Shown piece after piece: positions 1 through 54,590 of a stretch of 54,590 nucleotides of DNA. The notes beneath the pieces are model-generated. The model was not told where the DNA came from. It ran no database searches and saw only the letters and a list, made by a program, of their open reading frames with translations. The position numbers were made by a program, and so were the translations under genes. Every line of letters begins with the position of its first letter. Within the stretch, counting starts at the first letter, position 1. Origin of the DNA: a virus; the IMG/VR virus record IMGVR_UViG_3300006752_000035, positions 1 to 54,590 of that record. The stretch is one strand, 5' to 3'.

Positions 1-2
1 GG

Positions 3-116
3 ATGTCAGACTACGATTATAACAAGTGGGATCGCGAAGGTGCTAATGCACATCAAGAACGAATGACAAACGGATTTAAGTTATTTGGAAAGTACTATGA
101 AAACCTCTGGGATTGA
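3..116 (+). CDS. Small unknown protein (37 aa)
   Basis: A 37-codon frame starts at an ATG two bases inside the window and ends in TGA. The product begins MSDYDYNKWD and is polar and aromatic-rich, with no motif I recognise. It overlaps the next gene by 20 bases, as is usual here. Its ribosome site would lie outside the window, so the true start could be further upstream. The call rests on coding-like composition and on tight packing against the next start. Confidence 0.45.
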   Translation: MSDYDYNKWDREGANAHQERMTNGFKLFGKYYENLWD

Positions 117-507
117 TTTGGAAAATTTAGATAATACTACAACACAAGATGAATATAAAGAAGCGGCGAGCGCAACTCGTGCTCAAAGTCTTGCGATGGA
201 ATTGTCAAAAGAACGTAAGCGTTTAAAACAAGAGCTTGCCGAACTTCAAACTGAAGTTGACGACTTAACTCCTACTACTCCAACAGGCACACCAGACTGG
301 TATGTTAAATGGTTTAGTATGATAGGTGCTGTAATTGGTGTGTTCGCTCTAAGTGCAGGATTTACAATGTTTGGGCAAATAGCATATGTACTCAGCAGTT
401 GTGGATGGGTATATGTAGGTATGGCATGGAGTGACAGAGCAATCATGATAGGTAGTGCTATAAGCGGAACAGCAGTAATGATGAATATAGTAACAAGTAT
501 AACATGA
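97..507 (+). CDS. Coiled-coil membrane protein, unknown function
   Basis: A 136-residue product. The ATG at 97 is preferred over the in-frame TTG at 85 because GGAAAG sits just upstream of it. Residues about 30-60 form a charged coiled coil (KERKRLKQELAELQTEV region). After a Pro/Thr linker come two hydrophobic segments, which together are long enough for two or three membrane spans. I predict an inner-membrane protein with a cytoplasmic coiled coil. It overlaps the next gene by ATGA, so the two are probably translationally coupled. Function unknown. Confidence 0.7.
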   Translation: MKTSGIDLENLDNTTTQDEYKEAASATRAQSLAMELSKERKRLKQELAELQTEVDDLTPTTPTGTPDWYVKWFSMIGAVIGVFALSAGFTMFGQIAYVLSSCGWVYVGMAWSDRAIMIGSAISGTAVMMNIVTSIT

Positions 508-938
508 AAAAATATTACATACTAGCAGGCGTGGTTTACACAGTGTTTATAGGCTTTATGGCAAGCTCTATACAACATAGAGTTACAATGGAGGAATTAA
601 GACCTCAGTATGAAGAGCAGTATTGTGAAATTGCATATGAATACACAGGCGAAGTAGACGGCGAACAATGGAATGAACTTTTTGAAATAGCAATAGAAGC
701 TCAAGAAGAACGAGACGAACTACAAGAACAAATAGACGAGGGAATAGACAAGTTATTAAAAGAAGATGGCGGCAGTGATGCTGACGCATACATTAGTTTA
801 TTCTATAACTTGTCAGACCCCATAAACTGGTTGTTTACATTTATAATTGCAACATTTATTGCCGCGTTCTATCTGGCATTTTACAGTTGCAAACTTGCAA
901 TCGAAAGACACTTTAAAGGAAATAGTAAAGACGAATGA
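504..938 (+). CDS. Two-span membrane protein with acidic coiled-coil middle
   Basis: A 144-residue product with a hydrophobic segment at residues 4-22, a long acidic Glu/Gln-rich helical middle (about 30-90), and a second hydrophobic segment at about 108-130. The order span, soluble coil, span suggests a periplasmic coiled-coil domain held between two membrane helices. It overlaps both neighbours by ATGA (504-507 and 935-938), so it belongs to one translationally coupled operon of membrane proteins. I recognise no family. A lysis accessory or superinfection role is only a guess. Confidence 0.7.
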   Translation: MKKYYILAGVVYTVFIGFMASSIQHRVTMEELRPQYEEQYCEIAYEYTGEVDGEQWNELFEIAIEAQEERDELQEQIDEGIDKLLKEDGGSDADAYISLFYNLSDPINWLFTFIIATFIAAFYLAFYSCKLAIERHFKGNSKDE

Positions 939-1090
939 AAAAAATAGCAGAATGGTTAGACATATGTAAAATGCACTGGAAAGAAATTTTTGCTCTTTCT
1001 TTTGCATTACATTTTATAATGGATTTACTAGTAATAGGACCTTTGTTCTTTTTACTAGGATACTTTTTTGGAATAGAGGCACAACACTAA
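935..1090 (+). CDS. Small membrane protein (51 aa)
   Basis: ATGA overlap with the upstream gene and TAATG overlap with the downstream one fix both ends. The amphipathic N-terminus (MKKIAEWLDICK) is followed by a hydrophobic stretch (ALSFALHFIMDLL, then GPLFFLLGYFFG), enough for one long or two short membrane spans. No family recognised. It is the third of a run of small membrane proteins before clpP. Confidence 0.6.
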   Translation: MKKIAEWLDICKMHWKEIFALSFALHFIMDLLVIGPLFFLLGYFFGIEAQH

Positions 1091-1335
1091 TGACTGACAT
1101 GTTTGAAGTAGACGACGAAGCAATTCGCAATCTTGTTATACTTGCAAAAGAAGGATCTGAGTTTGACCCTATTGATTGGGGTGATTTAAACATTACAGAA
1201 GAACAAGCCTACGTAATGATGGCAACTCATGTATTACAAATGGAAAGAAATCACTTGACAGATGGCGCAATCATTGTTAAACTACTAGTAGAGAACTTTG
1301 TATTAAACGTCAAACTATTAGGAAAGAGATCATGA
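1090..1335 (+). CDS. Unknown acidic phage protein (81 aa)
   Basis: An 81-residue product beginning MTDMFEVDDE. It is helical and acidic, with no membrane segment or recognised motif. The start shares its A with the stop of the previous gene (TAATG), and its stop overlaps the next start (ATGA at 1332-1335). It is probably cytoplasmic. Function unknown. Confidence 0.65.
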   Translation: MTDMFEVDDEAIRNLVILAKEGSEFDPIDWGDLNITEEQAYVMMATHVLQMERNHLTDGAIIVKLLVENFVLNVKLLGKRS

Positions 1336-1568
1336 ATCAAGATATTTACAGCACTACAGCAGAGTTGACAAATACTCGTACAGATGTTACAATAGAAGCT
1401 GAAGTAGCAGACTTAAGAGAAGAAGAGTCACTTAACGCATTTATTGCCGGTGAGAAAGTACATATGAAATGGACTGGCAGAATTTACGTAGGCAACGTAC
1501 ACGGAATGGAATTAATAACCACTGGTCCAAAATTAATTAGATCAGTTAACACAAAGGGGAGATATTAA
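1332..1568 (+). CDS. Unknown small protein upstream of clpP (78 aa)
   Basis: A 78-residue product ([14 protein letters not shown]...). The C-terminal half (about residues 38-70) reads as short beta strands with Gly turns, like a small beta-barrel. It is not membrane-associated. The clpP ATG follows its stop after a single base, and GGGGAG inside its last codons serves as the clpP ribosome site. No function recognised. Confidence 0.65.
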
Positions 1569-1569
1569 A

Positions 1570-2187
1570 ATGCCACTAGTACCTATGGTAGTCGAGCAAG
1601 AAGCTCGCGGAGAACGATCATACGACATTTATAGTCGTTTGATGAAAGACAGAATTATTATGCTTAATGGTCCTGTAGAAGATAACATGGCTAATTTAAT
1701 TGTAGCGCAGATGCTATACTTAGAAAGTGAAAATCCTGAGCAAACAATTAACTTATATATCAACTCGCCAGGCGGCGCCGTAACAGCAGGACTTGCTATC
1801 TACGACACAATGCAATTCATCAAGTGTGATGTTAAAACTATTGTAATGGGTCAAGCATGTTCAATGGGATCGTTCCTAGCACAAGCAGGCACAGCAGGCA
1901 AGCGTGTAGTGTTGCCAGAGTCACGCACAATGATTCATAGAGTATCAAGTGGCACACGAGGAACAAGCGGCAGCGTACACGTACAAGAGCTACAGTTTGA
2001 AGATGCTCAACGTGCATTTGAAGAGTCGAAGAAAATAAACAAGCGTCTTACAGAGCTTTATGTTAAGCATAACAGTGTAGGTAAAGGATATGACGAACTG
2101 TTTGAAACTATGAAGTTTGACACATTCCTTACAGCAGAAGAAGCTGTTGAGCATGGACTTGCTGATAAAGTTGTCGAGAGTAGATAA
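1570..2187 (+). CDS. clpP: ATP-dependent Clp protease proteolytic subunit (ClpP)
   Basis: A 205-residue serine peptidase of the ClpP (S14) family, close to the usual length without a long propeptide. The catalytic triad is intact: Ser98 in GQACSMGS, His123 in MIHRV, and Asp184 in KFDTFL, which aligns with the ERDRFL Asp of E. coli ClpP. The substrate-groove motif INSPGG is at 65-70. ClpP forms a barrel fed by Clp ATPases. No ClpX/A partner is visible here, so host ATPases presumably supply substrates. ClpP is a known auxiliary gene of marine T4-like phages, where a role in host-protein turnover or protein quality control is inferred. GGGGAG upstream supports the start, and the stop overlaps the next ATG. 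Confidence 0.95.
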
Positions 2188-2378
2188 TGGAAGTAGCAAA
2201 TAAAGATCCAGGTAAGTTTCACTTTTATGTAAGCCTTGTAAAAAGTGCTGTACGTATTGTCGCAGGAGCCGCATTTATCGTAGGCGGATATTACTTAGAA
2301 GACTGGGGTACTTACATTATTCTAGGCGGTGCATTATTAATTGCCGCTGAGATATTAGGTATTTTGGAAGAACTATGA
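2187..2378 (+). CDS. Small two-span membrane protein (63 aa)
   Basis: The start overlaps the clpP stop (TAATG) and the end overlaps the next gene (ATGA). A short polar N-terminus is followed by two Ala/Gly/Ile-rich segments (residues about 18-35 and 43-60) separated by a short LEDWGT turn, giving a helical hairpin. Placement directly after clpP hints at coexpression, not at a shared function. Family unknown. Confidence 0.65.
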   Translation: MEVANKDPGKFHFYVSLVKSAVRIVAGAAFIVGGYYLEDWGTYIILGGALLIAAEILGILEEL

Positions 2379-2473
2379 AAAAACAAGACAAAAACTTATT
2401 AGTTAACTTTTCACCGTTCTTAATTGTAGCAGGAATAATGTTACTCATGTTAGTAGCATTGGAGGCAAACTAA
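2375..2473 (+). CDS. Single-span membrane peptide (32 aa)
   Basis: A 32-residue frame fixed by ATGA and TAATG overlaps with its neighbours. A basic N-terminus (MKKQDKN) and a hydrophobic run (FLIVAGIMLLMLVAL) fit a single membrane helix with the N-terminus inside. GGAGG near its 3' end (about 2460-2465) serves as the ribosome site of the following gene. Function unknown. Confidence 0.5.
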   Translation: MKKQDKNLLVNFSPFLIVAGIMLLMLVALEAN

Positions 2474-2847
2474 TGAGCGCAGCCATACACAGAGTAGAAG
2501 AACTTAAACAAACTGTAGCAGACCTAAAAGGTATCCCAACTAGAGATGCTCTAATGGAAATGCTAAAGAAAGAAGTAGCAGTAGTTACATTTAAAAAACT
2601 AAATGGCGACGAACGTAAGATGCCCTGCACATTGATTCCACAGTTCCTTCCACCAGCTAAAAAAGATGATGCAATCACACAAAAGAAAGTTCGAGAAGTA
2701 TCAGACAAGGTTTGTGCTGTTTGGGCAGTTGAATCAAAAGGCTTCCGCAGTTTTAGATACGATCGTGTTACTGATGTTGAAGTTATCAACAAAGATGATT
2801 ATAAAGTAAGATTAGGAGAGTTTTGGAATGAGCAAAAAGAAGATTAA
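2473..2847 (+). CDS. SH3-barrel-like phage protein (WYL_2/DUF2693-like)
   Basis: A 124-residue soluble protein. The N-terminal half is helical. Residues about 36-110 read as a small beta-barrel with the pattern KLNGDERKMPCTLIPQFLP, then VWAVESKGFRSFRYDRV. That pattern is what I know from the T4-type phage family called WYL_2/DUF2693, an SH3-like barrel of unknown role; WYL-like barrels bind nucleic acid or nucleotides. The assignment is from memory of the motif only. It overlaps the next gene by 20 bases. Confidence 0.6.
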   Translation: MSAAIHRVEELKQTVADLKGIPTRDALMEMLKKEVAVVTFKKLNGDERKMPCTLIPQFLPPAKKDDAITQKKVREVSDKVCAVWAVESKGFRSFRYDRVTDVEVINKDDYKVRLGEFWNEQKED

Positions 2848-3061
2848 TGGCGTGTCAGCAAGTTTTACATACCAGTATCCTAACTGGGATAATCAGTTTG
2901 TGAAAGCAATATTTGACCACAACGAAAAGCAACAGAAAATTGAAACTCAAAATACAATAGCCTGGATGGATTTTATCGAACAAGAGATCCAAGAAATGGA
3001 TAGTTACCCTGAAGCAGAAGCAATTATACAAAAGCTAACAGGGGTTGACGATGGTGAGTGA
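2828..3061 (+). CDS. Unknown small protein (77 aa)
   Basis: A 77-residue soluble, helical, acidic product starting MSKKKINGVS. The start lies inside the previous gene with an AGGAGAG ribosome site just upstream (2814-2820). No recognised motif. It overlaps the next gene by 11 bases. Confidence 0.6.
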   Translation: MSKKKINGVSASFTYQYPNWDNQFVKAIFDHNEKQQKIETQNTIAWMDFIEQEIQEMDSYPEAEAIIQKLTGVDDGE

Positions 3062-3073
3062 TGATGTTATACT
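3045..3073 (+). promoter_or_regulatory. Possible internal sigma-70-type promoter
   Basis: TTGACG (3045-3050), 17 bp, then TATACT (3068-3073): 5 of 6 matches in each box at ideal spacing. It lies within coding sequence, so chance is a real alternative. If active it would feed the genes at 3257 and 3641 and the tRNA-Asn that follows, which otherwise lack a visible promoter. Confidence 0.25.
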
Positions 3074-3248
3074 AGAACAGTTAATTTTAGATGACTTACG
3101 AGCTTGGGTACAATTAAACGTACTAGGTGGAGACGATATGTATGATCATTTAGACTTAGTAGAAGAAAATTTAGGCGAAGCAGCAAGAGAGAAAGAGTTA
3201 GACGAGTTAATGCAAACTTATTTTAGCGATCACATATTAAAAATATAG
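3051..3248 (+). CDS. Unknown acidic protein (65 aa)
   Basis: The ATG at 3051 is preferred over the TTG at 3045 because AGGGG lies at the right distance upstream. The 65-residue product is acidic and helical (DDLRAWVQLN; LVEENLGEAAREKELDELMQ) with no membrane span. Function unknown. A TTGACG-17-TATACT string across the start region might be a promoter for the genes that follow. Confidence 0.55.
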   Translation: MVSDDVILEQLILDDLRAWVQLNVLGGDDMYDHLDLVEENLGEAAREKELDELMQTYFSDHILKI

Positions 3249-3256
3249 GAGTATAT

Positions 3257-3631
3257 ATGTTAGATTTAGATGGAATCAAAGATGGTAGGATTGAGTATTA
3301 CAAAAAGGACATTGATGATCCTTATACAGTAAATGGCTTCAACGGCACATGGGCTATTACAGAACATCGTAGAATTCCTGAAGTGTTGAGAGACTTTTTA
3401 CAATTTCATTTTGGAGTGATCCGTTTAAATAGAATTAAGATTGAAAAAATAAACGAAGCACTTAATGAGATTTGGGAAGGACCTGGATCACTTGAAAAAG
3501 TATTTAACAAACACAGAGAACTTCAGCAGTCAGGCAAAGATGTTAAAATCATGGCTAGTGATATTGCGAAAATAGTAGAAGAAGAAGAAGACCAGCCAGT
3601 TGCAGATGCAACACCTGGCTTAACTATATAA
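3257..3631 (+). CDS. Unknown phage protein (124 aa)
   Basis: A 124-residue soluble product preceded by a good ribosome site (TAGGAG). The first 60 residues mix strands and helices (DIDDPYTVNGFNGTWAIT region). A helical region follows, then an acidic, Pro-containing tail (EEEEDQPVADATP). No catalytic motif seen. Function unknown. Confidence 0.65.
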   Translation: MLDLDGIKDGRIEYYKKDIDDPYTVNGFNGTWAITEHRRIPEVLRDFLQFHFGVIRLNRIKIEKINEALNEIWEGPGSLEKVFNKHRELQQSGKDVKIMASDIAKIVEEEEDQPVADATPGLTI

Positions 3632-3640
3632 GAGGTTACT

Positions 3641-4228
3641 ATGAACGGCTTTAGACGTTTGCAAGAACGACTTAAAGAGGAAGGTTGGTATTTAGGCTGG
3701 AATCACTATTGTTGTCAAACTTGTGCATGGATGGATGTACCTGATTACTTTGATGCTCAGTATGACGAAGAAGGATACCTGATCCGTGAAGACAAAGACG
3801 GTAATGAGATCGAATATAAAGAAGTTGATCTTAGTAAGGTACTGTTTAATCATTCGCAAGATTGCCAGTATGAGTTAGATGAAGAGTTTATGGACTTTCT
3901 TGGTGAGGATGCGGATCACGATGAGTTCTTCGAAGAGTATGAAGAAGCCCAATACGCAGAAGAATACGACAACGAAGAAGGCGCAATACTGGCAGTTTGT
4001 AAAAAGTATGGTGTGGAAGAAATCTACAACAATCAGCCTGAAGGATTATTAAGAGAAGGATCTTTTGTTTGTTACCCACCTGAACTACAAGATGAGTCAT
4101 TATTTTGTTTTGCAGGAGACAAGCCAGGTATAAAAAATCTTAAGGAAATATTACCAATTATTGAAGAATGCGGCTGTAACTGGCACTGGAACCAGAAAGG
4201 GGACAGTCGAATTAGCATTAGTTGGTAA
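3641..4228 (+). CDS. Cysteine-containing acidic protein, CCQTC motif (195 aa)
   Basis: A 195-residue, very acidic protein with AGAGG upstream. The N-terminus has GWYLGWNHYCCQTCAW (Cys24, 25, 28), which could bind a metal together with further Cys/His residues (Cys63, Cys173, His177 region). The middle (about 68-120) is a Glu/Asp-rich stretch. The GW-x-CCQTC pattern recalls small bacterial proteins of unknown function (DUF6891-like), but I hold that only weakly. It is followed within 14 bases by the tRNA-Asn gene. Confidence 0.6.
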   Translation: MNGFRRLQERLKEEGWYLGWNHYCCQTCAWMDVPDYFDAQYDEEGYLIREDKDGNEIEYKEVDLSKVLFNHSQDCQYELDEEFMDFLGEDADHDEFFEEYEEAQYAEEYDNEEGAILAVCKKYGVEEIYNNQPEGLLREGSFVCYPPELQDESLFCFAGDKPGIKNLKEILPIIEECGCNWHWNQKGDSRISISW

Positions 4229-4242
4229 GTACAGAGTGTTAT

Positions 4243-4318
4243 TCCGCGATAGCTCAGTTGGTAGAGCAAATGACTGTTAATCATTAGGTCCCTGGTTCGA
4301 GCCCAGGTCGCGGAGCCA
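4243..4318 (+). tRNA. tRNA-Asn (GUU)
   Basis: A 76-nt cloverleaf. The acceptor TCCGCGA pairs with TCGCGGA, the D-arm is GCTC/GAGC, and the anticodon stem AATGA/TCATT has loop CTGTTAA, anticodon GTT. The T-arm has GGTTCGA, and the 3' CCA is encoded. All stems are intact. No promoter directly upstream is obvious. Confidence 0.95.
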
Positions 4319-4362
4319 CAAAGAAAGAAAGGAAATAGACAAACACACACAAGGAAACTAAA

Positions 4363-4674
4363 ATGAAAAGACTAGCAATAGCATTAACGCTGTTAGCAAC
4401 AACAGCAAACGCAACAGCAGAAGATAGGTTCGAAGGCATCAGACAACAATGGCAGACATGTGCCGCTTGTCACGGACCACAAGGACAAGGCGGTGTTGGA
4501 CCAACACTAGCTGGACAAGATGCAGAAGCAATTATACAAAAACTTATGGCTTATAAAAGAGGCGAAACTGTTGGACCAAGATCAGTAATGATGTGGAACA
4601 CAGCAAAGTCACTAACTGACGGACAGATTGGAACTATTGGAGTTTATGTCCAAGAAGGTTTTCCAAAGCAATAA
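4363..4674 (+). CDS. Secreted c-type cytochrome (class I, c553/c4-like)
   Basis: A 103-residue protein with a signal peptide (MKRLAIALTLLATTANATA, probable cleavage near residue 19) and a heme-attachment motif CAACH at 33-37. Downstream of this are GVGPTLAGQ, which is typical of the loop after the heme site, and a likely axial Met (76 or 77, in SVMMW) with the class-I ending LTDGQIGTIGVYVQ. It should carry one covalent heme in the periplasm, matured by the host system, and shuttle electrons. A cytochrome c is rare in phages. It sits between two tRNA genes with its own ribosome site (AAGGAAA). The family call is firm. The metabolic role, perhaps keeping host respiration running during infection, is inference. 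Confidence 0.88.
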   Translation: MKRLAIALTLLATTANATAEDRFEGIRQQWQTCAACHGPQGQGGVGPTLAGQDAEAIIQKLMAYKRGETVGPRSVMMWNTAKSLTDGQIGTIGVYVQEGFPKQ

Positions 4675-4679
4675 ACATT

Positions 4680-4687
4680 TATAAATA
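4680..4687 (+). promoter_or_regulatory. Candidate T4-type late promoter (TATAAATA)
   Basis: An exact match to the T4 late consensus TATAAATA. Initiation would fall about 6-8 bases downstream, near 4694, at the start of the 24-codon frame. It may therefore serve the tRNA-Thr, not the peptide. In AT-rich DNA a chance match is possible. Confidence 0.35.
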
Positions 4688-4692
4688 TCATT

Positions 4693-4767
4693 ATGAATAA
4701 GTGTCCAGAATGTAAGTTTGAACTAGACAGTAACGACTTTTGTCCGATCTGTAGAGTAAAAAGATAA
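4693..4767 (+). CDS. 24-residue zinc-ribbon micropeptide
   Basis: A 24-codon frame, MNKCPECKFE... ending in CPICRVKR. Two CPxC knuckles (Cys4/7 and Cys17/20) are nine residues apart, exactly the layout of a minimal zinc ribbon. The stop is one base before the tRNA-Thr gene. No strong ribosome site is visible. The cysteine spacing argues against a random frame. If real, it may be an RNA- or protein-binding micropeptide. Function unknown. Confidence 0.5.
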   Translation: MNKCPECKFELDSNDFCPICRVKR

Positions 4768-4768
4768 C

Positions 4769-4844
4769 GCCCTAGTAGCTCAGTTGGCAGAGCGCGACAT
4801 TTGTAATGTCGATGTCGGCGGTTCGAATCCGTCCTGGGGCTCCA
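4769..4844 (+). tRNA. tRNA-Thr (UGU)
   Basis: A 76-nt cloverleaf. The acceptor GCCCTAG pairs with CTGGGGC with one G-U pair, the D-arm is GCTC/GAGC, and the anticodon stem CGACA/TGTCG has loop TTTGTAA, anticodon TGT. The T-arm has GGTTCGA, with an encoded TCCA end. Confidence 0.95.
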
Positions 4845-4850
4845 TTTTTT

Positions 4851-4918
4851 GGAGACCGATGCTTTGGGGCTCTGGTATGAAGGCCAATAGAGAAGTTCAA
4901 CTCTTTTCGGCTCCACCA
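4851..4918 (+). other. Degenerate tRNA-like element
   Basis: This 68-nt stretch ends in CTCCACCA. Its ends pair as GGAG-(A)-CCGA with TCGGCTCC, an 8-bp acceptor-like helix with one bulged base. Before that lies a T-arm-like AGAAG/CTTTT hairpin holding TTCAACT. The middle (TGCTTTGGGG...GGCCAATAG) does not fold into a normal D-arm or anticodon arm. It directly follows tRNA-Thr. It could be a decaying tRNA gene, a tRNA of odd shape, or a tRNA mimic. Confidence 0.4.
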
Positions 4919-4927
4919 ACTTTATGG

Positions 4928-4956
4928 TTGACATCCTGTCAAACCTGTGCTAATAT
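4928..4956 (+). promoter_or_regulatory. Sigma-70-type promoter
   Basis: TTGACA (4928-4933), 17 bp, TAATAT (4951-4956). The predicted start near 4963 gives a short leader before AAAGAAAGGA and the ATG at 4990. It drives the small membrane-protein operon. Confidence 0.75.
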
Positions 4957-4989
4957 GAATTATAAGAAACAAAAAGAAAGGACCTTAAG

Positions 4990-5286
4990 ATGAGAGAATG
5001 GGTATATAATTGTTGGAATGTAGTAATGGATCACGAAACGAATCCACTAAGCAGTATTCCTGACTTTAGTACACGACATATGATTATGCAAGTCCTTGCA
5101 TGGATGTGGTGTATTGTTTTTGCTATTATAGTTGGTAGCATGTGGGCAGGTATTTTTAGCATGGTGTTACATGCATTGTTACTTGCCGCTATCGCAATCA
5201 CAGTAGCAACATTTGAAACAGCAAAACGCAAGCCCCAAGTATTTGGTGGATACAATGGCCGTGGTAAAGGTGGCGAGCATGAGTAA
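4990..5286 (+). CDS. Two-span membrane protein, paralogue of the gene at 9039
   Basis: A 98-residue product with two strongly hydrophobic segments (residues about 31-52 and 54-75) and a basic, Gly-rich C-terminal tail (KRKPQVFGGYNGRGKGG). The arrangement NPLSSIPDFSTRHMIM, two spans, then an E/D-A-x-R region matches the protein at 9039-9449 (NPLKYIPDPSLQTYFM, two spans, DAERDG), so they look like duplicated copies. It has its own sigma-70-type promoter at 4928 and overlaps the next gene by 8 bases. Function unknown. Confidence 0.7.
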   Translation: MREWVYNCWNVVMDHETNPLSSIPDFSTRHMIMQVLAWMWCIVFAIIVGSMWAGIFSMVLHALLLAAIAITVATFETAKRKPQVFGGYNGRGKGGEHE

Positions 5287-5419
5287 TCCAAACGAACCAT
5301 ATCATAACAACGGTGCTATATTAGCATTTCTAGTTATTGCTTTTTTAATGGTAGCACTACCTGTTATTATCGGAACATCAATGGGTTGGTTTAACCTGTT
5401 TGGTATCTTGGGATTATAA
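5279..5419 (+). CDS. Single-span membrane protein (46 aa)
   Basis: The ATG at 5279 lies inside the previous gene, after GGTGGCGAG. This gives 46 residues with a polar N-terminus (MSNPNEPYHNNG) and one long hydrophobic segment (AILAFLVIAFLMVALPVII). A longer frame from further upstream is not needed. Function unknown. The next gene follows one base after the stop. Confidence 0.6.
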   Translation: MSNPNEPYHNNGAILAFLVIAFLMVALPVIIGTSMGWFNLFGILGL

Positions 5420-5420
5420 T

Positions 5421-5573
5421 ATGTTTTATGTAGTGAATTTAAAGTCTGGAGGCATCATAGATGTCTATGACAGTTTAGGTGAAGCAAGTGAACTTGTTGA
5501 TAAACATCCAGAATGGACGATCATGATAAAATACAATGATCGATCAAGACTTAGAAACAAATATGGAAACTGA
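5421..5573 (+). CDS. Unknown small soluble protein (50 aa)
   Basis: A 50-codon frame between two membrane-protein genes, one base after the previous stop. The product (MFYVVNLKSGGIIDVYDSLG...) reads as two or three beta strands, a helix (GEASELVDKHP) and a basic tail, like a small alpha/beta domain. No family recognised. Confidence 0.55.
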   Translation: MFYVVNLKSGGIIDVYDSLGEASELVDKHPEWTIMIKYNDRSRLRNKYGN

Positions 5574-5575
5574 AC

Positions 5576-5752
5576 ATGAGTGATAAAACATACTACTGCA
5601 CTACAAAAGGATTAGGATGGGCATTCTTGTGTATCGTCCTGTGCTTTACCGCCGTTCCAGTGTTGATGACACTTGCAATGGTTGGAACAGAAGACTATGC
5701 CAAGTATTGTAATATGGCAATCCACTTGCCGTGTTTCGGAATTGGAAAATAA
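5576..5752 (+). CDS. Small cysteine-containing membrane protein (58 aa)
   Basis: A 58-residue frame starting two bases after the previous stop. Residues about 13-36 form one membrane segment (GWAFLCIVLCFTAVPVLMTL). The C-terminal part carries Cys45 and Cys53. With the three genes before it this makes one operon from the promoter at 4928. The next promoter begins four bases after its stop. Function unknown. Confidence 0.55.
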   Translation: MSDKTYYCTTKGLGWAFLCIVLCFTAVPVLMTLAMVGTEDYAKYCNMAIHLPCFGIGK

Positions 5753-5755
5753 AGG

Positions 5756-5784
5756 TTGACAACTACTAAATAATAGTGTATTGT
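5756..5784 (+). promoter_or_regulatory. Sigma-70-type promoter of a short transcript
   Basis: TTGACA (5756-5761), 17 bp, TATTGT (5779-5784). A start near 5791 and the terminator at 5907-5942 bound a transcript of about 150 nt. Confidence 0.65.
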
Positions 5785-5818
5785 AAATACACATAACAAG
5801 AACAAAAGGATTTTCAAC

Positions 5819-5878
5819 ATGATCAAGACTAATACAATTTATATTACAAATTGGCCACTGCAAAGGGGTATGTCTTGA
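5819..5878 (+). CDS. 19-residue peptide in a short terminated transcript
   Basis: A 20-codon frame, MIKTNTIYITNWPLQRGMS, with AAAGGA nine bases upstream. It sits between a good promoter (5756) and an intrinsic terminator (5907), immediately before tRNA-Trp. It holds one Trp codon. It may be a regulatory leader peptide, a true micropeptide, or chance within a small RNA. A second TTGACA (5875-5880) overlaps its stop, with TATTTT 16 bp downstream. Confidence 0.35.
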   Translation: MIKTNTIYITNWPLQRGMS

Positions 5879-5906
5879 CATGACTTTTTAAAAAGTTATT
5901 TTAAGT

Positions 5907-5942
5907 AAGCCCCTAGCATTATTAGTGTTAGGGGCTTTTTTT
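5907..5942 (+). terminator. Rho-independent terminator
   Basis: The stem AAGCCCCTA / TAGGGGCTT has further pairing inside the loop and is followed by a run of T (5936-5942). It lies three bases before the tRNA-Trp gene. It is the only strong intrinsic terminator I found in the window. Confidence 0.85.
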
Positions 5943-5944
5943 AT

Positions 5945-6018
5945 GGGTGTGAAGTGTTACGGTAGCACGTCAGTCTCCAAAACTGAAGGATAGAGTTCAA
6001 TTCTCTACACGCCCGCCA
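5945..6018 (+). tRNA. tRNA-Trp (CCA)
   Basis: A 74-nt cloverleaf. The acceptor GGGTGTG pairs with CACGCCC with one G-U pair. The anticodon stem TCAGT/ACTGA has loop CTCCAAA, anticodon CCA. The T-arm is TAGAG-TTCAATT-CTCTA, with an encoded GCCA end. The D-arm is short (GTG/CAC). The gene sits immediately after an intrinsic terminator, so its expression depends on readthrough or on the second promoter-like string at 5875. Confidence 0.92.
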
Positions 6019-6025
6019 AACAAGG

Positions 6026-6054
6026 TTGACATACCTATTGTTAGATTGTATAAT
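6026..6054 (+). promoter_or_regulatory. Consensus sigma-70 promoter before tRNA-Arg
   Basis: TTGACA (6026-6031), 17 bp, TATAAT (6049-6054): a full consensus match. The start would be near 6061, three bases before the tRNA-Arg gene. Confidence 0.88.
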
Positions 6055-6063
6055 AAATTATAC

Positions 6064-6140
6064 GCGGCTGTAACTCAGCTGGATAGAGTACCTGGCTACG
6101 AACCAGGAAGTCAGGAGTTCGAATCTCTTCAGCCGCGCCA
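6064..6140 (+). tRNA. tRNA-Arg (ACG)
   Basis: A 77-nt cloverleaf. The acceptor GCGGCTG pairs with CAGCCGC, and the D-arm is GCTG-type. The anticodon stem CCTGG/CCAGG has loop CTACGAA, anticodon ACG, whose first base would be edited to inosine by host TadA. The T-arm has AGTTCGA, with an encoded GCCA end. It has its own consensus promoter. Confidence 0.95.
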
Positions 6141-6153
6141 GTTAAATATACAC

Positions 6154-6675
6154 ATGTTCAGAACTGGATTTTACAACGACAAAGCATGTATGGTATTAAT
6201 ACCCAAGAATGCAAGTACAGCAATCTCTACATATATTGCTTGGAAACCCACCGACTATAAAGCTATCAACAGAAGAACATACATTGCTGTTTTTAGAGAT
6301 CCAGTAGACAGATGGATCAGTGGAGCAACCGAGTATCTTTGGCGTGGACAAAACTTTGACGGATTAGACATTACTACTGTGGATCTTGATCGTATACACC
6401 TAGACAAGCATACTGCTCCCCAACATACATTTATAGACATGTTAGACCCCAAAAGAACAAAGCTCTATCCGTTCGGACCTGATGTTCTCAAACAACTACA
6501 GGATGACTGGAATTGCTTCAGATCTACTGCACATATTAATATAGTAAACACTATAAACACCAATGAATCTAAGATTAAAGTTAGAGATTATGTAGTTGCT
6601 AATGCAAACTTCAATAAAATCAATGACTTTTACGCCAAAGATTTAGAGATATTTCGGTTGACAACTAGCACATAG
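6154..6675 (+). CDS. Sulfotransferase-like protein
   Basis: The frame runs back through the tRNA, so the start is placed at the ATG at 6154, 13 bases after the tRNA-Arg CCA (173 residues). No ribosome site is visible. IPKNAST at residues 16-22 resembles the 5'-phosphosulfate-binding loop. FRDPVDRWISG at 47-57 resembles the 3'-phosphate-binding motif of PAPS-dependent sulfotransferases (Sulfotransfer_2 type). It is shorter than most members. It may sulfate a host-surface or phage glycan. It is probably cotranscribed with tRNA-Arg from the promoter at 6026. The last codons contain the -35 box of the next promoter. Confidence 0.75.
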   Translation: MFRTGFYNDKACMVLIPKNASTAISTYIAWKPTDYKAINRRTYIAVFRDPVDRWISGATEYLWRGQNFDGLDITTVDLDRIHLDKHTAPQHTFIDMLDPKRTKLYPFGPDVLKQLQDDWNCFRSTAHINIVNTINTNESKIKVRDYVVANANFNKINDFYAKDLEIFRLTTST

Positions 6676-6685
6676 ATGCTATAAT
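6658..6685 (+). promoter_or_regulatory. Consensus sigma-70-type promoter
   Basis: TTGACA (6658-6663), 16 bp, TATAAT (6680-6685). It shares the ATGCTATAAT context with the promoter at 14610. It overlaps the 3' end of the sulfotransferase gene and drives the phosphoesterase, SWIM and ligase operon. Confidence 0.85.
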
Positions 6686-6717
6686 AGTTATATTAATTAG
6701 GCAAAGAGGCGCATAAC

Positions 6718-7227
6718 ATGGCAAAAACTTTTGTAATAAGTGATACTCACTTTAATCACGCAAACATCTTGGAGTTTAAAGACTACCTTGGTAAGCCATG
6801 TCGTGAGTTTGATTCCGTACAGCAAATGAACGAAGCAATGATGGACAACTGGGTAAGTGTTGTTAGTCCAGAAGATACTGTTATCCACTGTGGTGATGTA
6901 TTATTTGGTAATGACAAAGTAGACTGGTTGACTGCAAACTTTGCAAAGTTACCTGGCAAGAAAAGACTTGTTATTGGTAATCACGACAATGTAAAATACC
7001 TTGCTCCGTTCTTCAAAGACATTCAATTGTGGATCGACATGCCGGGCTTTATCTTTACTCACACTCCGTTGCACGAAAGCACACTTGCTGAAAAGCATAG
7101 GTTTACAGAGCCTAAGTTAAATGTTCACGGACACATACACACTAACCCTTCACCCGAAGGACCATACAAGTGCGTTTGTGTTGAGCAGATTAACTACACT
7201 CCAATAAACATTGAGGAGTTAGTATGA
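6718..7227 (+). CDS. Calcineurin-like metallophosphoesterase
   Basis: A 169-residue protein with the complete two-metal phosphoesterase motif set: SDTH (Asp9, His11), GDV (Asp60), GNHD (Asn88, His89), HTP (His115) and GHIH (His138, His140). These enzymes hydrolyse phosphomonoesters or phosphodiesters. The size fits single-domain YfcE-like members common in phages. The substrate cannot be read from sequence. AAAGAGGCG precedes the ATG. The gene overlaps the SWIM gene by ATGA and is therefore coupled to the ligase operon, so a nucleic-acid end-processing role is plausible but inferred. Confidence 0.9.
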   Translation: MAKTFVISDTHFNHANILEFKDYLGKPCREFDSVQQMNEAMMDNWVSVVSPEDTVIHCGDVLFGNDKVDWLTANFAKLPGKKRLVIGNHDNVKYLAPFFKDIQLWIDMPGFIFTHTPLHESTLAEKHRFTEPKLNVHGHIHTNPSPEGPYKCVCVEQINYTPINIEELV

Positions 7228-7448
7228 GCAAGTACAAAGCAAAATACCTAAAGCCTACCATCTTTAAGTCTAAGGACCATTGGATGGTAGGTGTTGTATG
7301 GCCTGTGAAAGGCAGTAAGGATAACGAATACAGCGTAGAATTGCACAACGAAGGATTTACTTGCGATTGTGCAGGCTTTACGTTTAGAGGACAATGTAAA
7401 CACACTAAACAAATTTTGGACAAAGTTCAAGGGGCTATGGCATGGTAA
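7224..7448 (+). CDS. SWIM-type zinc-finger protein
   Basis: A 74-residue protein with the SWIM signature CxC-x8-CxH (Cys47, Cys49, Cys58, His60) after a short beta-rich N-terminal part. SWIM fingers bind nucleic acid or protein. It overlaps the phosphoesterase (ATGA) and the ligase (7 bases), so all three are probably made together. A role as a DNA-repair or ligase partner is inferred from context only. Confidence 0.85.
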   Translation: MSKYKAKYLKPTIFKSKDHWMVGVVWPVKGSKDNEYSVELHNEGFTCDCAGFTFRGQCKHTKQILDKVQGAMAW

Positions 7449-8752
7449 GAACACAACCACAAGATATAATTGCACAGTTAGAAGCAGACAACAGCAAACT
7501 GGCTAAACAAGCAATACTAAAAGCAGCATTTGACGAAGGACTAACAGAGTTCTTTGAAGGCTTAAAAATGGCACTTGACCCACTTGTTACATTTGGTGTA
7601 AAACAAGTTCCAGAGCGTACAGATGTGCTTACAGGACAAGGACTGGCTTGGGAAACATTTGTTGAACTAGCAATGAATCTTGCAGGACGTAAACTTACAG
7701 GCCACGCCGCTCGTGATGCAATTGAACTAGCAATGAGTGTTGCTACTACTGAACAATGGAATGGATTTTATAGACGTATCTTAATTAAAGACTTGCGTTG
7801 TGGTGTAAGCGAAAAGACAGTAAACAAGGCAGCACCAGGAACGGTTCCTGTATTCACTTGTAGTCTAGCACATGACTCGGCTAAGCATGAAAAGAAAATG
7901 GTTGGCAAAAAGCAAATAGAAATTAAACTAGATGGTGTGCGTGTTATTACAATTATACGTGGCAACAAAGTAGAGATGTTTAGTCGTAACGGAAAACAGT
8001 TTCATAACTTTGGACACATCATTGCAGAGATCGAAGCAGTAATTAAAGATCATCCTGTGCCTTATCCGCTCGTATTAGACGGCGAAGTAATGAGTGCCAA
8101 CTTCCAAGACCTTATGAAGCAAGTACATCGTAAAGACGGTAAGCAATCTACTGATGCTGTACTACACTTATTTGACACTGTTCCACTAGGATGTTTTATG
8201 GATGGTAGTTGGGATAAGCCACAGAGCTTTAGAAGCCTTATTACTAAGCATTGGGTACAGGACCATGCAAGCGTCTTAGAGCACGTACAAGCGTTGGACT
8301 GGGAAGATGTTGACTTGGACACACCCGAAGGACAAGAACGCTTTGTAGCGTTAAATAAAGCGGCTGTAGACGGTGGTTACGAAGGCGTTATGATTAAGGA
8401 CGTCGATGCACCGTATGAGTGTAAGCGAACACATGCTTGGCTTAAAGCAAAACCATTTATAGAAGTAACATTGGAGGTTATTGATGTTGAAGAAGGTACT
8501 GGCCGGAATGAAGGCAGACTTGGAGCAATTGTCTGCAAAGGAATCGACGACGGTAAAGATATTTGCGTTAATGTCGGTAGTGGGTTCACTGATGTTCATA
8601 GGGACGAGTATTGGGATCATCGTAATGCTCTTGTTGGCAATCTTGTAGAAGTAAGAGCTGACGCTGTAACACAAAACCAAGACGGAACATATAGTTTACG
8701 TTTTCCGAGATTTAAAACTTTTAGAGGCTTTGAGCCCGGAGAGAAAATATAA
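7442..8752 (+). CDS. 30: ATP-dependent DNA ligase (T4 gp30-like)
   Basis: A 436-residue protein of nucleotidyltransferase-ligase architecture. The N-terminal helical DNA-binding domain is about 1-150. Motif I IKLDGVR has nucleophile Lys162. Motif III is VLDGEV (Glu215), followed by LHLFD, motif IV GVMIKD, motif V WLKAKP, and a C-terminal OB-fold (about 340-436) with GRLGAIVCKG. The length is near T4 ligase (487), somewhat shorter. It seals nicks in replication and repair. The stop overlaps the next ATG. It is driven by the promoter at 6658. Confidence 0.93.
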   Translation: MVRTQPQDIIAQLEADNSKLAKQAILKAAFDEGLTEFFEGLKMALDPLVTFGVKQVPERTDVLTGQGLAWETFVELAMNLAGRKLTGHAARDAIELAMSVATTEQWNGFYRRILIKDLRCGVSEKTVNKAAPGTVPVFTCSLAHDSAKHEKKMVGKKQIEIKLDGVRVITIIRGNKVEMFSRNGKQFHNFGHIIAEIEAVIKDHPVPYPLVLDGEVMSANFQDLMKQVHRKDGKQSTDAVLHLFDTVPLGCFMDGSWDKPQSFRSLITKHWVQDHASVLEHVQALDWEDVDLDTPEGQERFVALNKAAVDGGYEGVMIKDVDAPYECKRTHAWLKAKPFIEVTLEVIDVEEGTGRNEGRLGAIVCKGIDDGKDICVNVGSGFTDVHRDEYWDHRNALVGNLVEVRADAVTQNQDGTYSLRFPRFKTFRGFEPGEKI

Positions 8753-8934
8753 TGTTTGGATTATTTAAAAAAGACCCAAAGAAAAAACTTCAAGCGCAAT
8801 ACGAAAAGTTATTGTATGAAGCAATGGTACTACAACGTAATGGCGACATTATGGGTTACTCAATGTTAACTAAAGAAGCAAATGAAGTGTATGATCAAAT
8901 TGTACAATTAACTGCCGAGGAAACAAATGGGTAA
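8752..8934 (+). CDS. Small DUF6435/Lacal_2735-like protein (60 aa)
   Basis: A 60-residue helical, basic protein beginning MFGLFKKDPKKKLQ. That start, followed by QYEKLLYEAMVLQRNGD and a second helix, is the pattern I know from the small bacterial family DUF6435 (Lacal_2735), whose function is unknown. It shares its A with the ligase stop (TAATG). Confidence 0.7.
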   Translation: MFGLFKKDPKKKLQAQYEKLLYEAMVLQRNGDIMGYSMLTKEANEVYDQIVQLTAEETNG

Positions 8935-9028
8935 TTTTGAACTATTATTTGTTAGTTTATTAGTTGTTACATGGGCCTCATATGGAATTCATGTAATAAA
9001 AGAATTTATTAGAAACCACGTTGATTAG
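8927..9028 (+). CDS. Single-span membrane peptide (33 aa)
   Basis: A 33-codon frame overlapping the previous gene by 8 bases. A hydrophobic segment (ELLFVSLLVVTWASYGI) is followed by a short basic tail. It fills the gap between two clear genes and ends 10 bases before the next start. Function unknown. Confidence 0.45.
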   Translation: MGNFELLFVSLLVVTWASYGIHVIKEFIRNHVD

Positions 9029-9038
9029 GAGAAAGGAA

Positions 9039-9449
9039 ATGATACAACCAAGTTTAAAAAAGCCAAGTCTATTTAGACGAACTACAATGCGCCTTGTTGC
9101 TGGCTGGAGGCGAGTAATGGACGTCAAATACAATCCATTAAAATACATACCAGACCCAAGTTTGCAAACATATTTCATGTTGGTATTGTTTACTATATGG
9201 AGCGTGTTCTTTGGCTTCTTAGCCGCAAACTACTTAGGATTTTTTGGATACAATACTGTAGTAAGTATTATCATCCATATGGCTATTCTTGTACCACTGG
9301 CAATGACTAATGCTATCTTTGTTGATGCAGAACGTGACGGCCACAAATGGTTAAAAGAATGGAAGTCAGAACAATCAAGATACAACTTAGTTGTTAACAG
9401 ACTTAAAACTAAGAACTTAACTATTTGGAACCCTAACAAAGAGGCTTAG
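9039..9449 (+). CDS. Two-span membrane protein, paralogue of the gene at 4990
   Basis: The ATG at 9039 is chosen over the TTG at 9021 because AGGAGAAAGGAA lies directly upstream. This gives 136 residues: a basic N-terminus, NPLKYIPDPSLQTYFM, two hydrophobic segments (about 48-68 and 72-95), and a charged C-terminal tail. The NPLxxIPDxS entry and two-span layout match the protein at 4990, which suggests duplication and divergence. Function unknown. Confidence 0.7.
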   Translation: MIQPSLKKPSLFRRTTMRLVAGWRRVMDVKYNPLKYIPDPSLQTYFMLVLFTIWSVFFGFLAANYLGFFGYNTVVSIIIHMAILVPLAMTNAIFVDAERDGHKWLKEWKSEQSRYNLVVNRLKTKNLTIWNPNKEA

Positions 9450-9450
9450 A

Positions 9451-9687
9451 ATGAAAAACATTATGTATTTCTTAAAATGGAACTTTACAGATATGCAACC
9501 TTATTCAAAACGAATGATAGCATATTTTGCGATTGCAATTTTAGGTACTATATTTGTTCATGAAGATTTATTCTTTCTTGCACCAATATTAATCTTCGTT
9601 GACCTTACGCAAGACATTGTTCGTTCACGTTATCAAGACTATAAGAACGAACAAAAGCAAATTTTAGACGACCTGTCTAAAAACTAA
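9451..9687 (+). CDS. Small membrane protein (78 aa)
   Basis: A 78-residue product with a hydrophobic region at about 22-52 (MIAYFAIAILGTIF, then LFFLAPILIFVDL) and a charged, helical C-terminus. It starts one base after the previous stop and overlaps the next by TAATG. No family recognised. Confidence 0.65.
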   Translation: MKNIMYFLKWNFTDMQPYSKRMIAYFAIAILGTIFVHEDLFFLAPILIFVDLTQDIVRSRYQDYKNEQKQILDDLSKN

Positions 9688-9923
9688 TGGATCAATACGT
9701 ACTATATTCGTTTAATATGGGCGATGTAGAGGACCCCGACCTCTACGTTGCTTCGCCTATATACGAGTGGCAACAAACTCCTGAAGGCAAGTTTTGTATG
9801 GAGAACGGTGCTGACATAAAATACCACATTAGACCAGATGATTATAGCTACGGGTATAAAGTACAAATAACCGGACAGCTAGAACCTAAACATGCAACCT
9901 GGCTAATGTTAAAAAAAACTTGA
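9687..9923 (+). CDS. Unknown soluble protein (78 aa)
   Basis: A 78-residue alpha/beta-looking product (DQYVLYSFNMGDVEDPDLYVASPIYEWQ in segments, then HIRPDDYSYGYKVQITGQLEP). No membrane span. The last codons overlap the -35 box of the promoter at 9920, so it ends the operon that began at 6658. Confidence 0.6.
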   Translation: MDQYVLYSFNMGDVEDPDLYVASPIYEWQQTPEGKFCMENGADIKYHIRPDDYSYGYKVQITGQLEPKHATWLMLKKT

Positions 9924-9948
9924 CATTTGGTAATTACGACTATATACT
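9920..9948 (+). promoter_or_regulatory. Sigma-70-type promoter
   Basis: TTGACA (9920-9925), 17 bp, TATACT (9943-9948). The start would be near 9955. A short leader with CAAGGATT precedes the ATG at 9979. Confidence 0.82.
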
Positions 9949-9978
9949 AGTGAAATAAATTAAACGCAAGGATTAAAG

Positions 9979-11274
9979 ATGGCACTTCCAAAGACGAAAA
10001 AACGTAAAGCAACAAGAGCCGCACCTCGTATTCAACGTGGAGCAAAACTCAAAGAACCTACTTGGGATGGTTTGGAGGAGATGACAGGCGAACAAATTCA
10101 TAAGCATCGTAGACATACACACAATTGGTACTATGAACATTTTAAGCCAGCAGATTTGTATGCGTATGTTCCTAAATGGATGGAACAAAACGATTACACT
10201 AAAGAAGAAATTAAGCACATGAAGGCTGCTCCTAACAGTTGCTTGAGCATTACAGGCGGCATTGTAGCACGTATGGACATGCTAGGTGCTCCGAGATTAA
10301 ATGACAAGGAAGCGGCACATTGGGAGAGCTTGAAAGGAACAAGCGGCGATCTTAAATGTCATATTGAAGGCTTTCTAAAAGGTAAAATTAAAAAAGCTAT
10401 TGAAATTGGAAGTGAAGTAGTTGAAGTAAAAGAGAGCGAAGAAGTAAAAACCAAGAAGAAGTATGTTCCAACAATTCAAGAACGTATCCGAGATCAAGCT
10501 ATTGAAATGTCAGAGCCACTTGATGAATGGTTAGACACATGGCACACTGACGCAAAGAAATTTGATCCTAATGGTTTTGATTTTAAGGCACACTTTAGAA
10601 AAGTACAGCCTACACAAGCACATGCTCGTAAGATGCGTACATTTTGGGAAAACGAACTAATAGACTTTAAAGAGCTTGATAGATATCCAACTGCTGGACA
10701 GTTGAAGAAAATGAGCGAACATGAACAAGACATGTGGGAGCAACTTAAAGAAGGCTATGCACATCTTAAGAAATCAGAGATTGCAAAGTTTCGTAAAGCA
10801 GTTGATACAATAACTGGTGAATTAGACTTTATTATTGATCAAGCAAAAGCAACACGTAAGCCACGTAAGCCTAAACAACGTAGTGCTACTAAAGTAGTTG
10901 AGAAGCTGAAGTTTAGTAAAGCAGATAGCAAGTATTCACTAGCAAGTATTGATCCTACACTTATTGTTGGAGCAAATGAACTTTGGGTGTTTAATGTTAA
11001 GACACGTAAGCTAGGTAAGTATGTCGCAGAAAATATTGATCCTAAAGGTCTACAGCGTGACGGTACAGGACTAAGTGTTAAAGGTACAACTATTATTGGA
11101 TTTGATGAAAGTCAAAGTATTCAAAAGACTCTACGTAAACCCCCTGAGCAACTTAAAAACTTTAAATCAGCAGGTAAAGTTGCACTACGTAAGTTTTTAG
11201 ATGAGATTCCAACTACAGATACCAAGCTCAATGGGAGGTGCAACCCTGATACGGTGCTTCTAAAGGTATCTTGA
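9979..11274 (+). CDS. Large basic conserved phage protein, unknown function
   Basis: A 431-residue soluble protein. A very basic N-terminus (PKTKKRKATRAAPRIQRG) suggests nucleic-acid contact. Helical segments follow, with Trp/His-rich motifs (HKHRRHTHNWYYEHF; EWLDTWHTDAKKFDPNGFDF). There is a Lys/Arg/Pro linker at about 296-312. The C-terminal beta-rich domain (about 320-431) contains LIVGANELWVFNVKTRKLG. It resembles unnamed conserved proteins of T4-like marine phages. It has its own promoter (9920). The stop overlaps the late-promoter-like octamer at 11273. Confidence 0.75.
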   Translation: MALPKTKKRKATRAAPRIQRGAKLKEPTWDGLEEMTGEQIHKHRRHTHNWYYEHFKPADLYAYVPKWMEQNDYTKEEIKHMKAAPNSCLSITGGIVARMDMLGAPRLNDKEAAHWESLKGTSGDLKCHIEGFLKGKIKKAIEIGSEVVEVKESEEVKTKKKYVPTIQERIRDQAIEMSEPLDEWLDTWHTDAKKFDPNGFDFKAHFRKVQPTQAHARKMRTFWENELIDFKELDRYPTAGQLKKMSEHEQDMWEQLKEGYAHLKKSEIAKFRKAVDTITGELDFIIDQAKATRKPRKPKQRSATKVVEKLKFSKADSKYSLASIDPTLIVGANELWVFNVKTRKLGKYVAENIDPKGLQRDGTGLSVKGTTIIGFDESQSIQKTLRKPPEQLKNFKSAGKVALRKFLDEIPTTDTKLNGRCNPDTVLLKVS

Positions 11275-11280
11275 TAAATA
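11273..11280 (+). promoter_or_regulatory. Candidate late promoter (GATAAATA)
   Basis: GATAAATAC overlaps the stop of the previous gene. It has the same GATAAATAC core as the site at 51073. The predicted start (about 11287) coincides with the ATG of the fibre-like gene, so the message would be nearly leaderless, or the true start codon is elsewhere. Confidence 0.4.
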
Positions 11281-11285
11281 CTTGT

Positions 11286-12428
11286 ATGAAGAACAAATCA
11301 GTTGACCCGATAACATTAAAACATTCGCAAGAAGGTTTGATACAGTTAGCAGAGTTGCTAGGAGAACTAGCAAACAAGCCTAACGAAGTCAAACCCAATG
11401 TAGATGATATTCCCCAGGGCGGAATAAACGGAAGCAAAATCAACGGCGGAACAATAACTAATTTTAGTTCAGTCGGTATTAAAGATAATGCTACAAAATT
11501 AACAGTACTAGTTGATGACAATGGTATTACTACAGATAAAATAGACGTTGATTACATCGAAGGTAACACTTCAGTAAACGGCAGCTTAACTATTGACGGT
11601 GATATTACAGTACGTAAAATTTATGCAGACGAAATAGCAGGTGATCTAAGGAACAGTTCTTCAAAATCCTTAGAGTTTAGTGCTAGTGACGGAAGTGTTT
11701 ATAACAAAGGCTTGCTATGGCAAGGCAAAGGCGTAGTAACCAAACAGTTAGTATTAAAAAATAATCCTGATAGATTATGGTCAAGTGTTAGTTTTGATAT
11801 CTCAAAAGATGGTGCATATCACATAGGTGGTGAAGCAGTATTATCAGCTACAGGCTTAGGCAACAGCGTTAGAGATAGTAAGTTACGCTCAGTAGGAACA
11901 CTAGACGGACTTGATGTAGCAGGACATGTTGCATTTGGTGATGGCTTTAGATATAATGTTGAAACTGATAGACTCGGATTAGGCACAGAACAACCCAACG
12001 GCAATCTTGCAATACAAGGTTGGGCAAGTGAATTTATAATTGATGTAGACGACACTGACATAAGTGTTGGAGCATTTAGTAATTCAGGCTTGCATTTAAT
12101 CACAGACAATACACCAAGAATTAGTATCGCTAAAACAGGCAAAATTGAATTTGGCATTAGAGGATCAAACTCTGCAGACGTAAACATACACGGCAAACTA
12201 GGCGTGGGCGTAACAACAGTAGATGATGTTTCTATAGAATCTAACGGTCCAGTTAGGTTCGAAGGCAAAAAGTTTGCAGTAGCAGGTAATGTTCCAGAAG
12301 CGGGTAGCTGGAACAAAGGTGATATAGTTTGGAACTCAGACCCAAGACCAACATCATACGTTGGCTGGATTTGTGTTAAGAGTGGTACTCCAGGTGACTG
12401 GAAAACTTTTGGCGCAATTTCAGTATAA
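11286..12428 (+). CDS. Tail-fibre-like virion protein (380 aa)
   Basis: The start is placed at the ATG at 11286, since the frame otherwise opens at a TTG overlapping the previous gene. After a helical N-terminus (about 1-35) the rest is Gly/Ser/Asp/Thr-rich beta structure typical of trimeric phage fibres (GGINGSKINGGTITN; NVDYIEGNTSVNGSLTIDGDI type repeats). The C-terminus has SWNKGDIVWNSDPRP and GWICVKSGTPG, a pattern common at fibre C-termini. It is probably a fibre or baseplate appendage. No host-range domain can be named. Confidence 0.7.
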   Translation: MKNKSVDPITLKHSQEGLIQLAELLGELANKPNEVKPNVDDIPQGGINGSKINGGTITNFSSVGIKDNATKLTVLVDDNGITTDKIDVDYIEGNTSVNGSLTIDGDITVRKIYADEIAGDLRNSSSKSLEFSASDGSVYNKGLLWQGKGVVTKQLVLKNNPDRLWSSVSFDISKDGAYHIGGEAVLSATGLGNSVRDSKLRSVGTLDGLDVAGHVAFGDGFRYNVETDRLGLGTEQPNGNLAIQGWASEFIIDVDDTDISVGAFSNSGLHLITDNTPRISIAKTGKIEFGIRGSNSADVNIHGKLGVGVTTVDDVSIESNGPVRFEGKKFAVAGNVPEAGSWNKGDIVWNSDPRPTSYVGWICVKSGTPGDWKTFGAISV

Positions 12429-12459
12429 TATCTTATAATATTACTCAAAGTAACCCTTA

Positions 12460-12467
12460 AATAAATA
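12460..12467 (+). promoter_or_regulatory. Candidate late promoter (AATAAATA)
   Basis: AATAAATAG lies 42 bases before the TTG start at 12509. The leader contains a small hairpin, AGGCA-taatt-TGCCT (12477-12491), placed just before the ribosome site. Confidence 0.45.
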
Positions 12468-12508
12468 GTAGTACAGAGGCATAATTTGCCTGTGTAAGGG
12501 AGATAAAT

Positions 12509-12823
12509 TTGGAAAACAAATACGTAAAAGAGGCAAGATACTGGAAATATGCGGCATGGACAATGCCATTCGTCGCGTTAGCAGTTTTGGTAGGCGAAAT
12601 TATTTTAGGGCATAAACAAGAACAAGCAATCACGTCGATGATTATCATTACGACCTTTGTCACAACCAGTGTATTTTGGTGGTGGTGGTCACTAAATAAA
12701 ATTGTATACATGATAAAAAAGTCTGATGAAGTAAGAGACGATTTTATTGAAGTTAAAAAGCAATTACAAGAGATAAAAGAGAATGTGGTCAATAGGCAAC
12801 GGGCAGAGTCGAGCATCGATTGA
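12509..12823 (+). CDS. Membrane protein with C-terminal coiled coil, TTG start
   Basis: A 104-residue product using a TTG start, supported by GGGAG six bases upstream and by no ATG before residue 18. There are two hydrophobic segments (about 15-33 and 44-66; the second includes FWWWWSL). A charged helix (KKSDEVRDDFIEVKKQLQEI) likely faces the cytoplasm. It overlaps the next gene by 41 bases. Function unknown; the layout is that of small holin-like or accessory membrane proteins. Confidence 0.6.
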   Translation: MENKYVKEARYWKYAAWTMPFVALAVLVGEIILGHKQEQAITSMIIITTFVTTSVFWWWWSLNKIVYMIKKSDEVRDDFIEVKKQLQEIKENVVNRQRAESSID

Positions 12824-13379
12824 TATAAATCAATTAGGCGGCCCCAAGGTAGGATGTAATGCAATTTGGCGAGATTATTCTACTGATCATCTAATATGCT
12901 GCGACAAGCGTATGATGAACGAAACCCTCAAAGGTAACGTAAATACACATTCAATAATATACACAAGAGAAGATTGGTACGACAGGTTTGCACAACCTGG
13001 TGTTCATAAGTTGCCGCCATTACCTTATAAAGGCAGTGAACGAGCAGACGAACCCTTTCATTGGGGAAGCGGACCTTATGCTGTTCTTGTTGCTTCTATG
13101 TTTGCAAAAGAAGGATATGTAAATTTAATTGGTTTTGATTTGTATAGTGATGATAAACTAGTTAACAACATATACAAAGACACGCCTAACTACTCAGTCT
13201 CATCCAAACGAGCAGTTGATCCACGCTATTGGGTACACCAAACAGCAAAGATATTCAAGTGCTTTCCTAAATTAAAATTTACTATATATCAACTAGACAA
13301 CTGGGAGTTGCCAAAAGCCTGGAATTATCCTAATGTTTCGGTTGACACAATAAGTAACATACGTTATAATAGTTTATAA
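12783..13379 (+). CDS. Rossmann-type protein (DUF115/MptE-like, possibly sialyltransferase-like)
   Basis: A 198-residue protein. The N-terminus WSIGNGQSRASIDINQLG, followed by GCNAIWRDY and DHLICCDKRM, is the glycine-rich opening and D-rich pattern that I associate with phage DUF115/MptE-like proteins, which have a Rossmann-like fold related to some nucleotide-sugar enzymes. A second core motif is NLIGFDLYS at about 116-124. With a glycosyltransferase gene two genes on, a role in glycan or cofactor synthesis is plausible but unproven. Its end contains the promoter of the next gene. Confidence 0.6.
   Translation: MWSIGNGQSRASIDINQLGGPKVGCNAIWRDYSTDHLICCDKRMMNETLKGNVNTHSIIYTREDWYDRFAQPGVHKLPPLPYKGSERADEPFHWGSGPYAVLVASMFAKEGYVNLIGFDLYSDDKLVNNIYKDTPNYSVSSKRAVDPRYWVHQTAKIFKCFPKLKFTIYQLDNWELPKAWNYPNVSVDTISNIRYNSL
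13342..13370 (+). promoter_or_regulatory. Consensus sigma-70 promoter
   Basis: TTGACA (13342-13347), 17 bp, TATAAT (13365-13370): a full consensus match. It overlaps the 3' end of the previous gene. A 70-base leader and AGGAG precede the ATG at 13450. Confidence 0.87.
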
Positions 13380-13449
13380 CATATAGGTCTTAGCGTCAAC
13401 CCTTCTAACTCTGCCGCTCATATTAACTTATAACCTAACAGGAGATACT

Positions 13450-13899
13450 ATGGGAAAACATTTAAGCACAAAACATTACGGACACAATATTGGACTGTCA
13501 GCAGTCTTTAGACAACCTAATGCAGATCATTCACACTGTCATTTATTACATGGCTACAGTTTAGCGTTTACATTTACATTCGGATGTGATGAGCTAGATA
13601 ATAAAAACTGGGCAGTCGACTTCGGCGGACTAAAGCCGTTAAAGGCTTGGCTTGAAGATTCATTTGATCACAAGGTAGCAGTTGATGCAAACGATCCGCA
13701 TATGGATACACTAAAAGATCTTGAAGCAAAAGGTTTAGCAGAGCTACGTATCTTTGATGGTGTTGGTGCAGAGAAATTTGCTGAACACGCATTTAACTTT
13801 GCAGACAAACTTATACGTGAAGCAACAGACAATCGTTGTTATTGCGTAAGAGCAGAATGTGCAGAACACGGAGCAAACTCGGCAATCTACGAGGTGTAA
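13450..13899 (+). CDS. queD: QueD-like 6-carboxytetrahydropterin synthase / PTPS family
   Basis: A 149-residue protein of the 6-pyruvoyl-tetrahydropterin synthase family. HCHLLHGY (Cys30, His34, Tyr36) corresponds to the usual C-x3-HGH. DFGGLKPLK is the conserved core, FDHK holds the catalytic Asp73/His74, and AECAEHG lies near the C-terminus. In bacteria QueD makes the precursor of queuosine and 7-deazaguanines, and phage copies may feed modified DNA bases. The second His of HGH is Tyr here, so zinc binding must differ (His27/His29 are candidates) or activity may have changed. No folE, queE or queC is in the window. Confidence 0.85.
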   Translation: MGKHLSTKHYGHNIGLSAVFRQPNADHSHCHLLHGYSLAFTFTFGCDELDNKNWAVDFGGLKPLKAWLEDSFDHKVAVDANDPHMDTLKDLEAKGLAELRIFDGVGAEKFAEHAFNFADKLIREATDNRCYCVRAECAEHGANSAIYEV

Positions 13900-14613
13900 A
13901 TGCAAGACCGTTGGTTCGTATGTCTAAAACACGGAACTAAGTATGATGCAGAGTATGTGAATATTCTGCATTCTATGTTTAAACGACATGCGCCTAGTGA
14001 TGTTCGGTTTGCTTGTTATACTGATGATAGCAATGGGCTCGATAATGATATAGAAGCATTTGACCTACCGTCAGTTGGCAACGTAAAAGGATGGTGGTAC
14101 AAGCCTCTGTTCTTTAGTCCACACTTGCCTACACAAGGTACAATACTATATTCTGATTTAGACGTTATAATTTTTAAAGATATTAGTAAGTTCTTTGATG
14201 TTCACCCAGACAAGTTTTGTATACTGCGAGACTTTACAAGAAAGATGCGTCCGGACTGGAAAAAGTTTAACAGCAGTATATTTAGACTTGAAGTAGGAAG
14301 TCAATCTTATATCTACGAAAATTTTATAGAAAATCCTAAGATGCACATTAAGAAGTATCACGGAGACCAAGACTACATTTACGATCAAGTTGTACAAGCA
14401 AACCATCCTTTTCAATACTATCCTGACAAGTGGGCCGAGAGCTATAAGTGGGAAATGCGCAATATGGCACACATAACTAGAATGAACGGAGTACGAAACT
14501 TTGTTGAAAAAGGACAACCTCATATACACAAAGACACAAGCATTGCAGTATTTCATGGACAGCCAAATCCAAAAGATTGTATCGATGATTGGGTTATAGA
14601 AAATTGGCGTTGA
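13900..14613 (+). CDS. GT8-like glycosyltransferase
   Basis: A 237-residue protein starting directly after the QueD stop. The fold reads as GT-A: N-terminal strands (WFVCLKHG), YSDLDVII at 84-91 with the metal-binding DxD (Asp86, Asp88), a downstream HGDQDYIYD acceptor/donor loop, and a C-terminal VFHGQPNPKD, which matches the His-x-G motif that binds the nucleotide sugar in GT8-like enzymes. It probably transfers a sugar to a host glycan or to modified phage DNA; the substrate is not readable. Confidence 0.78.
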   Translation: MQDRWFVCLKHGTKYDAEYVNILHSMFKRHAPSDVRFACYTDDSNGLDNDIEAFDLPSVGNVKGWWYKPLFFSPHLPTQGTILYSDLDVIIFKDISKFFDVHPDKFCILRDFTRKMRPDWKKFNSSIFRLEVGSQSYIYENFIENPKMHIKKYHGDQDYIYDQVVQANHPFQYYPDKWAESYKWEMRNMAHITRMNGVRNFVEKGQPHIHKDTSIAVFHGQPNPKDCIDDWVIENWR

Positions 14614-14638
14614 CAAACACGTATATACATGCTATAAT
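14610..14638 (+). promoter_or_regulatory. Consensus sigma-70 promoter of uvdE
   Basis: TTGACA (14610-14615), 17 bp, TATAAT (14633-14638): a perfect match. The -35 box includes the last codon and stop of the glycosyltransferase gene. The start is near 14645, with the ATG at 14669. Confidence 0.88.
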
Positions 14639-14668
14639 GTTTACACAATACAAACTTAGGCACACATT

Positions 14669-15811
14669 ATGATGAACGATTTAAAATTTACTACCTGCGG
14701 CGATTATCTTGCAGACCTAGAACCTACACAGCGAATAGGTTTTGCATGTAAGTACATGTACCCCGATCAAACACAAAAGAAGAAAGTACTAGAAGAAATA
14801 CAACGCCCGCTAAATACTCGTAGCACAACAGTACAGTGGCTTAACAGACAGACACGTGATGTTGCTGAAGAACGCTTATGGGACATCATGGTCCATAACA
14901 TTGCGTCATACAAAAGGTTGATTGAATATGTGGGATCTCTTCCAGCTGAACTTAGGATGGTTCGACTCGGTTCTGATGTACTTCCTGTTTATACCCAGCG
15001 GGATTGGAGTTATTTTTGGCGTAAGCCTGACGTGGTGGAATATGCGGAAAGAACGTTTGCAGAAGTCGGTGCCACGGCAAGAGCCCTCGATGTTAGACTC
15101 TCGATGCACCCAGGCCAATTTACAGTCCTTGCTTCAGATAGTGAAGAAATAGTTGAGAGGAGCATAGAAGAATTTGAATATCACACCGATGTCATCCGCT
15201 ATATGGGATACGGCAAAACCTTCCAAGACTTTAAATGCAATGTACACATATCAGGTCGTAGAGGTCCACAAGGGATCAAAGACGCCCTTAAGAGACTCAC
15301 GCCCGAAGCGAGAAACGTCATCACAATCGAAAACGACGAAAACAAGTGGGGACTCGACAGCAGCCTTGAACTTGCAGACGACCTCGCACTTGTGCTTGAC
15401 ATACACCATCACTGGTGCCGTGAAGGTGAATACATACAGCCCACCGACGATAGATTTGCTCGCGTAATAGACAGCTGGCGTGGTGTTCGACCTGCAATAC
15501 ATTATTCATACAGCCGCAACGAACATTTGCCCGCAGGCTATGAACACAACACTATGCCTAATATGGCACAACTATTAGAAGACGGTTACAAGAAAGCAAA
15601 ACTTAGAGCGCACAGTGATTACTATCCTAACCAGCTAGTTAACGATTGGGCATTGAGCTTTTTGCCATATACAGATATCATGTGTGAATCTAAATGCAAA
15701 AATCTTGCAAGCATTGACCTGTATAAATACAAAGAGGAGTTAAAACATTATGAGTTATTTGAACAAAATGTACGGGCGTCAGTCCAAGAACACAGCGCCA
15801 GCATCGGATAA
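14669..15811 (+). CDS. uvdE: UV damage endonuclease (UvdE/UVDE family)
   Basis: A 380-residue TIM-barrel enzyme that nicks DNA 5' of UV photoproducts. The metal-binding motifs are present: RIGFACKYM at the N-terminus, MRLGSD-like VRLGSD (98-103), HPGQ (147-150), NVHISG (His193), ENDE (221-224), DIHHHW (244-249), IHYS (His278) and AHSDYY (His315). The length is usual. A perfect promoter stands upstream. The core is compositionally odd: by hand count 123 of 240 bases (51%) are G/C at 15241-15480, against about one third in the gene before it, which suggests recent acquisition or recombination. The 3' end overlaps the next gene by 62 bases. Confidence 0.93.
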   Translation: MMNDLKFTTCGDYLADLEPTQRIGFACKYMYPDQTQKKKVLEEIQRPLNTRSTTVQWLNRQTRDVAEERLWDIMVHNIASYKRLIEYVGSLPAELRMVRLGSDVLPVYTQRDWSYFWRKPDVVEYAERTFAEVGATARALDVRLSMHPGQFTVLASDSEEIVERSIEEFEYHTDVIRYMGYGKTFQDFKCNVHISGRRGPQGIKDALKRLTPEARNVITIENDENKWGLDSSLELADDLALVLDIHHHWCREGEYIQPTDDRFARVIDSWRGVRPAIHYSYSRNEHLPAGYEHNTMPNMAQLLEDGYKKAKLRAHSDYYPNQLVNDWALSFLPYTDIMCESKCKNLASIDLYKYKEELKHYELFEQNVRASVQEHSASIG

Positions 15812-16034
15812 AAACCCTAATCGCATCACAGGCGGTTTAAGAGCTCAAGGTGTTGATACTATTACTATGCTAGGTGAAGATGGTTCTTCAACGGACCTGC
15901 CTACTCTTGCATATGTAAGATCTTTGGAAGAGCAGTCAAAAAAACAGCGAGCCGCTTTAACCGTCCTAGAACGTAAGCTGACTCGCCAAGAATCTGTAAT
16001 TAATCAATTACAGACTGCTATTATGCGCTCTTAA
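15750..16034 (+). CDS. Conserved coiled-coil phage protein (94 aa)
   Basis: A 94-residue protein starting inside uvdE with AAAGAGGAG upstream. The N-terminus is polar. A central GVDTITMLGEDGSSTDLPTLAYV region matches an unnamed protein I know from T4-like marine phages. Residues about 58-94 form a coiled coil. It may be a small structural or assembly protein. Its 3' end overlaps the convergent minus-strand gene by 14 bases. Confidence 0.65.
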   Translation: MSYLNKMYGRQSKNTAPASDKNPNRITGGLRAQGVDTITMLGEDGSSTDLPTLAYVRSLEEQSKKQRAALTVLERKLTRQESVINQLQTAIMRS

Positions 16035-16311
16035 GTCTACTTAAAATTTCACTCTTAGAAAGACTTGCATTGGCTTTAACGCCACGTTGCTTTGCCTCTT
16101 TAAGAAGTTGAGTCTTATTCAACTTGTCAAAATCGCACCCTTTACCAGAAGCTTTCTTTTTAGTAGCCTTCTTAGTTGAAGTCTTCTTTGTAGAAGCTTT
16201 AGTAGAGGTTTTCTTTTTAGCTTTAGGTGCTGGTGCTGGCTCGGCCATTACTTCTTCAATAACAGCTGGAACAGATCCATAACCTAAAATGCTTTTTAAC
16301 CATTTTATCAT
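16021..16311 (-). CDS. Lysine-rich protein with SAP/Rho-N-like C-terminus
   Basis: A 96-residue protein on the minus strand. A short amphipathic start and an Ala/Pro/Glu region are followed by a Lys/Thr/Ser/Ala repeat tract (KKKTSTKAS-type, about residues 33-58), like the tails of histone H1-type bacterial proteins. The last 35 residues (LNKTQLLKEAKQRGVKA...SKSEILSRL) have the helix-extended-helix pattern of SAP/Rho-N DNA- or RNA-binding domains. I infer a nucleic-acid-binding protein. AGGAGG precedes the ATG, and a palindromic late promoter lies at 16333. Confidence 0.75.
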   Translation of the reverse strand: MIKWLKSILGYGSVPAVIEEVMAEPAPAPKAKKKTSTKASTKKTSTKKATKKKASGKGCDFDKLNKTQLLKEAKQRGVKANASLSKSEILSRLKSA

Positions 16312-16332
16312 AATTTCCTCCTATAGGAACAT

Positions 16333-16347
16333 ATATTTACTAAATAT
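16333..16347. promoter_or_regulatory. Palindromic divergent late-promoter candidate
   Basis: ATATTTA-C-TAAATAT is a perfect 7-bp inverted repeat lying between divergent genes. On each strand it presents a TAAATAT late-type element 9-22 bases before a strong ribosome site (AGGAGG on minus, AGGAG on plus). The same arrangement recurs at 45504-45522. Confidence 0.6.
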
Positions 16348-16367
16348 GATACAACAGGAGACTAAAG

Positions 16368-16535
16368 ATGGTTAAAAAATTTATTATGGATAGACTAGGT
16401 GAACGTACTACACTTGACGGTGCTGTATTAATTGGTGCTGGTGTTGCGTTCTTAATCTTTAAGCCTATTGCAAGTATAGTAGCATATGCCGCTATTGCAT
16501 ATGGTGCATGGACTTTATTCAAAAAAGAAAAGTAA
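16368..16535 (+). CDS. Small membrane protein (55 aa)
   Basis: A 55-residue frame with AGGAG eight bases upstream and a late-promoter element before it. A basic N-terminus (MVKKFIMDRLGERT) is followed by one long or two short hydrophobic segments (LIGAGVAFLIFKPIASIVAYAA in two parts) and a KKEK tail. Its stop abuts the stop of the minus-strand gene that follows (TAATTA, 16533-16538). Confidence 0.65.
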   Translation: MVKKFIMDRLGERTTLDGAVLIGAGVAFLIFKPIASIVAYAAIAYGAWTLFKKEK

Positions 16536-16823
16536 TTACATTTTACTTATAGGGAGATCAGAACTAGCAGGCAAGTTCCAAACTTTTTTGCGTTCTACTC
16601 CCTTTTTTTGTGCAAATTTTTTACTATCGCAGTTCTTACATACGTGAAAATAGTTATTATTTAAACGCTTGGGATCAATGCTTCCTCTAGGACGTTCAAA
16701 CTCTGTATCACAATTATCGCATCTAAACACACATATAGTCATATCGCGCTTGTAGGCGTGTTCCTTGCCGGTTTTGCTTTTACGAACATGCCGGGTTTGC
16801 TTTTTAAATTCTTTTATAAACAT
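16536..16823 (-). CDS. Zinc-ribbon protein (95 aa)
   Basis: A minus-strand gene of 95 residues. The first 27 residues are very basic. CDNC (Cys35/38) and CKNC (Cys62/65), 23 residues apart, form a classic zinc ribbon, with ERPRGSIDPKRLNNN between. This looks like a nucleic-acid-binding module, as seen in phage transcription or HNH-associated small proteins. There is no HNH catalytic motif. No ribosome site precedes the ATG, and a GTAAATATA element sits 3-11 bases upstream, so the message may be leaderless or the start may be Met28. Confidence 0.65.
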   Translation of the reverse strand: MFIKEFKKQTRHVRKSKTGKEHAYKRDMTICVFRCDNCDTEFERPRGSIDPKRLNNNYFHVCKNCDSKKFAQKKGVERKKVWNLPASSDLPISKM

Positions 16824-16857
16824 AACTATATTTACATTAAGATTATAAAATTATAAA

Positions 16858-16865
16858 CTAAATAC
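16858..16865 (+). promoter_or_regulatory. Candidate late promoter (CTAAATAC)
   Basis: CTAAATAC lies 21 bases before the HesB-like ATG, with TAGGAAAG between. It would transcribe the HesB gene and the 9.2-kb virion gene that follows it after one base. Confidence 0.5.
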
Positions 16866-16886
16866 ATACATAAGATAGGAAAGTTA

Positions 16887-17264
16887 ATGAATTTAGTAAC
16901 ACTTACTCCAGCAGCAGATCAGCAAGTTAGCATTTTATGCAACGAAAATGATTGTTTTGCTATTAGTTTAGATGTAAAAGGAGGAGGTTGTGCAGGATTC
17001 GAGTATGAATGGGGTACAGCAACACAAGAAGATTTGAAAGCAGATGACTTTTTAGTTGAATGTGATCAAGGAAACTTTATTGTAACCGGACATAGTTTAA
17101 TGTTTCTAGCAGGATCAGAAATAGATTATGTAAAATCTATAATAGGATCAACATTTGAGATTAAAAATCCTAACGCCCAAAGTAGTTGTGGTTGCGGTGT
17201 TAGTATAAACTTTGATATAGACAACCTGGCGCAAGAGCCAGATCGTATAATGGAGCTAAAATAA
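16887..17264 (+). CDS. HesB/IscA-like iron-sulfur cluster carrier
   Basis: A 125-residue A-type carrier. The three ligand cysteines are conserved: Cys35 in GGGCAGF and Cys101/Cys103 in SCGCGVSINF. It has the family core IDYVKSIIGSTFEIKNPNAQSS. Such proteins bind Fe or Fe-S clusters and hand them to client proteins. HesB-like genes occur in many marine T4-like phages. Here the gene is one base upstream of the largest virion gene and behind a late-type promoter, so it is probably expressed late. An Fe-S supply for a virion or late enzyme is inferred. Confidence 0.9.
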   Translation: MNLVTLTPAADQQVSILCNENDCFAISLDVKGGGCAGFEYEWGTATQEDLKADDFLVECDQGNFIVTGHSLMFLAGSEIDYVKSIIGSTFEIKNPNAQSSCGCGVSINFDIDNLAQEPDRIMELK

Positions 17265-17265
17265 A

Positions 17266-20200
17266 ATGGCAAGACAAGAAGTAGACATCGGCGTTGAAGG
17301 TAATGACGGAACCGGTGATAGCGTTCGCGAGTCGTTTCGTAAAGTCAACGAAAACTTCAGAGAGATATATGCAGTTGTAGGTAAAGGTGGACAGATTAGT
17401 TTTACCAGCCTAGCTGACACACCTGAAAGTTTAGATGAGTTTGAAGGTGGTGGAATTAAAGCATTTATTCCAGCAGTAAAGCAAGATGCTACTGGCATCA
17501 CTATACTAGAACTTGCATCAGACTCCAGCGAAGCAGAGGCAGATCAAGGAACTGTTGACACTATAGGGTTTGATGTATCAACTCCAGGTAAACTTATACT
17601 TAAAATTGCCAATGTTACAATAATTAAAGATCCAGCACCAGTACTTGGTGGACCGTTAAATGCAGCAGGACAAGTTATTGCAAACGTTGACACCAATAAC
17701 ATTACATCGTTTAACAATGTACACGGTACAGCGTTATCAATAGATGACATTGTGATTGATAAGAAGTTTGCTGACAAGGCATACATTCCACGACAGGCAC
17801 CCGGCGAAACAATTAATGTTCCGGATGAACCAACTGGTGCAACACAGTATGAATTTACATTTAGTATTTTAACAGGTGACAACAGAATCAATGTTACTGC
17901 ACATGGTCTATCTCGAGGATCTGACGGCGCACCTTACGTATTTAAAACTGAAGGTGCTGGGCTTAATTGGCAGAGAACTATATTTGATGCAGATGCAGGA
18001 CAATTTGTTACACAAAGTTCAATTGATACCGACGAAGACGGCAATCCTTTATACGATGCAATTTTAAATAACACAACAATTTATATTGGTGTTCTTGACG
18101 AAAACAACTTAGGTATGTGGTTAGCGGCAGAAGATGCACTACTAGCTGATCCTGCTGAAAGAGAAAGACTTAGACTTAAACTATCATTAATTGATTCAGT
18201 AGAATTAAAACTACTTGATGCAAACTATGATTCATCGTTAGAAGGATTCTTCCTACGTCAACAGGTTATGCCTCGTGAAAGTATTGTTAGACGCCAAGGC
18301 GATAGAATGACAGGTCCGTTAGTATTGCATGACCATCCAGGTGATCTTGCAGGTGCAGGTGCGCCAAACGGCGATGATGACTTACAAGCAGTTTCAAAAT
18401 TATATGTTGATAGTCAGTCACAAGAATCAAGTGCAAACATTTTTGTTAGTACTGTAGGTGACGATGATCAAAGAGTTGCGCCTCCAGGTAAAGAAGGTAG
18501 CTCATTAGCATATGCATATAGAACTGTAGGTGCAGCAGCAAGAAAAGCTGAAGCGGTACAAATTGCATCATCATTTGAACCAGGGCCATACTTACAGGAC
18601 ATTATTAGTTCTAGAACTATTGATCCATCTGCTCCGCCAGTGATTGAAAAATCAAGAGTACTATCCGGAGGCATCAGTGTTGGTGCTGACGGCAATAGAC
18701 TGAATACCAAAACAATTATTGATGCTAACTTAGATTTTATTATAGCAGAAACATTAGCATGGGCACAGAATCAAATTGTTACTAAGGAAACATCTAATCT
18801 TTCTGATATATCAGTAAACTGGACCGGTCGTGTTATTGACACAAAAATTGCTGAAGAAGATTTGCGCAATGGAATAAATGCAGCAACATTAGATTATCTA
18901 AGTAGTGGCTCAGCTAACTTCTTATCAAATAGAACAGCAATTGAATATTTCCAAGATGAGTACAGTAAATCACAAGCAGGTTTAGTTAGAGAAGTATACG
19001 CAACTTTACTACAGTACACATCGCAAGTTGTTGCTAGTGTTATCATAAACAGTGTAATACCATCAAATGAAAGATATCAAAATATTTACGATCAAGAAAT
19101 TATTACTTTTAATTCAGATCAACCAGGATTGGCTGATGTTGCAGCGTTAACATCTACTTCACCGATTGCAGGTACTGGTGGTACACTTCAAATACAACGT
19201 GCTATTATTGCAGGCGGCGTGTTTAGTGCTAGTGATGTACCAGCAACTGGCCAACGCTATGTTATGTTCTTCTCAAATACTGTTAGCGGCACAACTGAAC
19301 GTGGATTTGTAGATGCTGGTGATCCGCAAAACAGAGATTTAAGAGTAGGTAAAATTATTAGAGGTAAAACTTCTGGAGCATTAGGTAGAATTATATCGTA
19401 TGCTACTGGTAATGATACAATTAACAATCCAGGTTCAGGCGGTAATAAAGATAAAGTTGAATTAGAATTATTAAAACCGATAGAGTTTATTATAGGTGAA
19501 AACCTTGAATATGGTAACATTGTAAACGAACGTAATGTTACTATTAAGATCGAAACTGGTACGTATTACGAAGATTATCCAATCAGAGTTCCAACTAACG
19601 TATCACTAGTAGGTGACGAATTTAGACGAGTAATTATTAGACCAAATCGTAGAACATCTCAATCGCCGTGGGCAGGAACTTACTTCTATAGAGATAAAGA
19701 GTTTGACGGACTAACAGGTTCAGCTACTACAAGCATTACAGGAATAGCTGATGCAAACTTGCCAGTATCTGGTGAAGCATATACTAATCCGCTTACAGGC
19801 GAAGTTGACGGCTTCTTTGGTAGACACTATCTAGTTAAGCCTGGATCGCCAAAGAACGTTGATAGACAAGGGCAACTTGCATTTGTCAACCCTGGCAATT
19901 ATGTAAATGCTGCTACACTAATTGAAAAGAATAAAGAGTTTATTAAAGAAGAAACTATTGCGTTTATTGAATATCGTATTGCAAACGGTGGCTTTGTAGA
20001 CTTTAACGGAGTATTTAATCCGCAGTTTAATGTTAACGACGAAGCTAAAAGTAGATATAGAAATTATGTAGCAGATATTGTAGATGCAGTAACTAAAGAT
20101 TTACGTGAAGGCGAAAATCTCAATGTACTATCACAACAAGCTCAAATATATTTTGAAATACAAGAACGTCCAGACGAAGATGGAGTATTAGCTGGCGTAT

Positions 20201-23200
20201 TAGTTAACTTGAAACAGATGATGCAGGACATGGTCATTAACGTTGCGTGGGATGATCCATTTGCAGCTCAATATCGTGGTGCAAGTCATCCTGATCAATA
20301 CATAAATGCTCAGCTGATTGCTGAAGATGGCATAACAGGCGACTCTGGTATTTTAGATAATCAAATCTCATTAATAGATTTTGCTATTGAACCAAATGTT
20401 ACTACTGACGAAACTAATTATAACTGTGCAAAATTATCAACTGATGTTGATGTATTCTTAATGAACGATGCAACAATTTTGCGTAACATGACTGTACAAG
20501 GTCATGGTGGATTTATGTGTGTGCTTGATCCAGAAGGACAAATCCTTACTAAATCTCCATACATACAAACAGGTTCAAGTTTCTCACAGTCACTAAACAG
20601 GCAAGCATTTAGAGGTGGTATGTTTGTTGATGCGTTCTGTGCTAACACTCCGGTAAGAGTAACACAAAAAGAAAGTAACTTTAGATTAAGAATTGAAGGT
20701 GATAAAGACTCAGGACTTTATATTAGAAAGCCACAAACACCATGTCCGTTTTATATTGACGGTATTAGATATCAAGTTAATGATATTATTGAATATGACC
20801 GTGGTGGTATTAACGGCCCTGCAACTGCTACACTTGTACTAGATGTACGTTCAGGTAAAATTAATCCAAATAATTTTAGTGAGTTCTTAGGATTTGAGCC
20901 AGATCCAACTAATACTGTATTGTATCCAAATGGATATGCTGTTACACTACAAACTGCTGGTAACAGATCACAGTTAGGTAATGACTTTACACAAGTTAAC
21001 GATATGGGTTACGGTCTTGTTACTATCAACGGTGGCTTATCAGAAATGGTTAGTATGTTTACATACTATTGTCATACTGCATACTATGCAGGTAATGGTG
21101 GCCAAATACGTTCAGTATCAGGATCAAACGCAAATGGTACATATGGTTTAGTTGCAGAAGGTTCAGATCCAAACGAAGTACCTGATGATGTTAACATGGT
21201 TAATGACATGGTGCAAGGCGCACTTACATTCTCCGCATCCGTTGTTATAACACTAACTGATAATTTAGTAGTAGCATCAGGAGACACAATAACATGTACA
21301 AACAATACAGGTTCTGGTACAGCAATATTCCCTACAGAAGGTAATCAGTTATTCTTAAAAGATGTTACAGGAACATTTGCTGTTGCCGAAGATATTATTT
21401 TAAATGGTGCAACACAAACAGGCATCGAAATTGATATACTTGATACTTCAGGTTATGAAAACATAGAAGAAAAATTATCAATATTCTTTTATGATAACGA
21501 ACATGTACCTACTAACAAAGGCGAACTTGAATACTATCACGCAGATGGTGGCACACCGCTAGGTAGGATTGCACGATATGAATTAGCAAGTGTTGAAATT
21601 GTTGACGGACTTACTGTTGATGGTTATGCTATTGACTTTTCAGACTTAGGCACAGCTGGTTCACCAACTGCAACGGGCTCTGCTTCTTATGTAACTCGTA
21701 ACACTGCTGATGGAGAAACAGATCCACTGACTGCTGTTACCCAAGCAAAAGTAACTATTACTAAAGCTAGAGAACAAGGCGGAATTTATAAAGTAGGCAT
21801 ATTTGCTTCTGAGGATGGCGAACACTATAAAGTTGGCGATACTATGGTAATCAAAGGATCGAAACTAGGTGGCAGCGACGGCACACACGATGCAACAGTT
21901 ACAGTTACATCGATCAATCAGCAACGATTTGCAGATGATAACTTAAATGACAATATTGATACAGGTAGTATTAGAACTTTAAGTATTACAGGTACTATTA
22001 ATGTAATTGCTGATTATACACCATTACGCAGCGGACAAGTTTATAAGGCTAACTTTAGTACAGCAAATGATACATTTGACAATGACGGTATATTACAAGA
22101 TATTCCAAATGGTCAACCTATAAACATTAGACAAAATAATACACATACATTTGGTGAGATTGAAAGTACTGGTGACTTAACTATACGACCAAGTACAGCA
22201 ATTAACTTTAACGAAGATTTAGAATATACATATAGATCAATTAGCTTTGGCTCTAATGACCCAGTCGGTAACCAGTTAGACATAGACGAGTCATTAGTTG
22301 GCTTTGATGCAAGTTACGACTTTGTAAGATTAAACGTAGCAAAAGAAAGAATTAACCTTACAGCAGCAGACTTTGATGCAGCGCAGTTAGCCGTACCGAT
22401 TGGTGCAGGCACAACTATTGGTAACACAACTGGTGATACTACAATTGCTGTTAACAAATTAAGTGAAATTAGAGATATATGGAGAATTAATAATAACTTC
22501 TTAACCGACGGAAACTTTAGACCAGGTGGATTAACTGACGGATTTAGAACATTCGATTTTACTGGTGAACTTCCAAAAATTATAATGTGGAATGGTAAGA
22601 AGCATTATGTGTACAACTATAGAGAAATAGTTGAAAACGATCAAGGAACTGCATTCAATGATAAAAGAAAAATATATGACGAGAATCATTTATTTGCATT
22701 AGTTGATCTAAAAGAAATTACCGAAGTAGAATTAAACTTTGATGAGATTAACGTAAATGGATCTGATGTTCCTTTAACAACTACATTCCCAAGAGTAGTA
22801 GATTATGCAGGCGGCATTTCAGAAGCAAGAATACGTCAAAGTAACAATAAAACTGCTTGGGGACAGGTTAAAATTGCAGGTGATAAAGCACAAGAGATTA
22901 AACTTTATGAGTGGAGTGGCGTTGACTTTAACACCACTGGCTTCTTAGAAGTTTGGGAAGGTGGAGCAGCAGACCCAGATCCAGCAACAGGTTCTTGGAC
23001 ACAGATGCTAGACCAAAATGGTGATCCTATAATACCACGCAGTGTACAGCGCAATAGAGAAACCAATATTACAAGTCAAGCAGTAGGTCTTGTAAGACCA
23101 TTAACACAAACATTCTCAGGAACTATTACATTACGTGCAGGTCTACAAGATGGATCAGCGGGAACTATTACAATTGATATTTCAACATGTAGAGCTACAT

Positions 23201-26200
23201 CACATGACTTCCTTGATATTGGTACAGGATCATTTAACAGTAGTAACTATCCAAATGTTATTTTAGGTTTCCCAGCAGCACAACCATTGCAGGAAAATGA
23301 AGTACAAGAACGTAACAAAGGTAGAGTGTTTTATGTAAGTACAGACCAAGACGGTTTCTTCCGTGTAGGTAGATTCTTTACAGTTGACCAAGGTACAGGT
23401 ACAGTTACATTTGCGGCAAGTATTGCATTGTCAGATGTTGATGGTATTGGATTTAAACGTGGTGTTGTTGTAACAGAATTTAGTACAGATAGTGCTATGA
23501 GTGATAATGCTGACGACACTGTTCCAGTTGAATCAGCAGTACGAGGTTATGTAAATAGACGTTTGGGTTATGACCAAGCAGGTAACACAGTTCCAAATCC
23601 ATTAGGACCATCAGTACTAACACAAAATGGTGCTGTTCCTATGTTGGGCAATTTGAAAATGAATGGTAACACCATTGAAAACATTGCACCAGTTGACATT
23701 AACAGTACTCCTGGAACTACAGCAGTTAACAGAGACTACGTTGATTTACAAACTCAAGAATATGCAACAGCAACAGGACTTAGAGATGTGCAAAATACTG
23801 GAGCATCTGGAAATGAGTTCTTAGGATTTACAAATACTAAAATAGTTTATATCTCAGCTGAAGTAGGTGAAGTTGGTGCTAATGCATCATTTGCAATTGG
23901 TGAATATTTAACAGACAGCACTGGATCTCAAAACTTTGGTAAAATTGTAGGCAACTATTCTAAGTTAGATATTTCAATAGGCAATGTTCTAGTAGTAACT
24001 TATGAAACTGGTCCAGATCTTTATGACGAAGTTAAGCCAGGTGAAGCACCAACATTAATATATGATGGCGATGCAACACTTGATGTAAACGGCAATGTAA
24101 CAGGTATTAGTACAGGTGTTAGTAGAAATAGTTTTGTTGTAGCAGGTCCATATCCTGAAATAATTAATATTTCACAGGAACCATTTGCTGCTGGCTTACC
24201 AGTAAGTGATATTACACTAACAACCCGTAGATTAGAAAATGACGATGATGATACTAACACAGTATTAGATGTTCCAACAGCATACTTTGATATGCAAATT
24301 AATCCAGAAGTAATAATAGATGCTGATGTTAATGCAGCAGCTGATATTCAACAGTCTAAATTATACTTACAAGAAGCAAATAACTACGCAACTGTACTTA
24401 CAAGTATAACAGAAGAAAATGCTATTGACGTAGTAGAAGGTTATGAGTACATAATTACTGATTTAGGAAGCACTACTAATGCAAACTGGAACATCATAGC
24501 AGGCACAACTAGCGTCACTTATACAATTGGTTCAGTATTTACAGCAGACGAACATGGTGTTGCTGGATCGGGTAAAGTAAAACGAACTTTGTCTGTTACA
24601 CCAACTCCAGTTAATTCTGAATCAAGACAAAATAACCAAGCAACATTAGGATTGTCAGCATTTGATATAGCACACTTTAAAGTAACTAGAGGTTATGTAG
24701 AATTAAAAGACAACGGTATTACTTTAGATAAAATTAAGAAAATTGGTATTGATACTGTACTAGGTAATTCTTCAGCTAGTACAGCTAATGTAGCAGAAGT
24801 AACATTTAATACAGTAGTTAACGAAGGTGGCGGTTTACTACACACAGACTTTAACTCTGTTGACGTTAATGGTGATGTAGCATCGCCAGCTGATTATACT
24901 ACCCAAGGTATTTTCCAAAGAAACGGTTCTGAATCTTATAAGATTGTTCCGTTTACAACACAGGGTGCTAAGAATTCATTAGTAAAAACTGATGTAAATA
25001 ACGGCATAACAGCAGACTCTTATAAAATTGGAACTGGTACTACACCAACAGTGCTTACAACAACTACAGCTGACGGGTTAAAACTTACTAACATACAAGA
25101 CGGTGTTATATTAACAGCAGCTGGCGGCATGTCAGACGATGGATTTGGACCTGATGTTAAAATACCAGGTAACGTAAACATTGGTAGAATGGGAGATCCA
25201 GTTGTCATTGCAGTTACAGCATTAGTAGTAGGTACTAGGTATGAAATTACTGATACAGGTACTACTACTTGGAATGATTGTGTTGCAACAGCTGATGAAA
25301 GAGCTAACAACGCTGCATGGAAAGTTGGCGATACTTTTGTAGCAGACGCAACAACTACAGGAACTGGTAAAGTACAGGTAGCTGATAGTTTTACTCGAAG
25401 CATATTACAAGTTGCTTCGGTTACAGCATCAACTAGCCCATATGTAGCAGCTGACTGGATGTATGCTTCGTTTATCGAATCACCAAGAGAAAAAGGATTA
25501 GCAAGTACAGGTATATCACTTGGATACGGTTCAGGTCAAAGTACCACAGGCGGCATTGCTTTTGTTGTTGCTGACGGTGATAACGATACTATAAAGATTC
25601 CGTTTACCTTTAATGTTACTGGCATGACGCCAGACACAACTAGTGCTTACGATTTAGGCGCTCCGTCTTTAACATATAAAACACTTTATATTGATGACGT
25701 TGTTATAACTAATAGTTTACAAACAGGCGATGGCACTACCGTAACCGATAACAGTGGTGCAGTAGATCAATTATATTATGTTAACGCTAAAGGTAGTACT
25801 AACTGGAATGTAAAAGTTGGTATTCCGACAGCAAATGTTGAGTCAGGCGACTTAGTTAGAGTTATAAGCACAGGCGGCAACGGTTCGGGTACGCTTACTT
25901 CATACAAAATAATACATGATTACGAAACAGGTGACATGTGGAATGAAGGTGATGCACTTGTAGGTGGCAATGTAATTGCAAACAACTATCTTAACAGAGG
26001 TTCAGATGGAACAAACACTGTTGGTACTGCAACTAAAAAGTTCGAAGCAATGTATGCTACTACATTCCATGGTACAGCAACACAAGCTCAGTATGCTGAC
26101 TTGGCAGAAAATTACTTAGGCGATGCGGCTCATGAGCCAGGCACAGTATTAGTATTTGGCGGTGAACATGAAGTTACTGTTACTAATTCTAAAGGCGATC

Positions 26201-26472
26201 ATAGAGTTGCAGGCATTGTATCAACTAATCCAGCACACTTAATGAATAGTGCATTAGAAGGTGACCATGTAGTTGCAGTTGCATTACAAGGTAGAGTTCC
26301 TTGTAAAGTAATTGGTAAAGTAGAAAAAGGTGATATGCTAGTAACTAGTGCAATACCAGGTTATGCTATGGTAGATAATAATCCAGGCGTAGGTAGAGTA
26401 TTAGGTAAAGCAGTTAGCACCAAAGACAGTGCCGAACACGGCATTGTTGAAGTAGTCGTAGGAAGAGTCTAA
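17266..26472 (+). CDS. Giant modular virion/tail-fibre protein (3068 aa)
   Basis: A 3068-residue structural protein, probably a fibre or baseplate appendage. The N-terminus (GNDGTGDSVRESFRKVNENF) is shared with the 227-aa protein at 45547 and likely docks it to the particle. Fibre repeats are at about 337-380 (RRQGDRMTGPLVLHD...KLYVDSQ) and about 2127-2162 (GNLKMNGNTIENIAP...NRDYVD). A beta-helix-like segment is at about 755-790 (IETGTYYEDYPIRVPTNVSL). Two copies of a small GTT-type beta module are at about 2385-2450 and 2645-2710. The C-terminal domain (from about 2943, YADLAENYLGD...GTVLVFGG...VAGIVSTNPAHLMNS) is of a type seen on other phage fibres. It is cotranscribed with HesB. Confidence 0.88.
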   Translation: MARQEVDIGVEGNDGTGDSVRESFRKVNENFREIYAVVGKGGQISFTSLADTPESLDEFEGGGIKAFIPAVKQDATGITILELASDSSEAEADQGTVDTIGFDVSTPGKLILKIANVTIIKDPAPVLGGPLNAAGQVIANVDTNNITSFNNVHGTALSIDDIVIDKKFADKAYIPRQAPGETINVPDEPTGATQYEFTFSILTGDNRINVTAHGLSRGSDGAPYVFKTEGAGLNWQRTIFDADAGQFVTQSSIDTDEDGNPLYDAILNNTTIYIGVLDENNLGMWLAAEDALLADPAERERLRLKLSLIDSVELKLLDANYDSSLEGFFLRQQVMPRESIVRRQGDRMTGPLVLHDHPGDLAGAGAPNGDDDLQAVSKLYVDSQSQESSANIFVSTVGDDDQRVAPPGKEGSSLAYAYRTVGAAARKAEAVQIASSFEPGPYLQDIISSRTIDPSAPPVIEKSRVLSGGISVGADGNRLNTKTIIDANLDFIIAETLAWAQNQIVTKETSNLSDISVNWTGRVIDTKIAEEDLRNGINAATLDYLSSGSANFLSNRTAIEYFQDEYSKSQAGLVREVYATLLQYTSQVVASVIINSVIPSNERYQNIYDQEIITFNSDQPGLADVAALTSTSPIAGTGGTLQIQRAIIAGGVFSASDVPATGQRYVMFFSNTVSGTTERGFVDAGDPQNRDLRVGKIIRGKTSGALGRIISYATGNDTINNPGSGGNKDKVELELLKPIEFIIGENLEYGNIVNERNVTIKIETGTYYEDYPIRVPTNVSLVGDEFRRVIIRPNRRTSQSPWAGTYFYRDKEFDGLTGSATTSITGIADANLPVSGEAYTNPLTGEVDGFFGRHYLVKPGSPKNVDRQGQLAFVNPGNYVNAATLIEKNKEFIKEETIAFIEYRIANGGFVDFNGVFNPQFNVNDEAKSRYRNYVADIVDAVTKDLREGENLNVLSQQAQIYFEIQERPDEDGVLAGVLVNLKQMMQDMVINVAWDDPFAAQYRGASHPDQYINAQLIAEDGITGDSGILDNQISLIDFAIEPNVTTDETNYNCAKLSTDVDVFLMNDATILRNMTVQGHGGFMCVLDPEGQILTKSPYIQTGSSFSQSLNRQAFRGGMFVDAFCANTPVRVTQKESNFRLRIEGDKDSGLYIRKPQTPCPFYIDGIRYQVNDIIEYDRGGINGPATATLVLDVRSGKINPNNFSEFLGFEPDPTNTVLYPNGYAVTLQTAGNRSQLGNDFTQVNDMGYGLVTINGGLSEMVSMFTYYCHTAYYAGNGGQIRSVSGSNANGTYGLVAEGSDPNEVPDDVNMVNDMVQGALTFSASVVITLTDNLVVASGDTITCTNNTGSGTAIFPTEGNQLFLKDVTGTFAVAEDIILNGATQTGIEIDILDTSGYENIEEKLSIFFYDNEHVPTNKGELEYYHADGGTPLGRIARYELASVEIVDGLTVDGYAIDFSDLGTAGSPTATGSASYVTRNTADGETDPLTAVTQAKVTITKAREQGGIYKVGIFASEDGEHYKVGDTMVIKGSKLGGSDGTHDATVTVTSINQQRFADDNLNDNIDTGSIRTLSITGTINVIADYTPLRSGQVYKANFSTANDTFDNDGILQDIPNGQPINIRQNNTHTFGEIESTGDLTIRPSTAINFNEDLEYTYRSISFGSNDPVGNQLDIDESLVGFDASYDFVRLNVAKERINLTAADFDAAQLAVPIGAGTTIGNTTGDTTIAVNKLSEIRDIWRINNNFLTDGNFRPGGLTDGFRTFDFTGELPKIIMWNGKKHYVYNYREIVENDQGTAFNDKRKIYDENHLFALVDLKEITEVELNFDEINVNGSDVPLTTTFPRVVDYAGGISEARIRQSNNKTAWGQVKIAGDKAQEIKLYEWSGVDFNTTGFLEVWEGGAADPDPATGSWTQMLDQNGDPIIPRSVQRNRETNITSQAVGLVRPLTQTFSGTITLRAGLQDGSAGTITIDISTCRATSHDFLDIGTGSFNSSNYPNVILGFPAAQPLQENEVQERNKGRVFYVSTDQDGFFRVGRFFTVDQGTGTVTFAASIALSDVDGIGFKRGVVVTEFSTDSAMSDNADDTVPVESAVRGYVNRRLGYDQAGNTVPNPLGPSVLTQNGAVPMLGNLKMNGNTIENIAPVDINSTPGTTAVNRDYVDLQTQEYATATGLRDVQNTGASGNEFLGFTNTKIVYISAEVGEVGANASFAIGEYLTDSTGSQNFGKIVGNYSKLDISIGNVLVVTYETGPDLYDEVKPGEAPTLIYDGDATLDVNGNVTGISTGVSRNSFVVAGPYPEIINISQEPFAAGLPVSDITLTTRRLENDDDDTNTVLDVPTAYFDMQINPEVIIDADVNAAADIQQSKLYLQEANNYATVLTSITEENAIDVVEGYEYIITDLGSTTNANWNIIAGTTSVTYTIGSVFTADEHGVAGSGKVKRTLSVTPTPVNSESRQNNQATLGLSAFDIAHFKVTRGYVELKDNGITLDKIKKIGIDTVLGNSSASTANVAEVTFNTVVNEGGGLLHTDFNSVDVNGDVASPADYTTQGIFQRNGSESYKIVPFTTQGAKNSLVKTDVNNGITADSYKIGTGTTPTVLTTTTADGLKLTNIQDGVILTAAGGMSDDGFGPDVKIPGNVNIGRMGDPVVIAVTALVVGTRYEITDTGTTTWNDCVATADERANNAAWKVGDTFVADATTTGTGKVQVADSFTRSILQVASVTASTSPYVAADWMYASFIESPREKGLASTGISLGYGSGQSTTGGIAFVVADGDNDTIKIPFTFNVTGMTPDTTSAYDLGAPSLTYKTLYIDDVVITNSLQTGDGTTVTDNSGAVDQLYYVNAKGSTNWNVKVGIPTANVESGDLVRVISTGGNGSGTLTSYKIIHDYETGDMWNEGDALVGGNVIANNYLNRGSDGTNTVGTATKKFEAMYATTFHGTATQAQYADLAENYLGDAAHEPGTVLVFGGEHEVTVTNSKGDHRVAGIVSTNPAHLMNSALEGDHVVAVALQGRVPCKVIGKVEKGDMLVTSAIPGYAMVDNNPGVGRVLGKAVSTKDSAEHGIVEVVVGRV

Positions 26473-26624
26473 TGTCAGAAAAACTAAAAAAACAAGGCAA
26501 AAGTTTTGTACACGAACAAGGAAAGAGGACGACAGTAATTGCAAATCGAGGTCCTCGTTTGCAAGTAAAGATTAATGGAAACCCTAAAGGTTCAGTTTCC
26601 GATAAATATAAAAAACAGGATTAA
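26472..26624 (+). CDS. Small basic protein between virion genes (50 aa)
   Basis: A 50-codon frame starting on the last base of the 3068-aa gene (TAATG) and ending six bases before the next ATG. The product (MSEKLKKQGKSFVHEQGKRT...) is basic and polar, with no motif. Both junctions being tight supports a real gene. A late promoter for the next gene (26601) lies in its 3' end. It may be an assembly helper. Confidence 0.6.
   Translation: MSEKLKKQGKSFVHEQGKRTTVIANRGPRLQVKINGNPKGSVSDKYKKQD
26601..26608 (+). promoter_or_regulatory. Candidate late promoter (GATAAATA)
   Basis: GATAAATATA lies within the end of the 50-aa gene, 21 bases before the ATG at 26630, with CAGGATT between as ribosome site. 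Confidence 0.5.
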
Positions 26625-26629
26625 TTCGA

Positions 26630-29600
26630 ATGGCAAATAGATATCCAATTATAGTAGATACCACAAACGGAAACCAATTTCGTGAATTACCCGAGGGTGA
26701 TAATCTTTTATTAACTGGCAGTAACATTGTTAATGCATTAAATATTAGTGTAATTGGCACAGTAGAAGCACAAAAAATAGTAATTCAAGGTGTTGAATTT
26801 ACAGGTGAATATGATGATTTATTAAACAAACCTGTAATACCAAGTAGCATTTTAGAACTAGGTGTGTTAGACGGTGCAGTTGGACAAGTACTTACAACTA
26901 ATGGTTCTGGAATAATTAGTTTCCAAAACATACCTGCACAAGATCCTGTACTAGGTGGCGCACTAAGTGGAACTGCTGGCAATGCAACAATTAACAATAA
27001 TACAATTACTGTTAATGAACTAGACGTTGTTGAAGGAACTTCGGGACAAGTATTAGCAACTGACGGAAACGGCAACTTACAGTTTATAACAATGACAGGA
27101 GGTAGTGGCGGCACTGGCGGCGCATCTAACTTCTTACAACTTCTTGGTACTATCGGATTAGGCCAAATACAAGATGACTTTCTTACTCCTGCCAAACTCA
27201 AAGACAACTCACAAACACCAACAGCAGGACAATACCTTACAGTAGATACTAACGGTGATTTTGAATATTTAGATCTTCCAGAGGGCGGCGCAGTAAGTTA
27301 TGACGACTTAACAGACAAGCCAATTATACCAACTACACTATTGGGCTTAGGCATTGCTGACGGCAACGATGGCGATTACCTAACAACTAACGGTGATGGT
27401 ACATTTGCATTTAGTGAGCTAAATCAGATTGCTTCGATAAACTTTACTGGTACAACAATATCGTCAGTATCAGATAATACAAATGTTACTATTAATCCAA
27501 AAGGAACTGGCTATCTTACAATACAAGGCAACAATGCACTTGTAATTCCAGTAGGTGACGTAAGTCAACGTGGAACAATACCACAAGGTGGTATTAGGTT
27601 TAACACAGACACAAGTGCATTTGAAGGATTTGACGGAACATACTGGGGTAGCTTAGGTGGCGTTAAAGACGCTGACCAAGATACATATATTACAACAGAA
27701 GAATCTGCAGGTAGTGACGAAGATACATTTAAGTTTTTCACAGGTGGACAACAAAGTGCTACATTAAGTAATACGCTACTTGATATTGCTCAAGGCGTTG
27801 ATGTTAAAATTAACAGTACGCAAACAGCACTTGACTTTGACAGCGGTGCTTTAAGTGTAGATGGTGGCGTAAGCATTAGAGGTAACCTACTTGTTAGTGG
27901 ATCAATTGATGTTGACCAAACATTTGATACTAGTGCAATAGTTAATACTAGTACACTAGCAGATACATTAACTAACGTTGTTACCATTAACGCTAACGAC
28001 ATGTCTTATTTTAAAGCAAATCAATATGTAAGATTGTTTAACGCAAGTCCTAGTGAACTTGACGAGAACGACCAACCAAGCATACCATTAGATCAGTTAA
28101 CAAATAATTTATCACTATCTGTACAATCCGTAGGTTTTGGTGATCCAGCAAGTGGTGACGAAGTTGTGTTTGATTATCGTATAGCGCAGATGGACATGGA
28201 CAATGGTAAAATTAGTGAAGCAACAATAAGTGCTATTGTTGAAGTTCCTAGCGCAGCATTACTTAATTTTAATAACAACAATAACATTCAATTAACAGTG
28301 TCAAGACAAAGTGCTAACCATGCAATTATAGTATATAGAAAGGTTGCTGCTGAGGTACAACATAAAATAGTTTATGTATTAGGTCCTAAAGAATTACAAG
28401 CAAGTTTAAGTAATATACAATGGACTGACTATTATGATTTTGACAGAGTAGATTGGGCAGGAAAAGACTTTACAAATGCGTTTACAGATACTAGTGGAAT
28501 AGTACACCTTCCATTAACTCCTCCAGCAAATCCAGTATTTGGTTGGCATGATTCACGCATTACAAGTATTAACCTTGACGATAATCAAATTGTATTAGAC
28601 GATAGTTTTGTATCAAGTTCAGCTACTTCCACAATAGTTATTGATGATACAGTTAATGTACAAACTCAGATAACACAAGCAAAAGCTCAAAACAGAAATA
28701 GTGTTGAATTAGAAAATAGAACTTATTATATTAAGCAACTAATTATACCTACAGACTTTACATTTTACGGACAAGGAGACCAAACACAATTAATTAAGAC
28801 TCCTTGGTCAATGAATAGATTTACAGCAAGTAATTCAATGTTAGTACTAGACGAAGACAATTACACTACCTTTAAAAACGTAAGTATAAAGAATCTTAGA
28901 CTAGACGGAAACTTTGTAAATCAATTCCTTGCATCAGACATTGTAAACAATTATTTAAACTATGCTATACACATATACGGTAAAGATATATTATTTGAAA
29001 ATCTTGAAATTGAAAATGTTATTGGCGGCGGAATTTATTCATATGATAGCTCTATTACTGAAGACCTTACAGTTTTAAACTGTGAAATAACAAACGGTAC
29101 ATTATCATATGTACATGAAGAATACGGACCAGTATATTTTGATGAGACTCGAAATGTTAAAATTGCACACAATACTTTTAGAAGTTTTCCAGGTGCAGTA
29201 AGTATTGGTGCAGTATCAAAAGGAATAGTTAGTCCTAACGTAGTTGATAACTGTGGTAGTGGTATTTTTGCATATGGTGCAAGTAAAATTATTCTTACAC
29301 CAAATATTATATTAGGTGCTGCTAGTGAGTTTATACAAAATCCAGATGTATTAAATTCAGAGTATGATCAAGTAAATATACAGATAGAACAAAATGTAGA
29401 TTATAACAGTACACAGTATGTGTATCAAGAAAACGGACAGTTTTTTGATTTTACAGCAAACCAAGGAAGACTTACATTGTTCATTAATGAACTAATAAAA
29501 ACTAATAATGTTGAAGAATTATCAACAGATTATTCAAATGATATTGTAGGTAATCCGTATGGTGAGTTTATACAGTCGGACGCAGACTTAGCTGTTGGTA

Positions 29601-30028
29601 ATTTTAAATTTAGATTGGCACAAGCTAAAGTAAACGATTTACTTGGTAGAGCTAATTTTAGCACACTACAAACTGCAAATCCAAATTCACAAGGACTAGT
29701 TTATAGAGTTGTTACAACAGAGTACGTTTATAATGGCACAGCCGACATTATAGGCGAAGGAACACAACAGCCAGGAGGACCATTTATAGTAACATTAAAT
29801 GATATATCTGGACTTTCGGTAGGTACAATTATTAGACTGAACAATCACGGAACAACACCGCCCAATGCTACACAGGACGGTGAGATAACTGCAATAAATA
29901 CTATTAACAAGACTATAAGTATTGACTTTGGTAACACTTTTGGTGATATCGTAGAAGTTGCAGAAGGTGCTACCGGAACAGTACTAATACAAAATAATTT
30001 TGTAGTCGTCAAAGGGAAAATTAACTAA
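26630..30028 (+). CDS. Virion protein with right-handed beta-helix (tailspike-like, 1132 aa)
   Basis: A 1132-residue structural protein. The N-terminal part has two copies of a DDLLNKPVIP / DDLTDKPIIP fibre repeat (about 63-75 and 224-236), each followed by LGLG/LGVLDG...LTTNGDG. Residues about 685-900 read as a parallel beta-helix: NRTYYIKQLIIPTDFTFYG, then successive short turns (NVSIKNLRLDGN, DILFENLEIENV, DLTVLNCEITNG, NVKIAHNTF). Beta-helices of this kind form tailspikes that bind or cleave host polysaccharide. I cannot point to catalytic residues, so enzyme activity is only possible. The stop shares bases with the next ATG (TAATG). Confidence 0.83.
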   Translation: MANRYPIIVDTTNGNQFRELPEGDNLLLTGSNIVNALNISVIGTVEAQKIVIQGVEFTGEYDDLLNKPVIPSSILELGVLDGAVGQVLTTNGSGIISFQNIPAQDPVLGGALSGTAGNATINNNTITVNELDVVEGTSGQVLATDGNGNLQFITMTGGSGGTGGASNFLQLLGTIGLGQIQDDFLTPAKLKDNSQTPTAGQYLTVDTNGDFEYLDLPEGGAVSYDDLTDKPIIPTTLLGLGIADGNDGDYLTTNGDGTFAFSELNQIASINFTGTTISSVSDNTNVTINPKGTGYLTIQGNNALVIPVGDVSQRGTIPQGGIRFNTDTSAFEGFDGTYWGSLGGVKDADQDTYITTEESAGSDEDTFKFFTGGQQSATLSNTLLDIAQGVDVKINSTQTALDFDSGALSVDGGVSIRGNLLVSGSIDVDQTFDTSAIVNTSTLADTLTNVVTINANDMSYFKANQYVRLFNASPSELDENDQPSIPLDQLTNNLSLSVQSVGFGDPASGDEVVFDYRIAQMDMDNGKISEATISAIVEVPSAALLNFNNNNNIQLTVSRQSANHAIIVYRKVAAEVQHKIVYVLGPKELQASLSNIQWTDYYDFDRVDWAGKDFTNAFTDTSGIVHLPLTPPANPVFGWHDSRITSINLDDNQIVLDDSFVSSSATSTIVIDDTVNVQTQITQAKAQNRNSVELENRTYYIKQLIIPTDFTFYGQGDQTQLIKTPWSMNRFTASNSMLVLDEDNYTTFKNVSIKNLRLDGNFVNQFLASDIVNNYLNYAIHIYGKDILFENLEIENVIGGGIYSYDSSITEDLTVLNCEITNGTLSYVHEEYGPVYFDETRNVKIAHNTFRSFPGAVSIGAVSKGIVSPNVVDNCGSGIFAYGASKIILTPNIILGAASEFIQNPDVLNSEYDQVNIQIEQNVDYNSTQYVYQENGQFFDFTANQGRLTLFINELIKTNNVEELSTDYSNDIVGNPYGEFIQSDADLAVGNFKFRLAQAKVNDLLGRANFSTLQTANPNSQGLVYRVVTTEYVYNGTADIIGEGTQQPGGPFIVTLNDISGLSVGTIIRLNNHGTTPPNATQDGEITAINTINKTISIDFGNTFGDIVEVAEGATGTVLIQNNFVVVKGKIN

Positions 30029-33000
30029 TGTCTAGCTTGAACAATATAAACAATAACGCATCAGTAGTAAACGTAGGTCGAACAACACCAGTTACTCCAG
30101 GAGCACAACCTGCTGCTAAGAGTATTCCAGTTGTTGTTGCAACAGACCAAACAGCTATTCCTGTTGTAGAACAAAATAAAATACAATCAGAAGTTGCACT
30201 ATCATTACTTGGTATACCAAGGTCAGAAGTTGCACTAGGTATATTTGCTGACGTTAACACATACGATGTTAACCCAACAGAATGGTCCACAGAGCCAGCA
30301 GAGTATAGTGAGCTTTCACCTACACTTCCGCAATATACAGGTATAGGCGGAACGTTAGGTTGGGGTATTAAACACTTACCTGAGGAATCAGGTGCAATGG
30401 TTACTGCTCCACCAGATGAAACTGCTATCCTAACTTCTAAACGTTTTTTCCGTTATCAGCCAGGACGTGTTTCCGCTGCTACATTTGGTATTAAAAGTTC
30501 AAGCTACCAAGGTGAAGTATTAGGAACTGAACAACGTCCGCAAGTACGTAACCCAGGTGTAAACAAGTACGGTATTTTTGATAAGTTTGATGGTTACTAT
30601 TGGGAAACAAGCGACACAGGCCAAGGCGATCAATTCCGTGTTGTAAGACGTACACAGTCTATTATTAGAGTTAACCCACTTCCGTTTGGTAACCAAGCAG
30701 GTGAGCAGTTAGAAGATCATGCACTAGGTGGCAAGCCGCCAGCACAAGAAGCAAGTGATTACAACCAGTTTCCAACTGCTACAAAGTATTTGAATGAAAA
30801 TAGATTTGATCTTATTGCAAAGTCTGTTATACAAAACGAAGCAGTTAAATGTCATAGAGATGTTGGTTACTTCCTTGACGGTGCAGCATTTGACATTACA
30901 CTAGGAACAAATTATAACGCAGTATTCCAAGGTTTAGCAGAAGCAAACTCAAATGAGTATCAAGATGATAACACACTTCCAGTAGAAGTTACTACTGCAA
31001 TAACTAACACAAGAACAGAAGTAAAAGGACTTGACGATGTTAACACTGTTGGCGATGCAGCAGTTGATGTTTACTTTGATAAAATAGAAGCAATATGTGT
31101 TGATGCAGGTACAAAAGTAGACTATAGTTCAGCAACACAAACAGAACAAATAAACTTCTTAAAAGGTATTACATACACTAACCCAACTAGTGGCGCAACA
31201 GCAGGACAGATTGCAGCTAAAGATGCAATACTTGCTAACTTAGACTTCTTAACAGAAGAAGTAAACGTTTTCATTAATAACTATTATTCGTCGCACACAG
31301 GACAAATTGAAGCAAAGTGTGAAAGAGATGTATTGTTTGCTGTACAAGCAGTTGCATATGATATTTTATACGGCGGCAACAGTGCTACACATGATGCGGC
31401 ACGTTTCTTCTTTTACGATGGATTTGGAAAAAGTGATCAAACATTAGCAGTAACAGATCAAACAGTTTTAGCATACAAGCACTTGAAAGGTGTAATTGAC
31501 GATGTTATACTAGGACAAGCATATGCTCCGCAAGCACGTTGTACAAGAGATTTAGAATATATCCTAGAAGGTGTTGGATACGACATGACACTAGGCACAA
31601 ACTACCATGCTACATTCTTAGGACTAGCAGAGTCTAACAGTTCTGAATATCCAGAAGACAGTTCAGCAACAGTTAGTTCAGCAGACGGAAATGTTACAGC
31701 ACCGTGGGCTAGAGTTGTTGGTGCAATTAATGAAACAGAAACACAAGCAAAGCAACTAGTAGCACTTTCTGGAGGTAACGATCCAGCAGCAATTGCAGCA
31801 ATTGATACGTTCTATGATAATTTAAGAGCAATATCAGTTAATAACAACACAAGAGTTGAATACTATTCAACAACACAGCAAAAGCAAATTAATTTCTTAA
31901 AAGGTATTACATTTACAAATCCAACAAGTGGACGTACAGCAAGTCAACTAGCCGCTAAAGATAAGATTCAAGCAAACTACGACTTCTTAGCAGCAGAAAT
32001 TAATGCATGGGTAGCACAAGAGTATCCAAACTCAAAACACCCAGTTGCAAAATGTACACGTGACGTATTATTCATAGCAAACGCAGTTGCACATGATATG
32101 TGTTACGGTGGTAACTTTGCTACTGTAGAAGCAACAGAGTTCTTCTTCTACGAAGACTTTGCTCAAACATCAGACATACATAAAAATCAAACAGTTGCAG
32201 CATACGAAAGACTAGTAGAAATTATTGGTGATATTGTTGAAGGTACTGCAATTACACGCTCATTTGGTAATACCGAAGTACAAGTTACTTCAGGAACAGA
32301 TGCAGATATAGCAGAAGGAGCAGCAGTAGAAGCTCTTGTACAAATTGTTGTAGATGCTATTGATGCAGATAATGACACAGGCTTACCAGCAGTTGTTAAC
32401 CCAGATACGTCATGGGCGGATTCAGGATTAACAACTGCTAAGGGTTCAATTGATAGTGGCGCAAACGGCTTGGCGACAGCTGCAAGTACTAATGCATATG
32501 CTGGCTATACACAAAACAGTGAATCACAAAATACATCAAACACTGCTACTATTGCTGAAGCTAAAAAAGCAACAGACTTAATGGCAATCATACTAGGTGT
32601 TATCAAAGAAGGCGACATTATTAAGAGTTTGCCAGGTAACAGAGATGTACCAGACAGAAGCTGGAGAGGCGCAGGCGACTTAACTACGGCTGCTGATGCA
32701 ATTATAGAAGCAAAGCAAACAATACTTGACACAGTTGCTCCGATTACGTTATCTAGCACAGACGATGTTAAATGTTTGCGTGACTTAGAATTTGCAATAG
32801 ATGCATACATAGATGATTTAAGATGGGGCGGCAACGCACACACAATTACTAATGCTACTACATACCAGACTGCTGTACTTGCAGACGCAGAACGTGAAGG
32901 TGAAACACATTACTATTTCCGTTATGTACTAAGAGACGCTTTATATAAAATTGACGAGCAAGAAGCTAGAGATAAACTAGCAGAATTAGCAGGATATCAT

Positions 33001-35799
33001 ATACAAGCAACAACAGCAAATGGTACTCCAGGAAGTAAGTATCCTCCACAAGCAGGGCCAGACGGTACTACAGGTGCTATAACACAAGCACAGGTTGCAG
33101 CAGCAACTTACGGGCAGAAAGCTAAAATTGATACAATCTTTAGTGTATATAATAAGTATATGGGCTACTTAATTAGTCAAAGTTTAGTATATGATGCAGC
33201 AGACTATGTAAATGCAGAAAAAGGATTTTCATATGCAGATGCACAAGCATACGAAGATATTCTTAAGTTTAAGTGTTTACGTGATGTTAAGTATGTTGTA
33301 AATGGTTATGCTAGTGATTTACAGTACGGTGGTAATGCAGCAACAACTTACAATGCTAAAAAATATTACTCCGATGGAGAAATTAAAGTTTATTCACAAA
33401 CTAATGATAGTGGCGTAGTTGCAGAAGTTGACAGACACAAATACTTATTATGGTTGTTAACAGGACAGCAACCAGGTACAGTATTTTCTGGTAGTAATCC
33501 AACATTTACATTAGCTAACTATACGGACGTATGTACACTCTTTGGATTAAGCGATACACAGAAAACAAGAATTACAGACCTAGCAAAAATTATTGTTAAT
33601 AACTTTACAACTGAGTACACTGGCGCAGTAGAATTTGGCAGCGCAGGACAGTTTGGTGATTTAGTTATTTTACGTGACGGATTAATAATGGTTCACGGAG
33701 CAGTATATGATCCATCATTATTGAAGAAAAAGGTTAAGGCTGTCGCAAAACTAGATGTAGATAATAATGCTATTGCGTATGCAGGAGAAGCAGTTATTAT
33801 AGGTTCTTACGTAAACTACTATGGCGATTGCCCAGACTTAATTGATGGTAAGACATACTTTGTTGCAAATGTAACAGGACCTAAGGGAACTGTAATACAA
33901 TTAAGAGATCCAACAGTAGCAGGATTTAACGAGTTTGATGTTAATCCTGATGATGATGTTATTGATATTACAGCAACCGGCGATGGACCGCATTACATTG
34001 AAACTCCAGTTCCATTCATTGTACCAAAAGAATACGAAGATGTTGACCCGGCTTGGCCATTAGGTACTAGACGTTATGACGGTATGTTCCCATACTTGTA
34101 TACTGATACAGGAACATTGCCTGCAGATGCTAACTCTGTTACAGCAGGATTTATTGATACTGCTATTGATACAGTATCAGATCCGTCTAATCTAAGAACA
34201 CAAATTGACGCTATCAACTTTAAATATAAAACATGGTGTCGTGATAATGTAGATCCAACGTACTATTCAGTATACGAATACAGAGTAGGTAGAACACGTT
34301 TTAGTGGCGATGCTCTAGACGGATTGACACGTACAGCAGTTTACTCAGATAATGTACTTGACAAACGTGCAGGTTCTGTATTTAGAAACGGTGATGTAGC
34401 AGCAGAACAAACATCAGTTTGGGACTTTGACTTTAGTAAGGTTACCATGCTTAAAGTTGAATTTAGTTGGTATGGTGCTGTTGGTGCATTGTTCTTAGCA
34501 TATGTTCCAGTAGCTAACGGAGATGCACGTTGGGTAAGAGTACACCATTTACGTTGTTCAAATCAGTTGAAGATATCTTCATTAGGTAATGCTACACTTC
34601 CAATTACATATCTAGTATATGGTGGCGGAAGTGAAAATAGATTTGGAACTCCAAATGCAAACAGACTTGCTAACCCATACGGTGGCTATTCAGAGTTCCT
34701 TGTTAAGTATGGTGCTTCTTACTATATTGACGGTGGTGATAGAGGTACAGTAAGATTGTTTAATCATAGTTCAGATACACCAACTGACGTATACGGTTCA
34801 AAATATAGACTAGGTGTTGATAGTGCTAATGCTACTGATCCAGTATCACCTTACATTACAATTACAAACCTTGATCCAGACACTACAGGTAATGCATCAC
34901 CAGAAATAAGCACTTTTTATGTAGGCGCACAAATTATTACTGGTAACTCGCAAGACCAAAATGTTAAAGTTATTTGGATAGATCAAGCAACTAGCAAACT
35001 ATATTTAAATAAGCCAATTAGCCAAGTTAATGCACTCAGCATTATTGTTAATAGACCAGCATTAATATACGGATTAAAAACTAAAGACAACATTGTATCA
35101 GGTGATGGCGATGATGTACGTAACCGTGTACAGGTATATCCAACACGTTTAAGTGTCGGATCATCAGGTTCTGTAAATGCTAAACTAACATTATTAAAAA
35201 CACCAATATTCCAACCTAGTGTTCAAACAGTTGGAACAATAAGTGTTACAGCAGAATCAGATATAAATGTTAGCTATCAACTTCCAATAGACAATATAAC
35301 GTACTTAAAAGAAAACGGTAACTTTGTATATGGATGGTTCTTAGCAAGTCTTAATGGCAGTGAAACATTATTTAATGTGTTAGGTAGACTAGAAAAAGAA
35401 AATGACGCATATCATTTTTATCCAACAGAAATATATAACGGTACTTTGGTTATTGCTAGTGGCGCAACATTCTTAAAAGATGGAGTGTTTGATCCACAAG
35501 GTAATACACTACTTCCAAATGAAACTACATTTGAAAAAGAACGTTTAAGTTCTGTAGAAGTAGCACTTACATCACAAACACCAATTCCAGGAACTGGTAT
35601 ATCGTTAGCAAGTTACTATATTGCACCAGGTGCAGAAGAATTTGATTTAGCAACATATTTTGATTATAATAAGGAGTATATAAGTTATCCACTTACAGAC
35701 GAGATTGCAACGCTTTGGTTAGCAACATACAGTAGCCAAACAAATACTGCAAGTGAACAGGTTTCGTTAAGTGCCAGCTTTACATGGGAGGAGCAATAA
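30028..35799 (+). CDS. Large virion protein with tandem CxRD repeats (1923 aa)
   Basis: A 1923-residue structural protein. Its N- and C-terminal parts match the next protein (35803): LGIPRSEVALGIFADVNTY; RYQPGRVSAATFG; KVEFSWYGAVGALFLAYVPV; KYGASYYIDGGD. Inserted between them (about residues 270-1215) are repeats. Two long units begin CHRDVGYFLDGAAFD and CTRDLEYILEGVGYD (30850 and 31540, 230 residues apart). Each contains NFLKGITYTNPTSG-like and CERDVLFAVQAVAYD...YGGN blocks. Two shorter CLRD blocks follow near 32770 and 33280. The protein is probably a baseplate or fibre component enlarged by duplication. Function at residue level unknown. Confidence 0.85.
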   Translation: MSSLNNINNNASVVNVGRTTPVTPGAQPAAKSIPVVVATDQTAIPVVEQNKIQSEVALSLLGIPRSEVALGIFADVNTYDVNPTEWSTEPAEYSELSPTLPQYTGIGGTLGWGIKHLPEESGAMVTAPPDETAILTSKRFFRYQPGRVSAATFGIKSSSYQGEVLGTEQRPQVRNPGVNKYGIFDKFDGYYWETSDTGQGDQFRVVRRTQSIIRVNPLPFGNQAGEQLEDHALGGKPPAQEASDYNQFPTATKYLNENRFDLIAKSVIQNEAVKCHRDVGYFLDGAAFDITLGTNYNAVFQGLAEANSNEYQDDNTLPVEVTTAITNTRTEVKGLDDVNTVGDAAVDVYFDKIEAICVDAGTKVDYSSATQTEQINFLKGITYTNPTSGATAGQIAAKDAILANLDFLTEEVNVFINNYYSSHTGQIEAKCERDVLFAVQAVAYDILYGGNSATHDAARFFFYDGFGKSDQTLAVTDQTVLAYKHLKGVIDDVILGQAYAPQARCTRDLEYILEGVGYDMTLGTNYHATFLGLAESNSSEYPEDSSATVSSADGNVTAPWARVVGAINETETQAKQLVALSGGNDPAAIAAIDTFYDNLRAISVNNNTRVEYYSTTQQKQINFLKGITFTNPTSGRTASQLAAKDKIQANYDFLAAEINAWVAQEYPNSKHPVAKCTRDVLFIANAVAHDMCYGGNFATVEATEFFFYEDFAQTSDIHKNQTVAAYERLVEIIGDIVEGTAITRSFGNTEVQVTSGTDADIAEGAAVEALVQIVVDAIDADNDTGLPAVVNPDTSWADSGLTTAKGSIDSGANGLATAASTNAYAGYTQNSESQNTSNTATIAEAKKATDLMAIILGVIKEGDIIKSLPGNRDVPDRSWRGAGDLTTAADAIIEAKQTILDTVAPITLSSTDDVKCLRDLEFAIDAYIDDLRWGGNAHTITNATTYQTAVLADAEREGETHYYFRYVLRDALYKIDEQEARDKLAELAGYHIQATTANGTPGSKYPPQAGPDGTTGAITQAQVAAATYGQKAKIDTIFSVYNKYMGYLISQSLVYDAADYVNAEKGFSYADAQAYEDILKFKCLRDVKYVVNGYASDLQYGGNAATTYNAKKYYSDGEIKVYSQTNDSGVVAEVDRHKYLLWLLTGQQPGTVFSGSNPTFTLANYTDVCTLFGLSDTQKTRITDLAKIIVNNFTTEYTGAVEFGSAGQFGDLVILRDGLIMVHGAVYDPSLLKKKVKAVAKLDVDNNAIAYAGEAVIIGSYVNYYGDCPDLIDGKTYFVANVTGPKGTVIQLRDPTVAGFNEFDVNPDDDVIDITATGDGPHYIETPVPFIVPKEYEDVDPAWPLGTRRYDGMFPYLYTDTGTLPADANSVTAGFIDTAIDTVSDPSNLRTQIDAINFKYKTWCRDNVDPTYYSVYEYRVGRTRFSGDALDGLTRTAVYSDNVLDKRAGSVFRNGDVAAEQTSVWDFDFSKVTMLKVEFSWYGAVGALFLAYVPVANGDARWVRVHHLRCSNQLKISSLGNATLPITYLVYGGGSENRFGTPNANRLANPYGGYSEFLVKYGASYYIDGGDRGTVRLFNHSSDTPTDVYGSKYRLGVDSANATDPVSPYITITNLDPDTTGNASPEISTFYVGAQIITGNSQDQNVKVIWIDQATSKLYLNKPISQVNALSIIVNRPALIYGLKTKDNIVSGDGDDVRNRVQVYPTRLSVGSSGSVNAKLTLLKTPIFQPSVQTVGTISVTAESDINVSYQLPIDNITYLKENGNFVYGWFLASLNGSETLFNVLGRLEKENDAYHFYPTEIYNGTLVIASGATFLKDGVFDPQGNTLLPNETTFEKERLSSVEVALTSQTPIPGTGISLASYYIAPGAEEFDLATYFDYNKEYISYPLTDEIATLWLATYSSQTNTASEQVSLSASFTWEEQ
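30850..32270 (+). repeat. Tandem in-frame protein repeat (two units, ~230-245 codons)
   Basis: Unit 1 starts at the Cys codon at 30850 and unit 2 at 31540, 690 bases apart. Matching blocks are TLGTNYNAVFQGLAEANSNEY / TLGTNYHATFLGLAESNSSEY and CERDVLF / CTRDVLF (31318 and 32053). The protein is similar but the DNA has diverged, so the duplication is old. Confidence 0.75.
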
Positions 35800-35802
35800 T
35801 CC

Positions 35803-38800
35803 ATGCCTCAAATTAAGATAGGTCATGACATTATACCGATACCAACGGTTAAGACACTTGTTCCTCTTTACGATATTGTTCAAGGTGTTCCGTTACGAGA
35901 CAGTAACGGAAACATTCTTGTAACTGAAGAAGAAGGTCCGGTTGAAGCGTTATCCAAAGCAGAAAACTCGTTAAGTGTAGTTGTAAATAACGAAGCCGAA
36001 ACCACAGCGTTAGGTATTGAAGAAATATTTGCTGAAAGTTCAGAAGTTAGTACAACACTATTAGGCATACCAAGAGCCGAAGTTCAATTAAGTTTATTTT
36101 CAGATGTATCAACATACGGACGTAATCCAGAAGAATGGGAATTCTATCAGTTCAATGGCGTAAGTGGTAGGCCACCAGGTTGGTATAGACGTAATAATAG
36201 AATCTATGGAGATCACTATTACACACGTTTAGTTGAAAATATTAACGAGCAAGCTCTAACTATTGAAAGTTTTCCAGTAGCATATACTTCACCAAGTGGT
36301 CCAAAATTTCCTAACTATAATGTCCAGCAATGGAATAGATATGTAAAATTTATTGAACTAGGAAACATAATGTGGCAAGAGTTTATATCACAGTATCCAG
36401 ACTTCACTAAAGAAACTTTCTTAGATCCTACATTAGTTTACGAACAAGATAATGAAATTATGTATCCAGAAGATGATGAGCAACTTGGATATGATCTTGT
36501 AGAAACGTGGTGCCAGGCTTGGATGCAAATGCGAGACAGTTTGTTATTACATCCTGCTACAGGCAAGCCTATTAAATTTCCTAGTGGTTATGATGCAACA
36601 AATACTCGTCCGGGAGCAACTAGTACTAATAAGTATTACGGTCAATTAACAAGTAAAAAAGCATATCGATATCAGCCAGGGCGTATATCAGGATTTACAT
36701 ACGGATTCCGTTGTTCACGTGATGAAGCATCATTAGAAAACATTGTAGAATGGGGCATTGGTAATCCAACAGATCAATACGTATTTCAAATCAGAGGTCC
36801 ACAGTTTAACATTGTAAGAAGATCAACTGTAAGATTACCAGACGAAGTTTTAAGTAATATGGGTTTTCAACCCGAAGATCAAAAAGTTGTAGCATCTAGA
36901 GAACCGTTTGTTGATGATGAGTTTTTTGAATTAGTTATTCAACGAGAATTTTTTAATGGTGATCCATTAAACGGTAACGGCCTAAGTGGTTACTTACTTG
37001 ATCCAACTAAAGTTACTATGTATAAAATTGAATTTGGTTGGTATGGAGCAATTGGTGCTAAGTTTTATGCTTATGTTCCAGTACAAAATGGTGATGCACG
37101 TTGGGTACTTATTCATACAATAGTAATTGAAAATCAATTAGGCGAACCGTGCTTACAAGATCCTTACTTTAAATTTTTGTACTTACAAGATATAAATGAT
37201 ACTTCAAGTGTTAGAACACCGCAATACTTGTATAAGTATGGTGCTTCGTGTTACATTGATGGTGGCGACAACTCAGCTGGTAAGTTTTATACGTATTCTG
37301 CAGAAGATAAACCAGTTAACTCTGCAAGAGACAACAGTATTTTAGGAGTGTATCCTAAACAAGTTATTAAAAACTCAGACGGATATGAAAAACCTAATAA
37401 GAAAAATGTTTATCCTGTAGATTTAAAAGTTGATGCACAACAGCTAACACAATTAGAAGTTAGAGAAATTGACGGATGCCCGGGCTTTGGACATCATTAT
37501 TCACCAAGTTTAAAAGCAAAACAGTCTGGACAAATTAGAAGTATTAATATTGACTCGTCTGGACAAAACTTTACTATTAATCCACAAGACGCAGTAGCAA
37601 TAACAGGAATTACCAAAGACAGTTATGCAACAGTAACTACAGCAACAGCACATGGGTATTTCTCGCAACAAAAAGTTACTATTGAAAACGTAGTTGGAAT
37701 GACCGAAGTTAACGACTACGAGTTTTATGTATATGTGTTTAGCGATACTACATATGGTCTTTATACTGATTCTAACTTAACTATTCCAGTTGACAGTAGT
37801 TTATATGGCACATACGTAAGCGGCGGTGATTCATTAGGTAATCCTATACTTAGAGCTATTGACGATGATGCTAAACTCATCAACGAAGGTATTTGGAGTA
37901 CATATGTTAATGCACAAGGTGAAGACGGCGGAACATTCCAAAGACGAGGACTAGAAGGAACCTATATTAAATCACCAGATGTGCTTCCACAAGAAGTAAG
38001 AATTTACGGTGGCACCGAAGGTGTAGTTGAATTAACTACTGTTGACAAAACGGCAGTTAGATTTTCAACATATTATAATGCTATAGCCGGCGCAACATAT
38101 CCTATTACAGGTAATGCATTTGATGTTAACTATTTAAATCCTGTTAACAGAGAAAGTACAGGACAATGGTGCGAATATTTAATAGGTGTAACAGAGAAAA
38201 AACCAATATTAGTATCTGAACAAAATCCACAAGGTACTCCAATTGAAAAATTAAAATTCCAAAGAAAAGATGGAGTAACAAACGACGATCCAAATTTACA
38301 AGATGTATTGTTTATAGAATTTACCCACTCTTCTATATACCGAGATAGAGACGGTAATGAACAGGCAGAAGGCGATTCGCCAGCAGGTGTGAAATTAGAT
38401 CTTGATTATAGACTTCCAAGACCTGCAGGAGCAGATAGTGGCGTTTGTAGCGGAGTGTCTATTGTAATTGAAGATAGGCTTGCATATGATGTTGGCTATA
38501 CAACCGCAAATCCAATTACTGGTGCCACAGACGGGCATTATATTATTTGGGAAAGTGAGCCAAGTGCATTGCTAGGTAACTTTAGTCTTATAGGCGGCGA
38601 GTTTGGTATTGACGATACATCTAGTGGTTTGTTCTTTACAGGCGAAATAAACAGCTACATAGCAAACGTACAAAGTCAAGCATTAGCATACTATGCTCCA
38701 ATTACTGGTGATCCTCAAAGCGCATCATTTACATTAAAATTGAGTCCAATTAGAATTCAAGATAGAGCAACTACAGGTGACCCTGTTAAGAACGAAATTA

Positions 38801-39258
38801 AATTACAAATTTTTAGTTTCCAACCCAAGCCATTATATTGCACTATATGGCTACGAGATAATGCTGATGTAAATAACATTACTATCACAGAATATATTAA
38901 TAGCACTACTAGAGCGTTTAGTCCAGAGTGGCTTACTAACGACGGTGTTGATGTTGTTACATCTGGAAGCTCACTAACTAATGTGCCTGCTGCAAATTAT
39001 CTTGAAAAAGAAAGATTGGCTAGTACTAGTGTTGATATACAAAATGTTCAACCTTTGCGACCAGGTACACTAAAAGATACTATATATGTTGCTCCGAATA
39101 AAAGTAATTCGTTTAAACTTGATAGCGTTTATGGACCAGATAGAACAACCATTTCGCCAGGAGTGTTAAATACAACAGCAACTTTCGTTACAGCAAGAAG
39201 TTTAGAAAATAATGATGAAAATCTTGTAAGCGTAAGTATTACAACTAAGGAAGCATAA
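35803..39258 (+). CDS. Large virion protein, paralogue of the 1923-aa protein (1151 aa)
   Basis: A 1151-residue structural protein. It shares with its upstream neighbour the blocks LLGIPRAEVQLSLFSDVSTYG, KKAYRYQPGRISGFTYGF, TMYKIEFGWYGAIGAKFYAYVPV, NGDARWVLIH and KYGASCYIDGGD, but lacks the CxRD insertion. The two therefore represent a duplicated pair, one of which gained about 900 residues. The C-terminal third holds beta-rich segments. It starts four bases after the previous stop and is likely part of the same appendage or baseplate assembly. Confidence 0.83.
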   Translation: MPQIKIGHDIIPIPTVKTLVPLYDIVQGVPLRDSNGNILVTEEEGPVEALSKAENSLSVVVNNEAETTALGIEEIFAESSEVSTTLLGIPRAEVQLSLFSDVSTYGRNPEEWEFYQFNGVSGRPPGWYRRNNRIYGDHYYTRLVENINEQALTIESFPVAYTSPSGPKFPNYNVQQWNRYVKFIELGNIMWQEFISQYPDFTKETFLDPTLVYEQDNEIMYPEDDEQLGYDLVETWCQAWMQMRDSLLLHPATGKPIKFPSGYDATNTRPGATSTNKYYGQLTSKKAYRYQPGRISGFTYGFRCSRDEASLENIVEWGIGNPTDQYVFQIRGPQFNIVRRSTVRLPDEVLSNMGFQPEDQKVVASREPFVDDEFFELVIQREFFNGDPLNGNGLSGYLLDPTKVTMYKIEFGWYGAIGAKFYAYVPVQNGDARWVLIHTIVIENQLGEPCLQDPYFKFLYLQDINDTSSVRTPQYLYKYGASCYIDGGDNSAGKFYTYSAEDKPVNSARDNSILGVYPKQVIKNSDGYEKPNKKNVYPVDLKVDAQQLTQLEVREIDGCPGFGHHYSPSLKAKQSGQIRSINIDSSGQNFTINPQDAVAITGITKDSYATVTTATAHGYFSQQKVTIENVVGMTEVNDYEFYVYVFSDTTYGLYTDSNLTIPVDSSLYGTYVSGGDSLGNPILRAIDDDAKLINEGIWSTYVNAQGEDGGTFQRRGLEGTYIKSPDVLPQEVRIYGGTEGVVELTTVDKTAVRFSTYYNAIAGATYPITGNAFDVNYLNPVNRESTGQWCEYLIGVTEKKPILVSEQNPQGTPIEKLKFQRKDGVTNDDPNLQDVLFIEFTHSSIYRDRDGNEQAEGDSPAGVKLDLDYRLPRPAGADSGVCSGVSIVIEDRLAYDVGYTTANPITGATDGHYIIWESEPSALLGNFSLIGGEFGIDDTSSGLFFTGEINSYIANVQSQALAYYAPITGDPQSASFTLKLSPIRIQDRATTGDPVKNEIKLQIFSFQPKPLYCTIWLRDNADVNNITITEYINSTTRAFSPEWLTNDGVDVVTSGSSLTNVPAANYLEKERLASTSVDIQNVQPLRPGTLKDTIYVAPNKSNSFKLDSVYGPDRTTISPGVLNTTATFVTARSLENNDENLVSVSITTKEA

Positions 39259-39262
39259 ACAG

Positions 39263-42157
39263 ATGGCAATCCAAGGCGATTTAAAATTTGGTCTTAACGT
39301 AAACCGTAACTTAGCGGATGTAGTCAATAGTACCGAAGCACTATCAAATATTGGTGTAGACATAAAAGACTTAGATGTTATTCGTGACGCTGCTGGTACA
39401 TTAGGTATTACCTCAGACGATGTTAGAGCATTAAGCGGGTTGAATGTTTCTCTACAAACGTACTTAACTAAATTATACACTGATACGCAACAATATGCAA
39501 GTATTATTGAACAAACAGCAGGTACCACAGAACCACTAAAAGGAAACCTAACAATTAACGGACAGTTAGGTGCATCTAGTATTAAATATCAGTACATTGA
39601 TAATGAAGACGATACAACATTAAAATATGCAGATATTTCTACCAGTCGTATATCTAGTTGGAGCTCACCAGACAGTCCTAACTCTACTGAAATTAGTCCG
39701 ATTTTCTACGGTGGCGCAGTTGAAATAGACGGACCAGTAATAACAGGTGAAATTGAATTATTAGAACCTGCTATTGAAGTAAGATTTAGAGACTCAGAAG
39801 TACCAACACATAAAATTGAAGTAGAAGTTAACGGTAGTACTATATACTTTTATGCTATGAAAGGCATTCCGCTAGTATTCAAAGGATTCTTTAGAAACTT
39901 TAATAGTGATCTAAGACTAAATTCAGCAGGCGCAGTTAGTTGGAGAGTTGTAAATAATACAGCATCCTACTTAACTAGAGAATATGAAAACGTAGGCGGG
40001 TCAAATACAACTAGAAGTTATTTAAGATATCGTGATACTAGGGCATCTAGTAAAGATATTGAAATTTATCATAATCCAAATAACATTCGTACATTGCCGC
40101 TAAATGCAGTTGGAATAGAAAAATTACCTCTTGCAAGTTTAGAAGGTCTACAGTATCTATACATATATAGAAACTTAATTAAGACAATGCCAGACTTTAC
40201 TGTCTTTTCACCTAATCTGTTGTTACTAGATATACGTGAAAATAACTTAACATTAAGTGCAGACGCAAATTTAAGATCGTTTAATCAAGCAGTGGTTGAC
40301 AGCATTCCTAAGTCTGTAACTGAAATACGTTTTGGAAATACTTTTAATGGTTCTATAACAGGAAATCTTCGTCCAGATACTATTACTGACGGTAATCTTA
40401 TTTTAGGTAGACAATATACTGTAATAAGCATAAACGACGATCAAGGAGGAGCCGACTCTAATTTTGTAAATGTTGGCGCTGGTTCAAGTGCGTTATATCA
40501 AATATTTACAGCAACAGGTACAGATGCAGGCGGCACTGGAACTGTTGCAGATATGACAACAGGACTACCGAAACTAGTAACAATGAATTTAAATAGTCAT
40601 AGTAGAGGCGGCCCGAGAACATTCTTTGGTAGAGATAGTTTGGACCCAGATGGTAACTTACCTGAGGTACATATTACTTGTAAAAATTATTATGCATATA
40701 GAAATGCTTTTGATACGCTTCCTGAAAGTATAATGGCACTACCAAATTTAAGAATTATAAACATTTATGCTAATAGCATATCACAGGGAAATTTTAGAAT
40801 TGACAGTGACGATATAGACTATGTCAATATTGGTAATAATCAAAGTATTAATAATCCAAACCTAACAGGTAAAGAGAAGATAAGAAACTTTTATAATCAC
40901 TACAGTCGAGGAGAAGGGTTAGAGGACAACGGACTTCTGTATACACAAGCTGGTGATTATAAATTTACTAACTGTAGTAGTTTACAAAGAATTTATTGCT
41001 ATAGTAATAGATTTTACGGTCCAGTAAGTAAATTTAGCGGCAACAATGCTCTTTACCAATTTGAGTCACGTTATAGTCGTATAACAGGTGGCAGATTAAT
41101 TACTGCAAATCAAATGGAAGACGGCAAAGAGTATTATATCTGGTTCAATCCAGAACTTCAAACAGACGATATTATATTAAATCAATATTATGAAATTGTT
41201 GCAAACGATGATTTTGACTTTACAACATTAGGCGCACTTAATAATAATGTAGGAACAACATTTGAAGCTACGTCAATTACTGCTTCAGTCGCAGCAATTG
41301 CTAGAGTAAGATTAGATTTTACTTCAGTTGGTGCTACAACTAATGTTAAATATTCTACATTTACAGCAGACTTGACTAATAATTTTATTAATAATTCTTT
41401 TGCAAAAGTAGTAGACAAGCAATATGTACTATTTGACGATCTATTTGACGACTGTAAGGATACTATGCAATATTTTAGAATGAGTAGTTCTAGTTTATTC
41501 AATGCTCCATTACATCCTGATTTGTTTAGTAAAACATATAATATGCGTGGTATGGAAATACGTAGCTTCAACAGAGGAGTATCAGGTAATATTCCAAGTC
41601 TTGCATCAATGCAACGTTTAAGATACATTGTATTTTTACAGAATAACTTTACAGGACCAGTTCCGAGTTTGTTTAATAACCCTAGTGTTTATTATGTTCA
41701 TTTGTATCAAAATTTACTTACTGGCAGTGTGCCTCAAATTGAAAGTACTGAGCTAAGATATCTATACTTACATCGTAATCAATTAACTGGATTCAACGGG
41801 CTTAATTGTCCAAATATACTAAGAGTGTTTATAAGTTATAATCAAATAACTGGTAATGTGCCTGACATGAATAACTTAGAAAAATGTTATGACTTGTATA
41901 TGAATAATAACTTATTCAGTGGTTACACAGTCGGCGCAATTGTTGGTATGAGAGGATTGAGAAGATTAGATTTAAGTAATAATCCAACATTAACAGGACA
42001 ATCAGTAAATGACATTATTAGTGATGCTGTCCTAAATTATGAAAACAATCCAAGAGGCGGTGTGAGTATTAACTTAGCAAACACTGCAACAGTAACAGGC
42101 GAAGCTGTAGAACAATTGGAGTTCTTAAGAGCAGCTGGCTGGAATATAAGGAACTAA
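39263..42157 (+). CDS. Virion protein with leucine-rich repeats (964 aa)
   Basis: A 964-residue structural protein. The N-terminus (FGLNVNRNLADVVNSTEALSNIG) matches the docking region of the minus-strand 776-aa protein. The C-terminal part contains at least six leucine-rich repeats of the LxxLxLxxNxLTGxVP type: YIVFLQNNFTGPVP, YVHLYQNLLTGSVP, YLYLHRNQLTG, VFISYNQITGNVP, LYMNNNLFSG, LDLSNNPTLTG. More degenerate repeats are near residues 285-335. Two small GTT-type beta modules (about 378-435 and 636-690) interrupt it. LRR domains bind proteins or glycans, so a receptor-binding role is likely but inferred. Few phage fibres are known with this repeat. Confidence 0.85.
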   Translation: MAIQGDLKFGLNVNRNLADVVNSTEALSNIGVDIKDLDVIRDAAGTLGITSDDVRALSGLNVSLQTYLTKLYTDTQQYASIIEQTAGTTEPLKGNLTINGQLGASSIKYQYIDNEDDTTLKYADISTSRISSWSSPDSPNSTEISPIFYGGAVEIDGPVITGEIELLEPAIEVRFRDSEVPTHKIEVEVNGSTIYFYAMKGIPLVFKGFFRNFNSDLRLNSAGAVSWRVVNNTASYLTREYENVGGSNTTRSYLRYRDTRASSKDIEIYHNPNNIRTLPLNAVGIEKLPLASLEGLQYLYIYRNLIKTMPDFTVFSPNLLLLDIRENNLTLSADANLRSFNQAVVDSIPKSVTEIRFGNTFNGSITGNLRPDTITDGNLILGRQYTVISINDDQGGADSNFVNVGAGSSALYQIFTATGTDAGGTGTVADMTTGLPKLVTMNLNSHSRGGPRTFFGRDSLDPDGNLPEVHITCKNYYAYRNAFDTLPESIMALPNLRIINIYANSISQGNFRIDSDDIDYVNIGNNQSINNPNLTGKEKIRNFYNHYSRGEGLEDNGLLYTQAGDYKFTNCSSLQRIYCYSNRFYGPVSKFSGNNALYQFESRYSRITGGRLITANQMEDGKEYYIWFNPELQTDDIILNQYYEIVANDDFDFTTLGALNNNVGTTFEATSITASVAAIARVRLDFTSVGATTNVKYSTFTADLTNNFINNSFAKVVDKQYVLFDDLFDDCKDTMQYFRMSSSSLFNAPLHPDLFSKTYNMRGMEIRSFNRGVSGNIPSLASMQRLRYIVFLQNNFTGPVPSLFNNPSVYYVHLYQNLLTGSVPQIESTELRYLYLHRNQLTGFNGLNCPNILRVFISYNQITGNVPDMNNLEKCYDLYMNNNLFSGYTVGAIVGMRGLRRLDLSNNPTLTGQSVNDIISDAVLNYENNPRGGVSINLANTATVTGEAVEQLEFLRAAGWNIRN
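41609..42030 (+). repeat. Leucine-rich repeat block in the 964-aa protein
   Basis: Six consecutive repeats of about 20-24 residues with consensus LxxLxLxxNxLTGxVPx. This is the variant typical of plant and bacterial surface LRR proteins. Codons differ between repeats, so the array is old or under selection. Confidence 0.8.
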
Positions 42158-42158
42158 T

Positions 42159-43157
42159 ATGGCTGGTGCATTACAAGGGTTTGTTAGATCAGGAAACTTA
42201 ATTGAAAACACACAAGATAGATCGGCGCTAAACAACTTAGGCGAGGCGCCAATTGCTGATGATATTTCATTGTTTATTAACAATAACTCAAACGAATCAA
42301 TCTTAGAAATAAGTGCTAGTGAATACGATAGGATTAGCGGATTAGTTACTATTGTTAATACATCACAAGAATTAGCAAGACTACGAAGTGCAGTATTTAC
42401 TAATGCTGATCCAATACGTATTGAATATCTTGATGGTACAATTATTAAGCAAGCGTGTTTTGTTAGAGATAGTGACGGAGAAACACAGTTTGGATTTTCA
42501 AACAATGTTGAAGGCACTGACGATTTTACTTTTAGACCCGAAGCTGATTTTAGAGTTGTTCGATCAGATAAAGTTGTATTAGAAAACCTTACATTCTTAG
42601 GTGTAGAGCAATCTACCTCAAGTTTCAGCACTGGGTTAACTGATGGTAGTGGAGCAGATAGCGGGGGTGATTTTGGTATTACAGGTGATTATGCTTCAAA
42701 CTTTGAAGAAATTTATCAGTATCTTGATGTTGCGAAATACCAAGCAACAAGAAAATTTGTTAGCGATGAGGACGTTGCAACAGATGACAACTTTGAGCTA
42801 GAAGGTGTATTTACTATTAGAGATCCGGGCAATACTATTGTTGAAGAAGGTCTAAGTGCTGTAAGTCCGGGATTGTATATTACTAATCCGGAAAGTCCGT
42901 TATTTAATATTCAAAAGATCTTAGCATTCTCAGATACATTTAATCCTTGGGAGCAAGTTAATGACGGTACTTACGATTTACTACAGACTAGATCACTAAG
43001 TGTAACTGCCGGCGATTTAATACTCAATCAAGGTTTTGATGTACAGGGAGTTAGTACAATAAGTGCTACAGGTAATGTTGATAGTAATAACTTTACACAC
43101 AAAGTTCCGTTTAATCTAAACGGTGTAACATACTTCCTTTGTTTATCTAATACTTAA
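42159..43157 (+). CDS. Virion protein (332 aa), probable fibre-associated
   Basis: A 332-residue protein starting one base after the LRR gene. The N-terminus (GFVRSGNLIENTQDRSALNNLG) resembles the docking start of neighbouring virion proteins. The rest is Asp/Asn/Ser-rich beta structure with paired motifs (NPESPLFNIQ; GNVDSNNFTHKVPF). No enzyme motif. Its TAA and the stop of the convergent minus-strand gene overlap in a single TTAA palindrome (43154-43157). Confidence 0.72.
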   Translation: MAGALQGFVRSGNLIENTQDRSALNNLGEAPIADDISLFINNNSNESILEISASEYDRISGLVTIVNTSQELARLRSAVFTNADPIRIEYLDGTIIKQACFVRDSDGETQFGFSNNVEGTDDFTFRPEADFRVVRSDKVVLENLTFLGVEQSTSSFSTGLTDGSGADSGGDFGITGDYASNFEEIYQYLDVAKYQATRKFVSDEDVATDDNFELEGVFTIRDPGNTIVEEGLSAVSPGLYITNPESPLFNIQKILAFSDTFNPWEQVNDGTYDLLQTRSLSVTAGDLILNQGFDVQGVSTISATGNVDSNNFTHKVPFNLNGVTYFLCLSNT

Positions 43158-45484
43158 CTTCCATTAGTAGTACCTAAAATGTAAAACTGTGAATTCTGTA
43201 CTTTTACTGGAAATTTATCAGTGAAAGAAAATGTTCCTGAAGACGGAAGCTCTACAATATTGCTAGCCGATTGTACAGTAAAACTAAGTACCCTTAATAT
43301 AGGATCGTCATCATTTGGGTCAGTTGATCCAGCAAGTTTTAGACCTACTACTGAGCCGCCTCCGTCTGTTGTGCGCAGACCAGCTGGCGTTCCAATAAAC
43401 GGTGGTGCAGTATTTAACGGTATAACACACGCTTCTTTATTTTGTACAGTATTACTTGGACAAATTACAACTGTTGTACCAGCTACCATATCACCAATAG
43501 GATTACCATTAGCATCTGTTGAACGTATATTTTTACTTACTCTAATAGTATTAGCTGGATAGCCAGATGGATTTATTTCAGTAACAACTGTAAGTGTTCC
43601 AGGATCATATTGATCAACTGTTTCAATAAATGGACTACTTTGTATAACATTACCGATTCCTATATCGTCTACGTTATTAAGAGTTATATAGTCTTGTCCA
43701 CTTAGTGACGTAGCATTAACTTCTTTACCTATTACGCCTATACAATAATTATCAAGAGCATGATTACTTAAACCTACATCTCTATAGATATAGATTCTCT
43801 CAAGTGAGCTAATATTAAGATCAATGCTAGTTGTAAATTGTGTATTTCCTAATACCTCTGTTACACGTATGTAAACAGACCCACTATAAGTTTCTGTAAC
43901 AACAACATCGCCTACTCTTATATTAGCATTACTATTAACAGATACTGTATTGCCTGTACTTGTACAAAGATCACTTGCAGCATATCCTCGATGGTCAATA
44001 AATTTTATATCAAGAGAAGCATCTGATTCAGCCATATCTTTAACAATTACAATGCTATTCCTGGCAATATCAATAACTTCTGACACAGCGTCTGGTAAAC
44101 TATTAGCAAATACAATGTTTCCGATTTCAATATCATCAGTATACGGAGAAGTAGTAGATACCGATAGTACTTCACTATCTTCTAAAGTGCTATATCTATA
44201 CTCTGCTCTTAAGATATCAGCATAAACTAGTGGCGGTGTATAACGCATAGCAAGAGGAGAAATACTAGCAAACTCATTATACTGAGTACTGTTGATAGGA
44301 TCTTCAGGTCCTATTATTCCGCCGCCTGCTAATAGTCTTTTATCATAGAATCCTTTAAAACTATCGTCGGTATTAATCTCGCCAACTTCTGTATACAAAT
44401 ACCAGTATGGAAAACTGCCGCTGCCTGGTCTTTGTAGGGTTGATAAATTAGCATCCAACACTTTGTTAAAATAATTTGTTTCCTCACCGGGCCACCATAA
44501 CGTTATTCTAATTTTTCTTGGGACATACTTCTCTAGATTAGTTAATGGTATGGTTAATCTATATTCTTCGCCGCCTATATTTTCTGCGTTACTAAGGTCT
44601 AATCTTGAATCTTCAGGTAAAGTTACATTTTGATTTAAAAACATAGCATTACTGCCTGCGCTGTTGACATATAACCCTGCTTCAATTTCGGTTTGTAGTA
44701 TTGCTGCACCGTTGTTGTCGAACGCAGCAGTAACTTTGTCGCCGTTTGCTACAGTTTTCGCTTCTTGCCTAGTAAGGTTAACTCTATCATCATCACTAGT
44801 TCCGTCTGTTGCAAAAACTCTTCTTTCTTGTTTATACACATTTTTTTTAATTTCGTAAGTGCCTTCTGCATTTCCAAATTCAAGAATAAAAAGACCAGTT
44901 ACTCCGACATTAATTGTTGATGTACCGCTCGAGTCAGGTACATAAAAGCCCTCCCATTGTATAGCACCATTAGCACCATCTAGGCCTTCGTCTAGTTTGT
45001 TTGAAAATTCAAACAATCCAGTAGTCCAGTATTTCTTACGTACATTTGGGTTTCCAAATACTACATCTGATCCTCTAGAGTTGATATTTAAATTATCGTT
45101 AATTTGATCCCATTCATAAAAATCAGCAAATAGACCATCACCACCATTAAAGAACGGTGGATCACTAGTAGTAGCAGTAATAGTATCTAACTGATTCTTA
45201 ACTGTAATAAGAGGTATTGCTACTTCTTCTACAATTTCTGATGTTTCCGGATCTAGATATGCATTTTTTACTGCTAAGTTTGCCATCTTTCCTATATCAG
45301 CATTTGTTACTGTTGAATTTGCAATACCCTTAATAGCATCTAAATCTCCCCCACCGAAGGTCTGTCCTTCGTCAGTAACAACAAGGTTGTTAAGTAAGTT
45401 GTTTAATGCATCTTCAGGGTTATTTACGTCTGCAAGATTTAGGTCTCGTCTAAGCCCTATATTGTTAAATGATGGTCGTGCCAT
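43154..45484 (-). CDS. Virion protein on the minus strand, PA14-like segment (776 aa)
   Basis: A 776-residue structural protein encoded against the direction of all its virion neighbours. The N-terminus (NIGLRRDLNLADVNNPEDALNNLL) matches the LRR protein's start. Residues about 110-210 (GLFADFYEWDQ...GAIQWEGFYVPDSSG...VTGLFILEFGN) follow the order of a PA14-like carbohydrate-binding beta-barrel. Later parts are repeated beta segments. AGGAGAG precedes the ATG, and the palindromic late promoter at 45504 supplies a minus-strand start. It is intact and in good codon use, so the inversion looks functional. Confidence 0.8.
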   Translation of the reverse strand: MARPSFNNIGLRRDLNLADVNNPEDALNNLLNNLVVTDEGQTFGGGDLDAIKGIANSTVTNADIGKMANLAVKNAYLDPETSEIVEEVAIPLITVKNQLDTITATTSDPPFFNGGDGLFADFYEWDQINDNLNINSRGSDVVFGNPNVRKKYWTTGLFEFSNKLDEGLDGANGAIQWEGFYVPDSSGTSTINVGVTGLFILEFGNAEGTYEIKKNVYKQERRVFATDGTSDDDRVNLTRQEAKTVANGDKVTAAFDNNGAAILQTEIEAGLYVNSAGSNAMFLNQNVTLPEDSRLDLSNAENIGGEEYRLTIPLTNLEKYVPRKIRITLWWPGEETNYFNKVLDANLSTLQRPGSGSFPYWYLYTEVGEINTDDSFKGFYDKRLLAGGGIIGPEDPINSTQYNEFASISPLAMRYTPPLVYADILRAEYRYSTLEDSEVLSVSTTSPYTDDIEIGNIVFANSLPDAVSEVIDIARNSIVIVKDMAESDASLDIKFIDHRGYAASDLCTSTGNTVSVNSNANIRVGDVVVTETYSGSVYIRVTEVLGNTQFTTSIDLNISSLERIYIYRDVGLSNHALDNYCIGVIGKEVNATSLSGQDYITLNNVDDIGIGNVIQSSPFIETVDQYDPGTLTVVTEINPSGYPANTIRVSKNIRSTDANGNPIGDMVAGTTVVICPSNTVQNKEACVIPLNTAPPFIGTPAGLRTTDGGGSVVGLKLAGSTDPNDDDPILRVLSFTVQSASNIVELPSSGTFSFTDKFPVKVQNSQFYILGTTNGS

Positions 45485-45503
45485 GAATCTCTCCTGTATA
45501 AAC

Positions 45504-45522
45504 TATTTATCTTAGATAAATA
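45504..45522. promoter_or_regulatory. Palindromic divergent late promoter
   Basis: TATTTATCTTAGATAAATA is an inverted repeat of nine bases around one central base. Each strand carries GATAAATA. The leaders on both sides are short and end in good ribosome sites (AGGAGAG on minus, AGGAAG on plus) for the 776-aa and 227-aa virion genes. Confidence 0.7.
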
Positions 45523-45546
45523 CATATAACAAATAGGAAGAAGTCC

Positions 45547-46230
45547 ATGGCAATAGAATTAATTAACATTGGTAGAATAGCAAACGACGGTACTGGAGAC
45601 GATTTGCGTGAAGCCTTTACTAAAGTCAATCGTAGTTTAGAAGACCTAGATTTACGTATTGATGATAATACTGAAGGTTTAAATGTAGGCGCAGGCGCTG
45701 AAGTTTTTAAACGAAGAAATGGGTATGACTTAGAATTTAGAACTATTGTAAGTGGTGCTAATGCGGTAGTTACCGAAAATACTAATACAGTTACAGTAGC
45801 AGTTGATCCAACTCTTGCTGACAGAGATGTAATTGCAGATGCAGGCGCAATGACAGTACCTGCAAGGCAAGGTATTAGAGTTATGGGTGAACAGGGTATT
45901 ACAACATCAGTAGACCAAGCAAGTAATTCACTTTTAATATCAGGAAATGCTTCATTATCAACAGATACAAATCCTACGCTGACTTCGACACTAAACGGTA
46001 ACCAAAACGATATTGTAAATATTGATCTTATGACAGCAAATAATGTTGCTTCGTTAGTACATAATATTGATATTAGAGATCATGAAGGTTTTTTCGAAGA
46101 TTTTGATCTCGGAGAGGTAAGGGGAGCAGGCATTAGGTCATTCCTTGACTACTTTAGATATTATATTGATATCGAGTTTGGAACAGTAGATAACCCAATA
46201 GGGCCAGACTTAGACTTTGGCGCATTTTAA
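45547..46230 (+). CDS. Virion protein with shared docking N-terminus (227 aa)
   Basis: A 227-residue protein. IGRIANDGTGDDLREAFTKVNRSLEDLDLRI at the start (given here as the shared block) matches the N-terminus of the 3068-aa protein and, less closely, the protein at 49690. Such short forms look like a docking module with a small beta-rich body (FRTIVSGANAVVTENTNTV) and an acidic C-terminus. It is probably a short fibre or connector. AGGAAGAAG precedes the ATG. Confidence 0.75.
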   Translation: MAIELINIGRIANDGTGDDLREAFTKVNRSLEDLDLRIDDNTEGLNVGAGAEVFKRRNGYDLEFRTIVSGANAVVTENTNTVTVAVDPTLADRDVIADAGAMTVPARQGIRVMGEQGITTSVDQASNSLLISGNASLSTDTNPTLTSTLNGNQNDIVNIDLMTANNVASLVHNIDIRDHEGFFEDFDLGEVRGAGIRSFLDYFRYYIDIEFGTVDNPIGPDLDFGAF

Positions 46231-46264
46231 ACCTAGGTTGTCTATCTAAAAGGAAAAAGTTTAT

Positions 46265-49200
46265 ATGGTAAATCTTTGGAACGTACCTAACAATCACACT
46301 ATAACACTTGCTGAAAGAATTAGACTAGATCCGGGTGATTTAACATTACCTGTATTACCAGAAACAACTAGTATATCAGTAATTGCAGGTAAACTGCCCA
46401 GCGGGTTAAGAGTTGAAGGTCTTGACATTAGAGGAACACCATTTGAAGAAGCAACTACTACTGAATATAAAATAGTATTTAGAGCATCTAGTCCAAATGG
46501 ATTTACTGATCGTACTATTATATTTTTAGTAGGAGACGAAGACGAACCGTTTTGGGTTACTAATCCAGACTTACTAGCAGTAGGTAGAGGTAATAGTTAT
46601 TTTATTCTTGATAATGAATTTATTGATTATCAATTAATAGCACAAGATCCAGATGTTAGTGCAGGACAACCATTAGAGTATTATGTGCGTCCAGGAGACG
46701 GCAATCTTCCTCCAGGAATTGAACTTACAAAAGAAGGAAGACTAGTTGGTGTAGTTGAGCCTTTACTAGCACTAGATAAACGTGCTGAATCAGGTGGCTG
46801 GGATACATCACCGTACGATGTATATCCGTCAGACTTTGCTATAAAAAGTGATAATGGTTGGGATAGTTTCTTTTACGATACATTTACTTTTGACTTCAAT
46901 TATAAAGCACAGACACCAAAAAAATTAAATAGATATTATGAGTTTAGAGTAACAGTTAATGACGGTTATACTCAAACTCCTCCGCAGCGTATATTTAGAA
47001 TATATGTAGTAGGCGATGATTTTTTACGTTCAGACAACTCCATACTAAAAGTTTCAACAGGTATTTTTAGAGCTGATAACACAAACGTTAGACAACCTGT
47101 ATGGTTAACACCTGCAGACTTAGGCTACAAACGTGCTAATAATAATATTATGATATACTTAGATGTATATGATTCTAATACATTAGACGGTAAAGTACTA
47201 TATAATTTAGAAGATTTTAATGATGACGGTACTCCAAGTGTTATTCCGCCAGGAACAAAGATTGATACTATATCAGGAGAAATTGGCGGCACTATAGGAT
47301 ACCAACCTGCAATAACAAAAGAATATAAATTTACAGTAAATGCAACTAGATTTTCACTTGATATAGACTATGCGTTTGTTACTGGTACAATTTACGAAGA
47401 CGTAATGTCTGGTAATAGATCGTTTCAAATTTATAAACTTCCGTTAACTGTACAAGATGGAATAACACTTAATGACGGAATTGAAGATCTTGCTGTCCTA
47501 CGAGGATTAAGATTATCAATAGAAGGTCGATCGTATCAAGTTGAAGCAGTTGATGGAACAAATGAAGACTTTGATATCATAACACTTACTACACCTTTAG
47601 AATCTAAAATTGAATTTGTAGTAGCTGAAGCACAGTCATTAGAAACATACTATGTGTATGCTGAACGTATAAACTTTATTGCAGCTCAAAACTTTATAGG
47701 TAAAACACTACGTTTTGCTCCAGGAAATAGTGGCGAAAGATATAGTGTAAAACAAATTATAGATTATGTAGAGTGGGAAATAAGAAGTCCTAGTAGTAGT
47801 ATTGAGATTAATCTTGCAGCCGCAGATGTATCTCCATTAATAGGAGGCCTTGTTGAATCAAGACCGGATAAGATTAGAAGAGTATTTAAATTAAATGATG
47901 ACAATACTTTAGATCCTTGGCCAGTATCTGTAACTGCTGCTGATGCAGACCTTATAAGATTTAAAGCCCCTAAGAGCTTACTTACAAGCGAATATAAGAT
48001 CAAAGATATATTTGTTCCAGCATCAGATGGTGAAGACGATTTAAAATTTACACTAATTAGCGACGATCTTAGTGTTGTTAAGTTTAACGAAAACTTCCAA
48101 AACGGACGACAATGGAACGTAGGACAACGTGTAGGACTAGCATTATTTTCAGATGACTTCTTTGAGAAATCAATTGTTAGTACAGCAAATACCGATATAA
48201 CAAATCCTGCTACTGCTAAAACATTTAGTCTAAAAATACTTGGAGAAGTTGATAGTACAATTGAATGGTTATCTCCAGCAGACTTAGGTACAATTACAGC
48301 AAACTTTATTAGTACTCTTAGAGTTGTTGCAGCAACAACAGTTCCTGATGCAAGATTAGTTTATACACTAGAAAGCGGATCTTTGCCTAATGGATTAACA
48401 CTTGCTTATAATGGTGAAATTATTGGTAAAGTGTCGCAGTTTGGTACTTTAGACAACTTAGGCTTAACAACGTTTGACAGTGCTGATTTTTCATTAGACG
48501 ACAGTAGTACTAGTATTGATAGACGTAAGCGATTTACTATTAAAGCAGCAGATAGATTTGGATACAGTGCAATTACACAGGAGTTTACTGTCTTAATTAA
48601 CGATGAAGACGATACACTATATAGTAACTTGTATATGCGTCCTATGTTAGCACCTTCAATGCGAGATCAGTATAGAAGATTTATTAGTAATCCTCTTATA
48701 TTTCCTCCTAATACAATATATAGAGCTGCTGACAAGAACTTTGGTATACAACCAACAATTAACATGCTGGCATATGCAGGTATCGAAACTAAACAAATAG
48801 ACGAATTTGTTGCTGCTACTGCTAAAAATCATAGACGTAAACAGTATCAAACTGGTGCTGTAAAAGTTGCTAAGGCTAAAGAGCCAGGAACAACTGATGT
48901 AGTATACGAGGTTGTATATTTAGAAGTAATTGATCCTCAAGAACCTAAACAAGGAAAAGTGTCAGAGTTTGTAGTAGCAACTCCAGATCCAGCAATAACT
49001 GTTGACAGTGTAGGTATTGAAGCTAAAGATGATAGTACTGCACAAGACACTGGTGCTAATACTGTTCCAGTCGACGGAAGATTTAGGGACCAATACGTTG
49101 TAGTAGATGGCAACGAGTCAATGACAGTTAGAACACGAGATGGAACGCCTTTACAGCAACTTATTGACAACGACGATATTGATATTACACTACGAGACGG

Positions 49201-49654
49201 AACAACAGAAGTAAACATTGATGTTGATATTTCAGATGCTGAGCCGCTTAGACAGAGATTTAGAGATACTATTTCTAATAATGTTAAAGCAGATACTGAT
49301 GCTGTAATATTAAATTCATCAAACGAATTAAGATACTTTATTAGTAACATTACTAATATGCGAGAAAAACTAGAACAAGTAGGAAAAAGTCAAAATAAAT
49401 TTTTACCGTTGTGGATGAGAACTCCTCAAGATAATACAATACAAGAATTAGGTTATACATTAGCTATACCGTTAGCGTATTGTAAAGAAGGACAAGCAGA
49501 GCAAGTAAAACTTAATATTCAAAATGCCTTGAAAAAAGGTGAATTTGACTTTAAACAATTAAATTTAGATATTGATAGATATGTATTAGATAGCGCCATA
49601 GGTATAAACGAAGAGCGTTACATAGTGTTTCATAATTATATCTTTAATGTTTAA
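46265..49654 (+). CDS. Large virion protein with Ig-like (He_PIG/cadherin-like) repeats (1129 aa)
   Basis: A 1129-residue structural protein. At least three copies of the LPxGLxLxxxGxIxG motif of putative Ig/cadherin-like domains are visible: LPSGLRVEGLDIRGTP near residue 42, LPPGIELTKEGRLVGV near 148, and LPNGLTLAYNGEIIGK near 706, each followed by a strand-rich tail (TTEYKIVFRASSPNG). A weaker copy lies near 330. The C-terminal 350 residues are a different, more helical domain ending NEERYIVFHNYIF. It is probably a baseplate or tail surface protein with adhesive Ig domains. The AAGGAAAAAG ribosome site is 13 bases upstream. Confidence 0.83.
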   Translation: MVNLWNVPNNHTITLAERIRLDPGDLTLPVLPETTSISVIAGKLPSGLRVEGLDIRGTPFEEATTTEYKIVFRASSPNGFTDRTIIFLVGDEDEPFWVTNPDLLAVGRGNSYFILDNEFIDYQLIAQDPDVSAGQPLEYYVRPGDGNLPPGIELTKEGRLVGVVEPLLALDKRAESGGWDTSPYDVYPSDFAIKSDNGWDSFFYDTFTFDFNYKAQTPKKLNRYYEFRVTVNDGYTQTPPQRIFRIYVVGDDFLRSDNSILKVSTGIFRADNTNVRQPVWLTPADLGYKRANNNIMIYLDVYDSNTLDGKVLYNLEDFNDDGTPSVIPPGTKIDTISGEIGGTIGYQPAITKEYKFTVNATRFSLDIDYAFVTGTIYEDVMSGNRSFQIYKLPLTVQDGITLNDGIEDLAVLRGLRLSIEGRSYQVEAVDGTNEDFDIITLTTPLESKIEFVVAEAQSLETYYVYAERINFIAAQNFIGKTLRFAPGNSGERYSVKQIIDYVEWEIRSPSSSIEINLAAADVSPLIGGLVESRPDKIRRVFKLNDDNTLDPWPVSVTAADADLIRFKAPKSLLTSEYKIKDIFVPASDGEDDLKFTLISDDLSVVKFNENFQNGRQWNVGQRVGLALFSDDFFEKSIVSTANTDITNPATAKTFSLKILGEVDSTIEWLSPADLGTITANFISTLRVVAATTVPDARLVYTLESGSLPNGLTLAYNGEIIGKVSQFGTLDNLGLTTFDSADFSLDDSSTSIDRRKRFTIKAADRFGYSAITQEFTVLINDEDDTLYSNLYMRPMLAPSMRDQYRRFISNPLIFPPNTIYRAADKNFGIQPTINMLAYAGIETKQIDEFVAATAKNHRRKQYQTGAVKVAKAKEPGTTDVVYEVVYLEVIDPQEPKQGKVSEFVVATPDPAITVDSVGIEAKDDSTAQDTGANTVPVDGRFRDQYVVVDGNESMTVRTRDGTPLQQLIDNDDIDITLRDGTTEVNIDVDISDAEPLRQRFRDTISNNVKADTDAVILNSSNELRYFISNITNMREKLEQVGKSQNKFLPLWMRTPQDNTIQELGYTLAIPLAYCKEGQAEQVKLNIQNALKKGEFDFKQLNLDIDRYVLDSAIGINEERYIVFHNYIFNV

Positions 49655-49659
49655 ATACG

Positions 49660-49667
49660 CTAAATAA
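49660..49667 (+). promoter_or_regulatory. Candidate late promoter (CTAAATAA)
   Basis: CTAAATAATAC lies just after the stop of the previous gene, 23 bases before the ATG at 49690, with GGAGAAG between. A second TTAAATAC sits nine bases earlier. Confidence 0.45.
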
Positions 49668-49689
49668 TACATAATGGAGAAGATACAAA

Positions 49690-50301
49690 ATGGCCAGTAA
49701 CATTACAAGTTTAACAATAGATAACGAATATCCTGTGGCAGGCGTCGATAACGATAGCCAAGGATTTCGCGATAACTTTACAATTATTAAAGATAGTTTA
49801 GCAGCAGCAAAAGCTGAAGTTGAAGATTTACAAACAAAAGTACTTTTAAAATCTGCACTAACAGGCGACGATACTTTACTAGAAGACATTAACAACATGT
49901 CCGGCGGTACTATATCACAAGTTAATGTATTACAAGGTACCGAAACAGTACTAGTTAGTGACGGCGTTTCATCTCCACAAAACATTAGTTTTGGAAACGG
50001 ACACTACCAAGCAGTATCATTAACAGGCGACATTACACTTACACTTTCAGAATGGCCAGACGAAGGGTATGCTAAAATGCGCATTGAATTATCAAGTGAT
50101 TCGGCTTCAACAAGAACCATTACACTATTAAGTGAAAACTCCGGAGAGTTTAAAGTATTAGCATCAGACAGTTGGGCGCAGGTAACTGCTAGTTCACTGG
50201 AAGTTACCGTACCAAATTCAACTGATCCAGTAATTATCGACTTTTGGACACGAGACGGTGGTAACAAAGTGTTTAGTAAGCTACTTGGACAGTTTACATA
50301 A
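49690..50301 (+). CDS. Small virion protein with coiled-coil N-terminus (203 aa)
   Basis: A 203-residue protein. YPVAGVDNDSQGFRDNFTIIKDSLAAAKAEV is a variant of the DGTGDxxREAFxKVN docking block found at 17266 and 45547, extended by a short coiled coil. The remaining 130 residues are a beta-rich domain (GHYQAVSLTGDITLTLSEWP) with no enzyme motif. It resembles conserved small virion proteins of T4-like marine phages. It is the last structural gene of the cluster. Confidence 0.75.
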   Translation: MASNITSLTIDNEYPVAGVDNDSQGFRDNFTIIKDSLAAAKAEVEDLQTKVLLKSALTGDDTLLEDINNMSGGTISQVNVLQGTETVLVSDGVSSPQNISFGNGHYQAVSLTGDITLTLSEWPDEGYAKMRIELSSDSASTRTITLLSENSGEFKVLASDSWAQVTASSLEVTVPNSTDPVIIDFWTRDGGNKVFSKLLGQFT

Positions 50302-50303
50302 TA

Positions 50304-50537
50304 ATGTTTAACCCGCTTGTTGATAGTTTAACTGATTTAAGTGACAGCGATTTAGAACAAAAAACCATTGAGCTAAGTCGCAAATACTGGATGACCAGCA
50401 ACCCACAATTACAATCCCAAATAAATACTATTCTGTTTATGTATCAGGACGAACTTAGCGCACGTAGAGCACAATCAATGCAAAAAAGTTCCGATGATCA
50501 GCAAAATGGACTTGACAATTTAATCAATATCAGTTAA
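50304..50537 (+). CDS. Conserved small helical phage protein (77 aa)
   Basis: A 77-residue helical protein (FNPLVDSLTDLSDSDLEQK...LSRKYWMTSNPQLQSQI). The LSDxDLExK-x-ELxxKY-x-NPQLQ pattern is one I know from unnamed proteins of T4-like marine phages. It starts two bases after the virion gene. The end contains the -35 box of the promoter at 50512. A role in assembly or regulation is open. Confidence 0.65.
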   Translation: MFNPLVDSLTDLSDSDLEQKTIELSRKYWMTSNPQLQSQINTILFMYQDELSARRAQSMQKSSDDQQNGLDNLINIS

Positions 50538-50540
50538 AAT
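50512..50540 (+). promoter_or_regulatory. Sigma-70-type promoter
   Basis: TTGACA (50512-50517), 17 bp, TAAAAT (50535-50540). The predicted start (about 50547) coincides with the first ATG of the DnaE-like gene, so the transcript would be leaderless or use the ATG at 50556. Confidence 0.6.
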
Positions 50541-50546
50541 AACTGT

Positions 50547-51077
50547 ATGCTTATGAAAACAGACGAACTCGGTATCCCACGATTTACAAATAAAGACTTA
50601 GTTGATATGATCTATTCAGGTCATGTTGACAAGTGTCATGTAGTATTGTGTGAACAATCAGACGATGTAGACAAGTTTAATGCTGTTATGGAAGAACAGG
50701 GTTTTGACACGCTACAGAAGTATATTCCATTAGATGTAGATCAAAAGACTTTTGACGGTGTATGTCAAAGTGAATGGTTTATGCCTGATGAATACAAAGA
50801 CATTAATGTATACAAATATGTACTAGGTAAAGCAGAAACACCCTGCCCACAACACGTACAAGATCGTATATGGGAAGAACTACAAGAATATAAAAAACGT
50901 GATATGCATAACTTATTACGCTATATGATCTATCTTGTAGACTTTATGCGTGAGAATGATATTGTTTGGGGAGTAGGCAGAGGATCAAGTGTTGCTAGTT
51001 ATGTACTATATTTAATAGGTGTACATAAGATAAATTCAATCCAGTTTGACCTGGATTGGCGTGAGTTCCTTAGATAA
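50547..51077 (+). CDS. DnaE-fragment protein (DNA polymerase III alpha-like, truncated)
   Basis: A 176-residue protein. The C-terminal 38 residues match the start of the bacterial DnaE palm: WGVGRGSSVASYVLYLIGVHK followed by FDLDWREFLR, like GPGRGSGAGSLVAYALxIT...FERFLN in E. coli DnaE (block shown in parts). The protein stops just before the catalytic PDFDxD aspartates, so it cannot be a polymerase by itself. The N-terminal 110 residues include TNKDLVDMIYSG and a Cys/His-containing section, and have a finger-like helical end. It may bind nucleotide or act as a decoy or accessory. The start may be 50547 or 50556. Confidence 0.7.
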   Translation: MLMKTDELGIPRFTNKDLVDMIYSGHVDKCHVVLCEQSDDVDKFNAVMEEQGFDTLQKYIPLDVDQKTFDGVCQSEWFMPDEYKDINVYKYVLGKAETPCPQHVQDRIWEELQEYKKRDMHNLLRYMIYLVDFMRENDIVWGVGRGSSVASYVLYLIGVHKINSIQFDLDWREFLR

Positions 51078-51080
51078 ATA
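51073..51080 (+). promoter_or_regulatory. Candidate late promoter (GATAAATA)
   Basis: TTAGATAAATACGTA overlaps the stop of the DnaE-like gene and nearly repeats the plus-strand half of the site at 45513. The leader has TTAGGAGAAT before the ATG at 51108. It would drive the 138-aa, co-chaperonin and MazG genes. Confidence 0.6.
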
Positions 51081-51107
51081 CGTACATAATTCATTAGGAG
51101 AATTAAT

Positions 51108-51524
51108 ATGGCACAAAAAATGAAAGGTCAAAAGACCTATACATCAATGCAAGGTAAGAAAATTGATATGGACTTACTACGCAAAAAGAACGAACTAACA
51201 CCAGCAGTAGGCAATGTCCGTGTAAACGCTCGTGGCGATGAACTAGGCGCAGGTGGAAAAATTATTAAAAAACGTGAAGACGTTGTTAAAGACTATTACA
51301 ACAATTCATCAAGACCCGTTGCAGACGAGCCAAGTCATTTAGAAACAGCAGTAGCAACTCCAGCACCAGTTGTTGCAGAAACTACAAAGACAAAAACAAG
51401 TTCTAAAAAGACATCAAAAGCTCAACAGAAAGTAGAAGCTACAGAGTTATCTAAAGAAGAACAAGAGATGTTCGACGAGTGGGTCGAAGATGAAGACGGC
51501 AACTTTGCAAAAAAGGATAGTTAA
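51108..51524 (+). CDS. Low-complexity, Lys/Thr-rich phage protein (138 aa)
   Basis: A 138-residue soluble protein. The N-terminal half (QKMKGQKTYTSMQGKKIDMDLL...VNARGDELGAGGKIIKKRE) is basic and is a pattern I associate with unnamed conserved proteins in marine T4-like phages. Residues about 80-115 are a disordered Ala/Thr/Pro/Lys linker. The C-terminus is acidic (EEQEMFDEWVEDEDGNF). TTAGGAG precedes the ATG. Because it is expressed from a late-type promoter next to the co-chaperonin, a capsid or assembly role is a reasonable guess. Confidence 0.6.
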   Translation: MAQKMKGQKTYTSMQGKKIDMDLLRKKNELTPAVGNVRVNARGDELGAGGKIIKKREDVVKDYYNNSSRPVADEPSHLETAVATPAPVVAETTKTKTSSKKTSKAQQKVEATELSKEEQEMFDEWVEDEDGNFAKKDS

Positions 51525-51529
51525 AAGAA

Positions 51530-51910
51530 ATGAAATCATTCGACGGTGATGCAAATCCTGTTGGCAATCGTGTATTCGTAAAAGAGATGCACTTTGGCGA
51601 ACAAAAAACGAAAAGTGGTCTAATTATTATGGACGACGATGGTAAAACTCGAGGCATTTATCCTCGATGGTCACAAGTACATGCTAAAGGACCTGAAAAC
51701 AATGACCCATATAATGTTGGTGATTGGATTTTAGTAGAGCATGGACGATGGACTCACGCATTTAAGGTCAACGATATTGAACTTAGAATGGCAGAAGCAG
51801 AAGCAGTAATTGGTTGGGCAGACGAACGTCCAAACAGTGTTCAAATTGGTGCAGAGTATGGCGATGGTGAACACGCTACTATTGACCCAAGTTCATTTAT
51901 TAATCAATAA
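51530..51910 (+). CDS. GroES-like co-chaperonin (T4 gp31-type role)
   Basis: A 126-residue GroES-fold protein. PVGNRVFVKEMHFGEQKTKSG is the first strand and the start of the mobile loop (about 23-40) that contacts GroEL. VHAKGP...YNVGDWILVEHGRW matches the conserved GxxVGDxVLxxxxxG region. The C-terminal extension of about 40 residues is not in host GroES. T4 gp31 replaces GroES so that the host GroEL can fold the major capsid protein. The same job is inferred here, and the late-type promoter at 51073 fits. Confidence 0.85.
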   Translation: MKSFDGDANPVGNRVFVKEMHFGEQKTKSGLIIMDDDGKTRGIYPRWSQVHAKGPENNDPYNVGDWILVEHGRWTHAFKVNDIELRMAEAEAVIGWADERPNSVQIGAEYGDGEHATIDPSSFINQ

Positions 51911-51919
51911 GAGGTAGAC

Positions 51920-52345
51920 ATGGGCGTACATTACGGACCAACAGCAGAAACTAGAGAACAAAATAATGTAAATGTAGAAGTAACTCCATTTGCAGATCAA
52001 CAATCCTTTATGGAAGCATGTGATCAAACAACACAGCAGTATAATTCAGATCAGTATGACTTGTATTTGAATCTTATTGATGAAGAAGTAGAAGAACTAA
52101 AAGAAGCACTTGAAGCACACGATCGTGTAGAACAACTAGATGCATTAATTGACATTCTAGTTGTTACAATTGGTGCTATACACTCCGGCGGATTCGACGG
52201 CGAAGGTGCATGGAAGGAAGTAATGAGTACAAACTTTGCTAAAGTTGACTCATTTACAGGTAAAGTTACCAAAAGAGAAGATGGTAAAGTACTAAAGCCT
52301 GCAGGCTGGCAAGCACCTAAACTTAGACCACACGTAAAAGCCTAA
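51920..52345 (+). CDS. MazG-like nucleotide pyrophosphohydrolase
   Basis: A 141-residue all-alpha NTP pyrophosphatase. The metal-binding signature is seen as EEVEELKEAL (Glu55, Glu56, Glu59) and DALIDILV (Asp74, Asp78), in the order of the MazG/PRA-PH superfamily, with a helical N-terminus and a C-terminal GKVTKREDGKVLKPAGW segment typical of the phage form. Such enzymes hydrolyse NTPs or dNTPs to monophosphates. Marine phage MazG has been proposed to adjust nucleotide pools or alarmone signals. The substrate here is not determined. Confidence 0.88.
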   Translation: MGVHYGPTAETREQNNVNVEVTPFADQQSFMEACDQTTQQYNSDQYDLYLNLIDEEVEELKEALEAHDRVEQLDALIDILVVTIGAIHSGGFDGEGAWKEVMSTNFAKVDSFTGKVTKREDGKVLKPAGWQAPKLRPHVKA

Positions 52346-52363
52346 AAAAACATTAAAAAACAC

Positions 52364-52392
52364 TTGACATAAAGTCTCTCTTATGCTATTAT
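52364..52392 (+). promoter_or_regulatory. Sigma-70-type promoter of the nucleotidase/exonuclease operon
   Basis: TTGACA (52364-52369), 17 bp, TATTAT (52387-52392), overlapping a TATAAT at 52390-52395. The context ATGCTATTATAAT resembles the -10 regions at 6680 and 14633. AAGAGAGGC precedes the ATG at 52429. Confidence 0.82.
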
Positions 52393-52428
52393 AATACAGT
52401 AAGTATAATATTAGGCAAGAGAGGCTTT

Positions 52429-53013
52429 ATGATGAAAAAAACAATGTTAGTGGACGCAGATGGCGTTCTATTTAATTGGGAATATGCGTTCAATTTATAT
52501 ATGGAAGAGCATGGTTTCGAAGAAACACCCGATGCTCGACTAAAATATTCAATAGGTGAGCGTTACAATATTTCCAACAACCAAGGACATACAATGGTCC
52601 GGCACTTTAACGAAAGTGCTATGATTGGTTTCTTACCAGCATTACGTGATGCAGTAGAATATATTACAAAACTTGCCGACGAAGGTTGGGAGTTTAAGTG
52701 TATTACAAGCCTCAGCACAAACAAGTATGCACAAGACTTACGTCAAAAGAACTTAGATAAAGTATTTGGAGAAGGTACATTTACTGAACTTATTTGTTTA
52801 GCAACAGGTGCCGATAAAGACAAAATATTAAGACAGTTCGAAGGCAGCAACCTTTGGTGGGTTGAAGATAAAGTAGAAAATGCAACAGCAGGTGCAAACG
52901 TTGGTTTACGTCCGCTAGTTATGGAACATGGTTACAACATGGACGATGATACTTGGCCAAGAGTAAAGAACTGGAGTGAGATTTACGATATCGTAACAGG
53001 GGAATCTATATGA
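52429..53013 (+). CDS. HAD-family 5'(3')-deoxyribonucleotidase-like protein
   Basis: A 194-residue HAD-fold protein. Motif I is VDADGVLFNW (nucleophile Asp9, general acid Asp11), motif II is the Thr/Ser of ITSLSTNKY (about 97-105), and the acidic motif IV is WWVEDKVENA (about 143-152). The order and size match the NT5C family, which removes phosphate from deoxynucleoside monophosphates. In T4-like phages it probably adjusts dNMP pools. It is the first gene of an operon that continues through the exonuclease to the clamp loader, each step overlapping by ATGA or adjacent starts. Confidence 0.83.
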   Translation: MMKKTMLVDADGVLFNWEYAFNLYMEEHGFEETPDARLKYSIGERYNISNNQGHTMVRHFNESAMIGFLPALRDAVEYITKLADEGWEFKCITSLSTNKYAQDLRQKNLDKVFGEGTFTELICLATGADKDKILRQFEGSNLWWVEDKVENATAGANVGLRPLVMEHGYNMDDDTWPRVKNWSEIYDIVTGESI

Positions 53014-53171
53014 AATTACCAACACAATTGTCAGGACTAGGTACTACCGGTTTAACTGGTATTACTTTGATGACGTTGCATATTACAGGATACTTAACAG
53101 GATGGGCATGGCCTTTGCTGTATGTATTCTTGATTATTTCGGGTATTGGACAAGAAAATAGGAGAGGCTAA
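53010..53171 (+). CDS. Small membrane protein (53 aa)
   Basis: A 53-codon frame fixed by an ATGA overlap upstream and by ending directly at the next ATG. A Gly/Thr-rich N-terminus leads into one or two hydrophobic segments (GITLMTLHITGYLTGW, then PLLYVFLIISGIG) and a short basic tail. Function unknown. Confidence 0.6.
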   Translation: MKLPTQLSGLGTTGLTGITLMTLHITGYLTGWAWPLLYVFLIISGIGQENRRG

Positions 53172-53714
53172 ATGGCGCAAATTCATGGTATGATTGACTT
53201 AGAGACACTAGATACACAACCTAGTTGCACTGTACTAAGTCTCGGAGCAGTAAAGTTTAACGCTTTAAATGATAGTGAACCTCATTCAGAGATGTATTTT
53301 AAGATTTGTGTAGACGACCAAGATCGTTTGGGTCGAACCACAAGTGATGATACAATTGAATGGTGGAGTAAACAAGATCCTAAAGCATTAGATGAAGCAT
53401 TTGACCAAACAGGTGCAATTAGTGTAGAAGAAGCACTACGTCGAATTACCAAATGGATGGTAGGAGTCGATGTATTATGGGGCCACGGATATGGCTTTGA
53501 TATTACAATTTTAGAAAATATGTTTAAGATGGGCGAGAAACCTACACCTTGGCACTTTTGGCAAGTTAAAGATAGTAGGACTTTATTTACTATGTGTGAA
53601 AAAGATCCTCGTAAAGTTCTTCAACAACAAGATTTACATAATGCACTTGCTGATGCATATTTCCAAGCAAGAGGCGTACAATTAGCATACAAACAATTAG
53701 GAATTTTAAAATGA
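53172..53714 (+). CDS. dexA: DexA-like 3'-5' exonuclease (DEDDh family)
   Basis: A 180-residue RNase-H-like exonuclease. ExoI motif IDLETLD has Asp9 and Glu11. ExoII is in GHGYGFDITIL (Asp near residue 117). ExoIII is HNALADA (His and Asp four residues apart, DEDDh type) at about 157-163. The length and SLGAVKFN, YFKICVDDQ and EWWSKQ segments fit the phage DexA / Rv2179c-like group, which degrades single-stranded DNA or RNA 3' to 5'. In T4, DexA helps recycle host DNA. Confidence 0.85.
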   Translation: MAQIHGMIDLETLDTQPSCTVLSLGAVKFNALNDSEPHSEMYFKICVDDQDRLGRTTSDDTIEWWSKQDPKALDEAFDQTGAISVEEALRRITKWMVGVDVLWGHGYGFDITILENMFKMGEKPTPWHFWQVKDSRTLFTMCEKDPRKVLQQQDLHNALADAYFQARGVQLAYKQLGILK

Positions 53715-53878
53715 TGGCACAGCAAAACAAAGTAGGTAACGCTACTAAAGAAGAAATACAAGAATATTTAGACAAAGGTGGTAAAATTACAGTGTGTGAA
53801 CCCGGAGCACGTACTGAAAACATTAGTTTTAAAGGTGGCTTCTACGGTAAAAAGACAAAAAAAGATGATGAGGAATGA
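53711..53878 (+). CDS. Unknown small basic protein (55 aa)
   Basis: A 55-codon frame with ATGA overlaps at both ends. The product starts MMAQQNKVGN, has a helix (ATKEEIQEYLDKGG), a short strand pair with one Cys (KITVCEPGA), and a KKTKKDDEE tail. It resembles no family I can name. Confidence 0.55.
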   Translation: MMAQQNKVGNATKEEIQEYLDKGGKITVCEPGARTENISFKGGFYGKKTKKDDEE

Positions 53879-54039
53879 TACGCTGGTATGACATTGTGTC
53901 AGCTGTATCATGTTCTTATCTTATTATGTATTTCTTCTTTACAGTTCCTATTATAGGTGCTATAATAGCATATGTAATATACGAATACTTATGGGGACAG
54001 ATGTACTGTCAATATAGATTAATGCAGGAGAACAAATGA
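53875..54039 (+). CDS. Small membrane protein (54 aa)
   Basis: A 54-codon frame with ATGA overlaps to both neighbours. One long hydrophobic region (SYLIMYFFFTVPIIGAIIAYVIYEYL) is followed by a polar tail containing AGGAGAA, which serves as the ribosome site of the clamp-loader gene. Function unknown. Confidence 0.6.
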   Translation: MIRWYDIVSAVSCSYLIMYFFFTVPIIGAIIAYVIYEYLWGQMYCQYRLMQENK

Positions 54040-54590
54040 AAGAATTATGGGTAGAAAAGTATCGTCCTAACACAGTAAATGGTTACGTATTTAGAGATGA
54101 CGCACAACGTAGTCAAGTAAATACTTGGATTAAAGAAAAAACTATTCCGCATTTGCTGTTTAGTGGTAATGCAGGTATTGGTAAAACAACACTTGCTAAA
54201 CTATTGTTTAATGAACTTGAAATAAATGAGTTAGATATACTTGAAATAAACGCATCACGAACAAACTCAGTAGACGATGTGCGTGATAAAATTGTAAACT
54301 TTGTACAGATGATCCCATTTGGGGACTTTAAGGTTGTATTACTTGATGAGGCAGACTACTTATCTCCAAACGCTCAGGCAGCGTTGCGGGGTGTTATGGA
54401 AGAGTATCATACTACTGCTCGTTTCATTCTTACTTGTAACTATCCAAATCGTGTTATACCCGCTTTGCATAGTAGGTGTCAAGGTTTCCACATTGCTAGG
54501 ATTGACCAAACTGAATTTACAGCTAGAGTCGCTGAAATCCTTATTAATGAAGGTGTTACTCCTGATTTGGATACGCTCGATACCTATGTA
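54036..54590 (+). CDS. 44: Sliding-clamp loader large subunit, gp44-like AAA+ ATPase (5' part)
   Basis: The first 185 residues of a clamp-loader ATPase, cut by the window end. It starts MKELWVEKYRPNTV, the classic clamp-loader opening. It has Walker A GNAGIGKTT (about 46-54), Walker B VVLLDEAD (about 103-110), sensor-1 region LTCNYPNR, and the SRC motif (about 150) that supplies the arginine finger. In T4, four gp44 and one gp62 load the gp45 clamp onto DNA, so 62, regA and the polymerase gene are expected just to the right. Confidence 0.93.
   Translation, partial: MKELWVEKYRPNTVNGYVFRDDAQRSQVNTWIKEKTIPHLLFSGNAGIGKTTLAKLLFNELEINELDILEINASRTNSVDDVRDKIVNFVQMIPFGDFKVVLLDEADYLSPNAQAALRGVMEEYHTTARFILTCNYPNRVIPALHSRCQGFHIARIDQTEFTARVAEILINEGVTPDLDTLDTYV

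What the first reader, a model, noticed from the sequence alone, without database searches (positions are those of the whole stretch)
39263..42157. Virion protein built on leucine-rich repeats
At least six LxxLxLxxNxLTGxVP repeats sit in the C-terminal half of a protein inside the tail/baseplate gene cluster, with an N-terminal docking block shared with a neighbour. LRR folds are common in eukaryotic and bacterial surface recognition but unusual in phage tail proteins. This could be a repeat-based, evolvable receptor-binding module.
Basis: partly seen in the sequence, partly recalled or inferred. Interest (0 to 1): 0.7.

Follow-up and report, generated by a model that had tools for sequence, protein, structure and literature searches.

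The report
Leucine-rich-repeat protein of phage tails
A gene in the tail region of an uncultured virus of bacteria makes a long, curved leucine-rich-repeat protein, the kind of scaffold that plants and animals use to recognise molecules, and the same gene sits at the same place in many related phages, including cultured cyanophages, so it looks like a standard, previously unrecognised part of this phage lineage rather than an oddity of one genome.

Summary
ORF 39263-42157 (964 aa) is predicted as a solenoid of about 20 leucine-rich repeats (LRRs) over aa ~271-964, mostly pLDDT >90, nearest plant LRR receptor ectodomains (Z 28.7) and Leptospira LRR proteins. Two low-confidence inserted modules (aa 365-428, 614-717) interrupt it. 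An N-terminal helical block is shared with the minus-strand neighbour (43154-45484).

It belongs to a family with 71 non-redundant members collected here, in a near-invariant gene neighbourhood. Cultured cyanophages S-TIM5, S-TIM54, S-TIM61 and S-TIM66 carry a remote full-length homologue (S-TIM5 gp118), annotated only as virion structural protein.

Inserts evolve fastest; C-terminal extensions differ in size.

Best reading: a constitutive tail or baseplate protein that docks by its N-terminus and displays an LRR solenoid as a binding surface, probably for the host surface. Receptor binding and virion presence are not shown here. Verdict: new variant of a known kind.

The parts
39263..42157 (+). 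LRR virion-cluster protein, 964 aa (whole gene)
   Evidence: ORF; Pfam LRR_8 7e-10 and LRR_4 1.5e-9; 71 non-redundant family members
39263..39517 (+). aa 1-85: N-terminal helical docking block, FGLNVxxxLADVxDxxxALxNLG type
   Evidence: Homologous to the N-terminus of the minus-strand ORF 43154-45484, hhalign E 3.4e-11; weaker likeness to ORF 42159-43157, E 1.2e-4, prob 55; predicted helices H23-29, H34-46, H51-57, H64-84. A docking role is inferred.
39518..39808 (+). aa 86-182: strongly conserved linker (LxGNLxxNG...ADISTSRVSSWSS), no confident fold
   Evidence: Invariant D124, S126-R129, S131, W133 in 56 sequences; pLDDT mostly below 60 up to aa ~160, 65-73 after
39809..40072 (+). aa 183-270: small beta-sandwich domain between docking block and solenoid
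   Evidence: pLDDT ~86-93 for aa 201-270; only weak fold matches, best Z 5.4
40073..40354 (+). LRR solenoid block 1, aa 271-364
   Evidence: AlphaFold2 strands at 275, 298, 321, 354, pLDDT ~85-95
40355..40546 (+). Insert 1, aa 365-428, absent from the 794-aa orthologues
   Evidence: Insertion of 62 aa relative to the 794-aa reference; pLDDT below 50 for 368-426; dN/dS 0.147
40547..41101 (+). LRR solenoid block 2, aa 429-613
   Evidence: Strands at 440, 475, 498, 520, 542, 576, 599, pLDDT mostly 72-97
41102..41413 (+). Insert 2, aa 614-717; its part aa 635-680 (41165-41302) resembles a segment of another virion protein
   Evidence: 103-aa insertion; module matches a different upstream virion ORF in relatives L020, L023, L033 etc., E 5.6e-5 to 5e-4; dN/dS 0.272, the highest in the gene
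41414..42154 (+). LRR solenoid block 3, aa 718-964, with the canonical LxxLxLxxNxLTGxVP repeats at aa 786, 809, 831, 852, 875
   Evidence: pLDDT 88-97; motif positions; PDB sequence matches to plant LRR receptor kinases
35803..39258 (+). Upstream neighbour (1151 aa), 'virion structural protein' phrog_1645; constant partner gene
   Evidence: PHROG E 8e-30; within 642 bp upstream of the LRR gene in 59 loci and upstream in 21 of 21 loci found independently of it
42159..43157 (+). Downstream neighbour (332 aa), syntenic in most relatives
43154..45484 (-). Minus-strand neighbour (776 aa) carrying the same N-terminal docking block at 45185-45484
   Evidence: hhalign E 3.4e-11; downstream in 22 of 22 independently found loci

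Best explanation
A constitutive tail/baseplate-associated protein of a large phage lineage, most of it known from metagenomic contigs. The N-terminal helical block anchors it to the virion, probably at the same kind of site as the minus-strand neighbour that has the same block. A conserved linker and a beta-sandwich follow. Then comes a rigid solenoid of about 20 leucine-rich repeats whose surface is the business end, most likely contacting the host cell surface (protein or glycan) during adsorption. Variation between phages is put mainly into modules inserted at two recurrent sites in the solenoid and into C-terminal extensions, while the repeat array is kept under purifying selection. Shown by computation: LRR family membership, predicted solenoid, shared block, synteny, conservation pattern. 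Inferred: presence in the virion, docking, orientation, and a host-surface ligand.
For: LRR fold: Pfam LRR_4 in 46 and LRR_8 in 45 of 47 members. AlphaFold2 model with LRR blocks mostly at pLDDT >90. VIA-align Z 28.7 with 513 residues aligned, rmsd 5.1, to the BRL2 ectodomain, and Z 27.2 with 335 residues, rmsd 3.9, to Leptospira LIC10831. Virion context: upstream neighbour is phrog_1645 'virion structural protein'. The order anchor - LRR - minus-strand gene holds also in loci found without using the anchor. Cultured homologue S-TIM5 gp118 is collinear (hhalign E 9.4e-19), sits between gp119 (anchor homologue) and gp117/gp116(-), and is annotated as virion structural protein. Docking: shared block. 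Display: in the divergent groups B, D and E the predicted concave positions vary more than the other repeat positions (p 0.04, 0.03, 1e-5), though not significantly in A and C. Inserts evolve fastest and sit at recurrent sites.
Against: No ligand, receptor or virion proteomics was available here. The S-TIM5 'virion structural' label could not be traced to its source paper. Concave positions are as conserved as framework leucines in the closest clade A (dN 0.046 vs 0.045), which does not look like an arms race. LRR divergence follows the neighbouring virion gene closely (r 0.98), as an internal structural part would. Between the window and its nearest relative the classical tail-fibre ORF 17266-26472 diverges more (66% identity over the part covered vs 80%), so it is the better candidate for the fast-evolving adhesin. 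The N-terminal third of the model is low confidence.
Confidence: 0.52

Rival explanations
1. Intra-virion scaffold: the LRR arc binds another tail or baseplate protein (for example the anchor product or a fibre) and has no direct contact with the host.
For: Constant synteny; LRR divergence co-varies with the anchor gene at r 0.98; strong purifying selection including concave positions within clade A; no fast-evolving tip.
Against: A solenoid that tolerates large insertions and C-terminal extensions of up to several hundred residues is more plastic than expected of a buried scaffold; concave positions are the most variable class in groups B, D and E.
Confidence: 0.32
2. Rapidly evolvable receptor-binding module driven by repeat gain and loss or targeted diversification (the strong form of the first reader's idea).
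For: LRRs in other organisms do evolve by repeat number (own knowledge); total length varies from 767 to 1641 aa across the family.
Against: No tandem or long direct DNA repeats; no repeat-number change in the 794-aa clade, and the large length differences come from inserts and C-terminal extensions; dN/dS 0.055-0.12 in LRR blocks; no reverse transcriptase in 27 records; no sign of wholesale tip exchange.
Confidence: 0.06
3. A non-virion protein made during infection (effector, chaperone or anti-defence) that happens to lie in the structural cluster.
For: LRRs are common in intracellular effectors (own knowledge); no direct proof of virion presence here.
Against: N-terminal block shared with a neighbouring tail-cluster ORF; a segment resembling insert 2 occurs in another virion protein; constant position among structural genes; S-TIM5 homologue annotated as virion structural.
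Confidence: 0.07

Closest known systems
Cyanophage S-TIM5 gp118 (YP_007006107.1) and its counterparts in S-TIM61, S-TIM66, S-TIM54
   Same: Full-length collinear homology (hhalign E 9.4e-19), same gene order, LRR Pfam hits
   Different: Only ~20% identity; repeats more degenerate; 1193-1217 aa; no LRR named in its annotation
Plant LRR receptor kinase ectodomains (BRL2, HAESA, BRI1)
   Same: Predicted fold (Z 24-29) and NxLTGxVP-type repeat consensus; BRI1-type receptors also carry an island inserted in the solenoid (own knowledge)
   Different: No kinase domain found; similarity is of the generic repeat, no evidence of common descent
Leptospira LRR proteins LIC10831/LIC11098 and Listeria internalins
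   Same: Bacterial LRR solenoids of similar predicted shape (Z 27.2, 25.2 and 23.2)
   Different: Cellular proteins without the phage N-terminal block
LRR-like tail-module ORF of vibriophages from coral mucus (PMC10945359)
   Same: LRR-like segment in a phage tail module
   Different: That case rests on a 10% hhpred probability and an LxxLxLxxN motif; here predicted fold, family and synteny all agree
LRR proteins of double-stranded DNA viruses (surveyed by Matsushima et al. 2021, cited in PMC10945359; not read here)
   Same: LRR proteins encoded by viruses, so the general kind is known
   Different: Could not check whether this family is in that survey

Membership tests
LRR superfamily | Tandem LxxLxLxxN/CxL highly conserved segment, above chance | tested here: met
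   4 strict matches vs shuffle mean 0.011, maximum 1 in 5000 shuffles
LRR superfamily | Scores over curated Pfam LRR cut-offs | tested here: met
   LRR_8 38.9 and LRR_4 38.2 bits, cut-off 27
LRR superfamily | Solenoid fold with one strand per 20-29 residues | tested here: met
   Predicted model only: ~20 strands, LRR blocks mostly pLDDT >90, Z 28.7 to a solved LRR ectodomain
S-TIM5 gp118 family (virion structural protein of Aurunvirus) | Collinear sequence homology | tested here: met
   hhalign E 9.4e-19, 758 columns; pairwise BLASTP alone gives only 1e-6; hmmsearch with the family profile did not detect the related S-TIM5-like freshwater ORFs of L084-L093
S-TIM5 gp118 family (virion structural protein of Aurunvirus) | Same gene neighbourhood | tested here: met
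   Homologues of ORFs 30028-35799 and 35803-39258 directly upstream, large minus-strand gene downstream
S-TIM5 gp118 family (virion structural protein of Aurunvirus) | Present in the virion | not testable with these tools
   Source paper not held
Phage receptor-binding protein | Binds the host receptor and is needed for adsorption | not testable with these tools
   No binding data
Phage receptor-binding protein | Faster evolution or exchange of the distal domain relative to virion core genes (common, not universal) | tested here: not met
   LRR distance tracks the anchor, r 0.98; mean distance 0.61 vs 0.58
Diversity-generating retroelement target | Reverse transcriptase in the genome | tested here: inconclusive
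   No RVT_1 match in 27 records, but the records are incomplete
Plant-type LRR receptor kinase | Kinase domain | tested here: not met
   Pfam finds only LRR-type families and FNIP

The most novel reading that the evidence does not exclude
A lineage-wide, constitutive phage tail protein that recognises the bacterial cell surface with a receptor-type LRR solenoid, the same scaffold that plants and animals use for pattern recognition, with specificity tuned by modules inserted at two recurrent sites rather than by repeat turnover.
Probability: 0.42. Interest if true: 0.8.

Novelty: new variant of a known kind. Interest (0 to 1): 0.56.

Why it matters
LRR solenoids are the archetypal recognition scaffold in plants and animals, while known phage receptor binders are mostly trimeric beta-structured fibres, Ig-like or C-type lectin domains (own knowledge). 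Here a full-length LRR protein is a constant part of the tail gene cluster in many phage contigs and in cultured cyanophages, where it carries no LRR annotation. Because S-TIM5 is cultured on Synechococcus WH 8102, its location and role can be tested directly.

Tried and rejected
tblastn of the window protein against INPHARED gave nothing at E 1e-3 and fragments at E 10 gave only weak hits; the Listeria records hit by LRR searches are unannotated and probably bacterial internalin fragments (inference). DGR: no reverse transcriptase in 27 records. DNA repeats inside the gene: none of note. Contig breaks: two of the nearest contigs end inside the gene and a third just after it, but judged by eye from the locus lengths breaks across the 79 loci are not concentrated there, so I do not read this as hypervariability. 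Host: psbA/psbD-type genes in 7 of 26 family records, none in the window's nearest clade; window core genes are nearest Pseudomonas jumbo phages of the Paride/PA5oct group, so the host of this phage is left open. The beta-domain aa 183-270 has only weak fold matches (best Z 5.4) and no family is claimed. Pfam and PHROGs gave no informative domain in the C-terminal extensions. Freshwater relatives L084-L093 have a positional counterpart with a similar N-terminus by eye but no detected family match; they are not counted. Papers: no report of an LRR virion family in cyanophages among the open-access papers searched.

Full report
Observation. ORF 39263-42157 (+, 964 aa) is an LRR protein. A strict LxxLxLxxNx(L)TG pattern occurs 4 times against 0.011 in shuffles, Pfam LRR_8 and LRR_4 pass their cut-offs, and PDB sequence searches return plant LRR receptor ectodomains for aa ~765-915, with a family profile reaching E 2.9e-98. 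AlphaFold2, using 47 family members and no templates, gives a solenoid of about 20 LRR strands from aa ~271 to 964, mostly at pLDDT >90. The exceptions are aa 368-426 and 630-697, below 50. VIA-align puts it at Z 28.7 (513 aligned, rmsd 5.1) to BRL2 and Z 27.2 (335 aligned, rmsd 3.9) to Leptospira LIC10831. Foldseek against predicted viral proteins finds mainly giant-virus LRR proteins and few tailed-phage ones.

Family. A scan of IMG/VR with the protein's own middle segment gave 12 relatives. A scan with the upstream neighbour gave 79 loci. In all loci held at that point 81 ORFs match the LRR protein (the window and duplicate loci included), 49 of them non-redundant. A scan with the family alignment found 132 encoding stretches, 80 of which were kept; with two hits in genome contigs it added 22 further members, for 71 in all. 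Those two hits, in MAGs labelled Opitutales and Cellulomonadaceae, lie on contigs that carry the phage tail cluster and are probably mis-binned phage DNA. Pfam LRR_4 is found in 46 of 47 members scanned.

Synteny. In 59 loci, the window included, the LRR gene starts within 642 bp downstream of the 'virion structural' anchor gene. That set was partly found through the anchor, so I repeated the check on the 22 members found through the LRR family itself: the anchor is upstream in 21 of 21 with upstream sequence and the minus-strand gene is downstream in 22 of 22.

Cultured relatives. The anchor hits S-TIM5-type cyanophages. In S-TIM5 the next gene, gp118 (1193 aa), aligns with the family along its length (hhalign E 9.4e-19, 20% identity) and has LRR Pfam hits, LRR_1 just over its cut-off. 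S-TIM61 and S-TIM66 carry it at 99.7% and S-TIM54 at 37%. All are annotated 'virion structural protein'; the experimental basis of that label could not be read here.

Anatomy. The helical N-terminal block (aa 1-85) is homologous to the N-terminus of the minus-strand neighbour 43154-45484 (hhalign E 3.4e-11) and less clearly to the 332-aa neighbour. A conserved linker and a beta-sandwich (aa 183-270, pLDDT ~90 in its core) follow, without a confident known fold. Orthologues of 794 aa lack both inserts. A segment of insert 2 resembles one in another virion ORF of relatives, E 5.6e-5 to 5e-4, which suggests an exchangeable module. Recurrent insertion sites correspond to window aa ~365 and ~614, and 14 of the 50 members compared have C-terminal extensions.

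Evolution. The LRR part diverges in step with the anchor gene (Pearson 0.98, Spearman 0.89; mean distance 0.61 vs 0.58). dN/dS between window and L003 is 0.07 (N-terminus), 0.07-0.12 (LRR blocks), 0.15 and 0.27 (inserts); dS is near saturation (pS ~0.6), so these ratios are rough. Concave positions are as constrained as the framework in the closest clade but are the most variable class in groups B, D and E; the position classes come from a motif, not from the model. There are no DNA tandem repeats and no reverse transcriptase was found.

Context. Nine matches join eight window proteins to Pseudomonas phage Paride (Arenbergviridae) in the 49 kb examined, including the protease and clamp loader, but none of the tail cluster does. 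Some family records carry photosystem genes (7 of 26) and the S-TIM5 group grows on Synechococcus, so some members infect cyanobacteria. The host of this phage is open.

Conclusion. The protein is most likely a constitutive tail/baseplate component displaying an LRR solenoid, probably for host contact (0.52), with an intra-virion scaffold as the main rival (0.32). The claim that it is evolvable through its repeats is not supported.

Noticed in passing
window 1570-2187, 7442-8752, 13450-13899, 50547-54590: Core genes (ClpP-like head protease, ligase, QueD-like, DNA polymerase part, clamp loader) match Pseudomonas jumbo phage Paride, and the protease and clamp loader are closest to that Paride/PA5oct group, while the tail cluster is related to cyanophage S-TIM5: apparently a mosaic of two phage groups.
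   Followed up: partly
window 31056-31476 and 31794-32205: Internal DNA repeat, 67% identical over 422 columns, inside the 1923-aa tail ORF.
   Followed up: no
window 30028-35799 and 35803-39258: Neighbouring virion genes share paralogous segments (up to 40% over 148 aa; a 100-bp stretch 79% identical).
   Followed up: no
window 17266-26472 and 45547-46230: Two ORFs share an N-terminal block (47% over 34 aa) that weakly resembles T4 gp9/10-type baseplate proteins, a second possible docking type in the same cluster.
   Followed up: no
L098 and L099: Contigs in MAGs labelled Opitutales and Cellulomonadaceae carry the phage tail cluster including the LRR gene: probable mis-binning.
   Followed up: yes
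L018:14937-17120, L016:14937-15386: Two of the nearest contigs end inside the LRR gene.
   Followed up: partly
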